In this document: positions 1 through 38,810 of the stretch, one piece after another
Layout: each line of letters begins with the position of its first letter
How positions within the stretch are numbered: position 1 is the stretch's first letter
Virus record (IMG/VR): IMGVR_UViG_3300025131_010477
Location: 1 to 38,810 of that record
Strand: one strand, 5' to 3'
DNA length: 38,810 bases
Origin: a virus
Notes under the pieces: generated by a model
The model's input: the letters and a program-made list of their open reading frames with translations, nothing else
Told to the model about the DNA's origin: nothing
Databases searched by the model: none
Program-made: the position numbers and the translations under genes

Positions 1-37
1 GGGCGTGGTTCGTGCTCTTGAGCGGTGCGGCGCGCAT
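1..37 (-). CDS. Possible start of a leftward gene, cut by the window edge
   Basis: On the minus strand an ATG at 37-35 opens a frame that runs off the left edge without a stop (12 codons visible). An AGGA sequence lies about nine bases upstream of the ATG. It starts 27 bases beyond the stop of the preceding leftward gene, which fits a second gene of the same leftward unit. Too little is visible to say anything about function. Confidence 0.3.
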   Translation of the reverse strand, partial: MRAAPLKSTNHA

Positions 38-64
38 CGTGGTGGGTCCTGTCGTCGGGTCCTG

Positions 65-622
65 CTACTTGATCGGCGCGGGCGCGGTCGCGGACTTCGT
101 CGCCCCGGTCGCGCGGTCGGCGGCGGATTGCGTGACGCTGTCGCTGTTCTTCTTCGCACGCGCCGCAACCTGCCCGAGCAGGGTCCGGATCGTGTCGAAG
201 TGCGAGGCGCGGGCGATCGAGACTTCGACCTGCCACTTCGCCGTGCTGCCGCACTTGACCCACGCGCCGTCACCGGAGCGCTCGACGATCTCACCGAACT
301 TCGGGCAGGACCGCTCGGGCAGGTCGACGGACGGCGTCACAATCTTCGCCTTCCGCAGCACGTCGACCGCGTCCGCGAACGCGAGGTCCACGATCTTCGC
401 GTTGATGAAGGACCGCGCCGCGTCGCGCGTCCCTTTCGGGCATTCCGCGATGCCGGGGGCGTCCAACGACAGGACCGCGGGCTCCACGCCATCGCGGAAG
501 ATCGCGACGTCACCGGTTGCGGTGTGCGTGACCAGCGACCACTTGACGGGTGCGTGGGGCGGGATGCTGCGGATCTTGTCGCGGAGCGCCTGAATCGCGT
601 TCTTCGTGCTGTTCTTCTTCAT
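65..622 (-). CDS. Hypothetical protein, leftward, Ala-rich C-terminus
   Basis: 185 residues, starting with a lysine- and asparagine-rich segment and ending in a low-complexity Ala/Thr/Ser/Lys tail (about the last 40 residues). The middle (residues 25-140) has a normal mixed alpha/beta composition. I do not recognise a family. The start at 622 is chosen because the frame upstream of it (to 826) encodes an unconvincing Arg/His/Pro-rich stretch; an in-frame ATG at 646 is possible and would add eight residues. It is the only complete gene transcribed leftward into this end of the window and is divergent from everything to its right, across a repeat-rich spacer. The long plus-strand frames over it are antisense shadows. 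Confidence 0.65.
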   Translation of the reverse strand: MKKNSTKNAIQALRDKIRSIPPHAPVKWSLVTHTATGDVAIFRDGVEPAVLSLDAPGIAECPKGTRDAARSFINAKIVDLAFADAVDVLRKAKIVTPSVDLPERSCPKFGEIVERSGDGAWVKCGSTAKWQVEVSIARASHFDTIRTLLGQVAARAKKNSDSVTQSAADRATGATKSATAPAPIK

Positions 623-822
623 GGTGTCATCCGATCTGCGGGTCATCGCCCGCGGTGCGTGCTCCCACGGTGGACGGACCGCCCCGCAGGACCGTATGAC
701 CCGCGGTGCCGCCGCCCTGTGTGTGTGTCCGTGCAAGCACGTCTGTAGCGTAGCATATGGTGACATCGTTAGGCAAAGTCGCAACCCCTTGGAATCGTTG
801 GGGAAATACGATAGTTTGAAAT

Positions 823-836
823 GCAAGCTAGCTTGC
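823..836. repeat. 14-bp perfect palindrome, copy 1
   Basis: GCAAGCTAGCTTGC, a perfect palindrome, repeated identically at 971-984. Copies of this size spaced 148 bases apart in a non-coding region look like binding sites for a dimeric DNA-binding protein. Confidence 0.7.
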
Positions 837-843
837 TCCCCTC

Positions 844-853
844 GGATACCCTA
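844..853 (+). promoter_or_regulatory. GGATACCCTA motif, copy 1
   Basis: The same 10-mer occurs inverted at 1192-1201 and again at 9141-9150, just before the LexA-like gene. All three copies are in non-coding DNA, which suggests a shared regulator site. The factor is unknown; the LexA-like protein is a natural candidate. Confidence 0.5.
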
Positions 854-970
854 CTTGACAGACGCTAATCGTGTCCGGACTTGACACCCGCATTTTTGTC
901 CATGCGAGGAGTCGCCCCGTTACGTGGACACCGCTAGACGTTTTCGCCGCACCGACGACCGATCCCCCTT

Positions 971-984
971 GCAAGCTAGCTTGC
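971..984. repeat. 14-bp perfect palindrome, copy 2
   Basis: Identical to 823-836; here the symmetry extends to 16 bp (970-985). Its half-site GCTTGC recurs at the ends of the 22-bp direct repeats further right. Confidence 0.7.
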
Positions 985-1016
985 ACGATCCACGGATCGG
1001 TCGACCCGCCGATCGA

Positions 1017-1120
1017 CCTACCGCAGGACGGCTTGCAACTCGAGGGGAGCGCCGCAACCCCTCCTGCCGAAGGGCAAGTTGCGGCGCGCCCCGCCTCCCC
1101 TGCCGCAGGACAGCTTGCGG
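1017..1120 (+). repeat. Three imperfect 22-bp direct repeats
   Basis: Units at 1017-1038, 1063-1084 and 1099-1120 share the pattern CCTGCCGCAGGACnGCTTGC, with about four differences in 22 between pairs. Unit spacing is 46 and 36 bases. Each unit ends in a TTGC half-site related to the 14-bp palindrome. The layout resembles operators or iterons; it is not a CRISPR array because spacers are short, unequal and only three units exist. Confidence 0.55.
1049..1087. other. Perfect 10-bp inverted repeat (stem-loop)
   Basis: GCGCCGCAAC at 1049-1058 pairs with GTTGCGGCGC at 1078-1087, with a 19-base loop in which CCC (1059-1061) can pair with GGG (1072-1074). It overlaps the second 22-bp repeat. There is no T-tract after it, so a simple terminator is unlikely. 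Confidence 0.5.
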
Positions 1121-1191
1121 GGGTGGTGGACTGTCGCTTGCGCTCATTGGGGGGCCAAGCCCCTCCGCGGCGCGCCCCGTGTGCACGGGCT

Positions 1192-1201
1192 TAGGGTATC
1201 C
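1192..1201 (-). promoter_or_regulatory. GGATACCCTA motif, copy 2 (inverted)
   Basis: Reverse complement of the motif at 844-853, about 80 bases upstream of the receiver gene. Together with the base before it, it matches the copy at 9141-9150 over 11 bases. Confidence 0.5.
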
Positions 1202-1243
1202 CGCTGCCTACATGACGGGGGCCCCGCGCGCGCCTGCAGTCGA

Positions 1244-1272
1244 TTCACCGGTCCGTGCGCCCATGCTACAAA
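1244..1272 (+). promoter_or_regulatory. Candidate promoter of the receiver gene, possibly leaderless
   Basis: TTCACC (1244-1249) and TACAAA (1267-1272) are separated by 17 bases, a sigma70-like arrangement. Transcription would start about seven bases later, at 1279-1280, which is the A of the ATG. No Shine-Dalgarno sequence is present before that ATG, which fits a leaderless message. Confidence 0.4.
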
Positions 1273-1279
1273 AGACGCC

Positions 1280-1822
1280 ATGACGTCCGAGACCTGCACC
1301 GCTTCCGCTGGCATCACCTGCTTACTCGTGGAGGACGATGCAGCGGTCGCAGGGCTAGTTCGCCGCTTCCTCCTCGACGCGCAGGTCATCATCGCGGGCT
1401 CGCTGTTCGAGGCCGAACGCCAGACTGCCACCTACGACTTCGACCTGATCATCGCCGACTCGAACCTCCCAGACGCCCGGGGCGCCGAGATCATCGAGGC
1501 GCTGCACGGCCAAGCTCCGATACTGGTGCTCACGGCCCACGAGGACGAACGGCTGCTTCGACTGTGCATCCGGGCTGGCGCGGACGACTTCCAGTCGAAG
1601 AGCACCATGCGCCGGCAGAATCTGCGCGAGCGCGTGCTGGTCATGCTCGCACGACGACGACGCGAAGCACAGGCAGCCGCGACGGCCGGACTGGGGTCGC
1701 TGATCGATGCGCGGGGTCCGCCGAACAGCCTCTACGACTCAGAGCGCAAGTTCGCGAAGCAGCTCCTTGAGCTGGAGCGGACAACCCGCTTGTCGGTATC
1801 CCGCTTCCTTGCCGCGGGGTAG
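1280..1822 (+). CDS. Stand-alone response-regulator receiver protein
   Basis: 180 residues. Residues 11-130 form a CheY-like receiver: acidic pocket E18/D19/D20, phospho-acceptor D60 in IIADSNLPD, switch Thr85 in VLTAHED, and conserved Lys107 in FQSKST. All key residues are present, so phosphorylation should be possible. The remaining 50 residues are Ala/Arg- and then Leu/Glu-rich helix with no recognisable DNA-binding or enzymatic output domain. The start is set by where receiver homology begins; the upstream extension of the frame is low-quality sequence. No histidine kinase is in the window, so it would have to work with a host kinase or act by sequestering phosphate or a partner. Confidence 0.85.
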   Translation: MTSETCTASAGITCLLVEDDAAVAGLVRRFLLDAQVIIAGSLFEAERQTATYDFDLIIADSNLPDARGAEIIEALHGQAPILVLTAHEDERLLRLCIRAGADDFQSKSTMRRQNLRERVLVMLARRRREAQAAATAGLGSLIDARGPPNSLYDSERKFAKQLLELERTTRLSVSRFLAAG

Positions 1823-1840
1823 CCGCGGTACAACGGAGCG

Positions 1841-2380
1841 GTGACCGAGCTGCTCGAAAAGTTGATCGACGTGCAGATCGCCGGGATCCGCGAGGCGATC
1901 GACGCTGGGTTCGAGGCGGCCAAGGAGCGGCATTCACGGCAAGAGCACGAGCTGGACACGCTTCGGGAGCGCATCAATGCGCTCCCGGCCGGCCAGGTCT
2001 CGGAGCTGGCTACGAAGCTGGCGACCTACGAAGCGCGGCACACACAGGCGCATGATCGGCTGGAGGAGCTGCGGCGGCTCGTGCTGGGTCCGGATCTCGA
2101 ATCCGGACTGCCTGCGCGGCTAGACGCGCTCGAGGCGCGGGCCCCGGCGCTCGCGCCGTTGACGGAGCACACGCCTCCGCTCGGTGAGCGCGTCGCGTCG
2201 ATGGAGCTCGAAGTCGCGGAGAACTCCAAGACGACGGCCGAGCTGCGTCGGTGGAAACGGCGCGTGCTCATCGCGCTCGGCAGTGGCGGCGGCATCGGCT
2301 TCCTGGGCGGCGGCGGCATGGAGAAGCTCGCCGTCTCGCTGCGGGCCGTGGTCGAGGCGCTGACCGGTGGCGGGGGCTGA
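1841..2380 (+). CDS. Coiled-coil protein with C-terminal membrane segment
   Basis: 179 residues from a GTG start; GGAG lies just upstream. Residues 1-140 are heptad-like and charged (predicted long coiled coil, Leu/Ala/Glu/Arg-rich). They are followed by a basic patch (RRWKRR) and a hydrophobic, glycine-rich stretch (about 145-165) that could span the membrane, leaving a short tail. A long coil plus one C-terminal membrane helix is seen in various phage membrane-associated proteins, but I do not recognise the family. It sits with two other small genes (2395, 2653), the second also membrane-bound, so a lysis or membrane role is possible but unproven. Confidence 0.7.
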   Translation: MTELLEKLIDVQIAGIREAIDAGFEAAKERHSRQEHELDTLRERINALPAGQVSELATKLATYEARHTQAHDRLEELRRLVLGPDLESGLPARLDALEARAPALAPLTEHTPPLGERVASMELEVAENSKTTAELRRWKRRVLIALGSGGGIGFLGGGGMEKLAVSLRAVVEALTGGGG

Positions 2381-2394
2381 GGCGGGACGGGGCG

Positions 2395-2634
2395 ATGGTC
2401 CCGGTCCGGGTGTTGCGGTTCAACGGGCGCCGGCGCGGCGGCGACTTGTACCTGCTCGCCGAATTCTGGCGAGAACGCATGCGCCCGCCAGGTGTCGCCG
2501 ACGCCGTGACGGCGCTACAGATGACGTGGCCGGCCTACCAGCAGGAGCGGTCCGTGATGCTCGCCTACATCGAGACACTGCTCGAGGATCTCGGCGACTA
2601 TCTCCAGAACCAGGTGGTTCTGGTGCCGGTGTAG
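2395..2634 (+). CDS. Small hypothetical protein (79 aa)
   Basis: Starts at an ATG 14 bases after the preceding stop, with GGCGGGACGGGG as a weak ribosome site. The N-terminus is beta-like and basic (VPVRVLRFNGRRRGG), followed by an amphipathic helical region with Trp and Tyr residues. No family recognised and no membrane segment. Spacing suggests co-transcription with both neighbours. Confidence 0.6.
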   Translation: MVPVRVLRFNGRRRGGDLYLLAEFWRERMRPPGVADAVTALQMTWPAYQQERSVMLAYIETLLEDLGDYLQNQVVLVPV

Positions 2635-2652
2635 TCGGAGGTACAGTGGCGC

Positions 2653-2913
2653 ATGCCGATCGTGGACGCCCAGCTCGCGCAAGCTGACCGGAACTACCGA
2701 CGGCGGTCGTCCGAGGTCGTAGGTATTCTCAGTGGGTTCATGTGGGCCGGGCTCGGCGCCACGCTGGGTGACTTGCTCGGGGCCCCCGGAGGGCTCGACG
2801 GCATGGCCTTTGGTCTCGGCGCTGGCGCGGCGTTCGCTTTCGGCTTCGGTCTGTTCCGGCTCCATCGAGCTGAGGTCCGCGTCCGCAAAGCCATGTGGGC
2901 TCGCCGCGAGTAG
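2653..2913 (+). CDS. Small two-helix membrane protein, holin-like
   Basis: 86 residues with two hydrophobic segments, about residues 22-43 and 50-70, Gly/Ala/Phe-rich and joined by a short loop (GAPGGLDG). The N-terminus is polar and the C-terminus strongly basic (RLHRAEVRVRK...). Size, two helices and charged tail fit a class II holin, but small two-helix proteins have many roles and no endolysin is nearby. GGAGG (2638-2642) precedes the ATG by about ten bases. Confidence 0.6.
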   Translation: MPIVDAQLAQADRNYRRRSSEVVGILSGFMWAGLGATLGDLLGAPGGLDGMAFGLGAGAAFAFGFGLFRLHRAEVRVRKAMWARRE

Positions 2914-2979
2914 CCACGAGATGCCGCGGCGATTTTGGCGGCGCCTCGCGCGCGCGTGACTGTCCGTACAGAAATTAGC

Positions 2980-2985
2980 TAGTCT
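2980..2985 (+). promoter_or_regulatory. Candidate -10 element for the Tat-signal gene
   Basis: TAGTCT just upstream of the palindromic operator-like site. The sequence TAGTCTGC occurs in an equivalent position before the terminase gene (9470-9477). No convincing -35 box is seen, so this is tentative. Confidence 0.3.
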
Positions 2986-2986
2986 G

Positions 2987-3012
2987 CCACACAGTTGTGT
3001 GGTACCACACAA
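2987..3012. promoter_or_regulatory. 18-bp perfect palindrome, probable operator
   Basis: TTGTGTGGTACCACACAA (2995-3012) is a perfect 18-bp palindrome ending three bases before the ATG at 3016. A third half-site, CCACACA (2987-2993), is the inverse of TGTGTGG (2996-3002), giving three interleaved half-sites. Position between a candidate -10 and the start codon suggests a repressor site or an mRNA hairpin covering the ribosome site. Confidence 0.6.
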
Positions 3013-3015
3013 GAG

Positions 3016-3324
3016 ATGGACGACGAGACCACGACCACGCGTCGCGACTTCCTCCGACGGGCGACCGGCGCCTGCCTGGCCGTTGCGGCCGTTGGCGCTG
3101 GCGCACTGCCGACCGTGACGCCACCCGGAGCGGCGATCCGGAACATCGTCGTCCGGTTCAACGGCCGTGAGGTCGGATACGCGGCAGCATGGACGATCTG
3201 CACACCGTCGCCGCTCGAGCACGTCGAGCTCGATGCTGGCGTGATCGCGGACCTGGCCCCGACCTCCTACGACGTCTCATTCACTGCAAGCGGCCGCCCG
3301 CGAAAGGACAAGAACGATGGGTAA
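3016..3324 (+). CDS. Small exported protein with Tat signal peptide
   Basis: 102 residues. Residues 8-33 form a textbook twin-arginine signal: TRRDFLRR, a moderately hydrophobic Ala/Val/Gly core, then AGALP as the likely cleavage area. The mature part (about 70 residues) begins Thr/Pro-rich, then looks beta-stranded with one Cys and ends in a basic, charged tail. Tat export implies the product folds in the cytoplasm, perhaps with a cofactor or partner, before export. I do not recognise the mature domain. The ATG at 3016 is preferred over the upstream TTG at 2995, because the latter lies inside the palindrome. The 3' end overlaps the next gene by eight bases. Confidence 0.7.
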   Translation: MDDETTTTRRDFLRRATGACLAVAAVGAGALPTVTPPGAAIRNIVVRFNGREVGYAAAWTICTPSPLEHVELDAGVIADLAPTSYDVSFTASGRPRKDKNDG

Positions 3325-3586
3325 GAAGCGAACGCCAACGGATGCCGCCAAGGCCAAGCACGCGCGGAGGAAGCTGCGGCTGGACGCGGCGGCCGCGCCG
3401 CGGAAGAGGGCCGAGGGCCAGCAGCAGCGGCGGGACGCGCGACGTGCGCAGCTCGAACGCGCGATCGGCAAGTGGGAGCACCGCATCGAGGGGCTGGGCG
3501 CTTGCATCGGCGACGCGAAGCGCGAGATCGCGACGATCGACCGGAACGCCAAGGTGGCCGCGACGCTCGCGGCGGCCGCGGAGTGA
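3317..3586 (+). CDS. Basic, Ala/Arg/Lys-rich coiled-coil protein
   Basis: 89 residues, very basic in the first half (KK, RRK, KR, RR clusters) and helical throughout, with heptad-like spacing in residues 45-85. AAAGGA (3304-3309) is a good ribosome site. The composition would suit nucleic-acid binding, but there is no specific domain to name. It overlaps the Tat-signal gene by eight bases. Confidence 0.6.
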   Translation: MGKKRTPTDAAKAKHARRKLRLDAAAAPRKRAEGQQQRRDARRAQLERAIGKWEHRIEGLGACIGDAKREIATIDRNAKVAATLAAAAE

Positions 3587-3589
3587 CGA

Positions 3590-3787
3590 ATGCCACGTGA
3601 CGACTTCGCAGAGCGGCAGGCGCAGCGCGCAGCCATCGAGCGCTGGCGGGCGACCTTCAAGCGCGCGGGCTTCGGCGACCACGCCATCGACTTCAGCTGG
3701 GTTCGTGCGCACGTGATCAATGCGATGGGCGCAGCGGTCGAGGCCGAGTTGTATCGTGACGCGCTGGAGCGGCAGAGTGATGGGTAG
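3590..3787 (+). CDS. Small hypothetical protein (65 aa)
   Basis: Helical, with mixed charge and several Trp and Phe residues (RWRATFKRAGF, DFSWVRAHV). The start lies three bases after the preceding stop and its end overlaps the next gene, so it is probably translated by coupling. No family recognised. Confidence 0.55.
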   Translation: MPRDDFAERQAQRAAIERWRATFKRAGFGDHAIDFSWVRAHVINAMGAAVEAELYRDALERQSDG

Positions 3788-4676
3788 AGCTGGCATGAGC
3801 GACGACGCGCTGGTCAGCTACGACAAGCTGCAGGCCATGTTGCGCCGCGACGACCTGTTGGGCGCGTCGCTCCGGGCGTCGCTCGAGCGGACCGAGGCGC
3901 TGCTCGCCGACCGATTCTTGCCGCCGCGTAGCGGCTTCACCGTTCGACTGAAAGGGACACGCATGCTGAAACCACAACACCTACGACACCTCCTCCGTTC
4001 GTCGCGGAAGCCGAAGCGCTCGGAGGAGCGCGGGCTCGACCTCCCGGACGCGGCCTGGCAGCTGCTCGACGACGGGGCCGAGCTCATGCTCCACGAGAAT
4101 CACGGCCCGTTCGTGATCGCCGACGGTGCGCTCGCGTGGCCGACCGAAGGCAAGCCGGCCGCGTACCTCGTCGACCGCGTCGTCGCGGAGTACGAAGCCA
4201 AGCGCGCCGCTGGTGGCAGCGCCGAGGTCGAGTGGTCCGGGGAGTGGCCGGTGGAGCCCGGCTTCTACTGGTTCTTCGGGCGCCGCGCGGAGGACCGCCT
4301 CTCGGAGCCTCCGGGCCTGCACGCTGCTCAGGCACAGATCATGGTGGAGTCGTTCCTCACGGCCGACGGCGAGCGCAAGTCGCGGGAGTTCCTGCTGGTG
4401 ACGAGCGACGGGCGCCCGGTCGTCCGCGGCCAAGGCTTCACGCACGGTATGTGGGCGCCGATTCAGGCGCCGGACGAGGACGAGCTCCCGATCGACATGC
4501 TCGCGTCGATGCCACCGCCGGACCCGCAGCAGGGCGGCGCGGTCGTGCACTGCGTCCGCGCCGGCCAGTCGCTCTGCGGCGCGCAGATCGGTCCGGGCGC
4601 GACCGTCGCCCGCGTCACCCAGCTCGCGCTGATCTCGTGCCCGACGTGCCGGGCGCAGGCGGAGCGCGTCGGATGA
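3780..4676 (+). CDS. Hypothetical protein with C-terminal zinc-ribbon-like cysteines
   Basis: 298 residues from the ATG at 3780 (GGAG at 3766-3769); an ATG at 3795 is an alternative. The middle (100-240) is mixed alpha/beta with a WPVEPGFYWFFGRR segment. The C-terminus has Cys258, Cys266 and a CPTC pair (287/290), a likely zinc site. A third in-frame ATG at 3963 (Met62) is preceded by AAAGGGA at seven-base spacing, the best ribosome site of the three, so a shorter 237-residue form is plausible. It starts the tightly coupled run that extends to 9015. Function unknown. Confidence 0.65.
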   Translation: MGRAGMSDDALVSYDKLQAMLRRDDLLGASLRASLERTEALLADRFLPPRSGFTVRLKGTRMLKPQHLRHLLRSSRKPKRSEERGLDLPDAAWQLLDDGAELMLHENHGPFVIADGALAWPTEGKPAAYLVDRVVAEYEAKRAAGGSAEVEWSGEWPVEPGFYWFFGRRAEDRLSEPPGLHAAQAQIMVESFLTADGERKSREFLLVTSDGRPVVRGQGFTHGMWAPIQAPDEDELPIDMLASMPPPDPQQGGAVVHCVRAGQSLCGAQIGPGATVARVTQLALISCPTCRAQAERVG

Positions 4677-4888
4677 CGAGCGCCGAGCGCCGGAACGCCG
4701 AGCGCGTACCGCGTCCGAGTCCCGGGCGCTTCATCCTGATGCGGCAGGATACGGACGTCGACACCTGGCGGTGGATGCTCGTGTTCCGTGGCTACACGTA
4801 CATGGCGTCGTCGTTCCTTCAGCTCGTGTGGATGTTCATCCGTTACGGCTGGGAGCGCGACGGCGCGCAGGGGAGGGCGGCACGATGA
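4673..4888 (+). CDS. Small hypothetical protein, possibly membrane-associated
   Basis: 71 residues, with ATGA overlaps at both ends. After a basic N-terminus the segment about residues 35-60 is aromatic and hydrophobic (MLVFRGYTYMASSFLQLVWMFI), long enough for one membrane helix although it contains an Arg. No family recognised. Confidence 0.55.
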   Translation: MTSAERRNAERVPRPSPGRFILMRQDTDVDTWRWMLVFRGYTYMASSFLQLVWMFIRYGWERDGAQGRAAR

Positions 4889-5739
4889 ACGTGGTGGAGA
4901 TGGTGAAGGCGCGACTCGCCGGCGTCCGCGCCGACGGGCTCGTGAACACGGAACTGGAGTGCGGCTGCGGCCTCGACGACTTCTACCCGTGCGGCACGAT
5001 CGGCATGGCGTGCAGAGCTGCGCTCTGTGACGACGACGGCGACGGCATGTTCTACGCGATCGGGACCGAGGACGCGGAGCGCGTCCGGCGGCGCCGCACC
5101 GAGGCCGCGTACCGGGCGTCCCGCGCCGAGGCGCTCGCGGAGACGTTCCGCGTCGGCGATCTGACCGAGCTTCGAGACGCCGACCACTTCGCGAGCGCGG
5201 TGCACCCGTTCATCGGGACGTGTCCCGGCTGCGAGGGGATCCGGCACCGGCATCCAGCGGGACCGTGTCCCGACTGCGACTCGGTCGAGCCCATAGAGCC
5301 GCTGCTGCACACGCCGCCCGCGTTCGACTGGCAGGGCGCGTCTGCGCCCGACCTCATCGACTTCGGCGAGGGTCACGTCGTCTCGCTGCGCCGGTGCGAC
5401 TGCGTGACGCGCGGCGAGCGGTGCATGGCGCGGACGATACCCAACGAGTTTCGGTGCGTCGTGCACCAGCCGATCATCACGGTCGAAGACGCGCTGCGCG
5501 GTCTCGAGCCCGTAGCGTGGGACAGGCTCGGCTTCGTCGCGATCGGCGATCGGCTGTCGATGTGGACGGGCGAGACGCGGACGGTGCTGCTTACGGGCGT
5601 CGACGCCGAGACGCTGCCGTTCGACGGACCGCAGCCGGAGGGCGCCGAGGCGTACCTAGTTCCGGAAGGCGACCTGCATACGGCGGAGCGCGCCGAGTTA
5701 CTCAACGGCGTTACGGCCGTCGCATTCGTGAAGGAGTGA
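4885..5739 (+). CDS. Cysteine-rich, probably multi-zinc protein of unknown function
   Basis: 284 residues with three cysteine groups: C26/C28 with C36, C43 and C48; a zinc ribbon CPGC (113/116) and CPDC (128/131) enclosing a His-rich turn; and C171/C173/C180/C191 with H194. Between the first two is a charged helix (60-105). The last 85 residues are beta-like with no cysteine. The arrangement predicts two or three bound metals and perhaps DNA, RNA or protein binding. ATGA overlap with the preceding gene fixes the start. I do not recognise a family. Confidence 0.65.
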   Translation: MNVVEMVKARLAGVRADGLVNTELECGCGLDDFYPCGTIGMACRAALCDDDGDGMFYAIGTEDAERVRRRRTEAAYRASRAEALAETFRVGDLTELRDADHFASAVHPFIGTCPGCEGIRHRHPAGPCPDCDSVEPIEPLLHTPPAFDWQGASAPDLIDFGEGHVVSLRRCDCVTRGERCMARTIPNEFRCVVHQPIITVEDALRGLEPVAWDRLGFVAIGDRLSMWTGETRTVLLTGVDAETLPFDGPQPEGAEAYLVPEGDLHTAERAELLNGVTAVAFVKE

Positions 5740-5741
5740 GC

Positions 5742-6941
5742 ATGGACATCTTGAACGCACGAGCCGCGATCCAATCCGTCGACGCTGAGGGCACGATGCA
5801 CGTGCTCGTCGAGGTCGAGTGGCCCGAGCGCATGCGCCGGGCGGCCCGCAACTCGCCAGGTGGGCTGCCGGCGATCAGCACGGCGCTCGTCGGCGAGGGC
5901 AAGAGCACGATTCGCGGGAGCACGGCTAAGTCGCTGTACGAGTCGGCGTCGGAGCGCGACAAGCGCGAGCGTGCGGAACGGAAGCAAGTGAGGCAGGCCA
6001 AGCGCCGAGCAAACAAGGCGCTGCGAACCGCGAGACGCAGCAACACCGCGCTGCCGATCGACATCATCGTGTCCGCGCTCGGCGACCTGCCGCCGGACCC
6101 CGTCATCTTGCTGCGCTCCGACAAGCCATACCCGGCCGAGATGTTCCGGGCGCTGTGCAAGGTGCTCTGCACCCGTTTCGGTGACGGCACGCAGGTCGTC
6201 ATGCTCAAGAGCGCCGACACTCTCGACGTCGCGAGCCTGGCCGAGCTGGAGCAGCTGGCGGCCGAGATGAATCAGCGCTTCGGTGAGGTGCGCAACGAGA
6301 GCTGGGTCGCCCGCGCCCGCTTCGCGATCAGTGAGCTCGTCGCCCTCGCGGCGTTCGAAGGGCAGACGCGAGAGCTGGGTGAGGAGGAGCGGCAGCGGCA
6401 CCGTCTCGGCATCGAGTCCGGGCCGGTCACGCACCTGCGGCAGCGCACGTTGGTCGACCGCACCGAGACTGAGATCAGCTTCCGCATCCGCGACGGCTTG
6501 CTGCCCCGCCTCAAGCTGGCCGAAGCCGAGCCGTGGACCAGCGAAGTGATCACGCACGGCGCCGACGACGACGACGACGGGCTCGGGCACATCCCCGAGT
6601 CCCGGCGTGCCGCGTTCCGGCCGAAGGTCCGCGAGCGGCCGCCCATACAGACCCCCATGCAGCGGACGTTCCACGTCGAGGACCTGTTCGGTACGCCGGG
6701 AGGTCCGGTGGCGATGGTCCGTCCCGGTCTTGACGTCCCGGAGCCTGGCGACCTCGTGTGGTTGGTCGACCAGCGGCAGCGCGGTGGTGGTCCCGGCAGC
6801 CTGCGGCCGTGGAAGGGCGCCAAGCTCGTCAAGGTGCTCGCCGTGCACCGTGTCGGCGGCAACGTCGAGGCCGCGAAGCGTGAGCTTCACGACAACTACG
6901 GCCTGCGCTTCGAGGTCGTGCCCGAGACGGTGCAGCCATGA
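5742..6941 (+). CDS. Hypothetical protein (399 aa), largest of the left operon
   Basis: Starts after an excellent AAGGAG (5731-5736) overlapping the previous stop. Residues 55-105 are extremely basic and helical, followed by a folded alpha/beta region (about 106-210), an acidic run of five Asp (about 275-280), and a C-terminal beta-rich region with GDLVWLVDQRQ and PWKGAKLVKVLAVHRVGG. The basic segment suggests nucleic-acid contact. No catalytic motif or known family is evident. The next gene overlaps it by four bases. Confidence 0.65.
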   Translation: MDILNARAAIQSVDAEGTMHVLVEVEWPERMRRAARNSPGGLPAISTALVGEGKSTIRGSTAKSLYESASERDKRERAERKQVRQAKRRANKALRTARRSNTALPIDIIVSALGDLPPDPVILLRSDKPYPAEMFRALCKVLCTRFGDGTQVVMLKSADTLDVASLAELEQLAAEMNQRFGEVRNESWVARARFAISELVALAAFEGQTRELGEEERQRHRLGIESGPVTHLRQRTLVDRTETEISFRIRDGLLPRLKLAEAEPWTSEVITHGADDDDDGLGHIPESRRAAFRPKVRERPPIQTPMQRTFHVEDLFGTPGGPVAMVRPGLDVPEPGDLVWLVDQRQRGGGPGSLRPWKGAKLVKVLAVHRVGGNVEAAKRELHDNYGLRFEVVPETVQP

Positions 6942-7474
6942 GCAACGTGTGGAGCGTCATGGTCACGTGCGCTGGTCTCGACGAAGGCGGCAAGCTGTTC
7001 GCCGAGGCGATGCCGAACCGCTGCACCGAGTACGCGCACCGCGACTACGATGGTCCGCTGCGCGAGGTCAGTGGCGACGGTGGCGGCCAGCAGGGCTGGC
7101 ACCTGGACGTCTGGCTCGGGAGCTACAAGGTCGTCGACATCGATGAGCTGGAGACGATGCTGCGCGAGTGGACTCGGGTGTGGAAGTACAAGGCACTGGA
7201 GCCTGGCGAGCAGCGCTTCTTCGACGCGGACCTCGTCTCGTGCTTCATCTGCTACGAGGAAGACGGCGGGAGTCATGCACGTCCGGTCCAAGTCTGGCCG
7301 CCAGCTCCGACCGGCGCGCCGTGCCCGCACTGTCGTCGTGTCGACCCAGAGCCGCAGCCGCGCACGCTCACTGCGCAGGAGGCGTGCAGCGGATGCAACG
7401 GACGGGCGACCACACACGAGCCGTGTCATGCGTGCGGTGCGCATGTCGCTCCGTTGGAGGTGCACGATGACTGA
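6938..7474 (+). CDS. Zinc-ribbon protein with four CxxC pairs
   Basis: 178 residues. The N-terminal 95 residues are alpha/beta with aromatic residues and no cysteine pair. The C-terminal half has four CxxC pairs: 102/105, 129/132, 150/153 and 163/166, enough for two zinc sites of rubredoxin or DnaJ-knuckle type. No enzyme motif seen. It overlaps its neighbours by four and eight bases. With the proteins at 3780 and 4885 it makes three multi-cysteine proteins in one operon. Confidence 0.65.
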   Translation: MSNVWSVMVTCAGLDEGGKLFAEAMPNRCTEYAHRDYDGPLREVSGDGGGQQGWHLDVWLGSYKVVDIDELETMLREWTRVWKYKALEPGEQRFFDADLVSCFICYEEDGGSHARPVQVWPPAPTGAPCPHCRRVDPEPQPRTLTAQEACSGCNGRATTHEPCHACGAHVAPLEVHDD

Positions 7475-8186
7475 CGAGACGCGCTCGAACATCGCTACTG
7501 CGCAGCAACGTGCTGCGATGCGCCGCAAGTTGTCGCCGTCGGAGCGCGCCGGCTTCGACAGGCTCCGGCCTACGTTCGCCGTCCGGGCGCGCGAGCGCAG
7601 CTTCGTAGCGCGCATCGCGGATGCGATCGCCGACGGCCGCTGCCGGGAAGGGCCGCGCGTCGTGTTGCGGTGGGATAACGGCCGCGTCTCGCTGGCCGAG
7701 CACGACCCGTCGCAGACGGCATTCAGCTACCCGCACACGCTCGAGTGGGCCGAGAAGAACGCCCGACTGCTGATGCCCGGCGACAAGCTCAAGTACGAGC
7801 TGCCCGACGACGACTGCGTGCCGGACGACATCGCTGTCGCCGCTGGCGGTGCGCTCGGCGCGCTGCATCGGCCGCAGCGTGCGGTCGAGCGCGACGGCGC
7901 GATCGGCCGCTTCTGGCGTCACGCACGCAAGATGTCCCAGTACGGGTCGCCGGCCACGTCGCTGTTCCGGCAGGAATTCCCCGGCACCGACCTCGACATT
8001 CACGGCGTCCCGCCGCCGCCGGAGCCGTACGATGACGAACGGACCTTGCGTGGCGGCCGTGGTCGCAAGCCGCCGCTGTCGCCGTACCTGACCGATCGCG
8101 TCGGCGACGTGCTCCGGGATGAGCAACGGCGCCGGCACGCGCGCGCGCACGCGCTCGCACTCTCACACTCAACAAGGAGGACATGA
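7467..8186 (+). CDS. Hypothetical protein (239 aa)
   Basis: Helical, charged N-terminus (1-60), a central part with RVVLRWDNGRVSLAEHD that looks beta-stranded, a PxxPPPPEP linker near 185-190, and a basic His/Arg-rich tail. TTGGAGG precedes the ATG at good spacing although the start lies within the previous gene. No family recognised. Its last four bases overlap the next start. Confidence 0.6.
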   Translation: MTDETRSNIATAQQRAAMRRKLSPSERAGFDRLRPTFAVRARERSFVARIADAIADGRCREGPRVVLRWDNGRVSLAEHDPSQTAFSYPHTLEWAEKNARLLMPGDKLKYELPDDDCVPDDIAVAAGGALGALHRPQRAVERDGAIGRFWRHARKMSQYGSPATSLFRQEFPGTDLDIHGVPPPPEPYDDERTLRGGRGRKPPLSPYLTDRVGDVLRDEQRRRHARAHALALSHSTRRT

Positions 8187-8779
8187 TGACCGACAACGAC
8201 AAGACCGCAGCCGGGACCCTGCAGCCGCCGCGCACGCCGGTGCTCGACAACAAGGGCGTGGCTCGCGCGCGCTATCCGGGGTGGACCGAGTTCCGGCTGG
8301 TCGACCTCGCCGCCGCGCCTGGCATGGTCGGCTACCCGGCGCCTGGGACCGTCGACGGCGATTCGTGGACCATCCTCGACGTGTTCGAGTCGGCCGAGGT
8401 CGTGCTGCTGGGCAAAACCCGCGATGACTACGTCGCCGGCGTCTGCGCCGAGCGCGACAAGGCCATCGCCGAGGCCCACGACGCACGGTCGTCGATGCGG
8501 GAGCAGGAGCGCCAGACGTCCCGTTTCCAGACCGACCTGGCCGTGGCCGAGGACCGGTTGTCCGTCGCGGAGGCCGAGCGCCGGGCGCTGGTCAAGGAGC
8601 GGGCGCGGGACAAGGACCTGCTTTGTCTCTTCGAGGCCGATTTCGCGACGCTCCGCAAGGAGCTGGGCGACGAGCGTCTCCGCGAGGTCGTCGGGCGCGC
8701 CGAGCCGCCGAAGCTCGAGCGCGAGGACGGCGAGCGTTATTCGCGTACGGACCCGTGCGACGCGGCGGACCTGCTGTGA
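8183..8779 (+). CDS. Coiled-coil hypothetical protein
   Basis: 198 residues. An N-terminal domain (about 1-85, with PGWTEFRLVDL and GDSWTILDVFESAEVV) precedes a long charged coiled coil (about 90-165, Glu/Arg/Ala-rich). AAGGAGG (8174-8180) is a very strong ribosome site for ATG 8183 or the adjacent ATG at 8186. Function unknown; the coil suggests oligomerisation or a partner from the same operon. Confidence 0.65.
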   Translation: MMTDNDKTAAGTLQPPRTPVLDNKGVARARYPGWTEFRLVDLAAAPGMVGYPAPGTVDGDSWTILDVFESAEVVLLGKTRDDYVAGVCAERDKAIAEAHDARSSMREQERQTSRFQTDLAVAEDRLSVAEAERRALVKERARDKDLLCLFEADFATLRKELGDERLREVVGRAEPPKLEREDGERYSRTDPCDAADLL

Positions 8780-9015
8780 GTCGCGAGACGCCGTCGCTGC
8801 CTGCGCCTGCGCCCTACACGGACGCCGAGCTGGAGGCGCACCAGCGCGAGGTGGAGCAGTGCGTCCGGGAGGTTCGTCGGATGCCGCGTCGCCGGCGTCG
8901 AGTGTCCGGCGACGCGCCGTGGTGGGCCAAGCTGCTGGCCGTGTTCTTCGGCCTGTCGGTCGGGGCGGCGATAGCCGATGCGATACACGGACCGCCCGTG
9001 GACCCGTGGAGCTGA
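8776..9015 (+). CDS. Small single-pass membrane protein
   Basis: 79 residues from a GTG that overlaps the previous stop (GTGA). The N-terminal 50 residues are polar, ending in a very basic patch (RRMPRRRRR). A hydrophobic helix (about 56-73, LLAVFFGLSVGAAIADAI) follows, then a short tail. By the positive-inside rule the N-terminus stays in the cytoplasm. It ends the overlapping run of genes. Function unknown. Confidence 0.6.
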   Translation: MSRETPSLPAPAPYTDAELEAHQREVEQCVREVRRMPRRRRRVSGDAPWWAKLLAVFFGLSVGAAIADAIHGPPVDPWS

Positions 9016-9074
9016 ACGCCGCTGGATACCGGCCGCAAGGGGCGCTGAGCGCTCTGTGGTGCCGCTGGCGTGGT

Positions 9075-9111
9075 CCTGGTACCCTACCAGGGCCCGGACT
9101 GTTACGCGTAA
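9075..9111. promoter_or_regulatory. Two palindromic sites upstream of the LexA-like gene
   Basis: CCTGGTA and TACCAGG (9075-9081 and 9085-9091) form a 7-bp inverted repeat around CCC, containing the heptamer TACCCTA (9080-9086). TTACGCGTAA (9102-9111) is a perfect 10-bp palindrome. With the motif at 9141-9150, the 138-base spacer holds three operator-like elements. Confidence 0.5.
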
Positions 9112-9140
9112 AGGTGGGCGCGCTCCCCGCCGAGCCGAAG

Positions 9141-9150
9141 GGATACCCTA
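9141..9150 (+). promoter_or_regulatory. GGATACCCTA motif, copy 3
   Basis: Identical to 844-853 and to the reverse complement at 1192-1201. It lies three bases before the GTG at 9154, where bound protein would block transcription or initiation; autoregulation by the LexA-like product is a natural guess. Confidence 0.5.
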
Positions 9151-9153
9151 GTC

Positions 9154-9408
9154 GTGGTGACGGATAAGCAGATCGAGGTGCTACGGGCGTTCATGGACGC
9201 GCGCAGAGCGGACCGGCCGCCCCCGACGTTCCGGGAGCTGTGTGAGCGTTTCGGTTGGAGCTCGACGGGCACGGCGCGTGATCACGTGCAGGCGCTCGGC
9301 CGGCAGGCGCTGCTCGAGGACGTGGTCGGTGTGCGGTCGCGGCGCTGGCGGTTGACGCGCCGCGGGGTCCGGATCGCGCAGGACGCGATCGACGCCGAGG
9401 TCGGCTGA
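9154..9408 (+). CDS. LexA-type winged-helix DNA-binding protein, no protease domain
   Basis: 84 residues from GTG (9154, or the adjacent GTG at 9157). The sequence follows the LexA N-terminal domain: TDKQIEVLRAFMDARR, then PPTFRELCERFGW, then the recognition helix region SSTGTARDHVQALGRQALL, then a wing ending in RRWRLTRRG. The hinge, Ala-Gly cleavage site and S24 Ser/Lys protease domain of LexA are absent, so it cannot self-cleave. Likely role: repressor of phage genes or competitor for a host repressor's sites. Repeats in its own upstream region suggest autoregulation. It separates the left operon from the head module. Confidence 0.75.
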   Translation: MVTDKQIEVLRAFMDARRADRPPPTFRELCERFGWSSTGTARDHVQALGRQALLEDVVGVRSRRWRLTRRGVRIAQDAIDAEVG

Positions 9409-9469
9409 GGCGCAAGCCGGCACTGCCGTCGCTTCTACCACGCGCCGAGGCACCTCACCACCACTGTGA

Positions 9470-9477
9470 TAGTCTGC
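9470..9477 (+). promoter_or_regulatory. Candidate -10 region before terminase
   Basis: TAGTCTGC four bases before the GTG start of terL, the same octamer as at 2980-2987. No clear -35 box or Shine-Dalgarno sequence is visible, so if this is a promoter the message would have almost no leader. Tentative. Confidence 0.25.
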
Positions 9478-9481
9478 GACC

Positions 9482-12244
9482 GTGAGCGTGCGTGCGCCGC
9501 GGGTGGACCAGAAGGTCGTCGACGCGATGTGTCGCCGTTCGCTGGCCTTCTTCGCGAGCGAGAAGCTCATCGGCGATCCAGAACCGCCCTTTTCTGGACG
9601 CTTCCTCGTCGCCGAACATCATGAGGCGTGGTCGGACCTCATCTGCAACTACGATCGCGTCTGCATCGAGGCGGCCCGAGGTCACGGAAAGTGCATGACC
9701 GGCGACGCGCTGATCCTACGGTCGGACGGCGCGCTGATCCGGCACGACGAGTGGCAAGGCGGCGAGGTCTATGCCTACGTGGGCAAGCAGCAGTTCGAGG
9801 CCGTCGAAGCGTCAGCCGCGGAAAGCCAGGGATTACAACCCTGCTTGACCGTGCGTACGCGATCCGGCCGGCAGGTCACCGTGACCACCAACCACCCACT
9901 GCTCGTCGAGGGGCGCGGGTGGGTCGAGGCGGCGGACCTCGTCGTCGGAGACTGTGTAGCGGTGCCTGCTGGTCTGTCCGTCAGCGGCAGCGAGCCGCTG
10001 CGGTGCCCCTGGACGTTGGGGCTGCTCATCGGCGACGGCTCCCTGCAGTCGACGAGCTCGCCGACAGTGACGACCGCCGACCAGGCCGTCGTCTTCGCGC
10101 TTACTGATGAGGTCGAAGCGCAGGGGTGGCACCTGAAGAAGCGAGAACCGCTCGGCTTCGCGCTCATCGCGCCCGGGACGCCGCGCGACTCACGGCCGAA
10201 AGCGTGGATTCGCGAGCTGGGCCTCTTGGGTCGGACGTCGCACACAAAGCGCGTTCCGTCAGCAGTGTTCCAGGCCCCACCCGCAGACGTCGCGGCGTTC
10301 TTAGCTGGTTACTTCGACGCGGACGGCTCGGTGAACAAGCACGGCGGGGGCGCGCTCGAGTACTACTCGGTGAGCGAGGGTCTGCTCCGCGACGTCCAGC
10401 ACCTGCTGCTGCGCTTCGGTGTCCGGAGCACGCTGGCGGTCAAGCGCGGACGTTACCGTGGCGCTGCGCACCTGAGCTGGCGGCTGACCATCCGCGGCGG
10501 GTACATCCTCCGCTTCGCTGGCGCGATTCGTCCGCGTGGACAGAAGGCCGAAGCGCTTGAAGCGCTTGCGCGCGACCTCGAACCCAAGGTGCGGAGCATC
10601 AACTGGAACCAGTGTGCGTACGAGCCGATCGTCGACATCGAGGACGCCGGTGAGCAGGAGGTCTACGCGATCCACGTGCAGGGCCCGGAGAACTACATCG
10701 CCAACGACGTGGTGAACCACAACAGCCACTTCTTTACCCTAGCGCTTCCCCTATGGGATGCCTTCCGCGTCAAGTCGGCCGGCCTCGACCCACCGGACTG
10801 CGTCATCTTCAGTGCGTCGCAGCGGCAGGCGCAGCGGCTGCTCAAGAAGATCCAGATCCAGCTCGAAACGAACCCGAAGCTCGCGCACCTCCTCCCCGGC
10901 GAGCACGAGCGGCAGCAGTGGTCGACGCAAGGCCTCCGGCTCGCCAACGGCTACACGATCAACGCGAGCGGCTACGGCACGAAGGTCCGCGGTGGTCACC
11001 CGCGCCTGATCGTGGTCGACGACGGGTTCAACGACAACACGGCCTATTCCGAGCTGGTTCGCGCCAAGGAGATCGACTACTTCTTCCAGGCCATCCGGCC
11101 GATGCTGATTCCCGGCGGCAAGATCGCCGTAGTCGGCACGCCGCTGCATCGCCAGGACCTCTACGCGCTGCTGTCGAAGAACCCGCAGTACGAGTTTCGG
11201 CGGTACCCTGCCATTCGGGAGTCGGGTCCGCACGAGGGCGGGCCGCTGTGGCCGGAGCTGTACTCGATGGATGACCTCCGCGGCATCGAAGAGGAGATCA
11301 AGTCGATCCGCTTCACCCGCGAGTACCTGTGCCAGCCCGTCGCGGATGGCAGCTCCCTGTTCCCCCGACGGCTCTTCGAGGGCGACGGCGTCGAGCAGCC
11401 GGACATCAAGCTCGGGATGCCGCTCGAGTTCTGGCAGCGGCTGGGTGTTCAGTTCACGGCCATCGGCGTTGACTTCGGCCTGAGCAGCTCGGTGTCGGCC
11501 GACTACACCGTCGTGTGGACTATGGGCCTGGACTCGGCCGGCAACCGCTGGATCATGGACATCTACCGGGAGAAGGGCCTCGAATACACCGAGCAGAAGA
11601 AGCTCATCGTGCACGCCGCGAAGCGGTACCAGGCCGACCTGGTCTACGTGGAGAGCAATCAAGCCCAGCGCATCTACGGTGACGAGCTCCGGAACGAGAC
11701 CGACCTGCCGATCCAGAACCACAACACCGGCGAGAACAAGCACTCGCAGGTGAAGGGGCTCCCGGCGCTCCGCGTGCTGCTTGAGAACAAGAAGTACCGG
11801 CTGCCGCTGGGCGATGAGCGCAGCCGGAAGCTCGTCGGCGCCTGGATCGAGGAGATGCAGGGCGTCACGGTGCAGATGGGCAAGGTGGTCAGCCTGGCCG
11901 AGCACGACGACCTGCCGATGGCCAACTGGATCTGCGAGCGCGCGTTCGCCGATACGCCCTTCGACTTCAGCTTCGGCGAGGAAGAAGGGGACCGCGAGGC
12001 GTTCGACGAGCTGATGCGCGACATCGCGGGCACCGGCGACCCGGCCGACCCCGACTACATCGAGGACGACGCGTTCGTCCTCGGCACGCAGCCGGCTGGA
12101 CGCGGCCGGCCGCCGACGATCAACGCCCGTGCGGTCGACGGCAACCCCGAGGACGTGTTGCAGAACACGCAGCCCCCGGCTAAGAACACGGGCTACCCGT
12201 TCGGCGCGCCCACGGCCGCGCAGATCCTGGGAGGCGGCTTCTGA
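9482..12244 (+). CDS. terL: Terminase large subunit (TerL) precursor with intein
   Basis: 920 residues: 576 of terminase plus a 344-residue intein (71-414). TerL is the ATP-driven motor and nuclease that packages DNA into the prohead through the portal. After splicing the Walker A reads RGHGK-S (66-70 joined to 415). Walker B is LIVVDD (509-514) and the coupling motif VVGTP is at 550-554. The RNase H-like nuclease has D664 (GVDFG), E724 (YVESN) and D809/D810 (AEHDDLP). All motifs are intact. Start is a GTG at 9482 with a very short spacer. No small terminase subunit is recognisable upstream. Without splicing the ATPase would be inactive. Confidence 0.95.
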   Translation: MSVRAPRVDQKVVDAMCRRSLAFFASEKLIGDPEPPFSGRFLVAEHHEAWSDLICNYDRVCIEAARGHGKCMTGDALILRSDGALIRHDEWQGGEVYAYVGKQQFEAVEASAAESQGLQPCLTVRTRSGRQVTVTTNHPLLVEGRGWVEAADLVVGDCVAVPAGLSVSGSEPLRCPWTLGLLIGDGSLQSTSSPTVTTADQAVVFALTDEVEAQGWHLKKREPLGFALIAPGTPRDSRPKAWIRELGLLGRTSHTKRVPSAVFQAPPADVAAFLAGYFDADGSVNKHGGGALEYYSVSEGLLRDVQHLLLRFGVRSTLAVKRGRYRGAAHLSWRLTIRGGYILRFAGAIRPRGQKAEALEALARDLEPKVRSINWNQCAYEPIVDIEDAGEQEVYAIHVQGPENYIANDVVNHNSHFFTLALPLWDAFRVKSAGLDPPDCVIFSASQRQAQRLLKKIQIQLETNPKLAHLLPGEHERQQWSTQGLRLANGYTINASGYGTKVRGGHPRLIVVDDGFNDNTAYSELVRAKEIDYFFQAIRPMLIPGGKIAVVGTPLHRQDLYALLSKNPQYEFRRYPAIRESGPHEGGPLWPELYSMDDLRGIEEEIKSIRFTREYLCQPVADGSSLFPRRLFEGDGVEQPDIKLGMPLEFWQRLGVQFTAIGVDFGLSSSVSADYTVVWTMGLDSAGNRWIMDIYREKGLEYTEQKKLIVHAAKRYQADLVYVESNQAQRIYGDELRNETDLPIQNHNTGENKHSQVKGLPALRVLLENKKYRLPLGDERSRKLVGAWIEEMQGVTVQMGKVVSLAEHDDLPMANWICERAFADTPFDFSFGEEEGDREAFDELMRDIAGTGDPADPDYIEDDAFVLGTQPAGRGRPPTINARAVDGNPEDVLQNTQPPAKNTGYPFGAPTAAQILGGGF
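9692..10723 (+). mobile_element. LAGLIDADG intein inside the TerL Walker A motif
   Basis: 344 residues, in frame. The first residue is Cys71 (CMTGDALIL, splicing block A). Block B is TVTTNHPL (133-140) with the conserved His138. The two endonuclease motifs are LGLLIGDGS (179-187) and LAGYFDADG (274-282). Block F is VYAIHVQGPENYIAND (394-409), and the end is His413-Asn414 followed by Ser415 as the +1 nucleophile. All splicing residues are present, and the acidic residues of both endonuclease motifs are intact, so splicing and homing are both expected. Insertion between Lys and Ser of the P-loop is a conserved site favoured by inteins. Confidence 0.95.
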
Positions 12245-12345
12245 TGCACATCTGTCCTGAAGAGGTCCTCGCGTTCGTAGCGGCGCTGCCGTTCGCGCGC
12301 GTCGCGTGGGCTCGGTGGAGAGCGAGGCGCGCATGCCAAAGCTGA
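12244..12345 (+). CDS. Tiny 33-aa protein after TerL
   Basis: The ATG overlaps the terL stop (TGATG). The 33 codons give an acidic start with Cys (MHICPEEV), a hydrophobic middle with Phe, Val, Ala and Trp, and a basic Arg/Trp end, so it could be a small membrane-active peptide. The next gene starts inside it. Coupled start and ordered composition favour a real gene, but its size makes this uncertain. Confidence 0.4.
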   Translation: MHICPEEVLAFVAALPFARVAWARWRARRACQS

Positions 12346-13910
12346 TGCTGCGGAGGTCCCTGGCTTCGATGCGCGGTGCCACAGGCCTGTCGTTGTCGCC
12401 GTTCAACCACGGTGAGCGCACGCCGGGCCAGGTCCCGCGACGCGACGCGGCCTGGACGCTCGCGCCCGAGGCTATGGAGCTGGCGACTGCGCAGGCGGTG
12501 CCCGAGGCGCAGCTGCTCCTGCGGCACACGGCGCCGGTGTTCCGGGCGAACGACGTCGCCAAGGGCCTGGGCCTCGATCGCGTGCTGGAGAAGCGGCTCG
12601 GCGGTATGGTGAAGGACGCGATGCACAGCGCGGTCAACGAGGCCGTGTTCCGTCAGGACCTGATGGGTCGACTCCGAAGCCAGCAGGGCCTCGAGCCCGA
12701 GCGTCGGCGCGCGGTCTTCCAGCGCGCCCTCATGTTCTGGCGAACGCAGGACGGCGGCATGGCGCGCAAACAGTCACAGCGCATGCTCTGCAAGGCCAAG
12801 AAGACCGAGGTTCCGGTGTCACCGGCCGTCGAGTCGGCGTCGGCCAAGCTGGGCATCCCGGAGCACAAGGTCCCCGCGCGCGGCCGCGCCGACCCGGTGC
12901 AGCAGGTGATGGGCGACAGCAAGCGCGCGCTGCCACCGGGCGCCGTGCGCGTCCATTACAGCAAGACCCGTGGCGGCTACGTGCGCGCCGAGAAGTTGCC
13001 CGACGGCTCGTGGAAGATCTTGGGCAAGGTGCACGACAAGGACGGCGGCAGCGCTAAGAAGAAGGACTCGCACCCCGAGCTGCACCCGAAGGACGAGCAC
13101 CCCAGCTCGCCGCCACCTGGCAAGGAACCTGTCCACACGCGGGACGGCAAGCCGTACCGGCGACACCCGAACCCCCCGATGACCATCGGTAAGGCCGTCG
13201 TGTACTCTCGCAGAGGAACGCAAGGAACGGCTTCGGCCGAGGAGAAGAAGAACATGGAACGCGAAGAGCTGTTCAAGGCGATCAAGAACTTCCAGGTGCC
13301 GGCGGCCGATGCACCGGCGTCGGACGACGTCAGCAAGGGCGAGAGCATGGAGGGCATGCCGTCGCCTGGCGGCGCCGGCGGCACGATGCAGAAGCTCGAC
13401 AGCAGCGGTCATGAGAAGGACCCCGAGCAGCAGCTGAAGCCCGGCAAGCCCGAAGGTCACGAGCTCGGCAACGGCAAGGGCTCCGGCGACGGTGGCGGCC
13501 TGGGCGGCGCGACCAAGGACGGTGGCGGCATGACCAAGGGTGTCGAGCCGCGCGCCGATCCGCGGGCGAACTTCCCCGTCGCGATGCCGACGGTGCGCGG
13601 CGCGCAGTGGACGCAAGGCCCGGACGCCCGTGTGGCGTATAGCTCCGTCGCCGACGAGAAGATCGCCAAGGCGATGGAGGACGGGACGCTGAGCCCTGAG
13701 TTCGGGATGCCGGCGCACTCGCCGCTGTACGGCCTGAACAAGTGCGGCAACTGCGCGACCGGCTTCAGCAAGGCGCTGACGGTGTGCCCCGGCTGCGGGA
13801 CTGACCGCCTCGCCGGGACGAACGTCTCCGGCCCGCGCGTCCAGCTCGCCAAGTCGGTGACGCAGCGGCTGACGCCGCCACCCCCCGGCGACCTGCACTT
13901 CGAGGACTAA
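12333..13910 (+). CDS. Hypothetical head-region protein with C-terminal zinc ribbon
   Basis: 525 residues between TerL and portal. Residues 1-150 are helical and basic. Residues 200-290 are Lys/Pro/His-rich with a short beta segment (LPDGSWKILGKVHDKDGG). Residues 335-410 are Gly/Asp/Lys low complexity. The C-terminus has a zinc ribbon, CGNC (471/474) and CPGC (485/488). I do not recognise a family. An internal in-frame ATG at 13254 (Met308) has GGAG at 13241-13244, so a 218-residue C-terminal product is possible. The start at 12333 is chosen over the GTG at 12306 because the extra nine residues add nothing recognisable. Position suggests a virion or assembly protein. Confidence 0.65.
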   Translation: MPKLMLRRSLASMRGATGLSLSPFNHGERTPGQVPRRDAAWTLAPEAMELATAQAVPEAQLLLRHTAPVFRANDVAKGLGLDRVLEKRLGGMVKDAMHSAVNEAVFRQDLMGRLRSQQGLEPERRRAVFQRALMFWRTQDGGMARKQSQRMLCKAKKTEVPVSPAVESASAKLGIPEHKVPARGRADPVQQVMGDSKRALPPGAVRVHYSKTRGGYVRAEKLPDGSWKILGKVHDKDGGSAKKKDSHPELHPKDEHPSSPPPGKEPVHTRDGKPYRRHPNPPMTIGKAVVYSRRGTQGTASAEEKKNMEREELFKAIKNFQVPAADAPASDDVSKGESMEGMPSPGGAGGTMQKLDSSGHEKDPEQQLKPGKPEGHELGNGKGSGDGGGLGGATKDGGGMTKGVEPRADPRANFPVAMPTVRGAQWTQGPDARVAYSSVADEKIAKAMEDGTLSPEFGMPAHSPLYGLNKCGNCATGFSKALTVCPGCGTDRLAGTNVSGPRVQLAKSVTQRLTPPPPGDLHFED

Positions 13911-13922
13911 AGGACCAATCCA

Positions 13923-15710
13923 GTGGCGGACGACAAAGACAGCGGGTCGTTCCGGCGATCTCTGCTCAGCTTCGCGGCCAAGTCGGCCGCCGCTGGATTG
14001 GACCGCCTCGAGGACACGCTCTTCAAGGGCGAGGAGGCCGACATTGGCGGCGCGGCCGAGGCTGGCGGGTCCGGTCCTCCGGGCGCCGCGGCCAACGCAT
14101 CGGCCACGCAGGGTGCGACCGTCGTCAAGGGACCGCAGGTGCTCGGCGGCCTGCCCCCGGAGATGGGGCAGGCTCCACCGTCGACAGGGCTCCGCGACGC
14201 GATGATCTCGAAGGCGCAGGCGAACGGCGCGCTTCCCGGCGAACCGCTCACTGAAGCGCAGGCCATCTACTGGGACCCCTTCGCCCTCGTCGAGCAGCTC
14301 GGTTACAAAGAGAAGCCGACCGCCGTCACCTACGGCACGCTGCAGGCGATGGTCTGGCGGCTGCCGATCCTGCGCGCGATCATCAAGACGCGCGTGGACC
14401 AGATCGCCGCGTTCTGCTTGCCGCAGCAGCCTCCGCAAGACCCAGGGTTCCGGGTTCGACTGCGCGAGACCAGCCGCACGCCGCAGGTGTACGAGCTTCA
14501 AGAGATGCGCCGCATCGAGGAGTGGCTCCTCACGACGGGCGTCGTGCTCGAGGACCGCCGCGAGCGGCACGGGATGGAGTACCTCGTCCGCCAGATCACC
14601 AACGACACGCTGATGTACGACCAGCTCAACCTGGAGGTCGTCGGCGATCGTAAGGGCCGGCCGTGCCAGTGGTACGCCGTCGACCCCGCGACCGTGCGCT
14701 TCGTCGACTCGGCCAAGCTGGCTCCGGAGCACTCGATGGACGCGCCGTACTGCGTCCAGATCTACGACAACGTCGTCACCGGCGAGTTCACTCGGCGCGA
14801 GATGGTGTTCGGCGTCCGGAACCCACGAAGCGACATCCGCTCGCACGGCTACGGCACCAGCGAGACCGAGATGATGGTCAACACCATCACCTACTTGCTG
14901 TGGGGCATGGAGTACAACGGGCGACAGTTCTCGCAGGGCTCGATCGCCAAGGGCCTACTCAACATCAAAGGGCCGATGCCCGAGCGCCAGCTCCGCGCGT
15001 TTCGCCGGCAGTGGTACCAGATGGTTGCGGGCGTCGAGAACGCCTGGCGCACGCCGATCATCAACGCGGAGGACATGGAGTGGGTCGACCTCAACAAGTC
15101 GAACCGCGACATGGAGTTCGGCGCCTGGCTCGACTTCCTGATCAAGATCGCCTGCGCCATCTACGCGATGGACCCGATCGAGGTGAACTTCAAGTACGGC
15201 GGCTCAGGCCAGAAGGCGATGTTCGAGGCCGCCAACAAGGTCAAGATCGTCGAGTCGAAGGCCAAGGGCCTGCAGCCGCTGCTGAAGTTCGTCGGCAAGG
15301 TGTTCAACGAGAACGTCCTATGGCCGAACACCGAAGACTTCTCGCTCGAGTTCACCGGCTTGTCGCCGATGACGCCGAAGGAGCTCGCCGATCTCGAAAC
15401 GCAGAAGGTCCGGACGTACGTGATGGTCGACGAGATCCGGGCGATGCACGACATGGCGCCGCTCGCTGACGGGCTCGGCCAGATCATCGACTCGCCGAAC
15501 TGGATGGAGGCGCGCCGCGAGCTGCTCCTACAAGAGCAGATGGCCGCGGAGCAGGGTGGCGGCGAGAAGAAGCCGGAGTCGTCATCCTCGAGCGCAACGG
15601 ACTCGAACACGGCGACGCCGGGTACAGCTCCGGGCGGCACGCAGCAGCCGCCACCGGCGGTGACCAAGTCGCTGGCGGACGACTCGACCGTCTGGGACAT
15701 CAGGCTCTAG
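13923..15710 (+). CDS. Portal protein
   Basis: 595 residues from GTG with AAAGGA upstream. The portal is the dodecameric ring at the head vertex through which DNA passes. Diagnostic stretches: ILRAIIKTRVDQIAAFC (about 152-168), an LNLEVVGDRKGRP strand region, WGMEYNGRQFSQGSIAKGLLN (about 324-344), and the long-helix/wing segment with LDFLIKIACAIYAMDPIEV (about 401-419), all typical of HK97-type portals. The first 85 residues are Ala/Gly-rich and the last 60 Ser/Thr/Pro/Gln-rich, both probably disordered. Its position after terL fits. Confidence 0.9.
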   Translation: MADDKDSGSFRRSLLSFAAKSAAAGLDRLEDTLFKGEEADIGGAAEAGGSGPPGAAANASATQGATVVKGPQVLGGLPPEMGQAPPSTGLRDAMISKAQANGALPGEPLTEAQAIYWDPFALVEQLGYKEKPTAVTYGTLQAMVWRLPILRAIIKTRVDQIAAFCLPQQPPQDPGFRVRLRETSRTPQVYELQEMRRIEEWLLTTGVVLEDRRERHGMEYLVRQITNDTLMYDQLNLEVVGDRKGRPCQWYAVDPATVRFVDSAKLAPEHSMDAPYCVQIYDNVVTGEFTRREMVFGVRNPRSDIRSHGYGTSETEMMVNTITYLLWGMEYNGRQFSQGSIAKGLLNIKGPMPERQLRAFRRQWYQMVAGVENAWRTPIINAEDMEWVDLNKSNRDMEFGAWLDFLIKIACAIYAMDPIEVNFKYGGSGQKAMFEAANKVKIVESKAKGLQPLLKFVGKVFNENVLWPNTEDFSLEFTGLSPMTPKELADLETQKVRTYVMVDEIRAMHDMAPLADGLGQIIDSPNWMEARRELLLQEQMAAEQGGGEKKPESSSSSATDSNTATPGTAPGGTQQPPPAVTKSLADDSTVWDIRL

Positions 15711-15719
15711 GAGGCAACG

Positions 15720-16112
15720 ATGCGCGTCGAACACCAGATCCACGTTCAGATTCACGACGACAGCGACGCGAAGGACGCGTTGTGGGCGCCCGATAAGACG
15801 CTGGCCAAAGAGGTCATCACGAACATGCAGCGGATGACCTCCGGCACGTTCCAGATCGCCGCGGCCGCGACGGAGGTGCTCGCGCTCGGCGACATCACCG
15901 CGGTGCGCGCGATCTACATCGAGGTCGACGACGACTTCAACGTGGTGTGGAACGGCGGTGACGAGATCTTCAATTACCTACTGGCCGACGCGACCAGCGG
16001 CCGCAAGGCGCGTTGCTTCAACGAGATGACCGTGACGGCCTGCTCGATCACCAACCCGGGCGCGGCGGCCATCAACGGCCGCTACGTGGTGTTCGGAGAT
16101 CCGACGGCCTGA
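15720..16112 (+). CDS. Small structural-type protein (130 aa)
   Basis: AGGAGG overlaps the portal stop, giving a strong start. The sequence is beta-rich, with alternating hydrophobic strands (TFQIAAAATEVLALGDI, VRAIYIEVDDDFNVVW, AAINGRYVVFGD), as in small phage decoration or fibre-base proteins. No family recognised. The following gene overlaps its stop by one base. Confidence 0.6.
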   Translation: MRVEHQIHVQIHDDSDAKDALWAPDKTLAKEVITNMQRMTSGTFQIAAAATEVLALGDITAVRAIYIEVDDDFNVVWNGGDEIFNYLLADATSGRKARCFNEMTVTACSITNPGAAAINGRYVVFGDPTA

Positions 16113-16447
16113 TGGGGCGGATCATCAACGATCGAATCTCGCCGCGGCACGTTGAGGCGTGCGTGGACCAGTGCACCGCCGTCGCTTTTCGGCGGCGCGG
16201 GCACGACTTCGTCGTGCAGGTCCCGGGTTCCGAGAACACGCCAGCGATGCACACCGTGAAGCCGTCGTGGGACTACACCATCGACGGCCAGTCGCGGATC
16301 ATGTGCCTGACCATGGACGTGGAGCAGTACATCAACGCGCGACGGCGCACGTTGGAGAAGCACAACGGCACGTTGACCAAGTTCGCGCGGATCTCGCTGC
16401 AGTACGGCGACGATCTCAACACGTGGCCCTTTGGGCGCACGAGGTAG
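16112..16447 (+). CDS. Hypothetical protein (111 aa)
   Basis: Mixed alpha/beta. The ATG overlaps the previous stop (TGATG), so translation is coupled. It has two cysteines near the N-terminus (ACVDQC) and a DYTIDGQSRIMCLTMDVEQYI segment. No family recognised. Its place between portal and the 2H phosphoesterase protein suggests head assembly or a virion component. Confidence 0.55.
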   Translation: MGRIINDRISPRHVEACVDQCTAVAFRRRGHDFVVQVPGSENTPAMHTVKPSWDYTIDGQSRIMCLTMDVEQYINARRRTLEKHNGTLTKFARISLQYGDDLNTWPFGRTR

Positions 16448-16450
16448 CCG

Positions 16451-17890
16451 ATGCACTTTCGTCTTGAAGCTGCGCAAGGTGAGTTGCGGTCGAAGGGTCG
16501 GCAGCTGGTCAAGGCGATCGCCGATCGGCTCGTCGAAGAGGACACCGAGCTCGCGAAGGCGCTCCGCGGGCTGGTCGTGCCGATCAAGGCATACGTGACG
16601 ATTCCGATCCCCGCGCACCTCGCCCTGGACTGGCCGGCAGATGGCCGCGTCGGTGAGGACTCGACGCCCCCGCACTTCACGGTGCTGTACATCGGCGAGA
16701 TCGAACCCCTGCGCCGCAACGCCGTACTGACCGCCGTGCAAGCGGCCATCGAAGACGTCCCGGGGTTCTCGGCGCAGCTGTCTCGCGGCGTCTCGTGGTT
16801 CACGTCGCACGAGGGCAAGGAGATCGCGCATAAGGGCCTGGTGGCTGGTGCGGCCGAGCTGCGCTGGTTGCACGAGCGCGTGCGTGGTGCGGCAGCTGGT
16901 GCTGGCTGCGCGATCAAGCACGCGGGCCGCGAGTTCAAGCCGCACTCGACTCTTGGGTACCTCGACGCCCGCGACTACCCGCAGAGCTGGCCCATCCCCG
17001 AAGGTTCGTTCGTCGTCGACTCGATCGACGTCGGCTTCTCGGACGGAGACTGCCGGCGCTTCATGCTCGCGGACCCACTGTCCAAGAACGACAGCGACGC
17101 GTCGTACAACATCGCGGCCGGCTCCCAGATGGGCGCGCGGGCGGTGGGGCCTGGTGGCTCCGGACCGAACATTGCGTCGTTCTCGCCAGTCCAGCTCAAG
17201 CCGCAGACCTCGGAGCGCATGCGCGAGCGCGTGACCGGTCAGGTCCGCACCGACGAGGAGCTCGCCTTCGCGCGGCACGCCATGGACGTGCGCAAGGAGG
17301 GCATGAAGCTGATCTGGAACACGCCGGACGCCACGAAGGTGTTCGAGCTGCCGCAGCCGACGCACCGGAGCGACACGGCGCAGAACGCGCTCGACGAGGC
17401 GCCGGCGCAAAAGCTCCGGCTCGAGGACAACGCGGACCGGCTACGCGCGGGCTCTGCCGAGTCGGCGCCGAACCACATGGGCCAGAAGCCAGTCGGTCCG
17501 GCGCTGATGCTGCCGGCGAGCTACACGAAGTGCGAGCTGCCCGCCGACGCGACGCCGTCTGCGGCGCCGACACTCGGCATGAGCGCTGCGGCCCCGAAGC
17601 CGCGGAGCGTCTCGTTGAGCGGACCGCTCGGTGTCGGCGGCACGCACACGGTGAAGAAGCGCGGCATAGGCGAAGTTACACTCGGTCGGACCGAGGTGGG
17701 ATACACTGTCGCCATGGACGGCTTCGACCTGGTGGAGTTCGCTTCCTTGTCCGCGGCCTGCGATCACGTGTGGGTGCGGACCAAGGGCTACGAAGACGCC
17801 GCGTCCTACAAAGCCGCGCTCGGCGTGAACAAGGTGCCCAGCGGAGCTGGATGGAAGTTCTGGGGCCTCAAGCGCAAGAGGGCCGCCTGA
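16451..17890 (+). CDS. 2H phosphoesterase domain fused to an unknown C-terminal region
   Basis: 479 residues. Residues 45-195 carry the two signature motifs of the 2H (LigT-like) superfamily: His75-Phe-Thr77 in PPHFTVLYIG and His165-Ser-Thr167 in KPHSTLGYL, 90 residues apart, each at the end of a beta strand. The family includes 2'-5' RNA ligases, cyclic phosphodiesterases and the anti-CBASS protein Acb1. Both catalytic His-x-Thr motifs are intact. The C-terminal 280 residues are a Pro/Ala/Lys-rich linker plus a terminal domain (about 395-479, TEVGYTVAMDGFDLVEF) I cannot name. Substrate is unknown. It is embedded between portal and protease, so the protein may be packaged in the virion. Confidence 0.75.
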   Translation: MHFRLEAAQGELRSKGRQLVKAIADRLVEEDTELAKALRGLVVPIKAYVTIPIPAHLALDWPADGRVGEDSTPPHFTVLYIGEIEPLRRNAVLTAVQAAIEDVPGFSAQLSRGVSWFTSHEGKEIAHKGLVAGAAELRWLHERVRGAAAGAGCAIKHAGREFKPHSTLGYLDARDYPQSWPIPEGSFVVDSIDVGFSDGDCRRFMLADPLSKNDSDASYNIAAGSQMGARAVGPGGSGPNIASFSPVQLKPQTSERMRERVTGQVRTDEELAFARHAMDVRKEGMKLIWNTPDATKVFELPQPTHRSDTAQNALDEAPAQKLRLEDNADRLRAGSAESAPNHMGQKPVGPALMLPASYTKCELPADATPSAAPTLGMSAAAPKPRSVSLSGPLGVGGTHTVKKRGIGEVTLGRTEVGYTVAMDGFDLVEFASLSAACDHVWVRTKGYEDAASYKAALGVNKVPSGAGWKFWGLKRKRAA

Positions 17891-18156
17891 TGCCCGTGCA
17901 TGTCCCGACGAAGCTCGTGCTCGACGCCGACAGTCCCGGGGCGATTCGGTGTCCCGGGTGCCGGAACAAGGCGCTGCAGAAGTCGTCGGACGGTGCCCTG
18001 ACGCTCCGGCCCAAAGGTCCGGTCCGCTTCGAGGACGACCGCTGCTTCATGAAGTGCTTCTACTGCGACCGCTCGATCGAGTTGCCGCTAGCGCTCGCCA
18101 AGAGCGAAGACGCTGCGCCGGCGCGCGTCGTGCTCCGCATGCCCGCGCGGCGCTAA
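17890..18156 (+). CDS. Small zinc-finger protein (two CxxC)
   Basis: 88 residues; the ATG overlaps the preceding stop. CPGC (21/24) and CFYC (56/59) frame a 31-residue loop, a Com/zinc-ribbon-like arrangement, followed by a hydrophobic strand and a basic tail. Proteins like this bind nucleic acid or act as assembly adaptors. It is the last gene before the structured spacer at 18157-18346. Confidence 0.6.
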   Translation: MPVHVPTKLVLDADSPGAIRCPGCRNKALQKSSDGALTLRPKGPVRFEDDRCFMKCFYCDRSIELPLALAKSEDAAPARVVLRMPARR

Positions 18157-18157
18157 A

Positions 18158-18172
18158 GCGCCCCTGGGGCGC
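18158..18172. other. GC-rich inverted repeat after the zinc-finger gene
   Basis: GCGCCCC-T-GGGGCGC, starting one base after the stop codon's following A. It can form a short hairpin but has no T-tract, so it is a weak terminator at best. Confidence 0.35.
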
Positions 18173-18263
18173 ATTGCGCCCAGCTTGACCGGACTCCACT
18201 ACTACCGTAAGACCAAAGACCAAGGCTCGGTCGGGAAACGTCGTTCGCGCGGCAGATTCCGGG

Positions 18264-18318
18264 AAGGGGCGCATGTGAGGACCTGGCACGGATCCCCACC
18301 TGCGCCCCTTTTCTATTT
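18264..18318 (+). terminator. Long hairpin with T-rich tail (intrinsic terminator or attenuator)
   Basis: AAGGGGCGCA (18264-18273) pairs perfectly with TGCGCCCCTT (18301-18310), followed by TTCTATTT. Inner pairs GTG/CAC (18275-18277 with 18297-18299), GGA/TCC (18279-18281 with 18293-18295) and CC/GG extend the stem almost to a six-base loop. It lies 29 bases before the protease start, within one strand of head genes, so it may attenuate rather than end transcription. Confidence 0.6.
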
Positions 18319-18346
18319 AACCCCGACCCGGCCTGTGGAGAACGCT

Positions 18347-19294
18347 GTGGATGAGCTCTGGGACGAACTGGTGAAGGGCATGTCGGGCGACGACACGTTC
18401 CGCTACTTCGCGCCGCTCTCGTTCTTCGAGAAGGCCAACGCGCCCAAAGGCGAAGAACGCCGTTTCGGCGGCATCTCCACGACGGACGAGAAGGACCAGG
18501 AGGGGGAGAACATCCTCCAACGCGGCCTCGACTTCGACAGCTACTTCATGAAGAAGGGCTGGTTCAACGACAACCACGCCAAGAACGCCGGCGGCATCGT
18601 CGGGTACCCGTCCAGCGTCCAGTTCTTCAAGAAGGGCGCGCGACTGCCTGACGGTCAAACGGCCAAGGCGAACCTGCACTGGACCGAGGGCTACTTGCTC
18701 AACGGCCACCCGCCCGCCGACGCCATCTGGTCGGCCGGCATGGCCCTGCAGAAGTCCGGTGGGCGCCGAAGTCTTGGGCAGTCCATTGAAGGCAAGGTGC
18801 TTCGGCGGTCAGGGCCGAACAACAAGACGATCGCCCGCGCGCTCGTGCGCAACGTGGCCATCACACACTGCCCCGTCAACGTGGGCAGCTCGCTCAACTT
18901 CCTCGCCAAAGCGCTCGTCGCAGCCGAAGAGGCCGACGGCGAAGAGAAGCAAGACGGTGACGAGGGCCAGTCCAAGGCGCCGAAGCCAGCGCAGAAGGAC
19001 GAGAAGATCGCCGCGCTGGCCGTGGGCGCGCCCGGTGGTGACGGCGCCCCGGCGACCGGCCTCGGCGAGCAACCTGGGTCTTCGGCCGGGCGCATCCTCA
19101 CGGCGCAGTCGCTCGAGGGCGACCTGGTCAACACACTCGCGGAGGGCCGTTCGTCCGCCACACACAAGTCGCTGTCGCGCGGCCAGGCGATGGACCTGAT
19201 CTTTGCGCGGTTCCCGAGGCTCAGCGCCGCCGAAGCCGGCCGCATGCTCGACCTCACTTACACGATGAAACAGAAGGGGCTTCTAGCGCCATGA
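18347..19294 (+). CDS. Prohead (capsid maturation) protease
   Basis: 315 residues from GTG 18347 with GGAG at 18337-18340; the frame extends further upstream but through the terminator hairpin, so that extension is rejected. The protease cleaves scaffold and capsid proteins during head maturation. Features of phage prohead serine proteases: FGGISTTDEKDQEGE near the N-terminus, His77 in NDNHAKNAGGIVGY, GYLLNGHPPADAIW, and Ser146 in the GQSIEGKV motif. The C-terminal third is Lys/Glu/Gly-rich linker plus a short helical domain. It is directly followed, with ATGA overlap, by the scaffold-like gene and then capsid, the standard order. Confidence 0.75.
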   Translation: MDELWDELVKGMSGDDTFRYFAPLSFFEKANAPKGEERRFGGISTTDEKDQEGENILQRGLDFDSYFMKKGWFNDNHAKNAGGIVGYPSSVQFFKKGARLPDGQTAKANLHWTEGYLLNGHPPADAIWSAGMALQKSGGRRSLGQSIEGKVLRRSGPNNKTIARALVRNVAITHCPVNVGSSLNFLAKALVAAEEADGEEKQDGDEGQSKAPKPAQKDEKIAALAVGAPGGDGAPATGLGEQPGSSAGRILTAQSLEGDLVNTLAEGRSSATHKSLSRGQAMDLIFARFPRLSAAEAGRMLDLTYTMKQKGLLAP

Positions 19295-20094
19295 AGATGA
19301 CCAATTGCAAAGGGTGCAACAAGGAGTACCCGGACAACGTGCTCAACGACGGCAAGTGCAAGGGCTGCATGAGCAAGGGTGAGGAGAACACCGTGACTAC
19401 GGACGAGCTCAAGAAGTCGATGGACAAGATCGAGCAGCTGACCAAGGCCGAGACGCCGGAGGCGCGCAAGCAGGACCTCCTGCAGAAGAGCCTGGACGGC
19501 AGCGCCACCGCCGAGGAGTCGGTCGAGCTGGCATCGCTGCTCAAGGGCGAGAAGCCTGCTGGCGCGGACGTCGCCGGCGACCTGACCAAGTCGCTCACCG
19601 ACGGTGACGACCTGCAGAAGTCGATCGACGTCAGCAGCGCGCTGGCCGACCTGGTCGGCAACCTCGAGAAGGCGCTCGGCTCCGTCGGCGAGCAGATCGA
19701 GAAGTCCGCGTCGCACCAAGGCGAGGTCAACCTCGTGCTGGCCAAGGGCCTGCTCGACAGCTGCAAGCTCACGGTCCAGACCAACGATCTGGTGAAGAGC
19801 CTGCAGACCGAGATCGAGTCCTACGGCCGCCAGCCGGCCGGACAGCGTCGCTCGGCGAGCACGCCGGCCGACGTGGTCAACAAGTCGCACGGCGGCCAGG
19901 CCCCGAGCGAGGACCAGATCACCAAGAGCGACGTCATCGGGCTCATGGAGGCCATGTACGACGAGGGTCGTACGCCGATGGCGCCGTGCGGCGAGGATCT
20001 CAACAAGGCCATCGCGAAGATGGAGAGCGTCGGCGACGTCAGCGCTCCCATGATGCGCGACCTGGCCGCGTACCGCTCCAAGCGGATGAACTAA
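19291..20094 (+). CDS. Scaffold-like protein with N-terminal zinc knuckle
   Basis: 267 residues. Residues 1-30 have CKGC (6/9) and CKGC (23/26), a zinc knuckle. The rest is acidic/Lys-rich, helical and coiled-coil-like (40-190), typical in composition and position of a capsid scaffold between protease and major capsid protein. An internal cluster of KS and LQKS repeats is visible. A zinc knuckle on a scaffold is unusual. An alternative is a head-associated structural protein. The ATGA overlap with the protease gene implies coupled translation. Confidence 0.6.
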   Translation: MKMTNCKGCNKEYPDNVLNDGKCKGCMSKGEENTVTTDELKKSMDKIEQLTKAETPEARKQDLLQKSLDGSATAEESVELASLLKGEKPAGADVAGDLTKSLTDGDDLQKSIDVSSALADLVGNLEKALGSVGEQIEKSASHQGEVNLVLAKGLLDSCKLTVQTNDLVKSLQTEIESYGRQPAGQRRSASTPADVVNKSHGGQAPSEDQITKSDVIGLMEAMYDEGRTPMAPCGEDLNKAIAKMESVGDVSAPMMRDLAAYRSKRMN

Positions 20095-20140
20095 GGCACC
20101 GTCGAACACTCGGTTCCAACGGAAGAAGGAAGGAAACACG

Positions 20141-21592
20141 ATGCAAGGTCACAACATGGTGAGCTGGCGCGACTACGAGGGTGCCGACGGTCACGGGCAG
20201 GCAACTGTTCAGGACGTCGTCGAGCTCAAGAAGGCGCTGTCCGCAGGCTCTTCGATCAACGCGCCGGCGACCGCTGCCGGAGAGGGCTTCCCGCTCCGCG
20301 TCGAGAGCCTCGAGCGTACGCTCAAGAACACCACGTATCGGATGGAGCACATCCGCCTGTGGAAGAACATCCCGAAGGTCCCGGCCTACAACACGGTCGA
20401 GGAGTACAACCGGGTGAACGAGTACGGCGCGCACGACCAGGGCGCATTCATCCGAGAGGGTGAGCTTCCTGGCGAGACCGACGCGACGTACGAGCGGGTC
20501 TACGCGACGGTGAAGTACCTCGGTACTCTTCGCCGCGTCACCCACGTCATGAGCCTGGTGAAGCCGGCTCACGGCAACGTCATCGCGCAAGAGACCGTCG
20601 CTGGTACCATGTACCTGCTCCGTCAGCTCGAGCGCGCGCTGTTCTACGCGGACTCCACGCTGGACACCGACCAGTTCGATGGCTTCGAGGCGCTGATCGC
20701 GAACAACGCGCCGGCGACGCACATCATCGACCTGCGCGGAGCCCCGCTCGCCGAGGACAACCTCATCGACGCGGCGCTGACCATCCAGAACGCGCCCGCG
20801 TACGGCATCCCGACGCACCTCCACATCAACCCGGCGGTCAAGGCCGATCTCGTGAAGAGCTTCTTCCCGAAGGCGCGCTACGACCTGATGGAGAAGCAGG
20901 ACGGCATGGTCGGCCTGAACATCAACGGGTTCACCTCGCCGGCCGGCGACGTGCGCTTCGAGCCGAACGTCTTCATCGACGACGGCGGCGTGGTTCCGGG
21001 CGCGGCCGTTGGCCCCGCGGCCAACATCCCGGCGACGCCCCTGCTCACCGTGGCTCCGGCCGCGGGCGGCGCAGCGACCGGGCCCTTGTGGCTCGCGGGC
21101 ACGGGCGACCACGACGTGGGCGCCTACATCTGGCGCATCGTCGCGGTGAACCGCTTCGGCCAGAGCGCGTCTCGTCGGTTCCCCGCGGGCGCGGCGACGT
21201 TCACGCCCACGGCGGGCCAGTCGGTCACGATGACCACCACCGATGGTGGTGGCCCGGCCGCGTCGTACTTCAAGGTCTACCGGACCTTGCGGGCGGGCGC
21301 GGACCTGACCCAGCGGCTCATCCTGCGGGTGGCCAACGGCGGCGGCGCGGTGCTGATCACGGACCTCAACGCGAGGCTCCCGCGGACCACGACCGGGTTC
21401 ATGTTCCAACAGGACAACACGAACATGTCGTTCGCGCAGCTCGCGCCGATGATCAAGGTGCCCCTGGCCATCGTCGACACGGCGATTCGCTGGATGCAGC
21501 TCATCTACGGAACGCCGAAGCTGTACACGCCGAACCACAACGTCCTCTTCCGGAATATCGGACGCGCCGCCGACTTCGTCGGCACGCCGTAG
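20141..21592 (+). CDS. Major capsid protein (HK97 fold) with inserted FN3-like domain
   Basis: 483 residues. GAAGGAAGG gives a strong ribosome site, as expected for the most abundant protein. The shell part shows N-arm/E-loop-like sequence (85-115), RRVTHVMSLVKPAHGNVIAQE and LERALFYAD of the spine/P-domain, THLHINPAVKADLVKSFFPKARYDL, and a C-terminal PNVLF-type end (PNHNVLFRNIGRAADF). Residues about 298-412 look like a fibronectin type III or Ig-like insert (GAYIWRIVAVNRFGQSAS, ASYFKVYRTL, VLITDLN). Such inserts are displayed on the capsid surface. A strong hairpin follows the gene. Confidence 0.9.
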   Translation: MQGHNMVSWRDYEGADGHGQATVQDVVELKKALSAGSSINAPATAAGEGFPLRVESLERTLKNTTYRMEHIRLWKNIPKVPAYNTVEEYNRVNEYGAHDQGAFIREGELPGETDATYERVYATVKYLGTLRRVTHVMSLVKPAHGNVIAQETVAGTMYLLRQLERALFYADSTLDTDQFDGFEALIANNAPATHIIDLRGAPLAEDNLIDAALTIQNAPAYGIPTHLHINPAVKADLVKSFFPKARYDLMEKQDGMVGLNINGFTSPAGDVRFEPNVFIDDGGVVPGAAVGPAANIPATPLLTVAPAAGGAATGPLWLAGTGDHDVGAYIWRIVAVNRFGQSASRRFPAGAATFTPTAGQSVTMTTTDGGGPAASYFKVYRTLRAGADLTQRLILRVANGGGAVLITDLNARLPRTTTGFMFQQDNTNMSFAQLAPMIKVPLAIVDTAIRWMQLIYGTPKLYTPNHNVLFRNIGRAADFVGTP

Positions 21593-21620
21593 TCCTCGGG
21601 GACGCCGAGCAAGCAGTAGA

Positions 21621-21653
21621 GCTGGGGGCTGGACGACCGGTCCAGCCCCCAGC
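21621..21653 (+). terminator. Terminator after the major capsid gene
   Basis: A perfect 14-bp GC-rich stem: 21621-21634 pairs with 21640-21653 around a five-base loop, followed by GTTTCAG. The T-tract is short, but stem strength and position 28 bases after the capsid stop support a terminator or an mRNA-stabilising hairpin. Confidence 0.75.
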
Positions 21654-21673
21654 GTTTCAGTAAGGAGACCTCG

Positions 21674-22021
21674 ATGGGCGCAGCGAAAGACAAGCACCTG
21701 CACGACTTCATCCCGATGCGCGAGCTCGGCATCCGTAACCTCGTTGGCACACACCAACGTGGTCTGGGGATGCAGGTGGCCGTCGGGCAGTACACGGCCC
21801 TCGGCGCGGGCGCCGAGACGGTCTCGTTCGGCGACGACCTCGGTCTGCAGGACATGGCCGATACCAACTACGTCGTCGTTTGCACGGCCGACGACGGCGC
21901 GATCGCCGCGGGCATCACGCGGACGGTCGACGGGTTCGACACACCAGCTGGCGTGTTCGCGCTCAACGACGTCATCGACGTAGTCGTGGTCGGTCAGATC
22001 GAAGGTCATCCGAACCCGTAA
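21674..22021 (+). CDS. Small structural protein, decoration/head-fibre type
   Basis: 115 residues, AAGGAGA before the ATG. Beta-rich with GMQVAVGQYTALGAGAETVSFGDDLG and VDVVVVGQIEG; composition resembles small proteins that coat the capsid or form head fibres, and it directly follows the capsid gene. Family not identified. Confidence 0.6.
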   Translation: MGAAKDKHLHDFIPMRELGIRNLVGTHQRGLGMQVAVGQYTALGAGAETVSFGDDLGLQDMADTNYVVVCTADDGAIAAGITRTVDGFDTPAGVFALNDVIDVVVVGQIEGHPNP

Positions 22022-22033
22022 GCGAGGTAACGC

Positions 22034-22360
22034 ATGTCGGCCATTGGACTCAGAGGCCACCAACCGCGCGTGCGGCGGTTTGTGGGGGCCGTAGCGCCTG
22101 CGGACGCAGCTGCGGCCGTCGTGCGGCGGGACGCGCCGCAGCCCACGAGCTGGCTGCAGATCCGGAACGAGGAGGCGGCTGGAGGGAACCAGCTCCGCGT
22201 CTACTTCCTCGAGGCGGACTTCACAGCCAACGCGAATTTCATCGTGATCGAGCCGGCTTCTGAGTACGAAGGTCCGGCTGAGGTGAAGGAGTTCTGGGTG
22301 CGGTCCGTGGGCGGCGCGATTGCGGACGCGGTCGCCGTCTTCTACATGCGGAGAGGCTAA
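22034..22360 (+). CDS. Small structural-type protein (108 aa)
   Basis: Basic, Ala/Val-rich N-terminus (1-35), then a compact beta-rich domain (SWLQIRNEEAAGG to AVFYMRRG). AGCGAGG serves as ribosome site. It resembles other small surface beta-proteins of phages in composition only; no named family. Confidence 0.55.
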   Translation: MSAIGLRGHQPRVRRFVGAVAPADAAAAVVRRDAPQPTSWLQIRNEEAAGGNQLRVYFLEADFTANANFIVIEPASEYEGPAEVKEFWVRSVGGAIADAVAVFYMRRG

Positions 22361-22363
22361 GCA

Positions 22364-23119
22364 ATGGGCATCTCGCAATCGCAGGGCGGTGGCGGCACAG
22401 CAGCAGAAGTCCTCGACGAAGCCATCGCCGTAGCCGGCAACGACTCGACGCTGAACTTCACGGGCGCAGGCGTTACTGCGACGCAAGACGGCGGCGACCC
22501 GAATCAGGTCAACATTGACATCCCAGGCGTTGCTGGCGGAGACCACGGCGTCCTCGTCGGTCTGGGTGACGACGACCATACTCAGTATCTGTTGGCCGAC
22601 GGTACTCGTGCCTTGACCGGGCCAATGGACTTCGGCGGCGCGGCTCATACGAACGCCGAGAGCTTCGCGCTTGCCAACGCAGCCTGCAGCGGCATCTTCC
22701 GCGCGCTCGTCAACGCGATCGAGATCGGCGCGGTCAGCGCGCACAGCGTCCGGCTGATGGTCAGCAACGCGAAGAAGTTCCAGATCAACGCCAGCGTGAT
22801 GGAGCTGACGAACGTCGGTGTCCGTCACGAGTACGTCGCGTACGGGGCCGGCAACGACACGCTCGCGGTGACGCAGAGCATTGTCGGTAAGACCGGTATC
22901 ACCGGCGGCGGCGATACAATGACGCTACCAGCTCCAGCGACAGCCGGCGCGGGTTGGATCTGCTCGATCACTGACGAGTCCGGCGGCGCCGGCACCGACC
23001 ACATCACGGTCGACGTCTCGGGCGGCGCGAACATCTCCGGCCAGGCGTCGGTGGACATCACCGAGGACTACGGGACGCTCAACGTCTACAGCAACGGGTC
23101 CGAATACTTCATCAGGTAG
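22364..23119 (+). CDS. Fibre-like protein with a DDDHTQY repeat motif
   Basis: 251 residues. Residues 60-86 carry GDHGVLVGLGDDDHTQYLLADGTRALTG, a motif I know from phage fibre and collar proteins, where it forms a short trimeric shaft segment. It is followed by beta-rich sequence and a Gly/Thr-rich C-terminal domain ending in GTLNVYSNGSEYFIR, typical of fibre tips. The same motif occurs in the protein at 26408, and the DNA encoding it is identical over 20 bases (22568-22587 and 26510-26529). Likely a virion surface fibre. Confidence 0.65.
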   Translation: MGISQSQGGGGTAAEVLDEAIAVAGNDSTLNFTGAGVTATQDGGDPNQVNIDIPGVAGGDHGVLVGLGDDDHTQYLLADGTRALTGPMDFGGAAHTNAESFALANAACSGIFRALVNAIEIGAVSAHSVRLMVSNAKKFQINASVMELTNVGVRHEYVAYGAGNDTLAVTQSIVGKTGITGGGDTMTLPAPATAGAGWICSITDESGGAGTDHITVDVSGGANISGQASVDITEDYGTLNVYSNGSEYFIR

Positions 23120-23130
23120 GAGAGGCAACG

Positions 23131-23376
23131 ATGGCACGAGACAGAGTCAACATCGGCCGCGCGGTTCGTAGGCCCGTCGCGAACACGATCGACGTCGTCA
23201 ATGTCACCGCGCAGTTCGACGGCGACATGAACCTGACGAGCCTCGCGGTCTTCTTCACCTTGGAGGGTGACGAGACGGTTTACGAAGGCAGCGCGTTCAC
23301 GCCCGGCGTGCCGGTCGGCCAGCTCCGCCGCGAAGTCCGGCGCGTCGCGAAGGCCGCAGCCGAGGCGCTCGGATGA
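23131..23376 (+). CDS. Small hypothetical structural-region protein (81 aa)
   Basis: A beta-rich first half (DVVNVTAQFDGDMNLTSLAVFFTLEGDETVYEG) and a helical basic C-terminus. AGGAGAGG overlaps the previous stop. It overlaps the next gene by four bases. No family recognised. Confidence 0.55.
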   Translation: MARDRVNIGRAVRRPVANTIDVVNVTAQFDGDMNLTSLAVFFTLEGDETVYEGSAFTPGVPVGQLRREVRRVAKAAAEALG

Positions 23377-23711
23377 GCTACCTCGTACCGGCGCCGCACC
23401 AGGTGGTCATCCCGTCGCTGACGGCGTGGACCGGCGTCGCCGAGCGTCTCGTTGGCTCGGTCTACCTCCCCGTGCGCAAGATCCCGATCATCCGCGCGTA
23501 CTTGGGTGAGGAGACCGCGGCACACGACGCCTCGCTGCGGCTCCGTCGTGACACAGGTGGGGCTGAATTGACGACGCTGACCTCTGGCGCCCTCCCGGCC
23601 AACGTGCAGGTTGTCGACGTCACCGTCGCCAACGCCGACTGGTACCACCTGTATCTGCTCACCGATGACGCGGCTGGCGTCTGCATCTGCACGGGCGTGC
23701 GCTTCGAGTAG
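23373..23711 (+). CDS. Small beta protein, paralogue of the C-terminal domain at 26408
   Basis: 112 residues. Nearly its whole length matches the last 97 residues of the protein at 26408: shared blocks are LVGxVxLP, AxLGEETxxxDASLRxR, WYxLYLxxDxAxGxxICTGVxF. Here the module stands alone; there it follows a fibre-shaft motif. Probably a virion surface domain, perhaps carbohydrate binding, but no known family was recognised. Confidence 0.65.
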   Translation: MSYLVPAPHQVVIPSLTAWTGVAERLVGSVYLPVRKIPIIRAYLGEETAAHDASLRLRRDTGGAELTTLTSGALPANVQVVDVTVANADWYHLYLLTDDAAGVCICTGVRFE

Positions 23712-23720
23712 GAGAGATCG

Positions 23721-24722
23721 ATGCCTGATTACGAAAAGAGTTGGACCCTTTCTTGGGACGTCGACGTCACCGGCGCATCGGCTGTGCTCACCGGCGCAGG
23801 CTGGGCCATCGCGCTCAAAGACCTGCTGCTCGATACCGCCGAAGCCGATGGCGGCGAGTGGACGATCGAAGGCTGCTCCGACGGGTCTGCTGTGGATGCT
23901 ACCGATCGCTGGGGCAGCGACACGTCAAAGGTCGTCTGGGATTCGGCCGGCCAGCCGCACTCGTGGATCGAGCTGTCGAAGACGTACCGCGGCACGACCT
24001 GGTACCTCATCATCGACTGCGCCAACACCGACGGCGAGACGTTGACCGTGGTGTACAGCCACACGGCTCCGTCCACTGGCGGAACGACCACGAACCGTCC
24101 GACTACCGCGGGCGCGTCGGCGTACACGTACACCGACCAGTGCATCAGCCACGTCGGCGGGCAGACGATGTACTTCCACGGCTCTCGAAACGAGGACGGC
24201 GGCTTCCTCGTCTCGTCGGGCCGTACTGGACTCGACAAGCTCCCGCTCAACATGGTCTTCGCGACGTTGGAGACGACGCGTACGAACCTGGCCGACCCCT
24301 ACGCCGTCTGGTTCGGCTTGAAGTACAACGAGGCCGACACGTACGGTCCGTGGGAGCTGAACGACTCCAGCAACGGAATGGCCGACGACACGAACTTCGG
24401 GATGTTCGACGAGACGGGTGCGACCGACGCGGATGGCTTCGAGTCGTGTCCTGGCTACACGGCACATACCCACATCACGACCAACCAGTCTGCGTGCGCG
24501 CAGTTCCCGATCGGTGGGGACGCAGTTGACGGCTCGTGGCCGACACTCCCGGTCCACGTCTTCAATGGCGACGCTGGGCAATACAGCTTGCGTGGCCGAT
24601 GGGCCGATGTCTGGCAGACGAGCTTACAAAGTCAGCTCGGCGGTGCCCCGACGGGCGGTCCGTTCACTCACATCGTGACCGGATGGGTGGGCATCCCGAG
24701 CGATACGGAGCCGACGCACTAA
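23721..24722 (+). CDS. Large beta-rich virion surface protein, unknown family
   Basis: 333 residues, Thr/Ser/Asp/Gly/Trp-rich, almost no Lys. AGGAGAG precedes the ATG. A Pro/Thr linker near 118-128 (TNRPTTAGAS) divides an N-terminal beta domain (SWTLSWDVDVTGASAVLTG...) from a larger C-terminal domain with aromatic-rich loops. The composition is that of a fibre or adhesin exposed on the virion, and Ser/Thr-rich linkers are typical O-glycosylation targets. Function unassigned. Confidence 0.6.
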   Translation: MPDYEKSWTLSWDVDVTGASAVLTGAGWAIALKDLLLDTAEADGGEWTIEGCSDGSAVDATDRWGSDTSKVVWDSAGQPHSWIELSKTYRGTTWYLIIDCANTDGETLTVVYSHTAPSTGGTTTNRPTTAGASAYTYTDQCISHVGGQTMYFHGSRNEDGGFLVSSGRTGLDKLPLNMVFATLETTRTNLADPYAVWFGLKYNEADTYGPWELNDSSNGMADDTNFGMFDETGATDADGFESCPGYTAHTHITTNQSACAQFPIGGDAVDGSWPTLPVHVFNGDAGQYSLRGRWADVWQTSLQSQLGGAPTGGPFTHIVTGWVGIPSDTEPTH

Positions 24723-24985
24723 TGGACATGTACGACAACCAACTGTTCGCGAACGCGCCGCTTAACATGCGGCAGTCGTCGCCGAGCGTTCGCATGTTCA
24801 ACACAGATCCGTCAGGCGGTGGTGGAGCGACGACGACGTACCACCTGCGCGCGTGGGACAGTGGACTCGTGCAGTACGTGACGTGGACGAGCGCGGACAC
24901 GCCCGATCTCTCGCCAGCGTCCGGAGACACGACGCCGAACTACACCGGGACCCTCTCGGGCCACCACATCAGTTACACGACGTAG
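24722..24985 (+). CDS. Small hypothetical structural-region protein (87 aa)
   Basis: The ATG overlaps the previous stop (TAATG). Rich in Thr, Ser, Gly, Asn and Pro with aromatic residues (VQYVTWTSAD), suggesting a beta-structured virion protein. No family recognised. Confidence 0.5.
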   Translation: MDMYDNQLFANAPLNMRQSSPSVRMFNTDPSGGGGATTTYHLRAWDSGLVQYVTWTSADTPDLSPASGDTTPNYTGTLSGHHISYTT

Positions 24986-24994
24986 GAGTCCCCC

Positions 24995-26404
24995 TTGCGC
25001 TACGACATCGAGCACTTCTGGCAGGTTCCGGATGCGGACGACTATGCGCCGGCGATGGAGCGGGCGCAGCAGTGGATCCCACCGGACGGGCACATCGAGC
25101 TGGTCTTCGGGCCGAAGCTCTACCGCTTCAGCAAGAAGGTCGATCTCTACCGCGGCGTCAGCCTCATAGGACTGGAGTCGGTCGTCGGCATCAAGGGCGA
25201 CGCGACGCCGCAGGGCGGCAACGAGGCTGTCCCGACGCTGCACTTCGACAACAGCACCATCGGCTTCGAGATCCACTTCCCCGGCACGTACGCACCGGAA
25301 CCGGAAAGCCGCGGCACCGTCACGATGCGCAACCTGGTGCTCCACGGCTCAGGGCACCTGTCCGGGTTGGAGAACCACGGCATCCGCGTCCGAAACCGGC
25401 CCGTGCTCGACGGCATCACCGTCCGCCAGTTTGGCGGCGATGGCATCCATGCGTACTGCACGAGCCCCGTTTTGCCTGGAGGCGACGAGAACCCAGGCAA
25501 CTGCAACCTGATGAAGCTCAACAACGTCAGGTTGTACTTGAATGGTGGCCACGGTCTGTACCTGAACGGAGCGGACTCAAACGGCGGTGTGTTCATCGGG
25601 CTCGACGTCAACGCGAACGGGCAGGCGTTGCTCGAGGCCATCCAGATCTACGACTCCAGCTTCCTCGGAAACGTCTACATTGGCTTCCACATTGGCGGAA
25701 ATCAGTACGGCGGACGCGCAGTCGTCACGGACAACGCGAACGCTCGCTGCTTGTTGTTGGGCTGCTACGTCGAGGGCGTCAAAGGCCTGCACATGGTGCC
25801 CCCTTCGATGTCCGTCGGCGGCTTCTGTGGCCCCGAAGAGGGGGCCACTGCGCACATCGACGCGGACCTGAACGGGCTCGTGCGTGTGGAGCCCGGCGTG
25901 ACGTGCATGAACAGCGCCGGCGACAACGTCATCGAGACGCGTCTCGGCAGCGCAAAGATCGGCAACGTCGCTCTGGAGCTGCTCGTCGATCAATCGGCGA
26001 CGCAGCGCATCCACTACGCGAGAAAGAACCCCGGTTGGTGGGAGTTCATCGACAGCAATGCAGCCACGTTGATCGCCTTCGCGATCTCAACCAAATTCGC
26101 CGAAGAGGGCCGCGGTCAGATCTGGTTCCCGAACGGGCTCTACTTCGGAGGCATCAATAGCCCGCGAGGCAAGCAGACCACGGAGCTGCGCGGCGGCATT
26201 GAGGTCGTCGTCACCGAACTGGGCGGCGCAGCGCGAGCTGAAGGGCACGCCACTGCGCCTCCGCACGCTGGCGACTGGGCGCAGGGCGACAAGGTGTGGA
26301 ACTCCGAGCCTGCTGCCGGCGCTACGCTCGGCTGGATCTGCACGGTCTCCGGAACGCCGGGGACGTGGGCATCGATGGCTGCGATCGGGGACGAGGAGCC
26401 CTAG
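24995..26404 (+). CDS. Beta-helix tailspike-like protein
   Basis: 469 residues from TTG with TAGGAG six bases upstream. An N-terminal segment like the start of pectate-lyase-3-type tailspikes (DDYAPAMERAQQWIP, FGPKLYRFSKKVDLYRGVSLIGLES) leads into parallel beta-helix coils (about 85-310) with repeating HGIRVRN, DGITVRQFGGDGIHAY, LNNVRLYLNGGHGLYLNG and SFLGNVYIGFHIGG. The C-terminal 80 residues are a separate beta domain (GDKVWNSEPAAGATLGWICTVSGTPGTW). Such proteins bind or degrade host surface polysaccharide. I cannot assign catalytic residues. Confidence 0.7.
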   Translation: MRYDIEHFWQVPDADDYAPAMERAQQWIPPDGHIELVFGPKLYRFSKKVDLYRGVSLIGLESVVGIKGDATPQGGNEAVPTLHFDNSTIGFEIHFPGTYAPEPESRGTVTMRNLVLHGSGHLSGLENHGIRVRNRPVLDGITVRQFGGDGIHAYCTSPVLPGGDENPGNCNLMKLNNVRLYLNGGHGLYLNGADSNGGVFIGLDVNANGQALLEAIQIYDSSFLGNVYIGFHIGGNQYGGRAVVTDNANARCLLLGCYVEGVKGLHMVPPSMSVGGFCGPEEGATAHIDADLNGLVRVEPGVTCMNSAGDNVIETRLGSAKIGNVALELLVDQSATQRIHYARKNPGWWEFIDSNAATLIAFAISTKFAEEGRGQIWFPNGLYFGGINSPRGKQTTELRGGIEVVVTELGGAARAEGHATAPPHAGDWAQGDKVWNSEPAAGATLGWICTVSGTPGTWASMAAIGDEEP

Positions 26405-26407
26405 TCC

Positions 26408-26959
26408 GTGGGGCTCACCAAACCGAACGCGGGTTCTGGTGGGCTCGCGAAGCCTGAAGCGGGCGGCGGAGGCGGCGTGACCGATCACGGCGCCCTGACC
26501 GGGCTCGCCGACGACGACCATACTCAGTACGCACTCGCCGACGGGTCACGCGCGTTCACGGCGCCGGTCGGCGGGATCGCGCCAGTCGCGGGCGCCGACT
26601 TGGCGACGAAGACCTACGTGGACGGCGTGGTTGTCGCCGGGGCCATTCATGCGGTCCTGGCCATCACCGCCGTCACGGGGACGACGGAGACCTTGGTTGG
26701 CGCCGTGAAGCTCCCAGCCAACGCGAACACCTCGATCGCGGCCTGGCTTGGCGAAGAGACCGGCACGTACGATGCGAGCTTACGGATTCGGAAGGCGAGC
26801 GACGCGACGGTCCTTGCGACGCTGGCGGCGTCCACTGCAACGCCGGCCGAGGTCACGGCCGCTGGGGTCAACGTCCCGAGCGAGGCTTGGTACGAGCTGT
26901 ACTTGTACTCCGACAATGCGAGCGGCACGGCGATCTGTACCGGGGTGAACTTCGGGTAA
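26408..26959 (+). CDS. Fibre-shaft motif fused to the 23373-type beta module
   Basis: 183 residues from GTG. A Gly-rich start, then DHGALTGLADDDHTQYALADGSRAF (26-50), as in the 22364 protein, then ADLATKTYVDGV (63-74), a segment common before fibre C-termini. Residues 87-183 are a paralogue of the protein at 23373. It therefore joins two modules that occur separately elsewhere in the region. Likely a virion fibre or collar component. Confidence 0.65.
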   Translation: MGLTKPNAGSGGLAKPEAGGGGGVTDHGALTGLADDDHTQYALADGSRAFTAPVGGIAPVAGADLATKTYVDGVVVAGAIHAVLAITAVTGTTETLVGAVKLPANANTSIAAWLGEETGTYDASLRIRKASDATVLATLAASTATPAEVTAAGVNVPSEAWYELYLYSDNASGTAICTGVNFG

Positions 26960-27210
26960 TGCCGGAAGCCGCCATCAACGCCCTACAGTCGGTGTGGCCT
27001 CTGCTCGTCGCCGCCGTAGCGATCCTGCTCAGCGCCGGTGCCGCGATCGGGTGGTGGCTTGTTCATCACGGCACGGTTGGGCAGGAGGAGCGACTCCGTC
27101 GAGAACGCCGCGCCCGCATCCGTGAAGTCTTGGTCGCGTTCGACGTGTCGCCTGACCGCCGAGATGCCTGCGTGGACGCGCTCGAGCGGCTCATGGCATC
27201 CTGGGACTAG
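26959..27210 (+). CDS. Small single-pass membrane protein
   Basis: 83 residues; the ATG overlaps the previous stop. One hydrophobic helix (about 13-35, LLVAAVAILLSAGAAIGWWLV), followed by a charged helical domain rich in Arg (RLRRERRARIREVLVAF). The layout fits an N-out/C-in membrane protein; a lysis accessory is possible but no lysis enzyme is near. No family recognised. Confidence 0.55.
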   Translation: MPEAAINALQSVWPLLVAAVAILLSAGAAIGWWLVHHGTVGQEERLRRERRARIREVLVAFDVSPDRRDACVDALERLMASWD

Positions 27211-27212
27211 TC

Positions 27213-27500
27213 GTGCCGCATCCGTTCATCCACTTCTTCTCGCTCGCGACGAAGCCGACGTACACACAGTCGTCTGTGCCGTTCGTCGGGACGCACGTCA
27301 TCGTCTCGAACGACGACAGCACGAACCACGCCGAGTTCTCGCTCGACGGCGGCACGACCGTGCATGGGCAGGTCCTCGCCGGCGAGACGCTGGAGCTGGA
27401 CGATCTCCGCTTCGCGACTGTCGACGTCCGCGACTACGCGAGCGGCTCGGCCGCGACGGTGCGGTGCTGGGTCACCAGCAAGACCGCGCAGCAGCTGTAG
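27213..27500 (+). CDS. Small beta-rich structural-type protein (95 aa)
   Basis: GTG start two bases after the preceding stop. Beta-rich, with HVIVSNDDSTNHAEFSLDGGTTVHGQVLAGETLELDD, which looks like a small jelly-roll or Ig-like virion protein. It is the last gene before the glycan cassette; 51 bases separate it from the next gene. Confidence 0.55.
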   Translation: MPHPFIHFFSLATKPTYTQSSVPFVGTHVIVSNDDSTNHAEFSLDGGTTVHGQVLAGETLELDDLRFATVDVRDYASGSAATVRCWVTSKTAQQL

Positions 27501-27551
27501 CCTCGAGCTCTTCTTGCCGTCCGGACAGAAATGTGACAGCGTCCCTCCGGC

Positions 27552-27752
27552 GTGTCCGGACGAAAATCCAAGCCGGTCGGCCGCCCTGCGGGCTCTGGCG
27601 AGTTCCCTGACCGTGTCGAAGTTCGCGTGCGCGCGGGCGACAAGCGCGAGCTGACCGAGCGCTTCGAGGAAGAGAATGCCGCGCGCTCGCCGCGCTACCG
27701 ATTCGCCTCCATGGCGTCTTGGATGCGCAGGAAGCTGGGGCTCCGGCCGTGA
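27552..27752 (+). CDS. Small basic protein, possibly ribbon-helix-helix
   Basis: 66 residues from GTG; no clear Shine-Dalgarno sequence. A basic Gly/Pro-rich start is followed by RVEVRVRAGDKRELTERFEEE, a strand-helix pattern, and a second helix with FASMASWMRRKLGL; the loop between the helices is longer than usual. This is compatible with an RHH repressor. Palindromes GTCCGGAC lie at 27519-27526 and 27554-27561. If real it may control the glycan cassette, whose first gene overlaps its stop. Confidence 0.45.
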   Translation: MSGRKSKPVGRPAGSGEFPDRVEVRVRAGDKRELTERFEEENAARSPRYRFASMASWMRRKLGLRP

Positions 27753-28957
27753 CTCGGCGACTGCTGCTGCACTCCGATTCGCTGTGCGCCGACACGGGGT
27801 TCGCGGGCGTCGTGCGCACGATCGTCTCGGAGCTTCGCGATTGGGAGATCGACCAGGTCGGCATCAATCACCCAGACGCGCTCGTCGACCACGACCACGC
27901 GCGCATTTACTCGACGCGCGGCCAGAAGGACCACGGTGGCCAGCTCGCGTGCAACCTGTACCTGCAGCGCGACTACGACCTCATGCTCATCGTGCAGGAC
28001 CTCCACGTCGGCGCGCAGTGGGCCCGCGGGCTCCGCAGCGCCCGCGTGCAGCGTGCTCGCCAGCGGTTGAAGAAGACCCCGATCGTGTTCCTGTTCCCGG
28101 TCGACGGACCCATGCTCGGCTTTACCGAGCTGGTAGACCTCGCCGATTGCGCCGTGACCTGCACGCGCTGGGGCCGGCAGATCGTCGGCGACGTCTCCAC
28201 CGCGCGGGTCCAGGTCGTCCCGCACGACGTGGACGTCGATGCGTTCCGGCCGCTGGGCGACGCAGAACGGGCCCGTCTCCGCCGTAGCGTGTTCAACGTG
28301 CGTCCGGACGTACTCACCGTGCTGTCCGTCGCGGTGAACACCATCCGCAAGGATCTGTTCCAAGCGCTGCAGGGCATCGCAGCGCTGAAGGCTCGGCGCG
28401 GTCCGGTCGTCAAGGTGCACTTCCACACGTCCGGTGTGCACCAGGGCATGAACCTGCAGCTGATGGCGTCGTCGCTCGGGCTGGTGCAGGGTCTCGACTA
28501 CCAGATCGCAGACCCGTCTCTGCTGGGCGCACCGCGCGAGATCATCAACGAGCTCTACAACGCGTCCGACGCCGTGCTGTTCACGTCGCGGCGTGAGGGC
28601 TGGGGCTTGCCTATGACGGAGGCGATGGCGGCCGGGACGGCTGTCGTCGCGCCGCGCTACGGCCCATTCGAGGAGTTGCTGGGCGACGACCGCGGCTTCC
28701 TGCACGAGCCGGCCGGCCTGATCTGGACGGACAAGGAGCACAGGGGTCCGTGCTGGTTGTCCGACCCAGAGGCCGTCGCCGATCAGCTCGAGCTTGTGCT
28801 GGAGTGGCGCGGCACCCCCGCGCACCAGCAGCTCCTCGATCGTGCCCGCGCGTACGTGGGCCACTTCGCGCCGACGGTGCTCGCGCCGCGCTGGCGCAAG
28901 CTGCTGTACGACGTCGCGGCCGGCCAGGTGCCCGCGGTCGAGGGAGCACTGCAGTGA
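27749..28957 (+). CDS. GT4-type glycosyltransferase
   Basis: 402 residues from a GTG overlapping the previous stop. GT-B fold: N-terminal acceptor domain (1-185) and C-terminal nucleotide-sugar domain starting at LTVLSVAVNTIRKDLFQAL. The retaining-GT EX7E motif is Glu283/Glu291 in SRREGWGLPMTEAMAAGT. The N-terminus HSDSLCADTGFAG resembles the Gly-rich loop of GT4 enzymes. No signal peptide or membrane helix, so it is cytoplasmic. First enzyme of a coupled cassette; donor and acceptor unknown. Confidence 0.85.
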   Translation: MTRRLLLHSDSLCADTGFAGVVRTIVSELRDWEIDQVGINHPDALVDHDHARIYSTRGQKDHGGQLACNLYLQRDYDLMLIVQDLHVGAQWARGLRSARVQRARQRLKKTPIVFLFPVDGPMLGFTELVDLADCAVTCTRWGRQIVGDVSTARVQVVPHDVDVDAFRPLGDAERARLRRSVFNVRPDVLTVLSVAVNTIRKDLFQALQGIAALKARRGPVVKVHFHTSGVHQGMNLQLMASSLGLVQGLDYQIADPSLLGAPREIINELYNASDAVLFTSRREGWGLPMTEAMAAGTAVVAPRYGPFEELLGDDRGFLHEPAGLIWTDKEHRGPCWLSDPEAVADQLELVLEWRGTPAHQQLLDRARAYVGHFAPTVLAPRWRKLLYDVAAGQVPAVEGALQ

Positions 28958-30129
28958 CCTACGACGTCCCGGCACTCGACGTCTCGGGCGTCCCGCCCGT
29001 GCGCTTCTCCGCCGACTTCGCCTCGCCCACGGGCTACGCGAACGACGCGCGGATGCTGGCCTACGCGCTCATCCAGGCCGGCGTGGACGTGACGCTCGAT
29101 GCCATCCCGATGGACCGAGGCTCTGCCGACTACGGACCGGTCGCCGAGGTACTCCGTCCGCACTTCGGGCGCGAGCTGGACACACCGATCCAGATCATGG
29201 ACACCGTGCCCAATTTCTGGCCGACGTACCGGAAGAAGAGCGCGTATGCGATCGCCCGGCTGGCCTGGGAGACCGACACGACGCCGGCGGACTGGACGCG
29301 ACTCGCCGAGCGCACGTGCATCGACGAGGTCTGGGCGCCCAGCTCGTTCAACACGAGCGTGCTGTCGGACGGCCTGTCGCTCCCGAGCTTCGTCGTCCCC
29401 ATGGCGCACGACCTCGACTTCATGGATCAGCACGGCGAGGGGTTGGACCTGCGTGAGCAGGGCATCGCCGACGACGTCTTCGTGTTCCTGTCCGTCGGCA
29501 CCTGGATCAAGCGGAAGAACTTCGAGGGACTGCTCGCGGCCTACTGCGCGGAGTTCGGACCGGACGAGCCGGTGCACCTGGTCCTCAAGATCAACAGCGG
29601 TCGTGTCGATGCGGCCGGCCGCGCGGCGGTCGAGGCCGAAGTCGCGGAGATCCTGATCAGCCTCGGCGCCGATCGCCGGCTGCCTCCGATCACGATCCTG
29701 CAGCAGCACCTACCGACCGCCGAGATGATCGGCCTGTACCGCCGGGCGCAGTGCGGCGTGTTCCCGACGCACGGCGAGGGCTGGGGACTGCCGATCAGTG
29801 AGATGATGGCCTGCGGCACGTCGTCAATCGTGACCGGCTGGGGCGGCGTGCTCGAGTTCTGCACCGAGGAGACCGCGCACCTGCTGCCGTACCAGCCGAC
29901 GCCTGTCCGCGGGATGCAGCCGATGCCGTGGTACGACGTCCGCCACAGCTGGGCCGAGCCCGACCTGACCGCGCTCCGCGCCCGCATGCGCGAGGTCGCA
30001 GAGAGTCGTGATGCTTGGCAGAAGGTTGGCTGGCAGGCCAAGCGCCATGTTCAGGAGCGGTTCGGTATGCGCGCTGTCGCGCAGCGCATGATCTACCGGC
30101 TGCGCGCGATCGCCGCGGAGCACCTCTAG
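28954..30129 (+). CDS. GT4-type glycosyltransferase
   Basis: 391 residues from a GTG within GTGA at the previous stop. N-terminal domain with SADFASPTGYANDARML (Gly loop) and IARLAWETDTTPADW. The C-terminal domain starts near VFVFLSVGTWIKRKNFEGLL and holds the EX7E motif in THGEGWGLPISEMMACGT. The arrangement resembles GT4 enzymes of polysaccharide clusters. Soluble. A paralogue in fold, not close in sequence, of its upstream neighbour. Confidence 0.85.
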   Translation: MTYDVPALDVSGVPPVRFSADFASPTGYANDARMLAYALIQAGVDVTLDAIPMDRGSADYGPVAEVLRPHFGRELDTPIQIMDTVPNFWPTYRKKSAYAIARLAWETDTTPADWTRLAERTCIDEVWAPSSFNTSVLSDGLSLPSFVVPMAHDLDFMDQHGEGLDLREQGIADDVFVFLSVGTWIKRKNFEGLLAAYCAEFGPDEPVHLVLKINSGRVDAAGRAAVEAEVAEILISLGADRRLPPITILQQHLPTAEMIGLYRRAQCGVFPTHGEGWGLPISEMMACGTSSIVTGWGGVLEFCTEETAHLLPYQPTPVRGMQPMPWYDVRHSWAEPDLTALRARMREVAESRDAWQKVGWQAKRHVQERFGMRAVAQRMIYRLRAIAAEHL

Positions 30130-30980
30130 TGCGCGTCGTACTCGCCACCATCGCGCTGAACGAGGCCGAGTTCATCGGTCGCCAGCTGGAGCAGCACCGG
30201 AACTGGCCTGGGCTGGTCGGGTGGGTCTGGGTCGAGGGCGCCGCGGAGCACTACGGCCGGCAGCACCCAAAGGCCGTGACCGACGATGGCCGCTCGGTCG
30301 ACGCGACGTCCCGGCTGCTGGCTGAGGCAGCACAGCGCGACCCCTGCATCCGCTACGTGGCGCACGGCTGGGCGCGCGGGAACGAGCGGGGCATGGGCGG
30401 CCAGAAGATCCAGCTCCGCAATGCGTACTGCAAGGTCGCTGACGAGCTCGACGCTGACGTCCTGATCGTCATCGACGCGGACGAGTTCTACTCGAAGGAT
30501 GACCAGGAGCGGATCTTGGACATCATGGCGACGCGTGGCACCGACTACGACGCGTTCCTCTTCCGCCAGCGACACCTGTGGCGGCCGCCGTCGATGCTCG
30601 GGGCCGACTCGACGCTGGAAGTCACCGGCGGCTACTGGGCCGTGCCGCACGTGCGCGTGTGGTGGTACGAGCGGGGCGCCCGGTACCAGAACCACAATCA
30701 CCTCGCCCTGCCTGGCCAGTGCTACAACCCGAAGCGCTTGTATCGACCGCAGCCCGGCGACCCCGAATGTCTCCACCTCGGCTTCGCCCGCGACCCCCGT
30801 CATCGGCTGCGCACGAACGCCTACTACGTCGCGCGCGGTGAGGGGCGCGAGCGGGGCTTCAACCGGCAGCACTACGTCGACTGTCGCGACGCCTGGGCGA
30901 CGTGGCTGCCCGACACGCAACTGCCGAACGGCGCCAAGGTCGCCGCGTTCGAGGCCGCGCTGCCCGAGGTGCTGCGATGA
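30129..30980 (+). CDS. GT2-type (GT-A) glycosyltransferase
   Basis: 283 residues; the GTG shares a base with the previous stop. MRVVLATIALNEAEFIGRQLE is the start of a GT-A glycosyltransferase. The metal-binding DxD is Asp116-Ala-Asp118 in VLIVIDADEFYS, and Gln92-Asn98 (QKIQLRNAY) precedes it. No membrane helix. The C-terminal region has His- and Tyr-rich acceptor-side sequence (RYQNHNHLALPGQCYNP). Similar to GTs annotated in phages and polysaccharide loci. Donor unknown. Confidence 0.8.
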   Translation: MRVVLATIALNEAEFIGRQLEQHRNWPGLVGWVWVEGAAEHYGRQHPKAVTDDGRSVDATSRLLAEAAQRDPCIRYVAHGWARGNERGMGGQKIQLRNAYCKVADELDADVLIVIDADEFYSKDDQERILDIMATRGTDYDAFLFRQRHLWRPPSMLGADSTLEVTGGYWAVPHVRVWWYERGARYQNHNHLALPGQCYNPKRLYRPQPGDPECLHLGFARDPRHRLRTNAYYVARGEGRERGFNRQHYVDCRDAWATWLPDTQLPNGAKVAAFEAALPEVLR

Positions 30981-32044
30981 CGAGCTACACGCGCATCGGG
31001 CTCGTCGGCTACTGCTGCGCCACAGGGCTCGGCTACGAGAACCGCCGCATGTGGGCCGGCCTACCCGACGTGCACTGGCTCATCTGGCCGCACGACCTGC
31101 TCGGCGTCGAGGACCAGGCCGCGCTGGAGCAGTCCTTCGCGGCTGACAACGGCATGCTCAATTACGACGTCGTGTACGCCGAGAGCTCGAACGCGCGGCT
31201 GCTCGCTGTCGACGCGTTCCTCGACAGCGTCGACGTGGTCGTCTGCGCCGAGCGGCCGTTCCCGGATGACCTGTTCGCGCGGGCGCGTGCCCGCGGCGTC
31301 CGCACTGTTCTACTCGTCAACCCGGAGTGGCGACTCGGTGAGTCGTGGTCCGAGGCGGACGTCGTCATCGCGCGCACGTCGGTCTGCCATCGCGTCGTGC
31401 AGCAGGTGACCGGCCGCCGCGACGTCCAGCTCATCCCCTGCCCGCTCGACATCGAGCAGCTGCCCTTCACGCACACGCTCCGAGCAGATTGGGGTCTGTA
31501 CTCGCATGGGTGGGGCGGCGTGCACGATCGCAAGGGCTGGCCCACGATCCGTGCGCTGCTGCGGGCCGTGCCGACCGCGCCGATCGCCGTGAGGTCGCAA
31601 CGGGAGCTGCCCGACTCGCCAGTGCCGATTCATCCCGCGGTGGCGACGCCGGCGGACCTGTATGACCCGAACGGTGAGGTCTCGGCGGACGTCGCGATTC
31701 AGCCGTCCCGGTTCGAGGGCGTTGGGCTCGCCGTGCTGGAGGCGATGGCCTGCGGCCTGCCCGTGCTCACCACTGACGCCGCGCCGATGAACGAGTACGT
31801 GCATGCGGCCTACAAGAATCTCGCGCATTATGCGCTGCTCGAGATCGAGCGCACCGAGCTCGTGCCCATGTGGGCGCCGTGGCCGTCGCATCTCGTGGAG
31901 CCGGCGACCGTGGCGCAGGCCATGTCCGAGCTGCAGGCGCACCCCGAGGTCGTCGCCGAGCTGTCGATGCGCGGCCGCGCCTACGTCGTGGCGCATCACG
32001 GGCGGCCTGCGTGGGACGCGCTGCGGGAGGCGATCGTCGGATGA
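30977..32044 (+). CDS. GT4-type glycosyltransferase
   Basis: 355 residues, ATGA overlap. GT-B fold with N-terminal GYCCATGLGYENRRMW loop. The C-terminal domain has an EX7E in PSRFEGVGLAVLEAMACGLPV. A segment GVHDRKGWPTIRALLRAV is the usual alpha/beta unit following the hinge. Cytoplasmic. Fourth enzyme in the cassette. Confidence 0.8.
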   Translation: MTSYTRIGLVGYCCATGLGYENRRMWAGLPDVHWLIWPHDLLGVEDQAALEQSFAADNGMLNYDVVYAESSNARLLAVDAFLDSVDVVVCAERPFPDDLFARARARGVRTVLLVNPEWRLGESWSEADVVIARTSVCHRVVQQVTGRRDVQLIPCPLDIEQLPFTHTLRADWGLYSHGWGGVHDRKGWPTIRALLRAVPTAPIAVRSQRELPDSPVPIHPAVATPADLYDPNGEVSADVAIQPSRFEGVGLAVLEAMACGLPVLTTDAAPMNEYVHAAYKNLAHYALLEIERTELVPMWAPWPSHLVEPATVAQAMSELQAHPEVVAELSMRGRAYVVAHHGRPAWDALREAIVG

Positions 32045-33054
32045 GGATTCACGTCGTCACGCACGAAGACATGGACGGGTTCCTGTGGGGCGTGCTCGAG
32101 GGCTGGCTCAACAGCGGCGCGTGCGCTGACCACGAGGTCCGCGTGAGCAGCGACCGCACGCTGCTTGGTCCAGCGTCGCCCGACTTCTGGGAGACGCTCC
32201 CCCGCACCGACGCGATCCTGTTCTGCGTGACCAGCGCGAAGTCCACGCACGCGCCGCGCGCCTTCGACACCATCGCCAAGCACGACCTGTGGAAGCACGT
32301 GGTGCACTCGGACTACGTCCACAACACCAAGCTCAAGTACCCGAAGCTCGCCGAGCGTTGCGGGCGCCTCCTCGTCGGCAAGCGCTTCAAGTACCTGCGC
32401 TGCTGCAAGGACTGGGACCACGCCGAGTGGCTCCCGCGCACCGGCATTCAGCAGCGCACGTTGCGGTACGCGCCGCCGTTGCCCTGGTTACAGTGGAAGG
32501 ACCTGCCGGTCGTCGGCGTCTATCACACATTCAAGGCGGCGCAGAAGCACCGGCTCCCGTGGTTGAAGGCTGCCGCTGAGACGTTGCAGGGCGGCGTGCT
32601 CGGCTCGGTCGCGACGCGGCCGTTGCTCGAGCAGCAACCTCTGTTGCAGCGGGTCTACGGCACGCGTCACAGCAGCGACTACTTGGAGCAGGCGTCGCGT
32701 GCGCGTATCGGCCTGTACCTCATGGGCGGTACGGCGCTCGGTCACCAGTTCTGGGAGTACGCCGCGCTCGGCTGCGCCATCGTCGCGCAGCACGCGAGTA
32801 CGCATCCGTTGACGGAAGAGGACACGCAGGAGTGGGAGCACTTCAGCGAGGCTCGCGGTGAGTCGCTGGTCGAGGGCGAGGACTTCGTCTACTTCAAGAC
32901 GGAGGACGAGCTGCGGTCGGTGCTCGCCGAGCTGCACCACGACCCGGAGCGCTGCGCGCTGATGGCGAAGCGTGTCCGGCGCAAGACGCAGCCGTTCTGC
33001 AGCATCGCTCGCAGCTTGCATGTGCTGCGGGCACTGCAGGGGGTGTCACGATGA
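32041..33054 (+). CDS. GT-B glycosyltransferase-like protein
   Basis: 337 residues, ATGA overlap. The C-terminal part (GTRHSSDYLEQASRARIGLYLMGGTALGHQFWEYAALGCAIVAQ) matches the donor-domain pattern of GT1/GT4-type enzymes but with only one clear Glu of the EX7E pair. The N-terminal half is less typical (ILFCVTSAKSTHAPRAFDTI). It may be a diverged glycosyltransferase. Family placement is less sure than for its neighbours. Confidence 0.65.
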   Translation: MRIHVVTHEDMDGFLWGVLEGWLNSGACADHEVRVSSDRTLLGPASPDFWETLPRTDAILFCVTSAKSTHAPRAFDTIAKHDLWKHVVHSDYVHNTKLKYPKLAERCGRLLVGKRFKYLRCCKDWDHAEWLPRTGIQQRTLRYAPPLPWLQWKDLPVVGVYHTFKAAQKHRLPWLKAAAETLQGGVLGSVATRPLLEQQPLLQRVYGTRHSSDYLEQASRARIGLYLMGGTALGHQFWEYAALGCAIVAQHASTHPLTEEDTQEWEHFSEARGESLVEGEDFVYFKTEDELRSVLAELHHDPERCALMAKRVRRKTQPFCSIARSLHVLRALQGVSR

Positions 33055-34232
33055 ATTGGCGTCGTGCAGAGATCGTAGACAGGAACACGATTCACTGGAG
33101 CGCGCCGACCAGCGTGTCGGTCCCCGCGCTGCGCACGCGGGAAGGTAACAGGACTATCCAGGTCGTGCCCGCGAAGGTCCGCAGCACGACAGACGACGGT
33201 CCGCCTGTCGTGCTCCTGCCGCTGTACGAACGCGTGACGCATTATCACGGCATGATCAGGAACCAACTGCTGCGTATCGCTGCAGAGTTGCGTGTGCGCC
33301 AGCGTACCTTCCGTGTGCTCATTCCCGGCTACGCGCGTTCAACGATTCCCGTGATGCCCACGCCGCGTGGGCCTGAGTTGCCGATGCTGCAGCATGTTGA
33401 GGCACTGACGGGGCACGCGCCGTTGTTCTTGGATGACCTGCCGGCCGGCACGACGTTCGGGCGCTTTGCCGTAGCTGCAGCACCCACGGCGGAGATGGAG
33501 TCTCGTGCACTCCTGGGTCCCTGCGCGCTCGAGGCGGCCGCACCTTTAATGGAGCTGCGCAAGCGCACGCGCGCGCATCTCGGACTACCACAGGGTCCTG
33601 CGTGGTCGCGGGACGTCCGCCCGGTTGCCGTCGTGCTCGACCGGGCTGATCGACGCTGTCCCGTGCCGGAAGATGCGGCGTGGCTCGACGCGACGCTTGC
33701 AGGCGCGGGGTTCGACGTTGAGCACATCGAGCCACTGGCTGTGGAGTTTGCTTTACGGATAGCGACCTTTGCTCGCGCGGCGCTATTTATCAGTGTGCAC
33801 GGCGCTGGGACAGCCAACCTCATGTGGCAGAACGCCGGCGCGGTCGCCATCGAGCTGACGACTTGGGAAGGGCGATCGGCGATCTACCGAAATGCGGCCG
33901 TGCTCGCAGGCGTGCACTTCTTCACGAGCGAGGCGGTGGAGCCTCCGCGGCGCGAGGACTGGCCGACCACGTATCGCGACCGGGCCAACCCCGCTGTCCA
34001 AAAAGCCGTGCGTGCTGGCGTGGATTCTGGCAAGCCCGTCGCTGAGTGGCCTGTGCGGAACGCGCGGCTGTGGATTAGTACCAGCTCGCCGCTACGGCTC
34101 GACCGCTCACGTCTGCGCCTGCAGATTGAAGAGGCTCGATCCCGGCTCGGGCTCCGAGACCTTCTAGGGCCGTGGGGCCGAAGCAGCCAGCCCGCAGACC
34201 GCTGGCTGACCGTCCCGCCGGGGGCGAAATGA
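33051..34232 (+). CDS. GT61-family glycosyltransferase
   Basis: 393 residues, ATGA overlap. The key match is LFISVHGAGTANLMWQNAGAVAIEL (about 245-269), the signature of GT61 (DUF563; EOGT and plant xylosyltransferase relatives). Upstream VVLLPLYERVTHYHGMIRNQLLRIAAEL resembles the family's conserved N-terminal region. Members transfer xylose, arabinose or GlcNAc, often to protein or polysaccharide. The C-terminal 90 residues are basic and less conserved. Soluble, cytoplasmic. GT61 in a phage is uncommon. Confidence 0.8.
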   Translation: MNWRRAEIVDRNTIHWSAPTSVSVPALRTREGNRTIQVVPAKVRSTTDDGPPVVLLPLYERVTHYHGMIRNQLLRIAAELRVRQRTFRVLIPGYARSTIPVMPTPRGPELPMLQHVEALTGHAPLFLDDLPAGTTFGRFAVAAAPTAEMESRALLGPCALEAAAPLMELRKRTRAHLGLPQGPAWSRDVRPVAVVLDRADRRCPVPEDAAWLDATLAGAGFDVEHIEPLAVEFALRIATFARAALFISVHGAGTANLMWQNAGAVAIELTTWEGRSAIYRNAAVLAGVHFFTSEAVEPPRREDWPTTYRDRANPAVQKAVRAGVDSGKPVAEWPVRNARLWISTSSPLRLDRSRLRLQIEEARSRLGLRDLLGPWGRSSQPADRWLTVPPGAK

Positions 34233-34816
34233 CGCCGCCTATCGACGCCGTGCCGTGGTTCGCGCAAGGTGCCGTGGAGTATCTCGATGCGATCCTCTCT
34301 GCGCACGAGCCCGCGCCGCGCGTACTCGAGTTCGGCGCTGGCGGTTCCAGCGTTTGGCTCGCATCACGCTGCGCACGTCTCATCTCCATCGAGAGCTCAG
34401 CCGCGTGGGCGGACAGCGTACGCGACGGCCTCAAGCTGCTCGGGGCCGACCATGCCACCGTGCTGTTAGTCGAAGCAGACGACCCCGCAGACTTCGACCC
34501 GGCCTACCGCGGCGTACGTGACCACTCGTACCGTGCCTATGTAACGGCAGGTCGGCAGGCCGTCGACGCGCAACTTGATGGACGGGTCGACCTGCTCCTC
34601 GTGGACGGGCGCGCGCGGGTTGCCTGCGTCCGTGATTGCGCTGCGCTAGTTCGACCTGGCGGGACGCTGCTCCTCGACAACGCGGATCGACGGCGCTACG
34701 CGCCTGCGATCTCGTTCCTAGCAAGTGCAGGCTGGCAACGGATGGCGCAGTTCACCGCGAGCTTTGGCCGCGCGCCGGTGACTGAATTTTGGGTGCGGCC
34801 GGAGGGTGCAAGATGA
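34229..34816 (+). CDS. SAM-dependent methyltransferase-like protein
   Basis: 195 residues, ATGA overlap. Class I Rossmann fold: motif I VLEFGAGGSSVWLA (about 32-45), the ISIES acidic strand end (about 51-55), a DLLLVDGRAR strand (about 124-133), and RPGGTLLLDNADR (about 144-156). The GAGGSS loop and DGR resemble Methyltransf_24-type enzymes that act on small molecules or sugars. Likely target is a sugar of the cassette product. Confidence 0.75.
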   Translation: MTPPIDAVPWFAQGAVEYLDAILSAHEPAPRVLEFGAGGSSVWLASRCARLISIESSAAWADSVRDGLKLLGADHATVLLVEADDPADFDPAYRGVRDHSYRAYVTAGRQAVDAQLDGRVDLLLVDGRARVACVRDCAALVRPGGTLLLDNADRRRYAPAISFLASAGWQRMAQFTASFGRAPVTEFWVRPEGAR

Positions 34817-35382
34817 CAACGCCGATGAACAAGAAGATCCAGGCCACCAAAGCAGCAATGGCTCATGTTTCGGGCTACGCAGACATCAACACGTTTGTCG
34901 AGACGGGGACGGCGTTCGCCACAACCACGGTAGCTGCGTTGGAGATCTTCACCGAGGTGCACTCCATCGATTTGTCGCCCGAGTTGCACAAGCGCGCGGT
35001 GGAGCAGCACGGCGACCGTGCCGGTTTGACCTTCCACTTCGGCGACAGCGCTGAGGTCTTGCCACGAGTGCTAGCGGGGATCGACCGACCTGTAGTGGTG
35101 CTCCTCGACGCGCACTACTGCCTGGGTTTCGGAGGGAAGGCCGCGAAGAAGACCTTCCCGTTGTGGGCCGAGCTGGACGTGTTCAAAGCGCGTAAGCACG
35201 CGGACCTCGTGCTCGTCGATGACATCCACACGTTCGGCCGTGACCGGCAGGACATCCGCGTGACCAACGGTGTTGAGTGGGAGGGCGTGACGCCGCAGGC
35301 GCTCGTCAAGCACATGGGCGATCGGCTCGTAGCGCACGCGCCGTTTCGCGACCAGTACGCGCTGTACCTCAGCGCGGAGTAG
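34813..35382 (+). CDS. SAM-dependent methyltransferase-like protein
   Basis: 189 residues, ATGA overlap. TFVETGTAFATTTVAALEIF forms motif I, VHSIDLS the acidic strand, FHFGDSAEVLP the following strand and VVVLLDAHYCLGF the motif IV region (LDAHY). This resembles class I methyltransferases found in surface-glycan loci. It ends eight bases from the convergent radical SAM gene; no terminator lies between. Confidence 0.7.
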   Translation: MTTPMNKKIQATKAAMAHVSGYADINTFVETGTAFATTTVAALEIFTEVHSIDLSPELHKRAVEQHGDRAGLTFHFGDSAEVLPRVLAGIDRPVVVLLDAHYCLGFGGKAAKKTFPLWAELDVFKARKHADLVLVDDIHTFGRDRQDIRVTNGVEWEGVTPQALVKHMGDRLVAHAPFRDQYALYLSAE

Positions 35383-35390
35383 ACCGCTTG

Positions 35391-36350
35391 CTAGTTGCAC
35401 CCGTCACAGATGGACAGCTTGCGCCGGCCGCCCTGCGCGCGCGTCGTCTGGTACAGCTCGCTGTTGACGATCTTCAGCAGACTGCCGACCTCCACGACGT
35501 TGCCGAGCTCCAACTCGTAGTTCATGTCGTGGCAGCAGATGGTGACGTTGCCGTGTGGGCTGATCGACGGGCGTCTGGCATGTCGGCAGCCGCCGCGATT
35601 GCTGACCAGTCGCTGCTTGCCGTTGACGTTCTTGGCGGTCACGCGCGCGCGCCAGATGCGGTTCGTCGGCAGCGCGGTCAGCGCCTCCTCATGCTGCTCC
35701 TCGGTCATCGCGCCGATCTTGTAGAGGCCCAGCTGCTTCGGGCGCCACTGCGGCAAGCCGTAGGCTGCGAGCTGCTTGCCCAGTGCATCGAGCTCGTGCT
35801 CGTTCCACGCGGTGACGATCGACGCTCCCGTGGTGAACAGCCCTGGTGTGCTGTTGCGTCCGCCCAGCTGCTCGTCGCGCCGTGTGACGATCGCGCCGAG
35901 CGCCTGCAGGTTTTGCTTCTGCTGGCTGAGGTTGATCCGGCCTGCGATCTTGAGCGCCGATTCCTTCTCCAGCGAGTCGACCTCGTACACGATGCGGAGC
36001 TGGTGGCCGTGCGACTTGAACATGTCGGCCAGTGCCTCGATCCGCTCCCAGTCGACGGACACGGCAAGTTTGCTTGCGATCTCCGCCGTCATGCCGCGAC
36101 TGGCGACGTGCTCCAGCAACTCGTAGATGTCGGGGTGCGCGAAGGACTCGCCGGCCTGGTAGACGATGGCGCGACCGAAACCTTCAGCCTGCATGATGTC
36201 GATGATCTGCTTGAACATCGGCGTGGGCATGACGGCGTTGGTTCCGGTTTGCCAACGCTGGTGGTGGCAATACACACAGCGATGCGGGCAGATGGAACAG
36301 ACATCGACCAGGCTGGTCTTCGGGCGCCAGGGGTACTGTTCGGTGGACAC
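35391..36350 (-). CDS. Radical SAM enzyme with SPASM-like C-terminus
   Basis: 319 residues, minus strand, GTG start. The N-terminus has the cluster motif Cys21-x3-Cys25-x2-Cys28 (CPHRCVYC), the SAM-binding [4Fe-4S] site. The C-terminus has SISPHGNVTICCHDMNYELELGNV and ends in a CDGC pair, typical of SPASM or twitch auxiliary-cluster domains. Such enzymes modify peptides, sugars or cofactors by radical chemistry (epimerisation, dehydrogenation, thioether formation). It is the only minus-strand gene within a plus-strand cassette, which suggests separate control or separate acquisition. Substrate unknown. Confidence 0.8.
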   Translation of the reverse strand: MSTEQYPWRPKTSLVDVCSICPHRCVYCHHQRWQTGTNAVMPTPMFKQIIDIMQAEGFGRAIVYQAGESFAHPDIYELLEHVASRGMTAEIASKLAVSVDWERIEALADMFKSHGHQLRIVYEVDSLEKESALKIAGRINLSQQKQNLQALGAIVTRRDEQLGGRNSTPGLFTTGASIVTAWNEHELDALGKQLAAYGLPQWRPKQLGLYKIGAMTEEQHEEALTALPTNRIWRARVTAKNVNGKQRLVSNRGGCRHARRPSISPHGNVTICCHDMNYELELGNVVEVGSLLKIVNSELYQTTRAQGGRRKLSICDGCN

Positions 36351-36379
36351 GCGGCCGACTGTAGCACGCAGGTGTTCGC

Positions 36380-36937
36380 ATGATCCGCTACGCCGAAAAG
36401 GTCGGGCGCGCTGTGTCTCTACGACGCTGCGTCCCCGAGCTGCTCACGGCCGGCGAGCGCTCCGTCCTGTACGTCGGCGCGCGGGCGTCGCGGACCGAGT
36501 TCGCGGCGGAGCTGGCCGCGGCCGGCGCGGTCATCGACGTGCTCGAGGTCTGGGAGCAGAACGTCAACGACCTGCGCGCTGCGGCGCCCCCGTGGCTGCG
36601 GCACGTGTTCCACCACGACGTCCGCAACGTCGACCTGCTCCCGCTACCGCACTACGACGTGGTCTTCTGGTGGCACGGTCCGGAGCACGTCACGCGACTC
36701 GAAGCGCAGCGCACGGCAATGAAGCTCAGGCGCATCGCCGACCTCGTGGTGCTCGGCTGTCCGTGGGGCGACTATCCACAGGGCGCGCTCGGCGGCAACC
36801 CGTTCGAAGTACACCGGTGGGCGCCCGAGCCTGAAGAGTTCGAGGCGCTCGGCTTCGACGTCGAAGTGCTGCCGCCGAAGGGGCGCGGCGGGAACATCCT
36901 GTCGTGGTGGCGGAACCCGAGGAGTATCCAGCCATGA
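36380..36937 (+). CDS. Methyltransferase-like protein (185 aa)
   Basis: Divergent from the radical SAM gene with only 29 bases between starts. VLYVGARASRTEFAAELAAAGAVIDVLEVWEQNV fits a class I methyltransferase motif I and II, and YDVVFWWHGPEHV fits motif IV. The usual GxGxG is degraded to GARAS, so activity is uncertain. The C-terminal GRGGNILSWWRN is a normal family ending. No strong ribosome site. Confidence 0.6.
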   Translation: MIRYAEKVGRAVSLRRCVPELLTAGERSVLYVGARASRTEFAAELAAAGAVIDVLEVWEQNVNDLRAAAPPWLRHVFHHDVRNVDLLPLPHYDVVFWWHGPEHVTRLEAQRTAMKLRRIADLVVLGCPWGDYPQGALGGNPFEVHRWAPEPEEFEALGFDVEVLPPKGRGGNILSWWRNPRSIQP

Positions 36938-37566
36938 GTTACGAACCGCTGACCTACTGGACACAACGCACACGCAAGCTGCTGGACACCGGCGACCCTG
37001 CGCTCGTGCATCGCGATCGGAGCCTCGACGTCGACGCCGCGACGCTCGGCTGGCTACGTGCCCAGCTCAATGAGCGCGCGACTCGACCGACGCTGCTCGA
37101 GGTCGGGTGCGGCTTCGGCCGCTGGGCCAAACTGCTACGACGCAGTTACTCACAGTACATCGGCGTCGACATCGTGCAGGCGCGCATCGATGCAGCATTG
37201 GCTGCGTACGACGACGTCGCCCTGGACTTCATGGTGGTGTCGGCCAGCGGGACCTGGGATGTTCAGGCGCCTGCTGGCATCATCCCCGTCGACGTCGTCA
37301 TGTCGATCACGGTGCTGCAGCACCTCGACTTCGATACGACTGTGCGTGTGCTGCAGTCGATGTCCCGGCACCTGAAGCTTGGTGGCACTGCACTGCTCGC
37401 GGAGTGGCGACTGTTCGATAAGCCGCAAGCAGAGTTGCAGCCGGCGCCAGAGCAGCACATGTTCCCGAAGTCGATCCAAGCGCTCCGCGTCGCTGTGCCG
37501 GAGTTCAGCTGGTCCGGTCGCCAGGGTCGCTTCGTGTTGGAGAAGAGGGAGGGCTCGCCCGCATGA
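36934..37566 (+). CDS. SAM-dependent methyltransferase
   Basis: 210 residues, ATGA overlap. Clear class I motifs: LLEVGCGFGRWAKLL (about 54-68), YIGVDIVQARI (about 75-85), VDVVMSITVLQHLD (about 118-131) and LKLGGTALLAEWRL (about 147-160). A Leu-Gln-His in the post-motif region is common in O-methyltransferases for small molecules. Probably methylates the cassette's sugar or lipid intermediate. Confidence 0.8.
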   Translation: MSYEPLTYWTQRTRKLLDTGDPALVHRDRSLDVDAATLGWLRAQLNERATRPTLLEVGCGFGRWAKLLRRSYSQYIGVDIVQARIDAALAAYDDVALDFMVVSASGTWDVQAPAGIIPVDVVMSITVLQHLDFDTTVRVLQSMSRHLKLGGTALLAEWRLFDKPQAELQPAPEQHMFPKSIQALRVAVPEFSWSGRQGRFVLEKREGSPA

Positions 37567-38585
37567 AGATCGTCAGCGTCTGCCGCACTTACCCGACGCA
37601 ACGACCTGGTGGGATGCCGCATGTCACGCAGGACCGCGCAAGAGCACTTGCGGCGGCCGGCCACGACGTCACGGTCGTCACGACGGGGCTGAAGAACGGC
37701 CAGTACGATACGGCCGGCCGGTACGACATGAACGACGAGGGCGTGCGCGTCGTGCACGCGGCCTGCCCTCCGCAGGCGTACACGCAGCTGTTCGCCGAGC
37801 GCTGCAAGTGGGAGTGCCGCGACGTCAAGCCAGACGTGTTGCACCTCGACAGCTTCGACCGGGAGCGGCCGTGGTGGGTGGGCATCGCGCCACGCACCGT
37901 GGTCACGATGCACGGCTTTGGTGTCGGCGCGATGCTTACGGCATGGAACCGATTTCTCGGACGCGCGTCGACCGCGCCCGCGCCGAGCTGGGCCGCGCTG
38001 CGCGATGAGGCTGAGGTGCTGCAGACGTTCGACCGCGTCCTAGCGATCTCGGAGCACGAGCAGTGGATGCTGTCGGACGTGTACAACCTGCAGGACCGCG
38101 TGCGTCTCGTACCGAATCCCATCGCAGATGCGTTCTTCGTCGAGCCGCGGCTGTGCCTGCCCACCTCGACTGCGCCGTTCGTGTGCATCGGGAACCCGGG
38201 CACGAGCGGCAACCGCGACTTCGGCCGCGTCCGCGACGCCGCGAAGGCGGCCGGCATCCCGCTCGAGATCGTTACTGGCGTGAGTCGTGACGCCATCCCC
38301 GAGATCCTGGACGAGAGTCGCGGGCTCGTGTTGCCGACGCTCTGGTCGCAGGGCTACGACCTCGCCGTCGCCGAGGCGCTCGCGCGCCGACGCCCCGTCA
38401 TCGTGTCGGGGACCGGCTCGTACTGGCATCTGCGCGCGCCGTACATCCGCATCGTCCCGCGCGCGTGCTCGCCTGACGTACTTGTTGAGGCGCTCCGAGA
38501 GCCGCTACCCGAGGTGCCGTCCAATGCGGCCTACACGCACCGCAGCGCGGTGCACGTCGAGCGCTGGGAGGCCGCCATTGCCTGA
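37563..38585 (+). CDS. GT4-type glycosyltransferase
   Basis: 340 residues, ATGA overlap. N-terminal MKIVSVCRTYPTQRPGGMPHV, the GT4 Gly-loop; hinge segment VLAISEHEQWML and VRLVPNPIADAFF; donor domain LPTLWSQGYDLAVAEALARRRPVIVSGTGSY, in which the second Glu of EX7E is present and the first is replaced. Soluble. Sixth glycosyltransferase of the cassette. Confidence 0.75.
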   Translation: MKIVSVCRTYPTQRPGGMPHVTQDRARALAAAGHDVTVVTTGLKNGQYDTAGRYDMNDEGVRVVHAACPPQAYTQLFAERCKWECRDVKPDVLHLDSFDRERPWWVGIAPRTVVTMHGFGVGAMLTAWNRFLGRASTAPAPSWAALRDEAEVLQTFDRVLAISEHEQWMLSDVYNLQDRVRLVPNPIADAFFVEPRLCLPTSTAPFVCIGNPGTSGNRDFGRVRDAAKAAGIPLEIVTGVSRDAIPEILDESRGLVLPTLWSQGYDLAVAEALARRRPVIVSGTGSYWHLRAPYIRIVPRACSPDVLVEALREPLPEVPSNAAYTHRSAVHVERWEAAIA

Positions 38586-38810
38586 CCGTGCCATTGTCGT
38601 CTTCGGCCACGACCGGCCTGCTCTGCTCCGGCGTGTGCTCGCGCAGGTGCCCGAGCTCGACGCCGCTAACGAGTTCGACCTGTGGTGCTTCATCGACGGG
38701 CCGCGGGACGACGGTGCTTCAGTGGCGCTCGTGCGTCAGTGCGAGGCCGTGGCGCGTCGAGCCGTGCCGGCAGGGCGCCTCGTCGTGCGCGGCAAGAATC
38801 TCGGTGTCGG
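38578..38810 (+). CDS. GT2-type glycosyltransferase, 5' part only
   Basis: 77 codons visible, open to the right edge. The TTG at 38578 overlaps the previous gene by eight bases and has GGGAGG (38566-38571) six bases upstream, an excellent ribosome site. The sequence AIVVFGHDRPALLRRVLAQVPEL, WCFIDGPRDDG and RLVVRGKNLGVG follows the start of GT2-type transferases (VxxxNRP...DGS...NxGVG). The DxD and the rest lie outside the window. Confidence 0.65.
   Translation, partial: MPDRAIVVFGHDRPALLRRVLAQVPELDAANEFDLWCFIDGPRDDGASVALVRQCEAVARRAVPAGRLVVRGKNLGV

Follow-up and report, generated by a model that had tools for sequence, protein, structure and literature searches.

A 2H phosphoesterase domain inserted into a candidate packaged protein encoded between the portal and head protease genes of an uncultured virus

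We confirmed, from sequence profiles, alignments and a structural model, that the open reading frame at positions 16451-17890 of the uncultured virus record IMGVR_UViG_3300025131_010477 (IMG/VR; 38,810 nt, the whole of which is referred to as the window) carries a genuine 2H phosphoesterase domain with its predicted catalytic tetrad intact. As judged from comparison with relatives, the domain is inserted between residues 1-40 and 211-479 of a carrier protein. The best overall explanation, to which we give an even chance, is that the gene encodes a polyvalent-type carrier with an inserted 2H domain that would be packaged, injected and able to blunt an early host response. An initial sequence-only reading of this DNA had described a 2H phosphoesterase fused into a head-module protein located between portal and protease. 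The location holds, and the fusion proved literal, since in two relatives (L003 and L004) this protein occurs without the domain. The features of the region are as follows.

13923-15710, + strand: portal protein of the SPO1 type (PF04860, phrog_15361).
15720-16112, + strand: small conserved gene of 130 aa that follows the portal gene, with homologues in L034 and L046.
16451-17890, + strand: whole ORF, carrier plus inserted 2H domain, 479 aa, ATG start (the start region of L003 is the same but has GTG).
16451-16563, + strand: N-terminal part of the carrier, up to about residue 38, common to relatives lacking 2H (blastn homology to L003 ends at 16563).
16564-17082, + strand: inserted 2H module, missing in L003 and L004, which have a linker of about 55 bp there (blastn break points, MAFFT alignments).
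16664-16972, + strand: predicted 2H phosphoesterase core, residues 72-174 (PF13563, AlphaFold2 model, Foldseek).
16673-16681, + strand: first predicted catalytic motif, H75-F-T77.
16943-16951, + strand: second predicted catalytic motif, H165-S-T167.
17083-17539, + strand: conserved middle or linker part of the carrier, 86% identical to the L003 protein.
17540-17872, + strand: C-terminal domain, residues 364-474, common to slot proteins of 2180-2789 aa.
17890-18156, + strand: small four-cysteine (CxxC...CxxC) gene between the slot protein and the protease, with homologues in nearly all slot loci.
18185-19294, + strand: head maturation protease, homologous from roughly residue 66 onwards (phrog_1028, E=5e-31).
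19291-20094, + strand: scaffolding protein (phrog_15087).
20141-21592, + strand: major head protein (phrog_752, E=3e-83).

Since the PHROGs library gave no match for ORF 16451-17890, the label of head-module protein rests on position and relatives; in that sense the label stands, although no named family backs it. PADLOC found no defence domain in the ORF. An antisense ORF at 16082-17410 was rejected as a spurious high-GC shadow, the + frame being backed by homologues and by the dN/dS of the flanks (see below). Elsewhere in the window, the large terminase gene (9482-12244) is interrupted by an intein that includes a LAGLIDADG endonuclease (Pfam matches Intein_splicing and LAGLIDADG_3), and the terminase of the near relative L034, which lacks residues 71-413, shows the empty intein site. 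The gene at 35391-36350 codes for a radical SAM protein that has a SPASM domain; it lies on the minus strand, opposite to its neighbours, and downstream of the tail region.

The profile PF13563 (2_5_RNA_ligase2) matched residues 72-174 with E=2.9e-8, its score of 34.3 bits exceeding the cut-off of 27. When the domain was aligned to four distant homologues (Rctr197k, L010, L011 and L012; 29-42% identity), the two His and the two Thr did not vary in any row, and the surroundings of the first motif followed a signature close to GRxGEDSxPxHxT; a further candidate, L008, was discarded as a chance match. An AlphaFold2 model of residues 41-212, computed from four sequences, reached a pLDDT of 82.8 and a pTM of 0.81, and its top Foldseek matches in the PDB were all 2H enzymes, with E. 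coli LigT first (E=1.6e-8), followed by D. radiodurans CPDase and human Usb1. Thus the predicted fold is 2H-like and the His residues are kept in homologues, the two properties on which the sequence-only reading had staked its assignment. A phmmer search of the PDB with the full protein returned nothing, and the profile search alone gave matches. The best matches by both fold and profile, E. coli LigT/ThpR (5LDM) and D. radiodurans CPDase (5H7E), have HxT motifs as in the window but are cellular stand-alone enzymes, and the window 2H falls below the cut-off of the ThpR/LigT equivalog TIGR02258 (25.3 bits versus 65.7). Two scans of bacterial genome contigs revealed no bacterial homologue of the 2H domain, and thus pointed to no origin in a host gene. 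Enzymes of the 2H family hydrolyse phosphodiesters independently of metals, and by analogy the window 2H would have the same activity. The 2H fold alone does not tell the substrate.

Comparison with near relatives exposed the borders of the insertion. L003, an 88-kb record, and L004 are identical to each other over the carrier region, and the L003 locus consists of portal, small genes, the same carrier, protease, scaffold and major capsid protein (MCP) genes. The L003 carrier is 324 aa long and lacks 2H, with both flanks conserved (73% identity to the window over carrier residues 1-45). At the DNA level, blastn homology between L003 and the window ends at window position 16563 and restarts at 17083, with 85% identity before the break and 89% after it, and the break points are separated by 519 bp in the window versus about 55 bp in L003. 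No second 2H was found elsewhere in the 88-kb L003 record. This clean, in-frame absence from L003 and L004 therefore marks the 2H domain as an optional module, one that appears not to be required for making the carrier nor, by extension, for building the head. The carrier parts are under purifying selection, with a dN/dS of about 0.15-0.2: in a comparison with L034 that covered the flanking carrier parts only, dN and dS were 0.09 and 0.60 for the N part and 0.10 and 0.51 for the C part. A single virus with 2H is known in the lineage, represented by the window and its 66-kb twin (99.96% identity across 35.9 kb). Five more distant relatives sharing the C-terminal domain also lack 2H, and the distribution weakly favours gain of the domain in the window's lineage rather than loss.

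The C-terminal domain, of about 100 aa, keeps the signature F-x-S-L-S-A-A-x-D-x-V-W ... G-W-K-F-W-G. Its AlphaFold2 model had a pLDDT of 63.5 and no PDB match. A motif in this region resembles the RAMA DNA-binding domain, but PF18755 gave nothing at E<=10 and this assignment was rejected. The domain (17540-17872 in the window) also occurs in L037, L039, L040, L043 and L044 and so connects the short slot proteins with giant ones.

A survey of the slot between portal and protease with the protease as bait yielded 20 loci; the portal as bait yielded three near relatives only. Wherever the contig was long enough, a single gene order was found: portal, small gene, slot gene, four-cysteine gene, protease, scaffold, MCP. 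The slot protein itself ranged from 324 to 2789 aa, with lengths of 324 and 479 aa in the group that includes the window, 640-1220 aa in L045-L051, where it is sometimes split into two genes, and 2180-2789 aa in L037, L039, L040, L043 and L044, whose proteins share window residues 364-474 at 35-46% identity. The slot proteins of L045-L049 carry InPase (PF18823) and, in one case, LPD1, the 'large polyvalent protein-associated domain'. Bacillus phage SPO1 has a related portal and a related protease; there the second directly follows the first, with no slot gene. From these gene orders and domain contents, the window protein stands at the short end of a range of polyvalent-type proteins encoded at one site. 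Several slot proteins have features of their own. In the giant protein of L043 (2345-9313), the short motif [ND]NFETMP or a close variant recurs five times, where shuffling predicts 0.07, and the giant protein of L044 (2738-9280) has two motifs of this type; the repeats may serve to link modules or may be sites at which a protease cleaves between them. The L045 slot protein (6873-9611) combines InPase with Hint/intein-type domains, and the L005 stretch 1-3978 likewise starts with sequence that looks intein-like by eye.

2H domains near the portal are found in other phages. The closest relative of the window domain (41% identity, both HxT motifs present) belongs to a protein of Virus Rctr197k (KX853510, Rctr197k_173) that has 2039 aa, where it occupies residues 1765-1870, close to the C-terminus; unlike the window protein, the Rctr197k protein is a giant with two InPase and several DUF7178 stretches, and its carrier is unrelated. 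In L011, the 2H gene is flanked by a MuF-type gene and by a gene (2133-3650) that joins a D12-class adenine methyltransferase to an S78 (XkdF-like) head protease, a fusion that we note in its own right. Cultured Gordonia phages have the gene row portal, 2H, ADP-ribosyltransferase, HNH. In Gordonia phage GMA6, the 2H gene gp12, annotated 'RNA ligase', likewise follows directly after the portal beside effector-like genes, but it is a separate gene whose product has only remote similarity to the window 2H (hhalign 96%, E=2e-9). One small gene separates portal and 2H in ChisanaKitsune, and Microbacterium phage OneinaGillian has HxT motifs within a post-portal 'capsid morphogenesis protein'. Orf10 of Gordonia phage GMA2, a 'putative structural protein' that follows Orf9, has HLT/HIT motifs at its end, and the BFVD structure prediction for Orf10 came up as a fold match; the 2H profile did not align to Orf10. 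Many actinophages have portal-adjacent 2H genes named 'RNA ligase' (L028 7888-8862 and Gordonia phages among them). Judging by their 2H phosphoesterase motifs and their alignment to the 2H profile, this name is misleading.

2H domains were previously reported to occur in polyvalent proteins, fused to MuF or portal, and never to associate with RNA ligases; such injected 2H domains were predicted to cleave RNA or to degrade nucleotide signals (Iyer et al. 2017, PMC5512222). The internal Dar proteins of phage P1, including DarB (about 2000 aa), leave the virion with the DNA (PMC12810830). Like the polyvalent proteins of Iyer et al., the window 2H lies inside a head-module protein near the portal, and the corresponding slot in relatives holds multidomain InPase/LPD1 proteins. 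Unlike them, the window protein is short (479 aa) and has one recognisable enzymatic domain, its other recognised part being the conserved C-terminal domain, and its 2H is a mid-protein insertion that is present or absent among near-identical phages. The general idea is thus already published, and the window is a new instance of it in which the presence/absence evidence is unusually clear. We consider it highly probable that the 2H domain is a cargo module. Position and relatives suggest that the protein is packaged and injected: the carrier would enter the procapsid, and the 2H domain would pass into the host along with the DNA, where the substrate of its metal-free hydrolysis could be an oligonucleotide, either cyclic or with 2'-5' or 3'-5' linkages, or else an RNA phosphodiester. 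Most likely it would serve to blunt a response that the host mounts early, through removal of a nucleotide second messenger or through cleavage or trimming of host RNA. Early counter-defence through removal of a nucleotide signal is a real possibility, which we place somewhat short of even. Only tentatively do we propose the fuller version, in which the slot of this SPO1-type lineage would be a cargo dock where a packaged carrier gains and loses counter-defence enzymes in frame, and the 2H domain would destroy a host defence nucleotide signal at DNA entry, before phage gene expression.

The injected domain could instead be an Usb1-like RNase or RNA-end enzyme that trims or cuts host tRNA, mRNA or crRNA early, in which case it would be an effector of host takeover and not an eraser of signals. 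Usb1 structures rank high in the fold search (E=4e-7), the 2H neighbours beside the Gordonia portals are effectors (the ADP-ribosyltransferase and the HNH nuclease), and an RNase is also what Iyer et al. favoured, by analogy with PBECR fusions to MuF or portal (PMC5512222). Against it, the profile search put LigT and CPDase somewhat ahead of Usb1, and we regard this alternative as rather unlikely, if worth keeping in view.

Known anti-CBASS enzymes such as Acb1 have been studied as separate phage proteins. The sequence-only reading had linked the window domain to Acb1 and had called for a structure comparison, in which LigT came first and the structure of Burkholderia phage BCSR5, named Acb1, came 40th (Foldseek E=5e-4; profile E=0.006). 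The window domain and T4 Acb1 (57B) share a phage origin, the 2H fold and the HxT/HxT tetrad, but T4 Acb1 is a separate 152-aa protein without detectable sequence similarity to the window domain: the Acb1 profile PF23474 gave no match at E<=10 in the window or its 66-kb twin, and the hhalign alignment to T4 Acb1 (54% over 47 columns) was out of register, pairing the wrong motifs. With LigT/ThpR and CPDase ranking ahead as well, the specific link to Acb1 was not borne out. A strict Acb1-type enzyme, hydrolysing cyclic di- or trinucleotides in an Acb1 pocket, is therefore improbable in spite of the common tetrad, the weak profile and fold match to the BCSR5 structure and the sub-threshold Acb1 profile matches of the L010-L012 homologues. 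Among the features of Acb1 are base-stacking aromatics, Glu141 and a C-terminal lid (PMC9117128). As 2H folds have been adapted repeatedly to cutting immune nucleotides (PMC11410667), Acb1-like action is possible without Acb1 membership, and anti-CBASS action is one possible reading of the substrate among several. As a separate observation, T4 acb1 (L058 253-711) adjoins ipI, a gene for an internal virion protein, which is probably a coincidence.

RNA repair, which the sequence-only reading had named as the main alternative, has lost ground. The enzyme would open the 2',3'-cyclic phosphates that anticodon nucleases of the host produce, the ends then being religated, and the nearest solved relatives of the domain are indeed ThpR/LigT and 2',3'-cyclic phosphodiesterases. 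However, with positive controls, PF09414 RNA ligase was absent from 17 records, among them those of the 66-kb twin and of the 197-kb Rctr197k, and RtcB was absent from the six records searched; the genomes are partial, and every one of the IMG/VR records may be a fragment. This absence rests on PF09414 and RtcB, a search with PF09511 (T4 Rnl1 family) having lacked a positive control and not being counted. Because neither ligase was found, and with a virion-linked position odd for a repair enzyme, we view RNA repair as quite doubtful. Finally, that the 2H fold is merely a structural or binding module of the head protein, as its place inside a head-module carrier might suggest, is very improbable given that the catalytic His and Thr are invariant across the distant homologues and that relatives assemble the same module without 2H.

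The slot survey provides a simple map for finding further packaged effectors in uncultured SPO1-like phages, and the pair of viruses with and without the module offers a natural comparison, which suggests that the enzyme is dispensable for head building. Should the head indeed contain the 2H domain, the enzyme could be active ahead of any phage transcription, which would change how nucleotide-signal defences are tested.

Follow-up and report, generated by a model that had tools for sequence, protein, structure and literature searches.

A glycosyltransferase and methyltransferase cassette among the virion genes of an SPO1-type phage, with a probable role in decorating the phage particle

The window analysed here (38,810 nt) is one entire virus record, IMGVR_UViG_3300025131_010477, and the phage is known from environmental sequence alone. 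A cassette of 13 ORFs (27749-38810) occupies its right-hand end; eight of them are glycosyltransferase-like, four were called methyltransferase-like and one encodes a radical SAM/SPASM enzyme. The features are as follows, with bit scores given against the family cut-off:

9482..12244, + strand: large terminase subunit with in-frame LAGLIDADG intein (phrog_38 6e-57, PF14890, PF14528)
13923..15710, + strand: portal protein (PF04860 5.9e-21, phrog_15361/phrog_12)
20141..21592, + strand: major head protein, SPO1 type (phrog_752 3.2e-83)
21674..27210, + strand: small genes separating head protein and cassette, candidate glycan acceptors
27749..28957, + strand: GT4a (PF00534 50.9 vs 26.4 bits)
28954..30129, + strand: GT4b (PF00534 35.0 bits)
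30129..30980, + strand: GT2a, family 2 (PF00535 25.3 vs 23.3 bits)
30977..32044, + strand: GT4c (PF00534 43.6 bits)
32041..33054, + strand: GT-e, Glyco_trans_1_2 type (PF13524 27.0 vs 25 bits)
33051..34232, + strand: GT61-like (PF04577 25.8 vs 27 bits, E 1.4e-5, just below cut-off)
34229..34816, + strand: MT1, class I methyltransferase-like (PF13578 22.7 vs 26.3 bits, below cut-off)
34813..35382, + strand: MT2, weakly methyltransferase-like (PF13578 17.4 bits, E 0.0086, below cut-off)
35391..36350, - strand: radical SAM/SPASM enzyme (PF04055 39.0 vs 29.5 bits, PF13186 38.5 vs 21.5 bits)
36380..36937, + strand: MT3, labelled methyltransferase-like in the original prediction, without a supporting family match
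36934..37566, + strand: MT4, SAM-dependent methyltransferase (PF13489 49.4 vs 27 bits)
37563..38585, + strand: GT4d (PF13439 64.5 vs 28.5 bits)
38578..38808, + strand: GT2b, N-terminal part, truncated at the contig end (orthologue in the sister contig G002, L087:15483-16799)

The major head protein is 34 to 36% identical to those of SPO1-group phages (best 20 phage records listed). Assignment to the SPO1-type myoviruses comes from this phrog_752 protein in the window together with a contractile sheath, which is seen only in G002 and in a more distant relative, G005. Megablast of positions 14000-38810 against phages gave no match, Rfam searches gave none, no tRNA was found, and promoter and terminator scans revealed no excess over shuffles. 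The terminase intein region is without counterpart in G002. From their position, the small genes at 21674..27210 are candidate acceptors of the glycan; the C-terminus of one ORF (24995-26404) matches a tail-fibre phrog. Another relative, G013, is identical to PBPC01000005.1 over the 21128 bases compared, and as that contig was deposited in a Gemmatimonadetes MAG there is a weak hint of a Gemmatimonadetes host, for G013 only.

Seven glycosyltransferases of GT4, GT2 and GT61 type had been predicted. Their types and order were borne out, while the number rises to eight with the truncated ORF at 38578-38808. Six exceed their Pfam cut-offs, GT61 lies just below and GT2b is placed solely by the predicted GT-A fold of its orthologue. 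The window fragment of GT2b has no Pfam match and is 80% identical to that orthologue. In the model of the full protein the nearest structure is N-acetylglucosaminyltransferase I (E 3e-7, TM-scores 0.28/0.36); the low TM-scores reflect a model that is confident only over the first ~235 of its 438 residues.

The four proposed methyltransferase-like proteins fared unequally. MT4 is firm, and MT1 is supported through its G002 orthologue, which exceeds the cut-off (27.3 vs 26.3 bits); a 29% identical relative of MT1 lies inside the G013 cassette. MT2 is weak, and its comparison by hhalign with the MT1 and MT4 alignments was not significant. For MT3, family searches, including those with the G002 orthologue, returned only HEM4, below its cut-off; hhalign comparison with the better-supported methyltransferases gave nothing significant, and a single-sequence structure model had a pLDDT of 34. 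MT3 is 86% identical in G002 (dN/dS 0.15). MT2 and MT3 may be proteins other than methyltransferases.

The radical SAM assignment was confirmed by matches to both PF04055 and PF13186, although no NCBIfam cut-off was reached (best 36 vs 250 bits). Its minus-strand orientation, absent from the original prediction, suggests that it may be a separate insert; the gene is found at the same place and on the same strand in G002 (86% identity, dN/dS 0.12). A radical SAM gene near the head genes of record G038 was rejected as the same gene, since alignment is confined to its SPASM end (31% over 54 residues); its neighbours matched PIG-L and glycosyltransferase models below cut-offs only. G028 also has a radical SAM gene near head genes, and neither locus is counted as evidence here.

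Cassette genes overlap at ten of the 12 junctions (seven ATGA and one GTGA four-base overlaps, one of 1 base and one of 8 bases), counts that depend on the start codons chosen. Overlap is therefore the rule, as first described, although only seven junctions are ATGA and the radical SAM gene is flanked by gaps of 8 and 29 bases. On the crude Kyte-Doolittle measure there is no strong membrane segment, the top 19-residue mean being 1.67 among the 12 complete ORFs and 0.71 in GT2b; three proteins lie at the customary membrane-segment threshold of 1.6 (MT4 1.67, GT4c 1.61, GT61 1.61). No complete PADLOC defence system was detected in the ten of 13 ORFs scanned, which gave single matches only, to pVip (radical SAM gene, 2.6e-5) and mad2 (MT4, 2.3e-9).

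The right-hand bound of the cassette lies outside the window and is visible in G002, G005 and G013. G002 (87.9 kb, head protein 97% identical) extends beyond the window's right edge, where the cassette closes after the last glycosyltransferase, GT2b, and is followed by p149, neck, sheath and baseplate genes. With head genes before it, the cassette has virion genes to its left and right, in agreement with the prediction that it is phage-encoded and adjoins them. Host DNA flanking a prophage, which had been named as the finding that would overturn this, is ruled out because tail genes come after the cassette in G002. Between window and sister, dN/dS is 0.12-0.32 for the 11 of 13 cassette genes compared (all except GT61 and GT2b) vs 0.08-0.24 for three virion genes; these 11 genes are under purifying selection. 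GT61 and MT1 are reduced or diverged in G002, where GT61 is matched only over its C-terminal ~50 aa, by a 58-aa ORF; no convincing further copy of this segment was found among the loci compared. The G002 cassette also has an APS kinase, in a DUF2061-like/APS kinase protein that may supply PAPS, a hint at sulfation. As its partner, sulfotransferase PF13469 was found in none of eight records.

In G005 and G013, whose head proteins are ~53% identical, the cassette occupies the same site, directly before p149 and the neck gene. The pair GT4a-GT4b is kept, GT4b immediately after GT4a, and is followed by different genes of glycosyltransferase and methyltransferase type. Identity is 79, 43 and 42% for GT4a and 81, 38 and 38% for GT4b (G002, G005 and G013, respectively). 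One G005 cassette protein was read by eye as deacetylase-like. PF00534 matched in six of 50 SPO1-type records, five of them above cut-off, and two relatives with head proteins 50 and 54% identical had no PF00534 or PF00535 match. The cassette is missing from most SPO1-type relatives searched, many of which are fragments.

The cassette probably decorates the phage's own particle with a methylated sugar chain, made stepwise in the cytosol from host sugar nucleotides. By gene content the enzymes suffice for a short methylated glycan, as predicted. Soluble glycosyltransferases would add sugars one at a time in the host cytosol, with at least one virion surface protein as the direct acceptor. Tailoring of the chain would fall to SAM-dependent methyltransferases, possibly with the radical SAM enzyme. 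Donors would be host NDP-sugars; the earlier statement that sugar-nucleotide synthesis genes are lacking holds for the two families searched, epimerase PF01370 and nucleotidyltransferase PF00483, each in none of eight records. In favour of virion decoration are the virion-gene bounds, the fixed site in G005 and G013, the overlaps, the dN/dS values and the lack of a strong membrane segment; against it count the absence of the cassette from most relatives searched, the three proteins at the hydropathy threshold, the reversed orientation of the radical SAM gene and the uncertain identity of MT2 and MT3. While gene content, bounds, conservation, site and selection are observed, we infer the substrate, the order of steps, the timing of expression and the purpose of the coat, which may be shielding, adsorption or stability.

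Remodelling of the host envelope (capsule, LPS or a teichoic-type glycan), blocking superinfection or changing a receptor as temperate-phage Gtr clusters do, is an unlikely alternative. Envelope glycan synthesis typically employs GT4 and GT2 enzymes, GT4b has relatives of 22-35% identity in ordinary bacterial genomes, some in three-gene GT4b-like arrays (loci L110 and L122), and an extra gene in G002 has a DUF2061-like stretch, below the Pfam cut-off, with a hydropathy of 1.88. However, a Gtr serotype conversion cluster is defined by a GtrA-type flippase and membrane-bound glycosyltransferases, and the Pfam matches of the 13 window ORFs include no GtrA-type protein and no flippase, lipid-carrier transferase, polymerase or ligase family. 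The lack of strong membrane segments by hydropathy, crude as that measure is with three proteins at 1.61-1.67, and the location among virion genes in G002, G005 and G013 also argue against an envelope target. That the site merely holds unrelated cargo genes with separate purposes and no single pathway is less likely still. In its favour, the relatives measured have head-neck intervals of anywhere between about 0.6 and 20.7 kb, the radical SAM gene runs against the direction of the others, and third-position GC falls to 0.73 in GT61 and 0.71 in MT1 (vs 0.89-0.91 in the five preceding genes), the same two genes that are reduced or diverged in G002. Yet start/stop overlaps join most of the genes, a single enzyme theme runs through the cassette, and GT4a and GT4b stay side by side even in distant relatives. 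Hypermodification of phage DNA with sugars is the least credible reading and very improbable. It is marked by a thymidylate-synthase-type gene that makes the modified base, and PF00303, the one base-modifying family searched, is absent from G000, G001 and G002 (possibly incomplete records) and present in one of eight records overall, G028. Virus-encoded glycosyltransferases that act on DNA do exist (Pyle 2024, cited in the available text of PMC12619734), but the cassette described here has head and tail genes as its neighbours.

Within the virion-decoration reading, the inner part of the glycan would be common and the work of GT4a and GT4b, possibly joined by GT2b, and the remaining, exchangeable genes would supply an outer part specific to each phage. 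More tentatively, and with rather less confidence than decoration itself, the site may be a diversifying virion-glycan locus, in which this core stays at a fixed position between head and tail genes while tailoring enzymes are swapped. The tailoring set would comprise methyl transfer, radical SAM chemistry, GT61, the deacetylase-like protein of G005 and PAPS supply in G002, and each phage might so acquire its own sugar coat, comparable to bacterial O-antigen loci. If true, phages could carry elaborate, variable sugar coats from a fixed, exchangeable site, with a bearing on adsorption, antibody recognition and the diversification of phage surfaces.

To our knowledge, few examples of phage virion glycosylation are known, each with few genes. 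The present set had been thought to look new. This stands for the radical SAM enzyme and GT61, which, like MT4 and the G002 GT2b, had no tblastn match in annotated phages (GT4a matched three records and GT4b 41), but clusters of glycosyltransferase and methyltransferase genes are already known. Among viral contigs, the radical SAM gene was found only in the same phage and its sister and GT61 only in the same phage. No phage cassette with this gene set was found in the literature covered, mostly papers available without subscription.

Tetrasphaera phage TJE1 (orf9-orf14) has, next to its terminase and head genes, a GT4a relative (28%) together with a methyltransferase, although the stretch examined has one annotated glycosyltransferase, plus a nucleotide-sugar epimerase and a nucleotidyl transferase. 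Microcystis phage Mel-JY01 has a run of glycosyltransferase and methyltransferase genes, including a GT4b relative (26%), but in the stretch examined it lies beside replication rather than virion genes. Streptomyces phage Blueeyedbeauty (two) and Microbacterium phage Magritte (one) have annotated glycosyltransferases in or near structural genes; unlike in the cassette, neither a linked methyltransferase nor a radical SAM gene is annotated in the stretches examined. Chlorovirus PBCV-1 (A064R, A111/114R) resembles the proposed scheme in its soluble, cytoplasmic virus glycosyltransferases acting on the capsid protein, its conserved core with virus-specific outer sugars and its glycosyltransferase-methyltransferase protein, as described in the accessible parts of PMC5408694 and PMC7826918. 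It is a eukaryotic algal virus making an N-glycan, so the analogy is functional and homology is not claimed.

In mycobacteriophages, glycans occur on capsid and tail tube, according to the available text of PMC12619734 (citing Freeman 2023). The closest parallel is mycobacteriophage Corndog (Cluster O), whose gp35-gp38 encode an O-methyltransferase, two glycosyltransferases and a putative N-acetylglucosaminyltransferase, for which capsid modification was proposed (PMC4351075, accessible text). By gene content and description, glycosyltransferase and methyltransferase genes are embedded in the virion block in both phages, the right bound of our cassette being taken from G002, G005 and G013. The Corndog genes lie in the portal-protease interval of a phage with a long flexible tail, its accessible description (PMC4351075) names no radical SAM, GT61 or APS kinase gene, and its enzymes were detected in infected cells, not in virions, which counts against virion decoration. 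Set beside the four Corndog genes, the cassette offers some eight transferases plus methylation and radical SAM functions, and is most likely a larger version of a virion modification already proposed for a few phages.

The cassette running from 27749 to the right end of the window is a set of sugar-transferase and methyltransferase genes that is carried by the phage, conserved and under selection, and that lies within the virion gene block. It comprises 13 ORFs, and six of its glycosyltransferases score over the Pfam cut-offs. The GT61-like protein falls just below (25.8 against a cut-off of 27 bits), and a Pfam search with the truncated last ORF, GT2b, gave no match. The GT2b orthologue in the sister phage G002 has 438 aa, and its structural model, built from a four-sequence alignment, has a mean pLDDT of 58 and a pTM of 0.58 overall; among the 23 ten-residue blocks at its start, 20 are at pLDDT 66-92 and the other three at 36-58. 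The best Foldseek match of this model was N-acetylglucosaminyltransferase I (E 3e-7), although TM-scores were low. Among the four methyltransferase-like proteins, MT4 is firmly predicted to be a methyltransferase and MT1 is a putative one, supported through its orthologue, while MT2 is a weak candidate and the assignment of MT3 is unsupported.

A radical SAM/SPASM gene, whose product reached no NCBIfam cut-off, lies on the minus strand, separated from its flanking genes by gaps of 8 and 29 bases. The remaining ten junctions overlap, eight of them via ATGA or GTGA. One opposite-strand gene was also seen in each of the cassettes of the related phages G005 and G013:

35391-36350, minus strand: radical SAM gene of the window cassette
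L098:11447-12076, opposite strand: methyltransferase of the G005 cassette
L101:8430-9095, opposite strand: amidohydrolase-like protein (read by eye) of the G013 cassette

The window is a single virus record of 38,810 bases whose right end is the contig end. It encodes a terminase (with an intein), a portal and a head protease, and its major head protein belongs to phrog_752, with 34-36% identity to the head proteins of the 20 best-listed phage records, mostly SPO1-group Bacillus phages. No tRNA and no Rfam match were found in the window. The intein, which has a LAGLIDADG domain, is in frame within the large terminase gene (9482-12244), and G002 has no counterpart of this stretch. G001 (66,039 bases) is the same phage, matching window positions 672-36540 at 99.9-100%, and G002 (87,892 bases) is a sister with a 97% identical head protein.

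The original prediction had called for sequence past the right edge to find the end of the cassette, and G002 provides it. There, the genes after the last glycosyltransferase encode a 149-aa protein and then members of phrog_772, phrog_1004, phrog_279 (tail sheath) and phrog_6 (baseplate). Because neck, sheath and baseplate genes come after the last glycosyltransferase, the cassette lies within the virion gene block.

Comparison of the window with G002 gave dN/dS values of 0.12 to 0.32 for 11 comparable cassette genes, GT61 and GT2b being left out (radical SAM 0.12, MT3 0.15, MT4 0.32). Outside the cassette, the head protein gave 0.08, a 333-aa protein preceding the cassette 0.14 and the portal 0.24. 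Amino-acid identity was 57% for MT1 and 63% for MT4, below the 71-86% of the other nine; thus, some tailoring genes evolve faster.

G002 differs from the window in at least three respects, one being the missing terminase intein described above. It lacks the catalytic part of GT61, leaving a 58-aa ORF that resembles the GT61 C-terminus alone; the C-terminal ~50 aa (34068-34229) recur there as this separate ORF (L087:10983-11161). Between GT2a and GT4c it has an extra protein of 253 aa (L087:8178-8939), which combines an APS-kinase domain (PF01583, 142.5 bits) with a DUF2061-like stretch that falls just short of its Pfam cut-off. Phage records seldom contain relatives of the APS kinase: five of 50,697 did at E 1e-5, one a 691-kb Salmonella record. 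The protein hints at a supply of PAPS. Sulfation in the G002 cassette is only a hint, since none of eight records had a PF13469 sulfotransferase.

A related head protein was present in 123 loci, of which 80 were kept; the records of 50 of these 80, many of them fragments, were searched. PF00534 was found in six (five over cut-off), one being the window's own phage G001, so that independent cases are fewer. PF00535 was found in four (three over cut-off), SPASM in five (all over cut-off) and PF13578 in three (one over cut-off). GT4b directly follows GT4a in four distinct phages (window/G001, G002, G005 and G013). Two further loci match G013 at 99.8% (L151) and 100% (L109) identity across the aligned stretches; L108 has GT4a at a contig edge, and in G007 a GT4 gene lies downstream of the head genes, where the contig stops. 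After GT4a-GT4b, G005 has a GT2b relative (35% identity to the G002 protein), then two proteins without Pfam match, by eye a glycosyltransferase and a polysaccharide deacetylase; its minus-strand methyltransferase matches Methyltransf_31 (58.6 bits). G013 has relatives of GT2b (31%) and MT1 (29%) after the pair. In the window and G002, unlike G005 and G013, GT2b is the last gene of the cassette. In two AT-richer relatives, a radical SAM/SPASM gene precedes the head-protein gene (L076:3296-4261 and L058:7251-8243); the one in L076 is only distantly similar to that of the window. The L109 contig (PBPC01000005.1) was deposited as part of a Gemmatimonadetes MAG, which could either point to the host or reflect a binning error.

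The stretch separating the end of the head protein from the first match to a neck protein spans about 20.7 kb in G002; G005 and G013 have about 10.4 and 10.3 kb, L012 has 9.2 kb and L023 has 6.8 kb. In seven relatives whose head proteins are 36-43% identical, it spans 0.6 to 3.2 kb; for L019 and L103, no neck protein was matched. No match to PF00534 or PF00535 was found in the L012 and L023 records, where several ORFs at the site are fibre-like by eye. The head/neck site is therefore a variable region, carrying glycan genes in one branch.

The cassette proteins have no strong membrane segment (three at the customary threshold), and the donor genes PF01370 and PF00483 are absent from the set. 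Virion proteins are probably glycosylated stepwise in the cytosol, with host NDP-sugars as donors, and methylation would follow glycosylation. That these enzymes instead modify DNA, or that they remodel the envelope, is less likely. For virion glycosylation, the genes at 21674-27210 are candidate acceptors by position. Two proteins in this interval (23373-23711 and 26408-26959) share a similar C-terminal domain, by eye paralogous surface domains; the latter, as query, also matches the place of the former in G002.

In phage Corndog, one O-methyltransferase gene and three genes of GT type occupy the portal-protease interval; a role in capsid modification was proposed for them, and their products were detected in infected cells and not in virions (PMC4351075). 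Glycans are reported on capsid and tail-tube proteins of mycobacteriophages (PMC12619734, citing Freeman 2023), and XacN1 has two GT genes, with at least two glycoproteins reported (PMC5852040). In mechanism, the closest analogue is chlorovirus PBCV-1 (PMC5408694, PMC7826918). Given these precedents, the window cassette belongs to a known kind, as a larger version that carries unusual tailoring genes.
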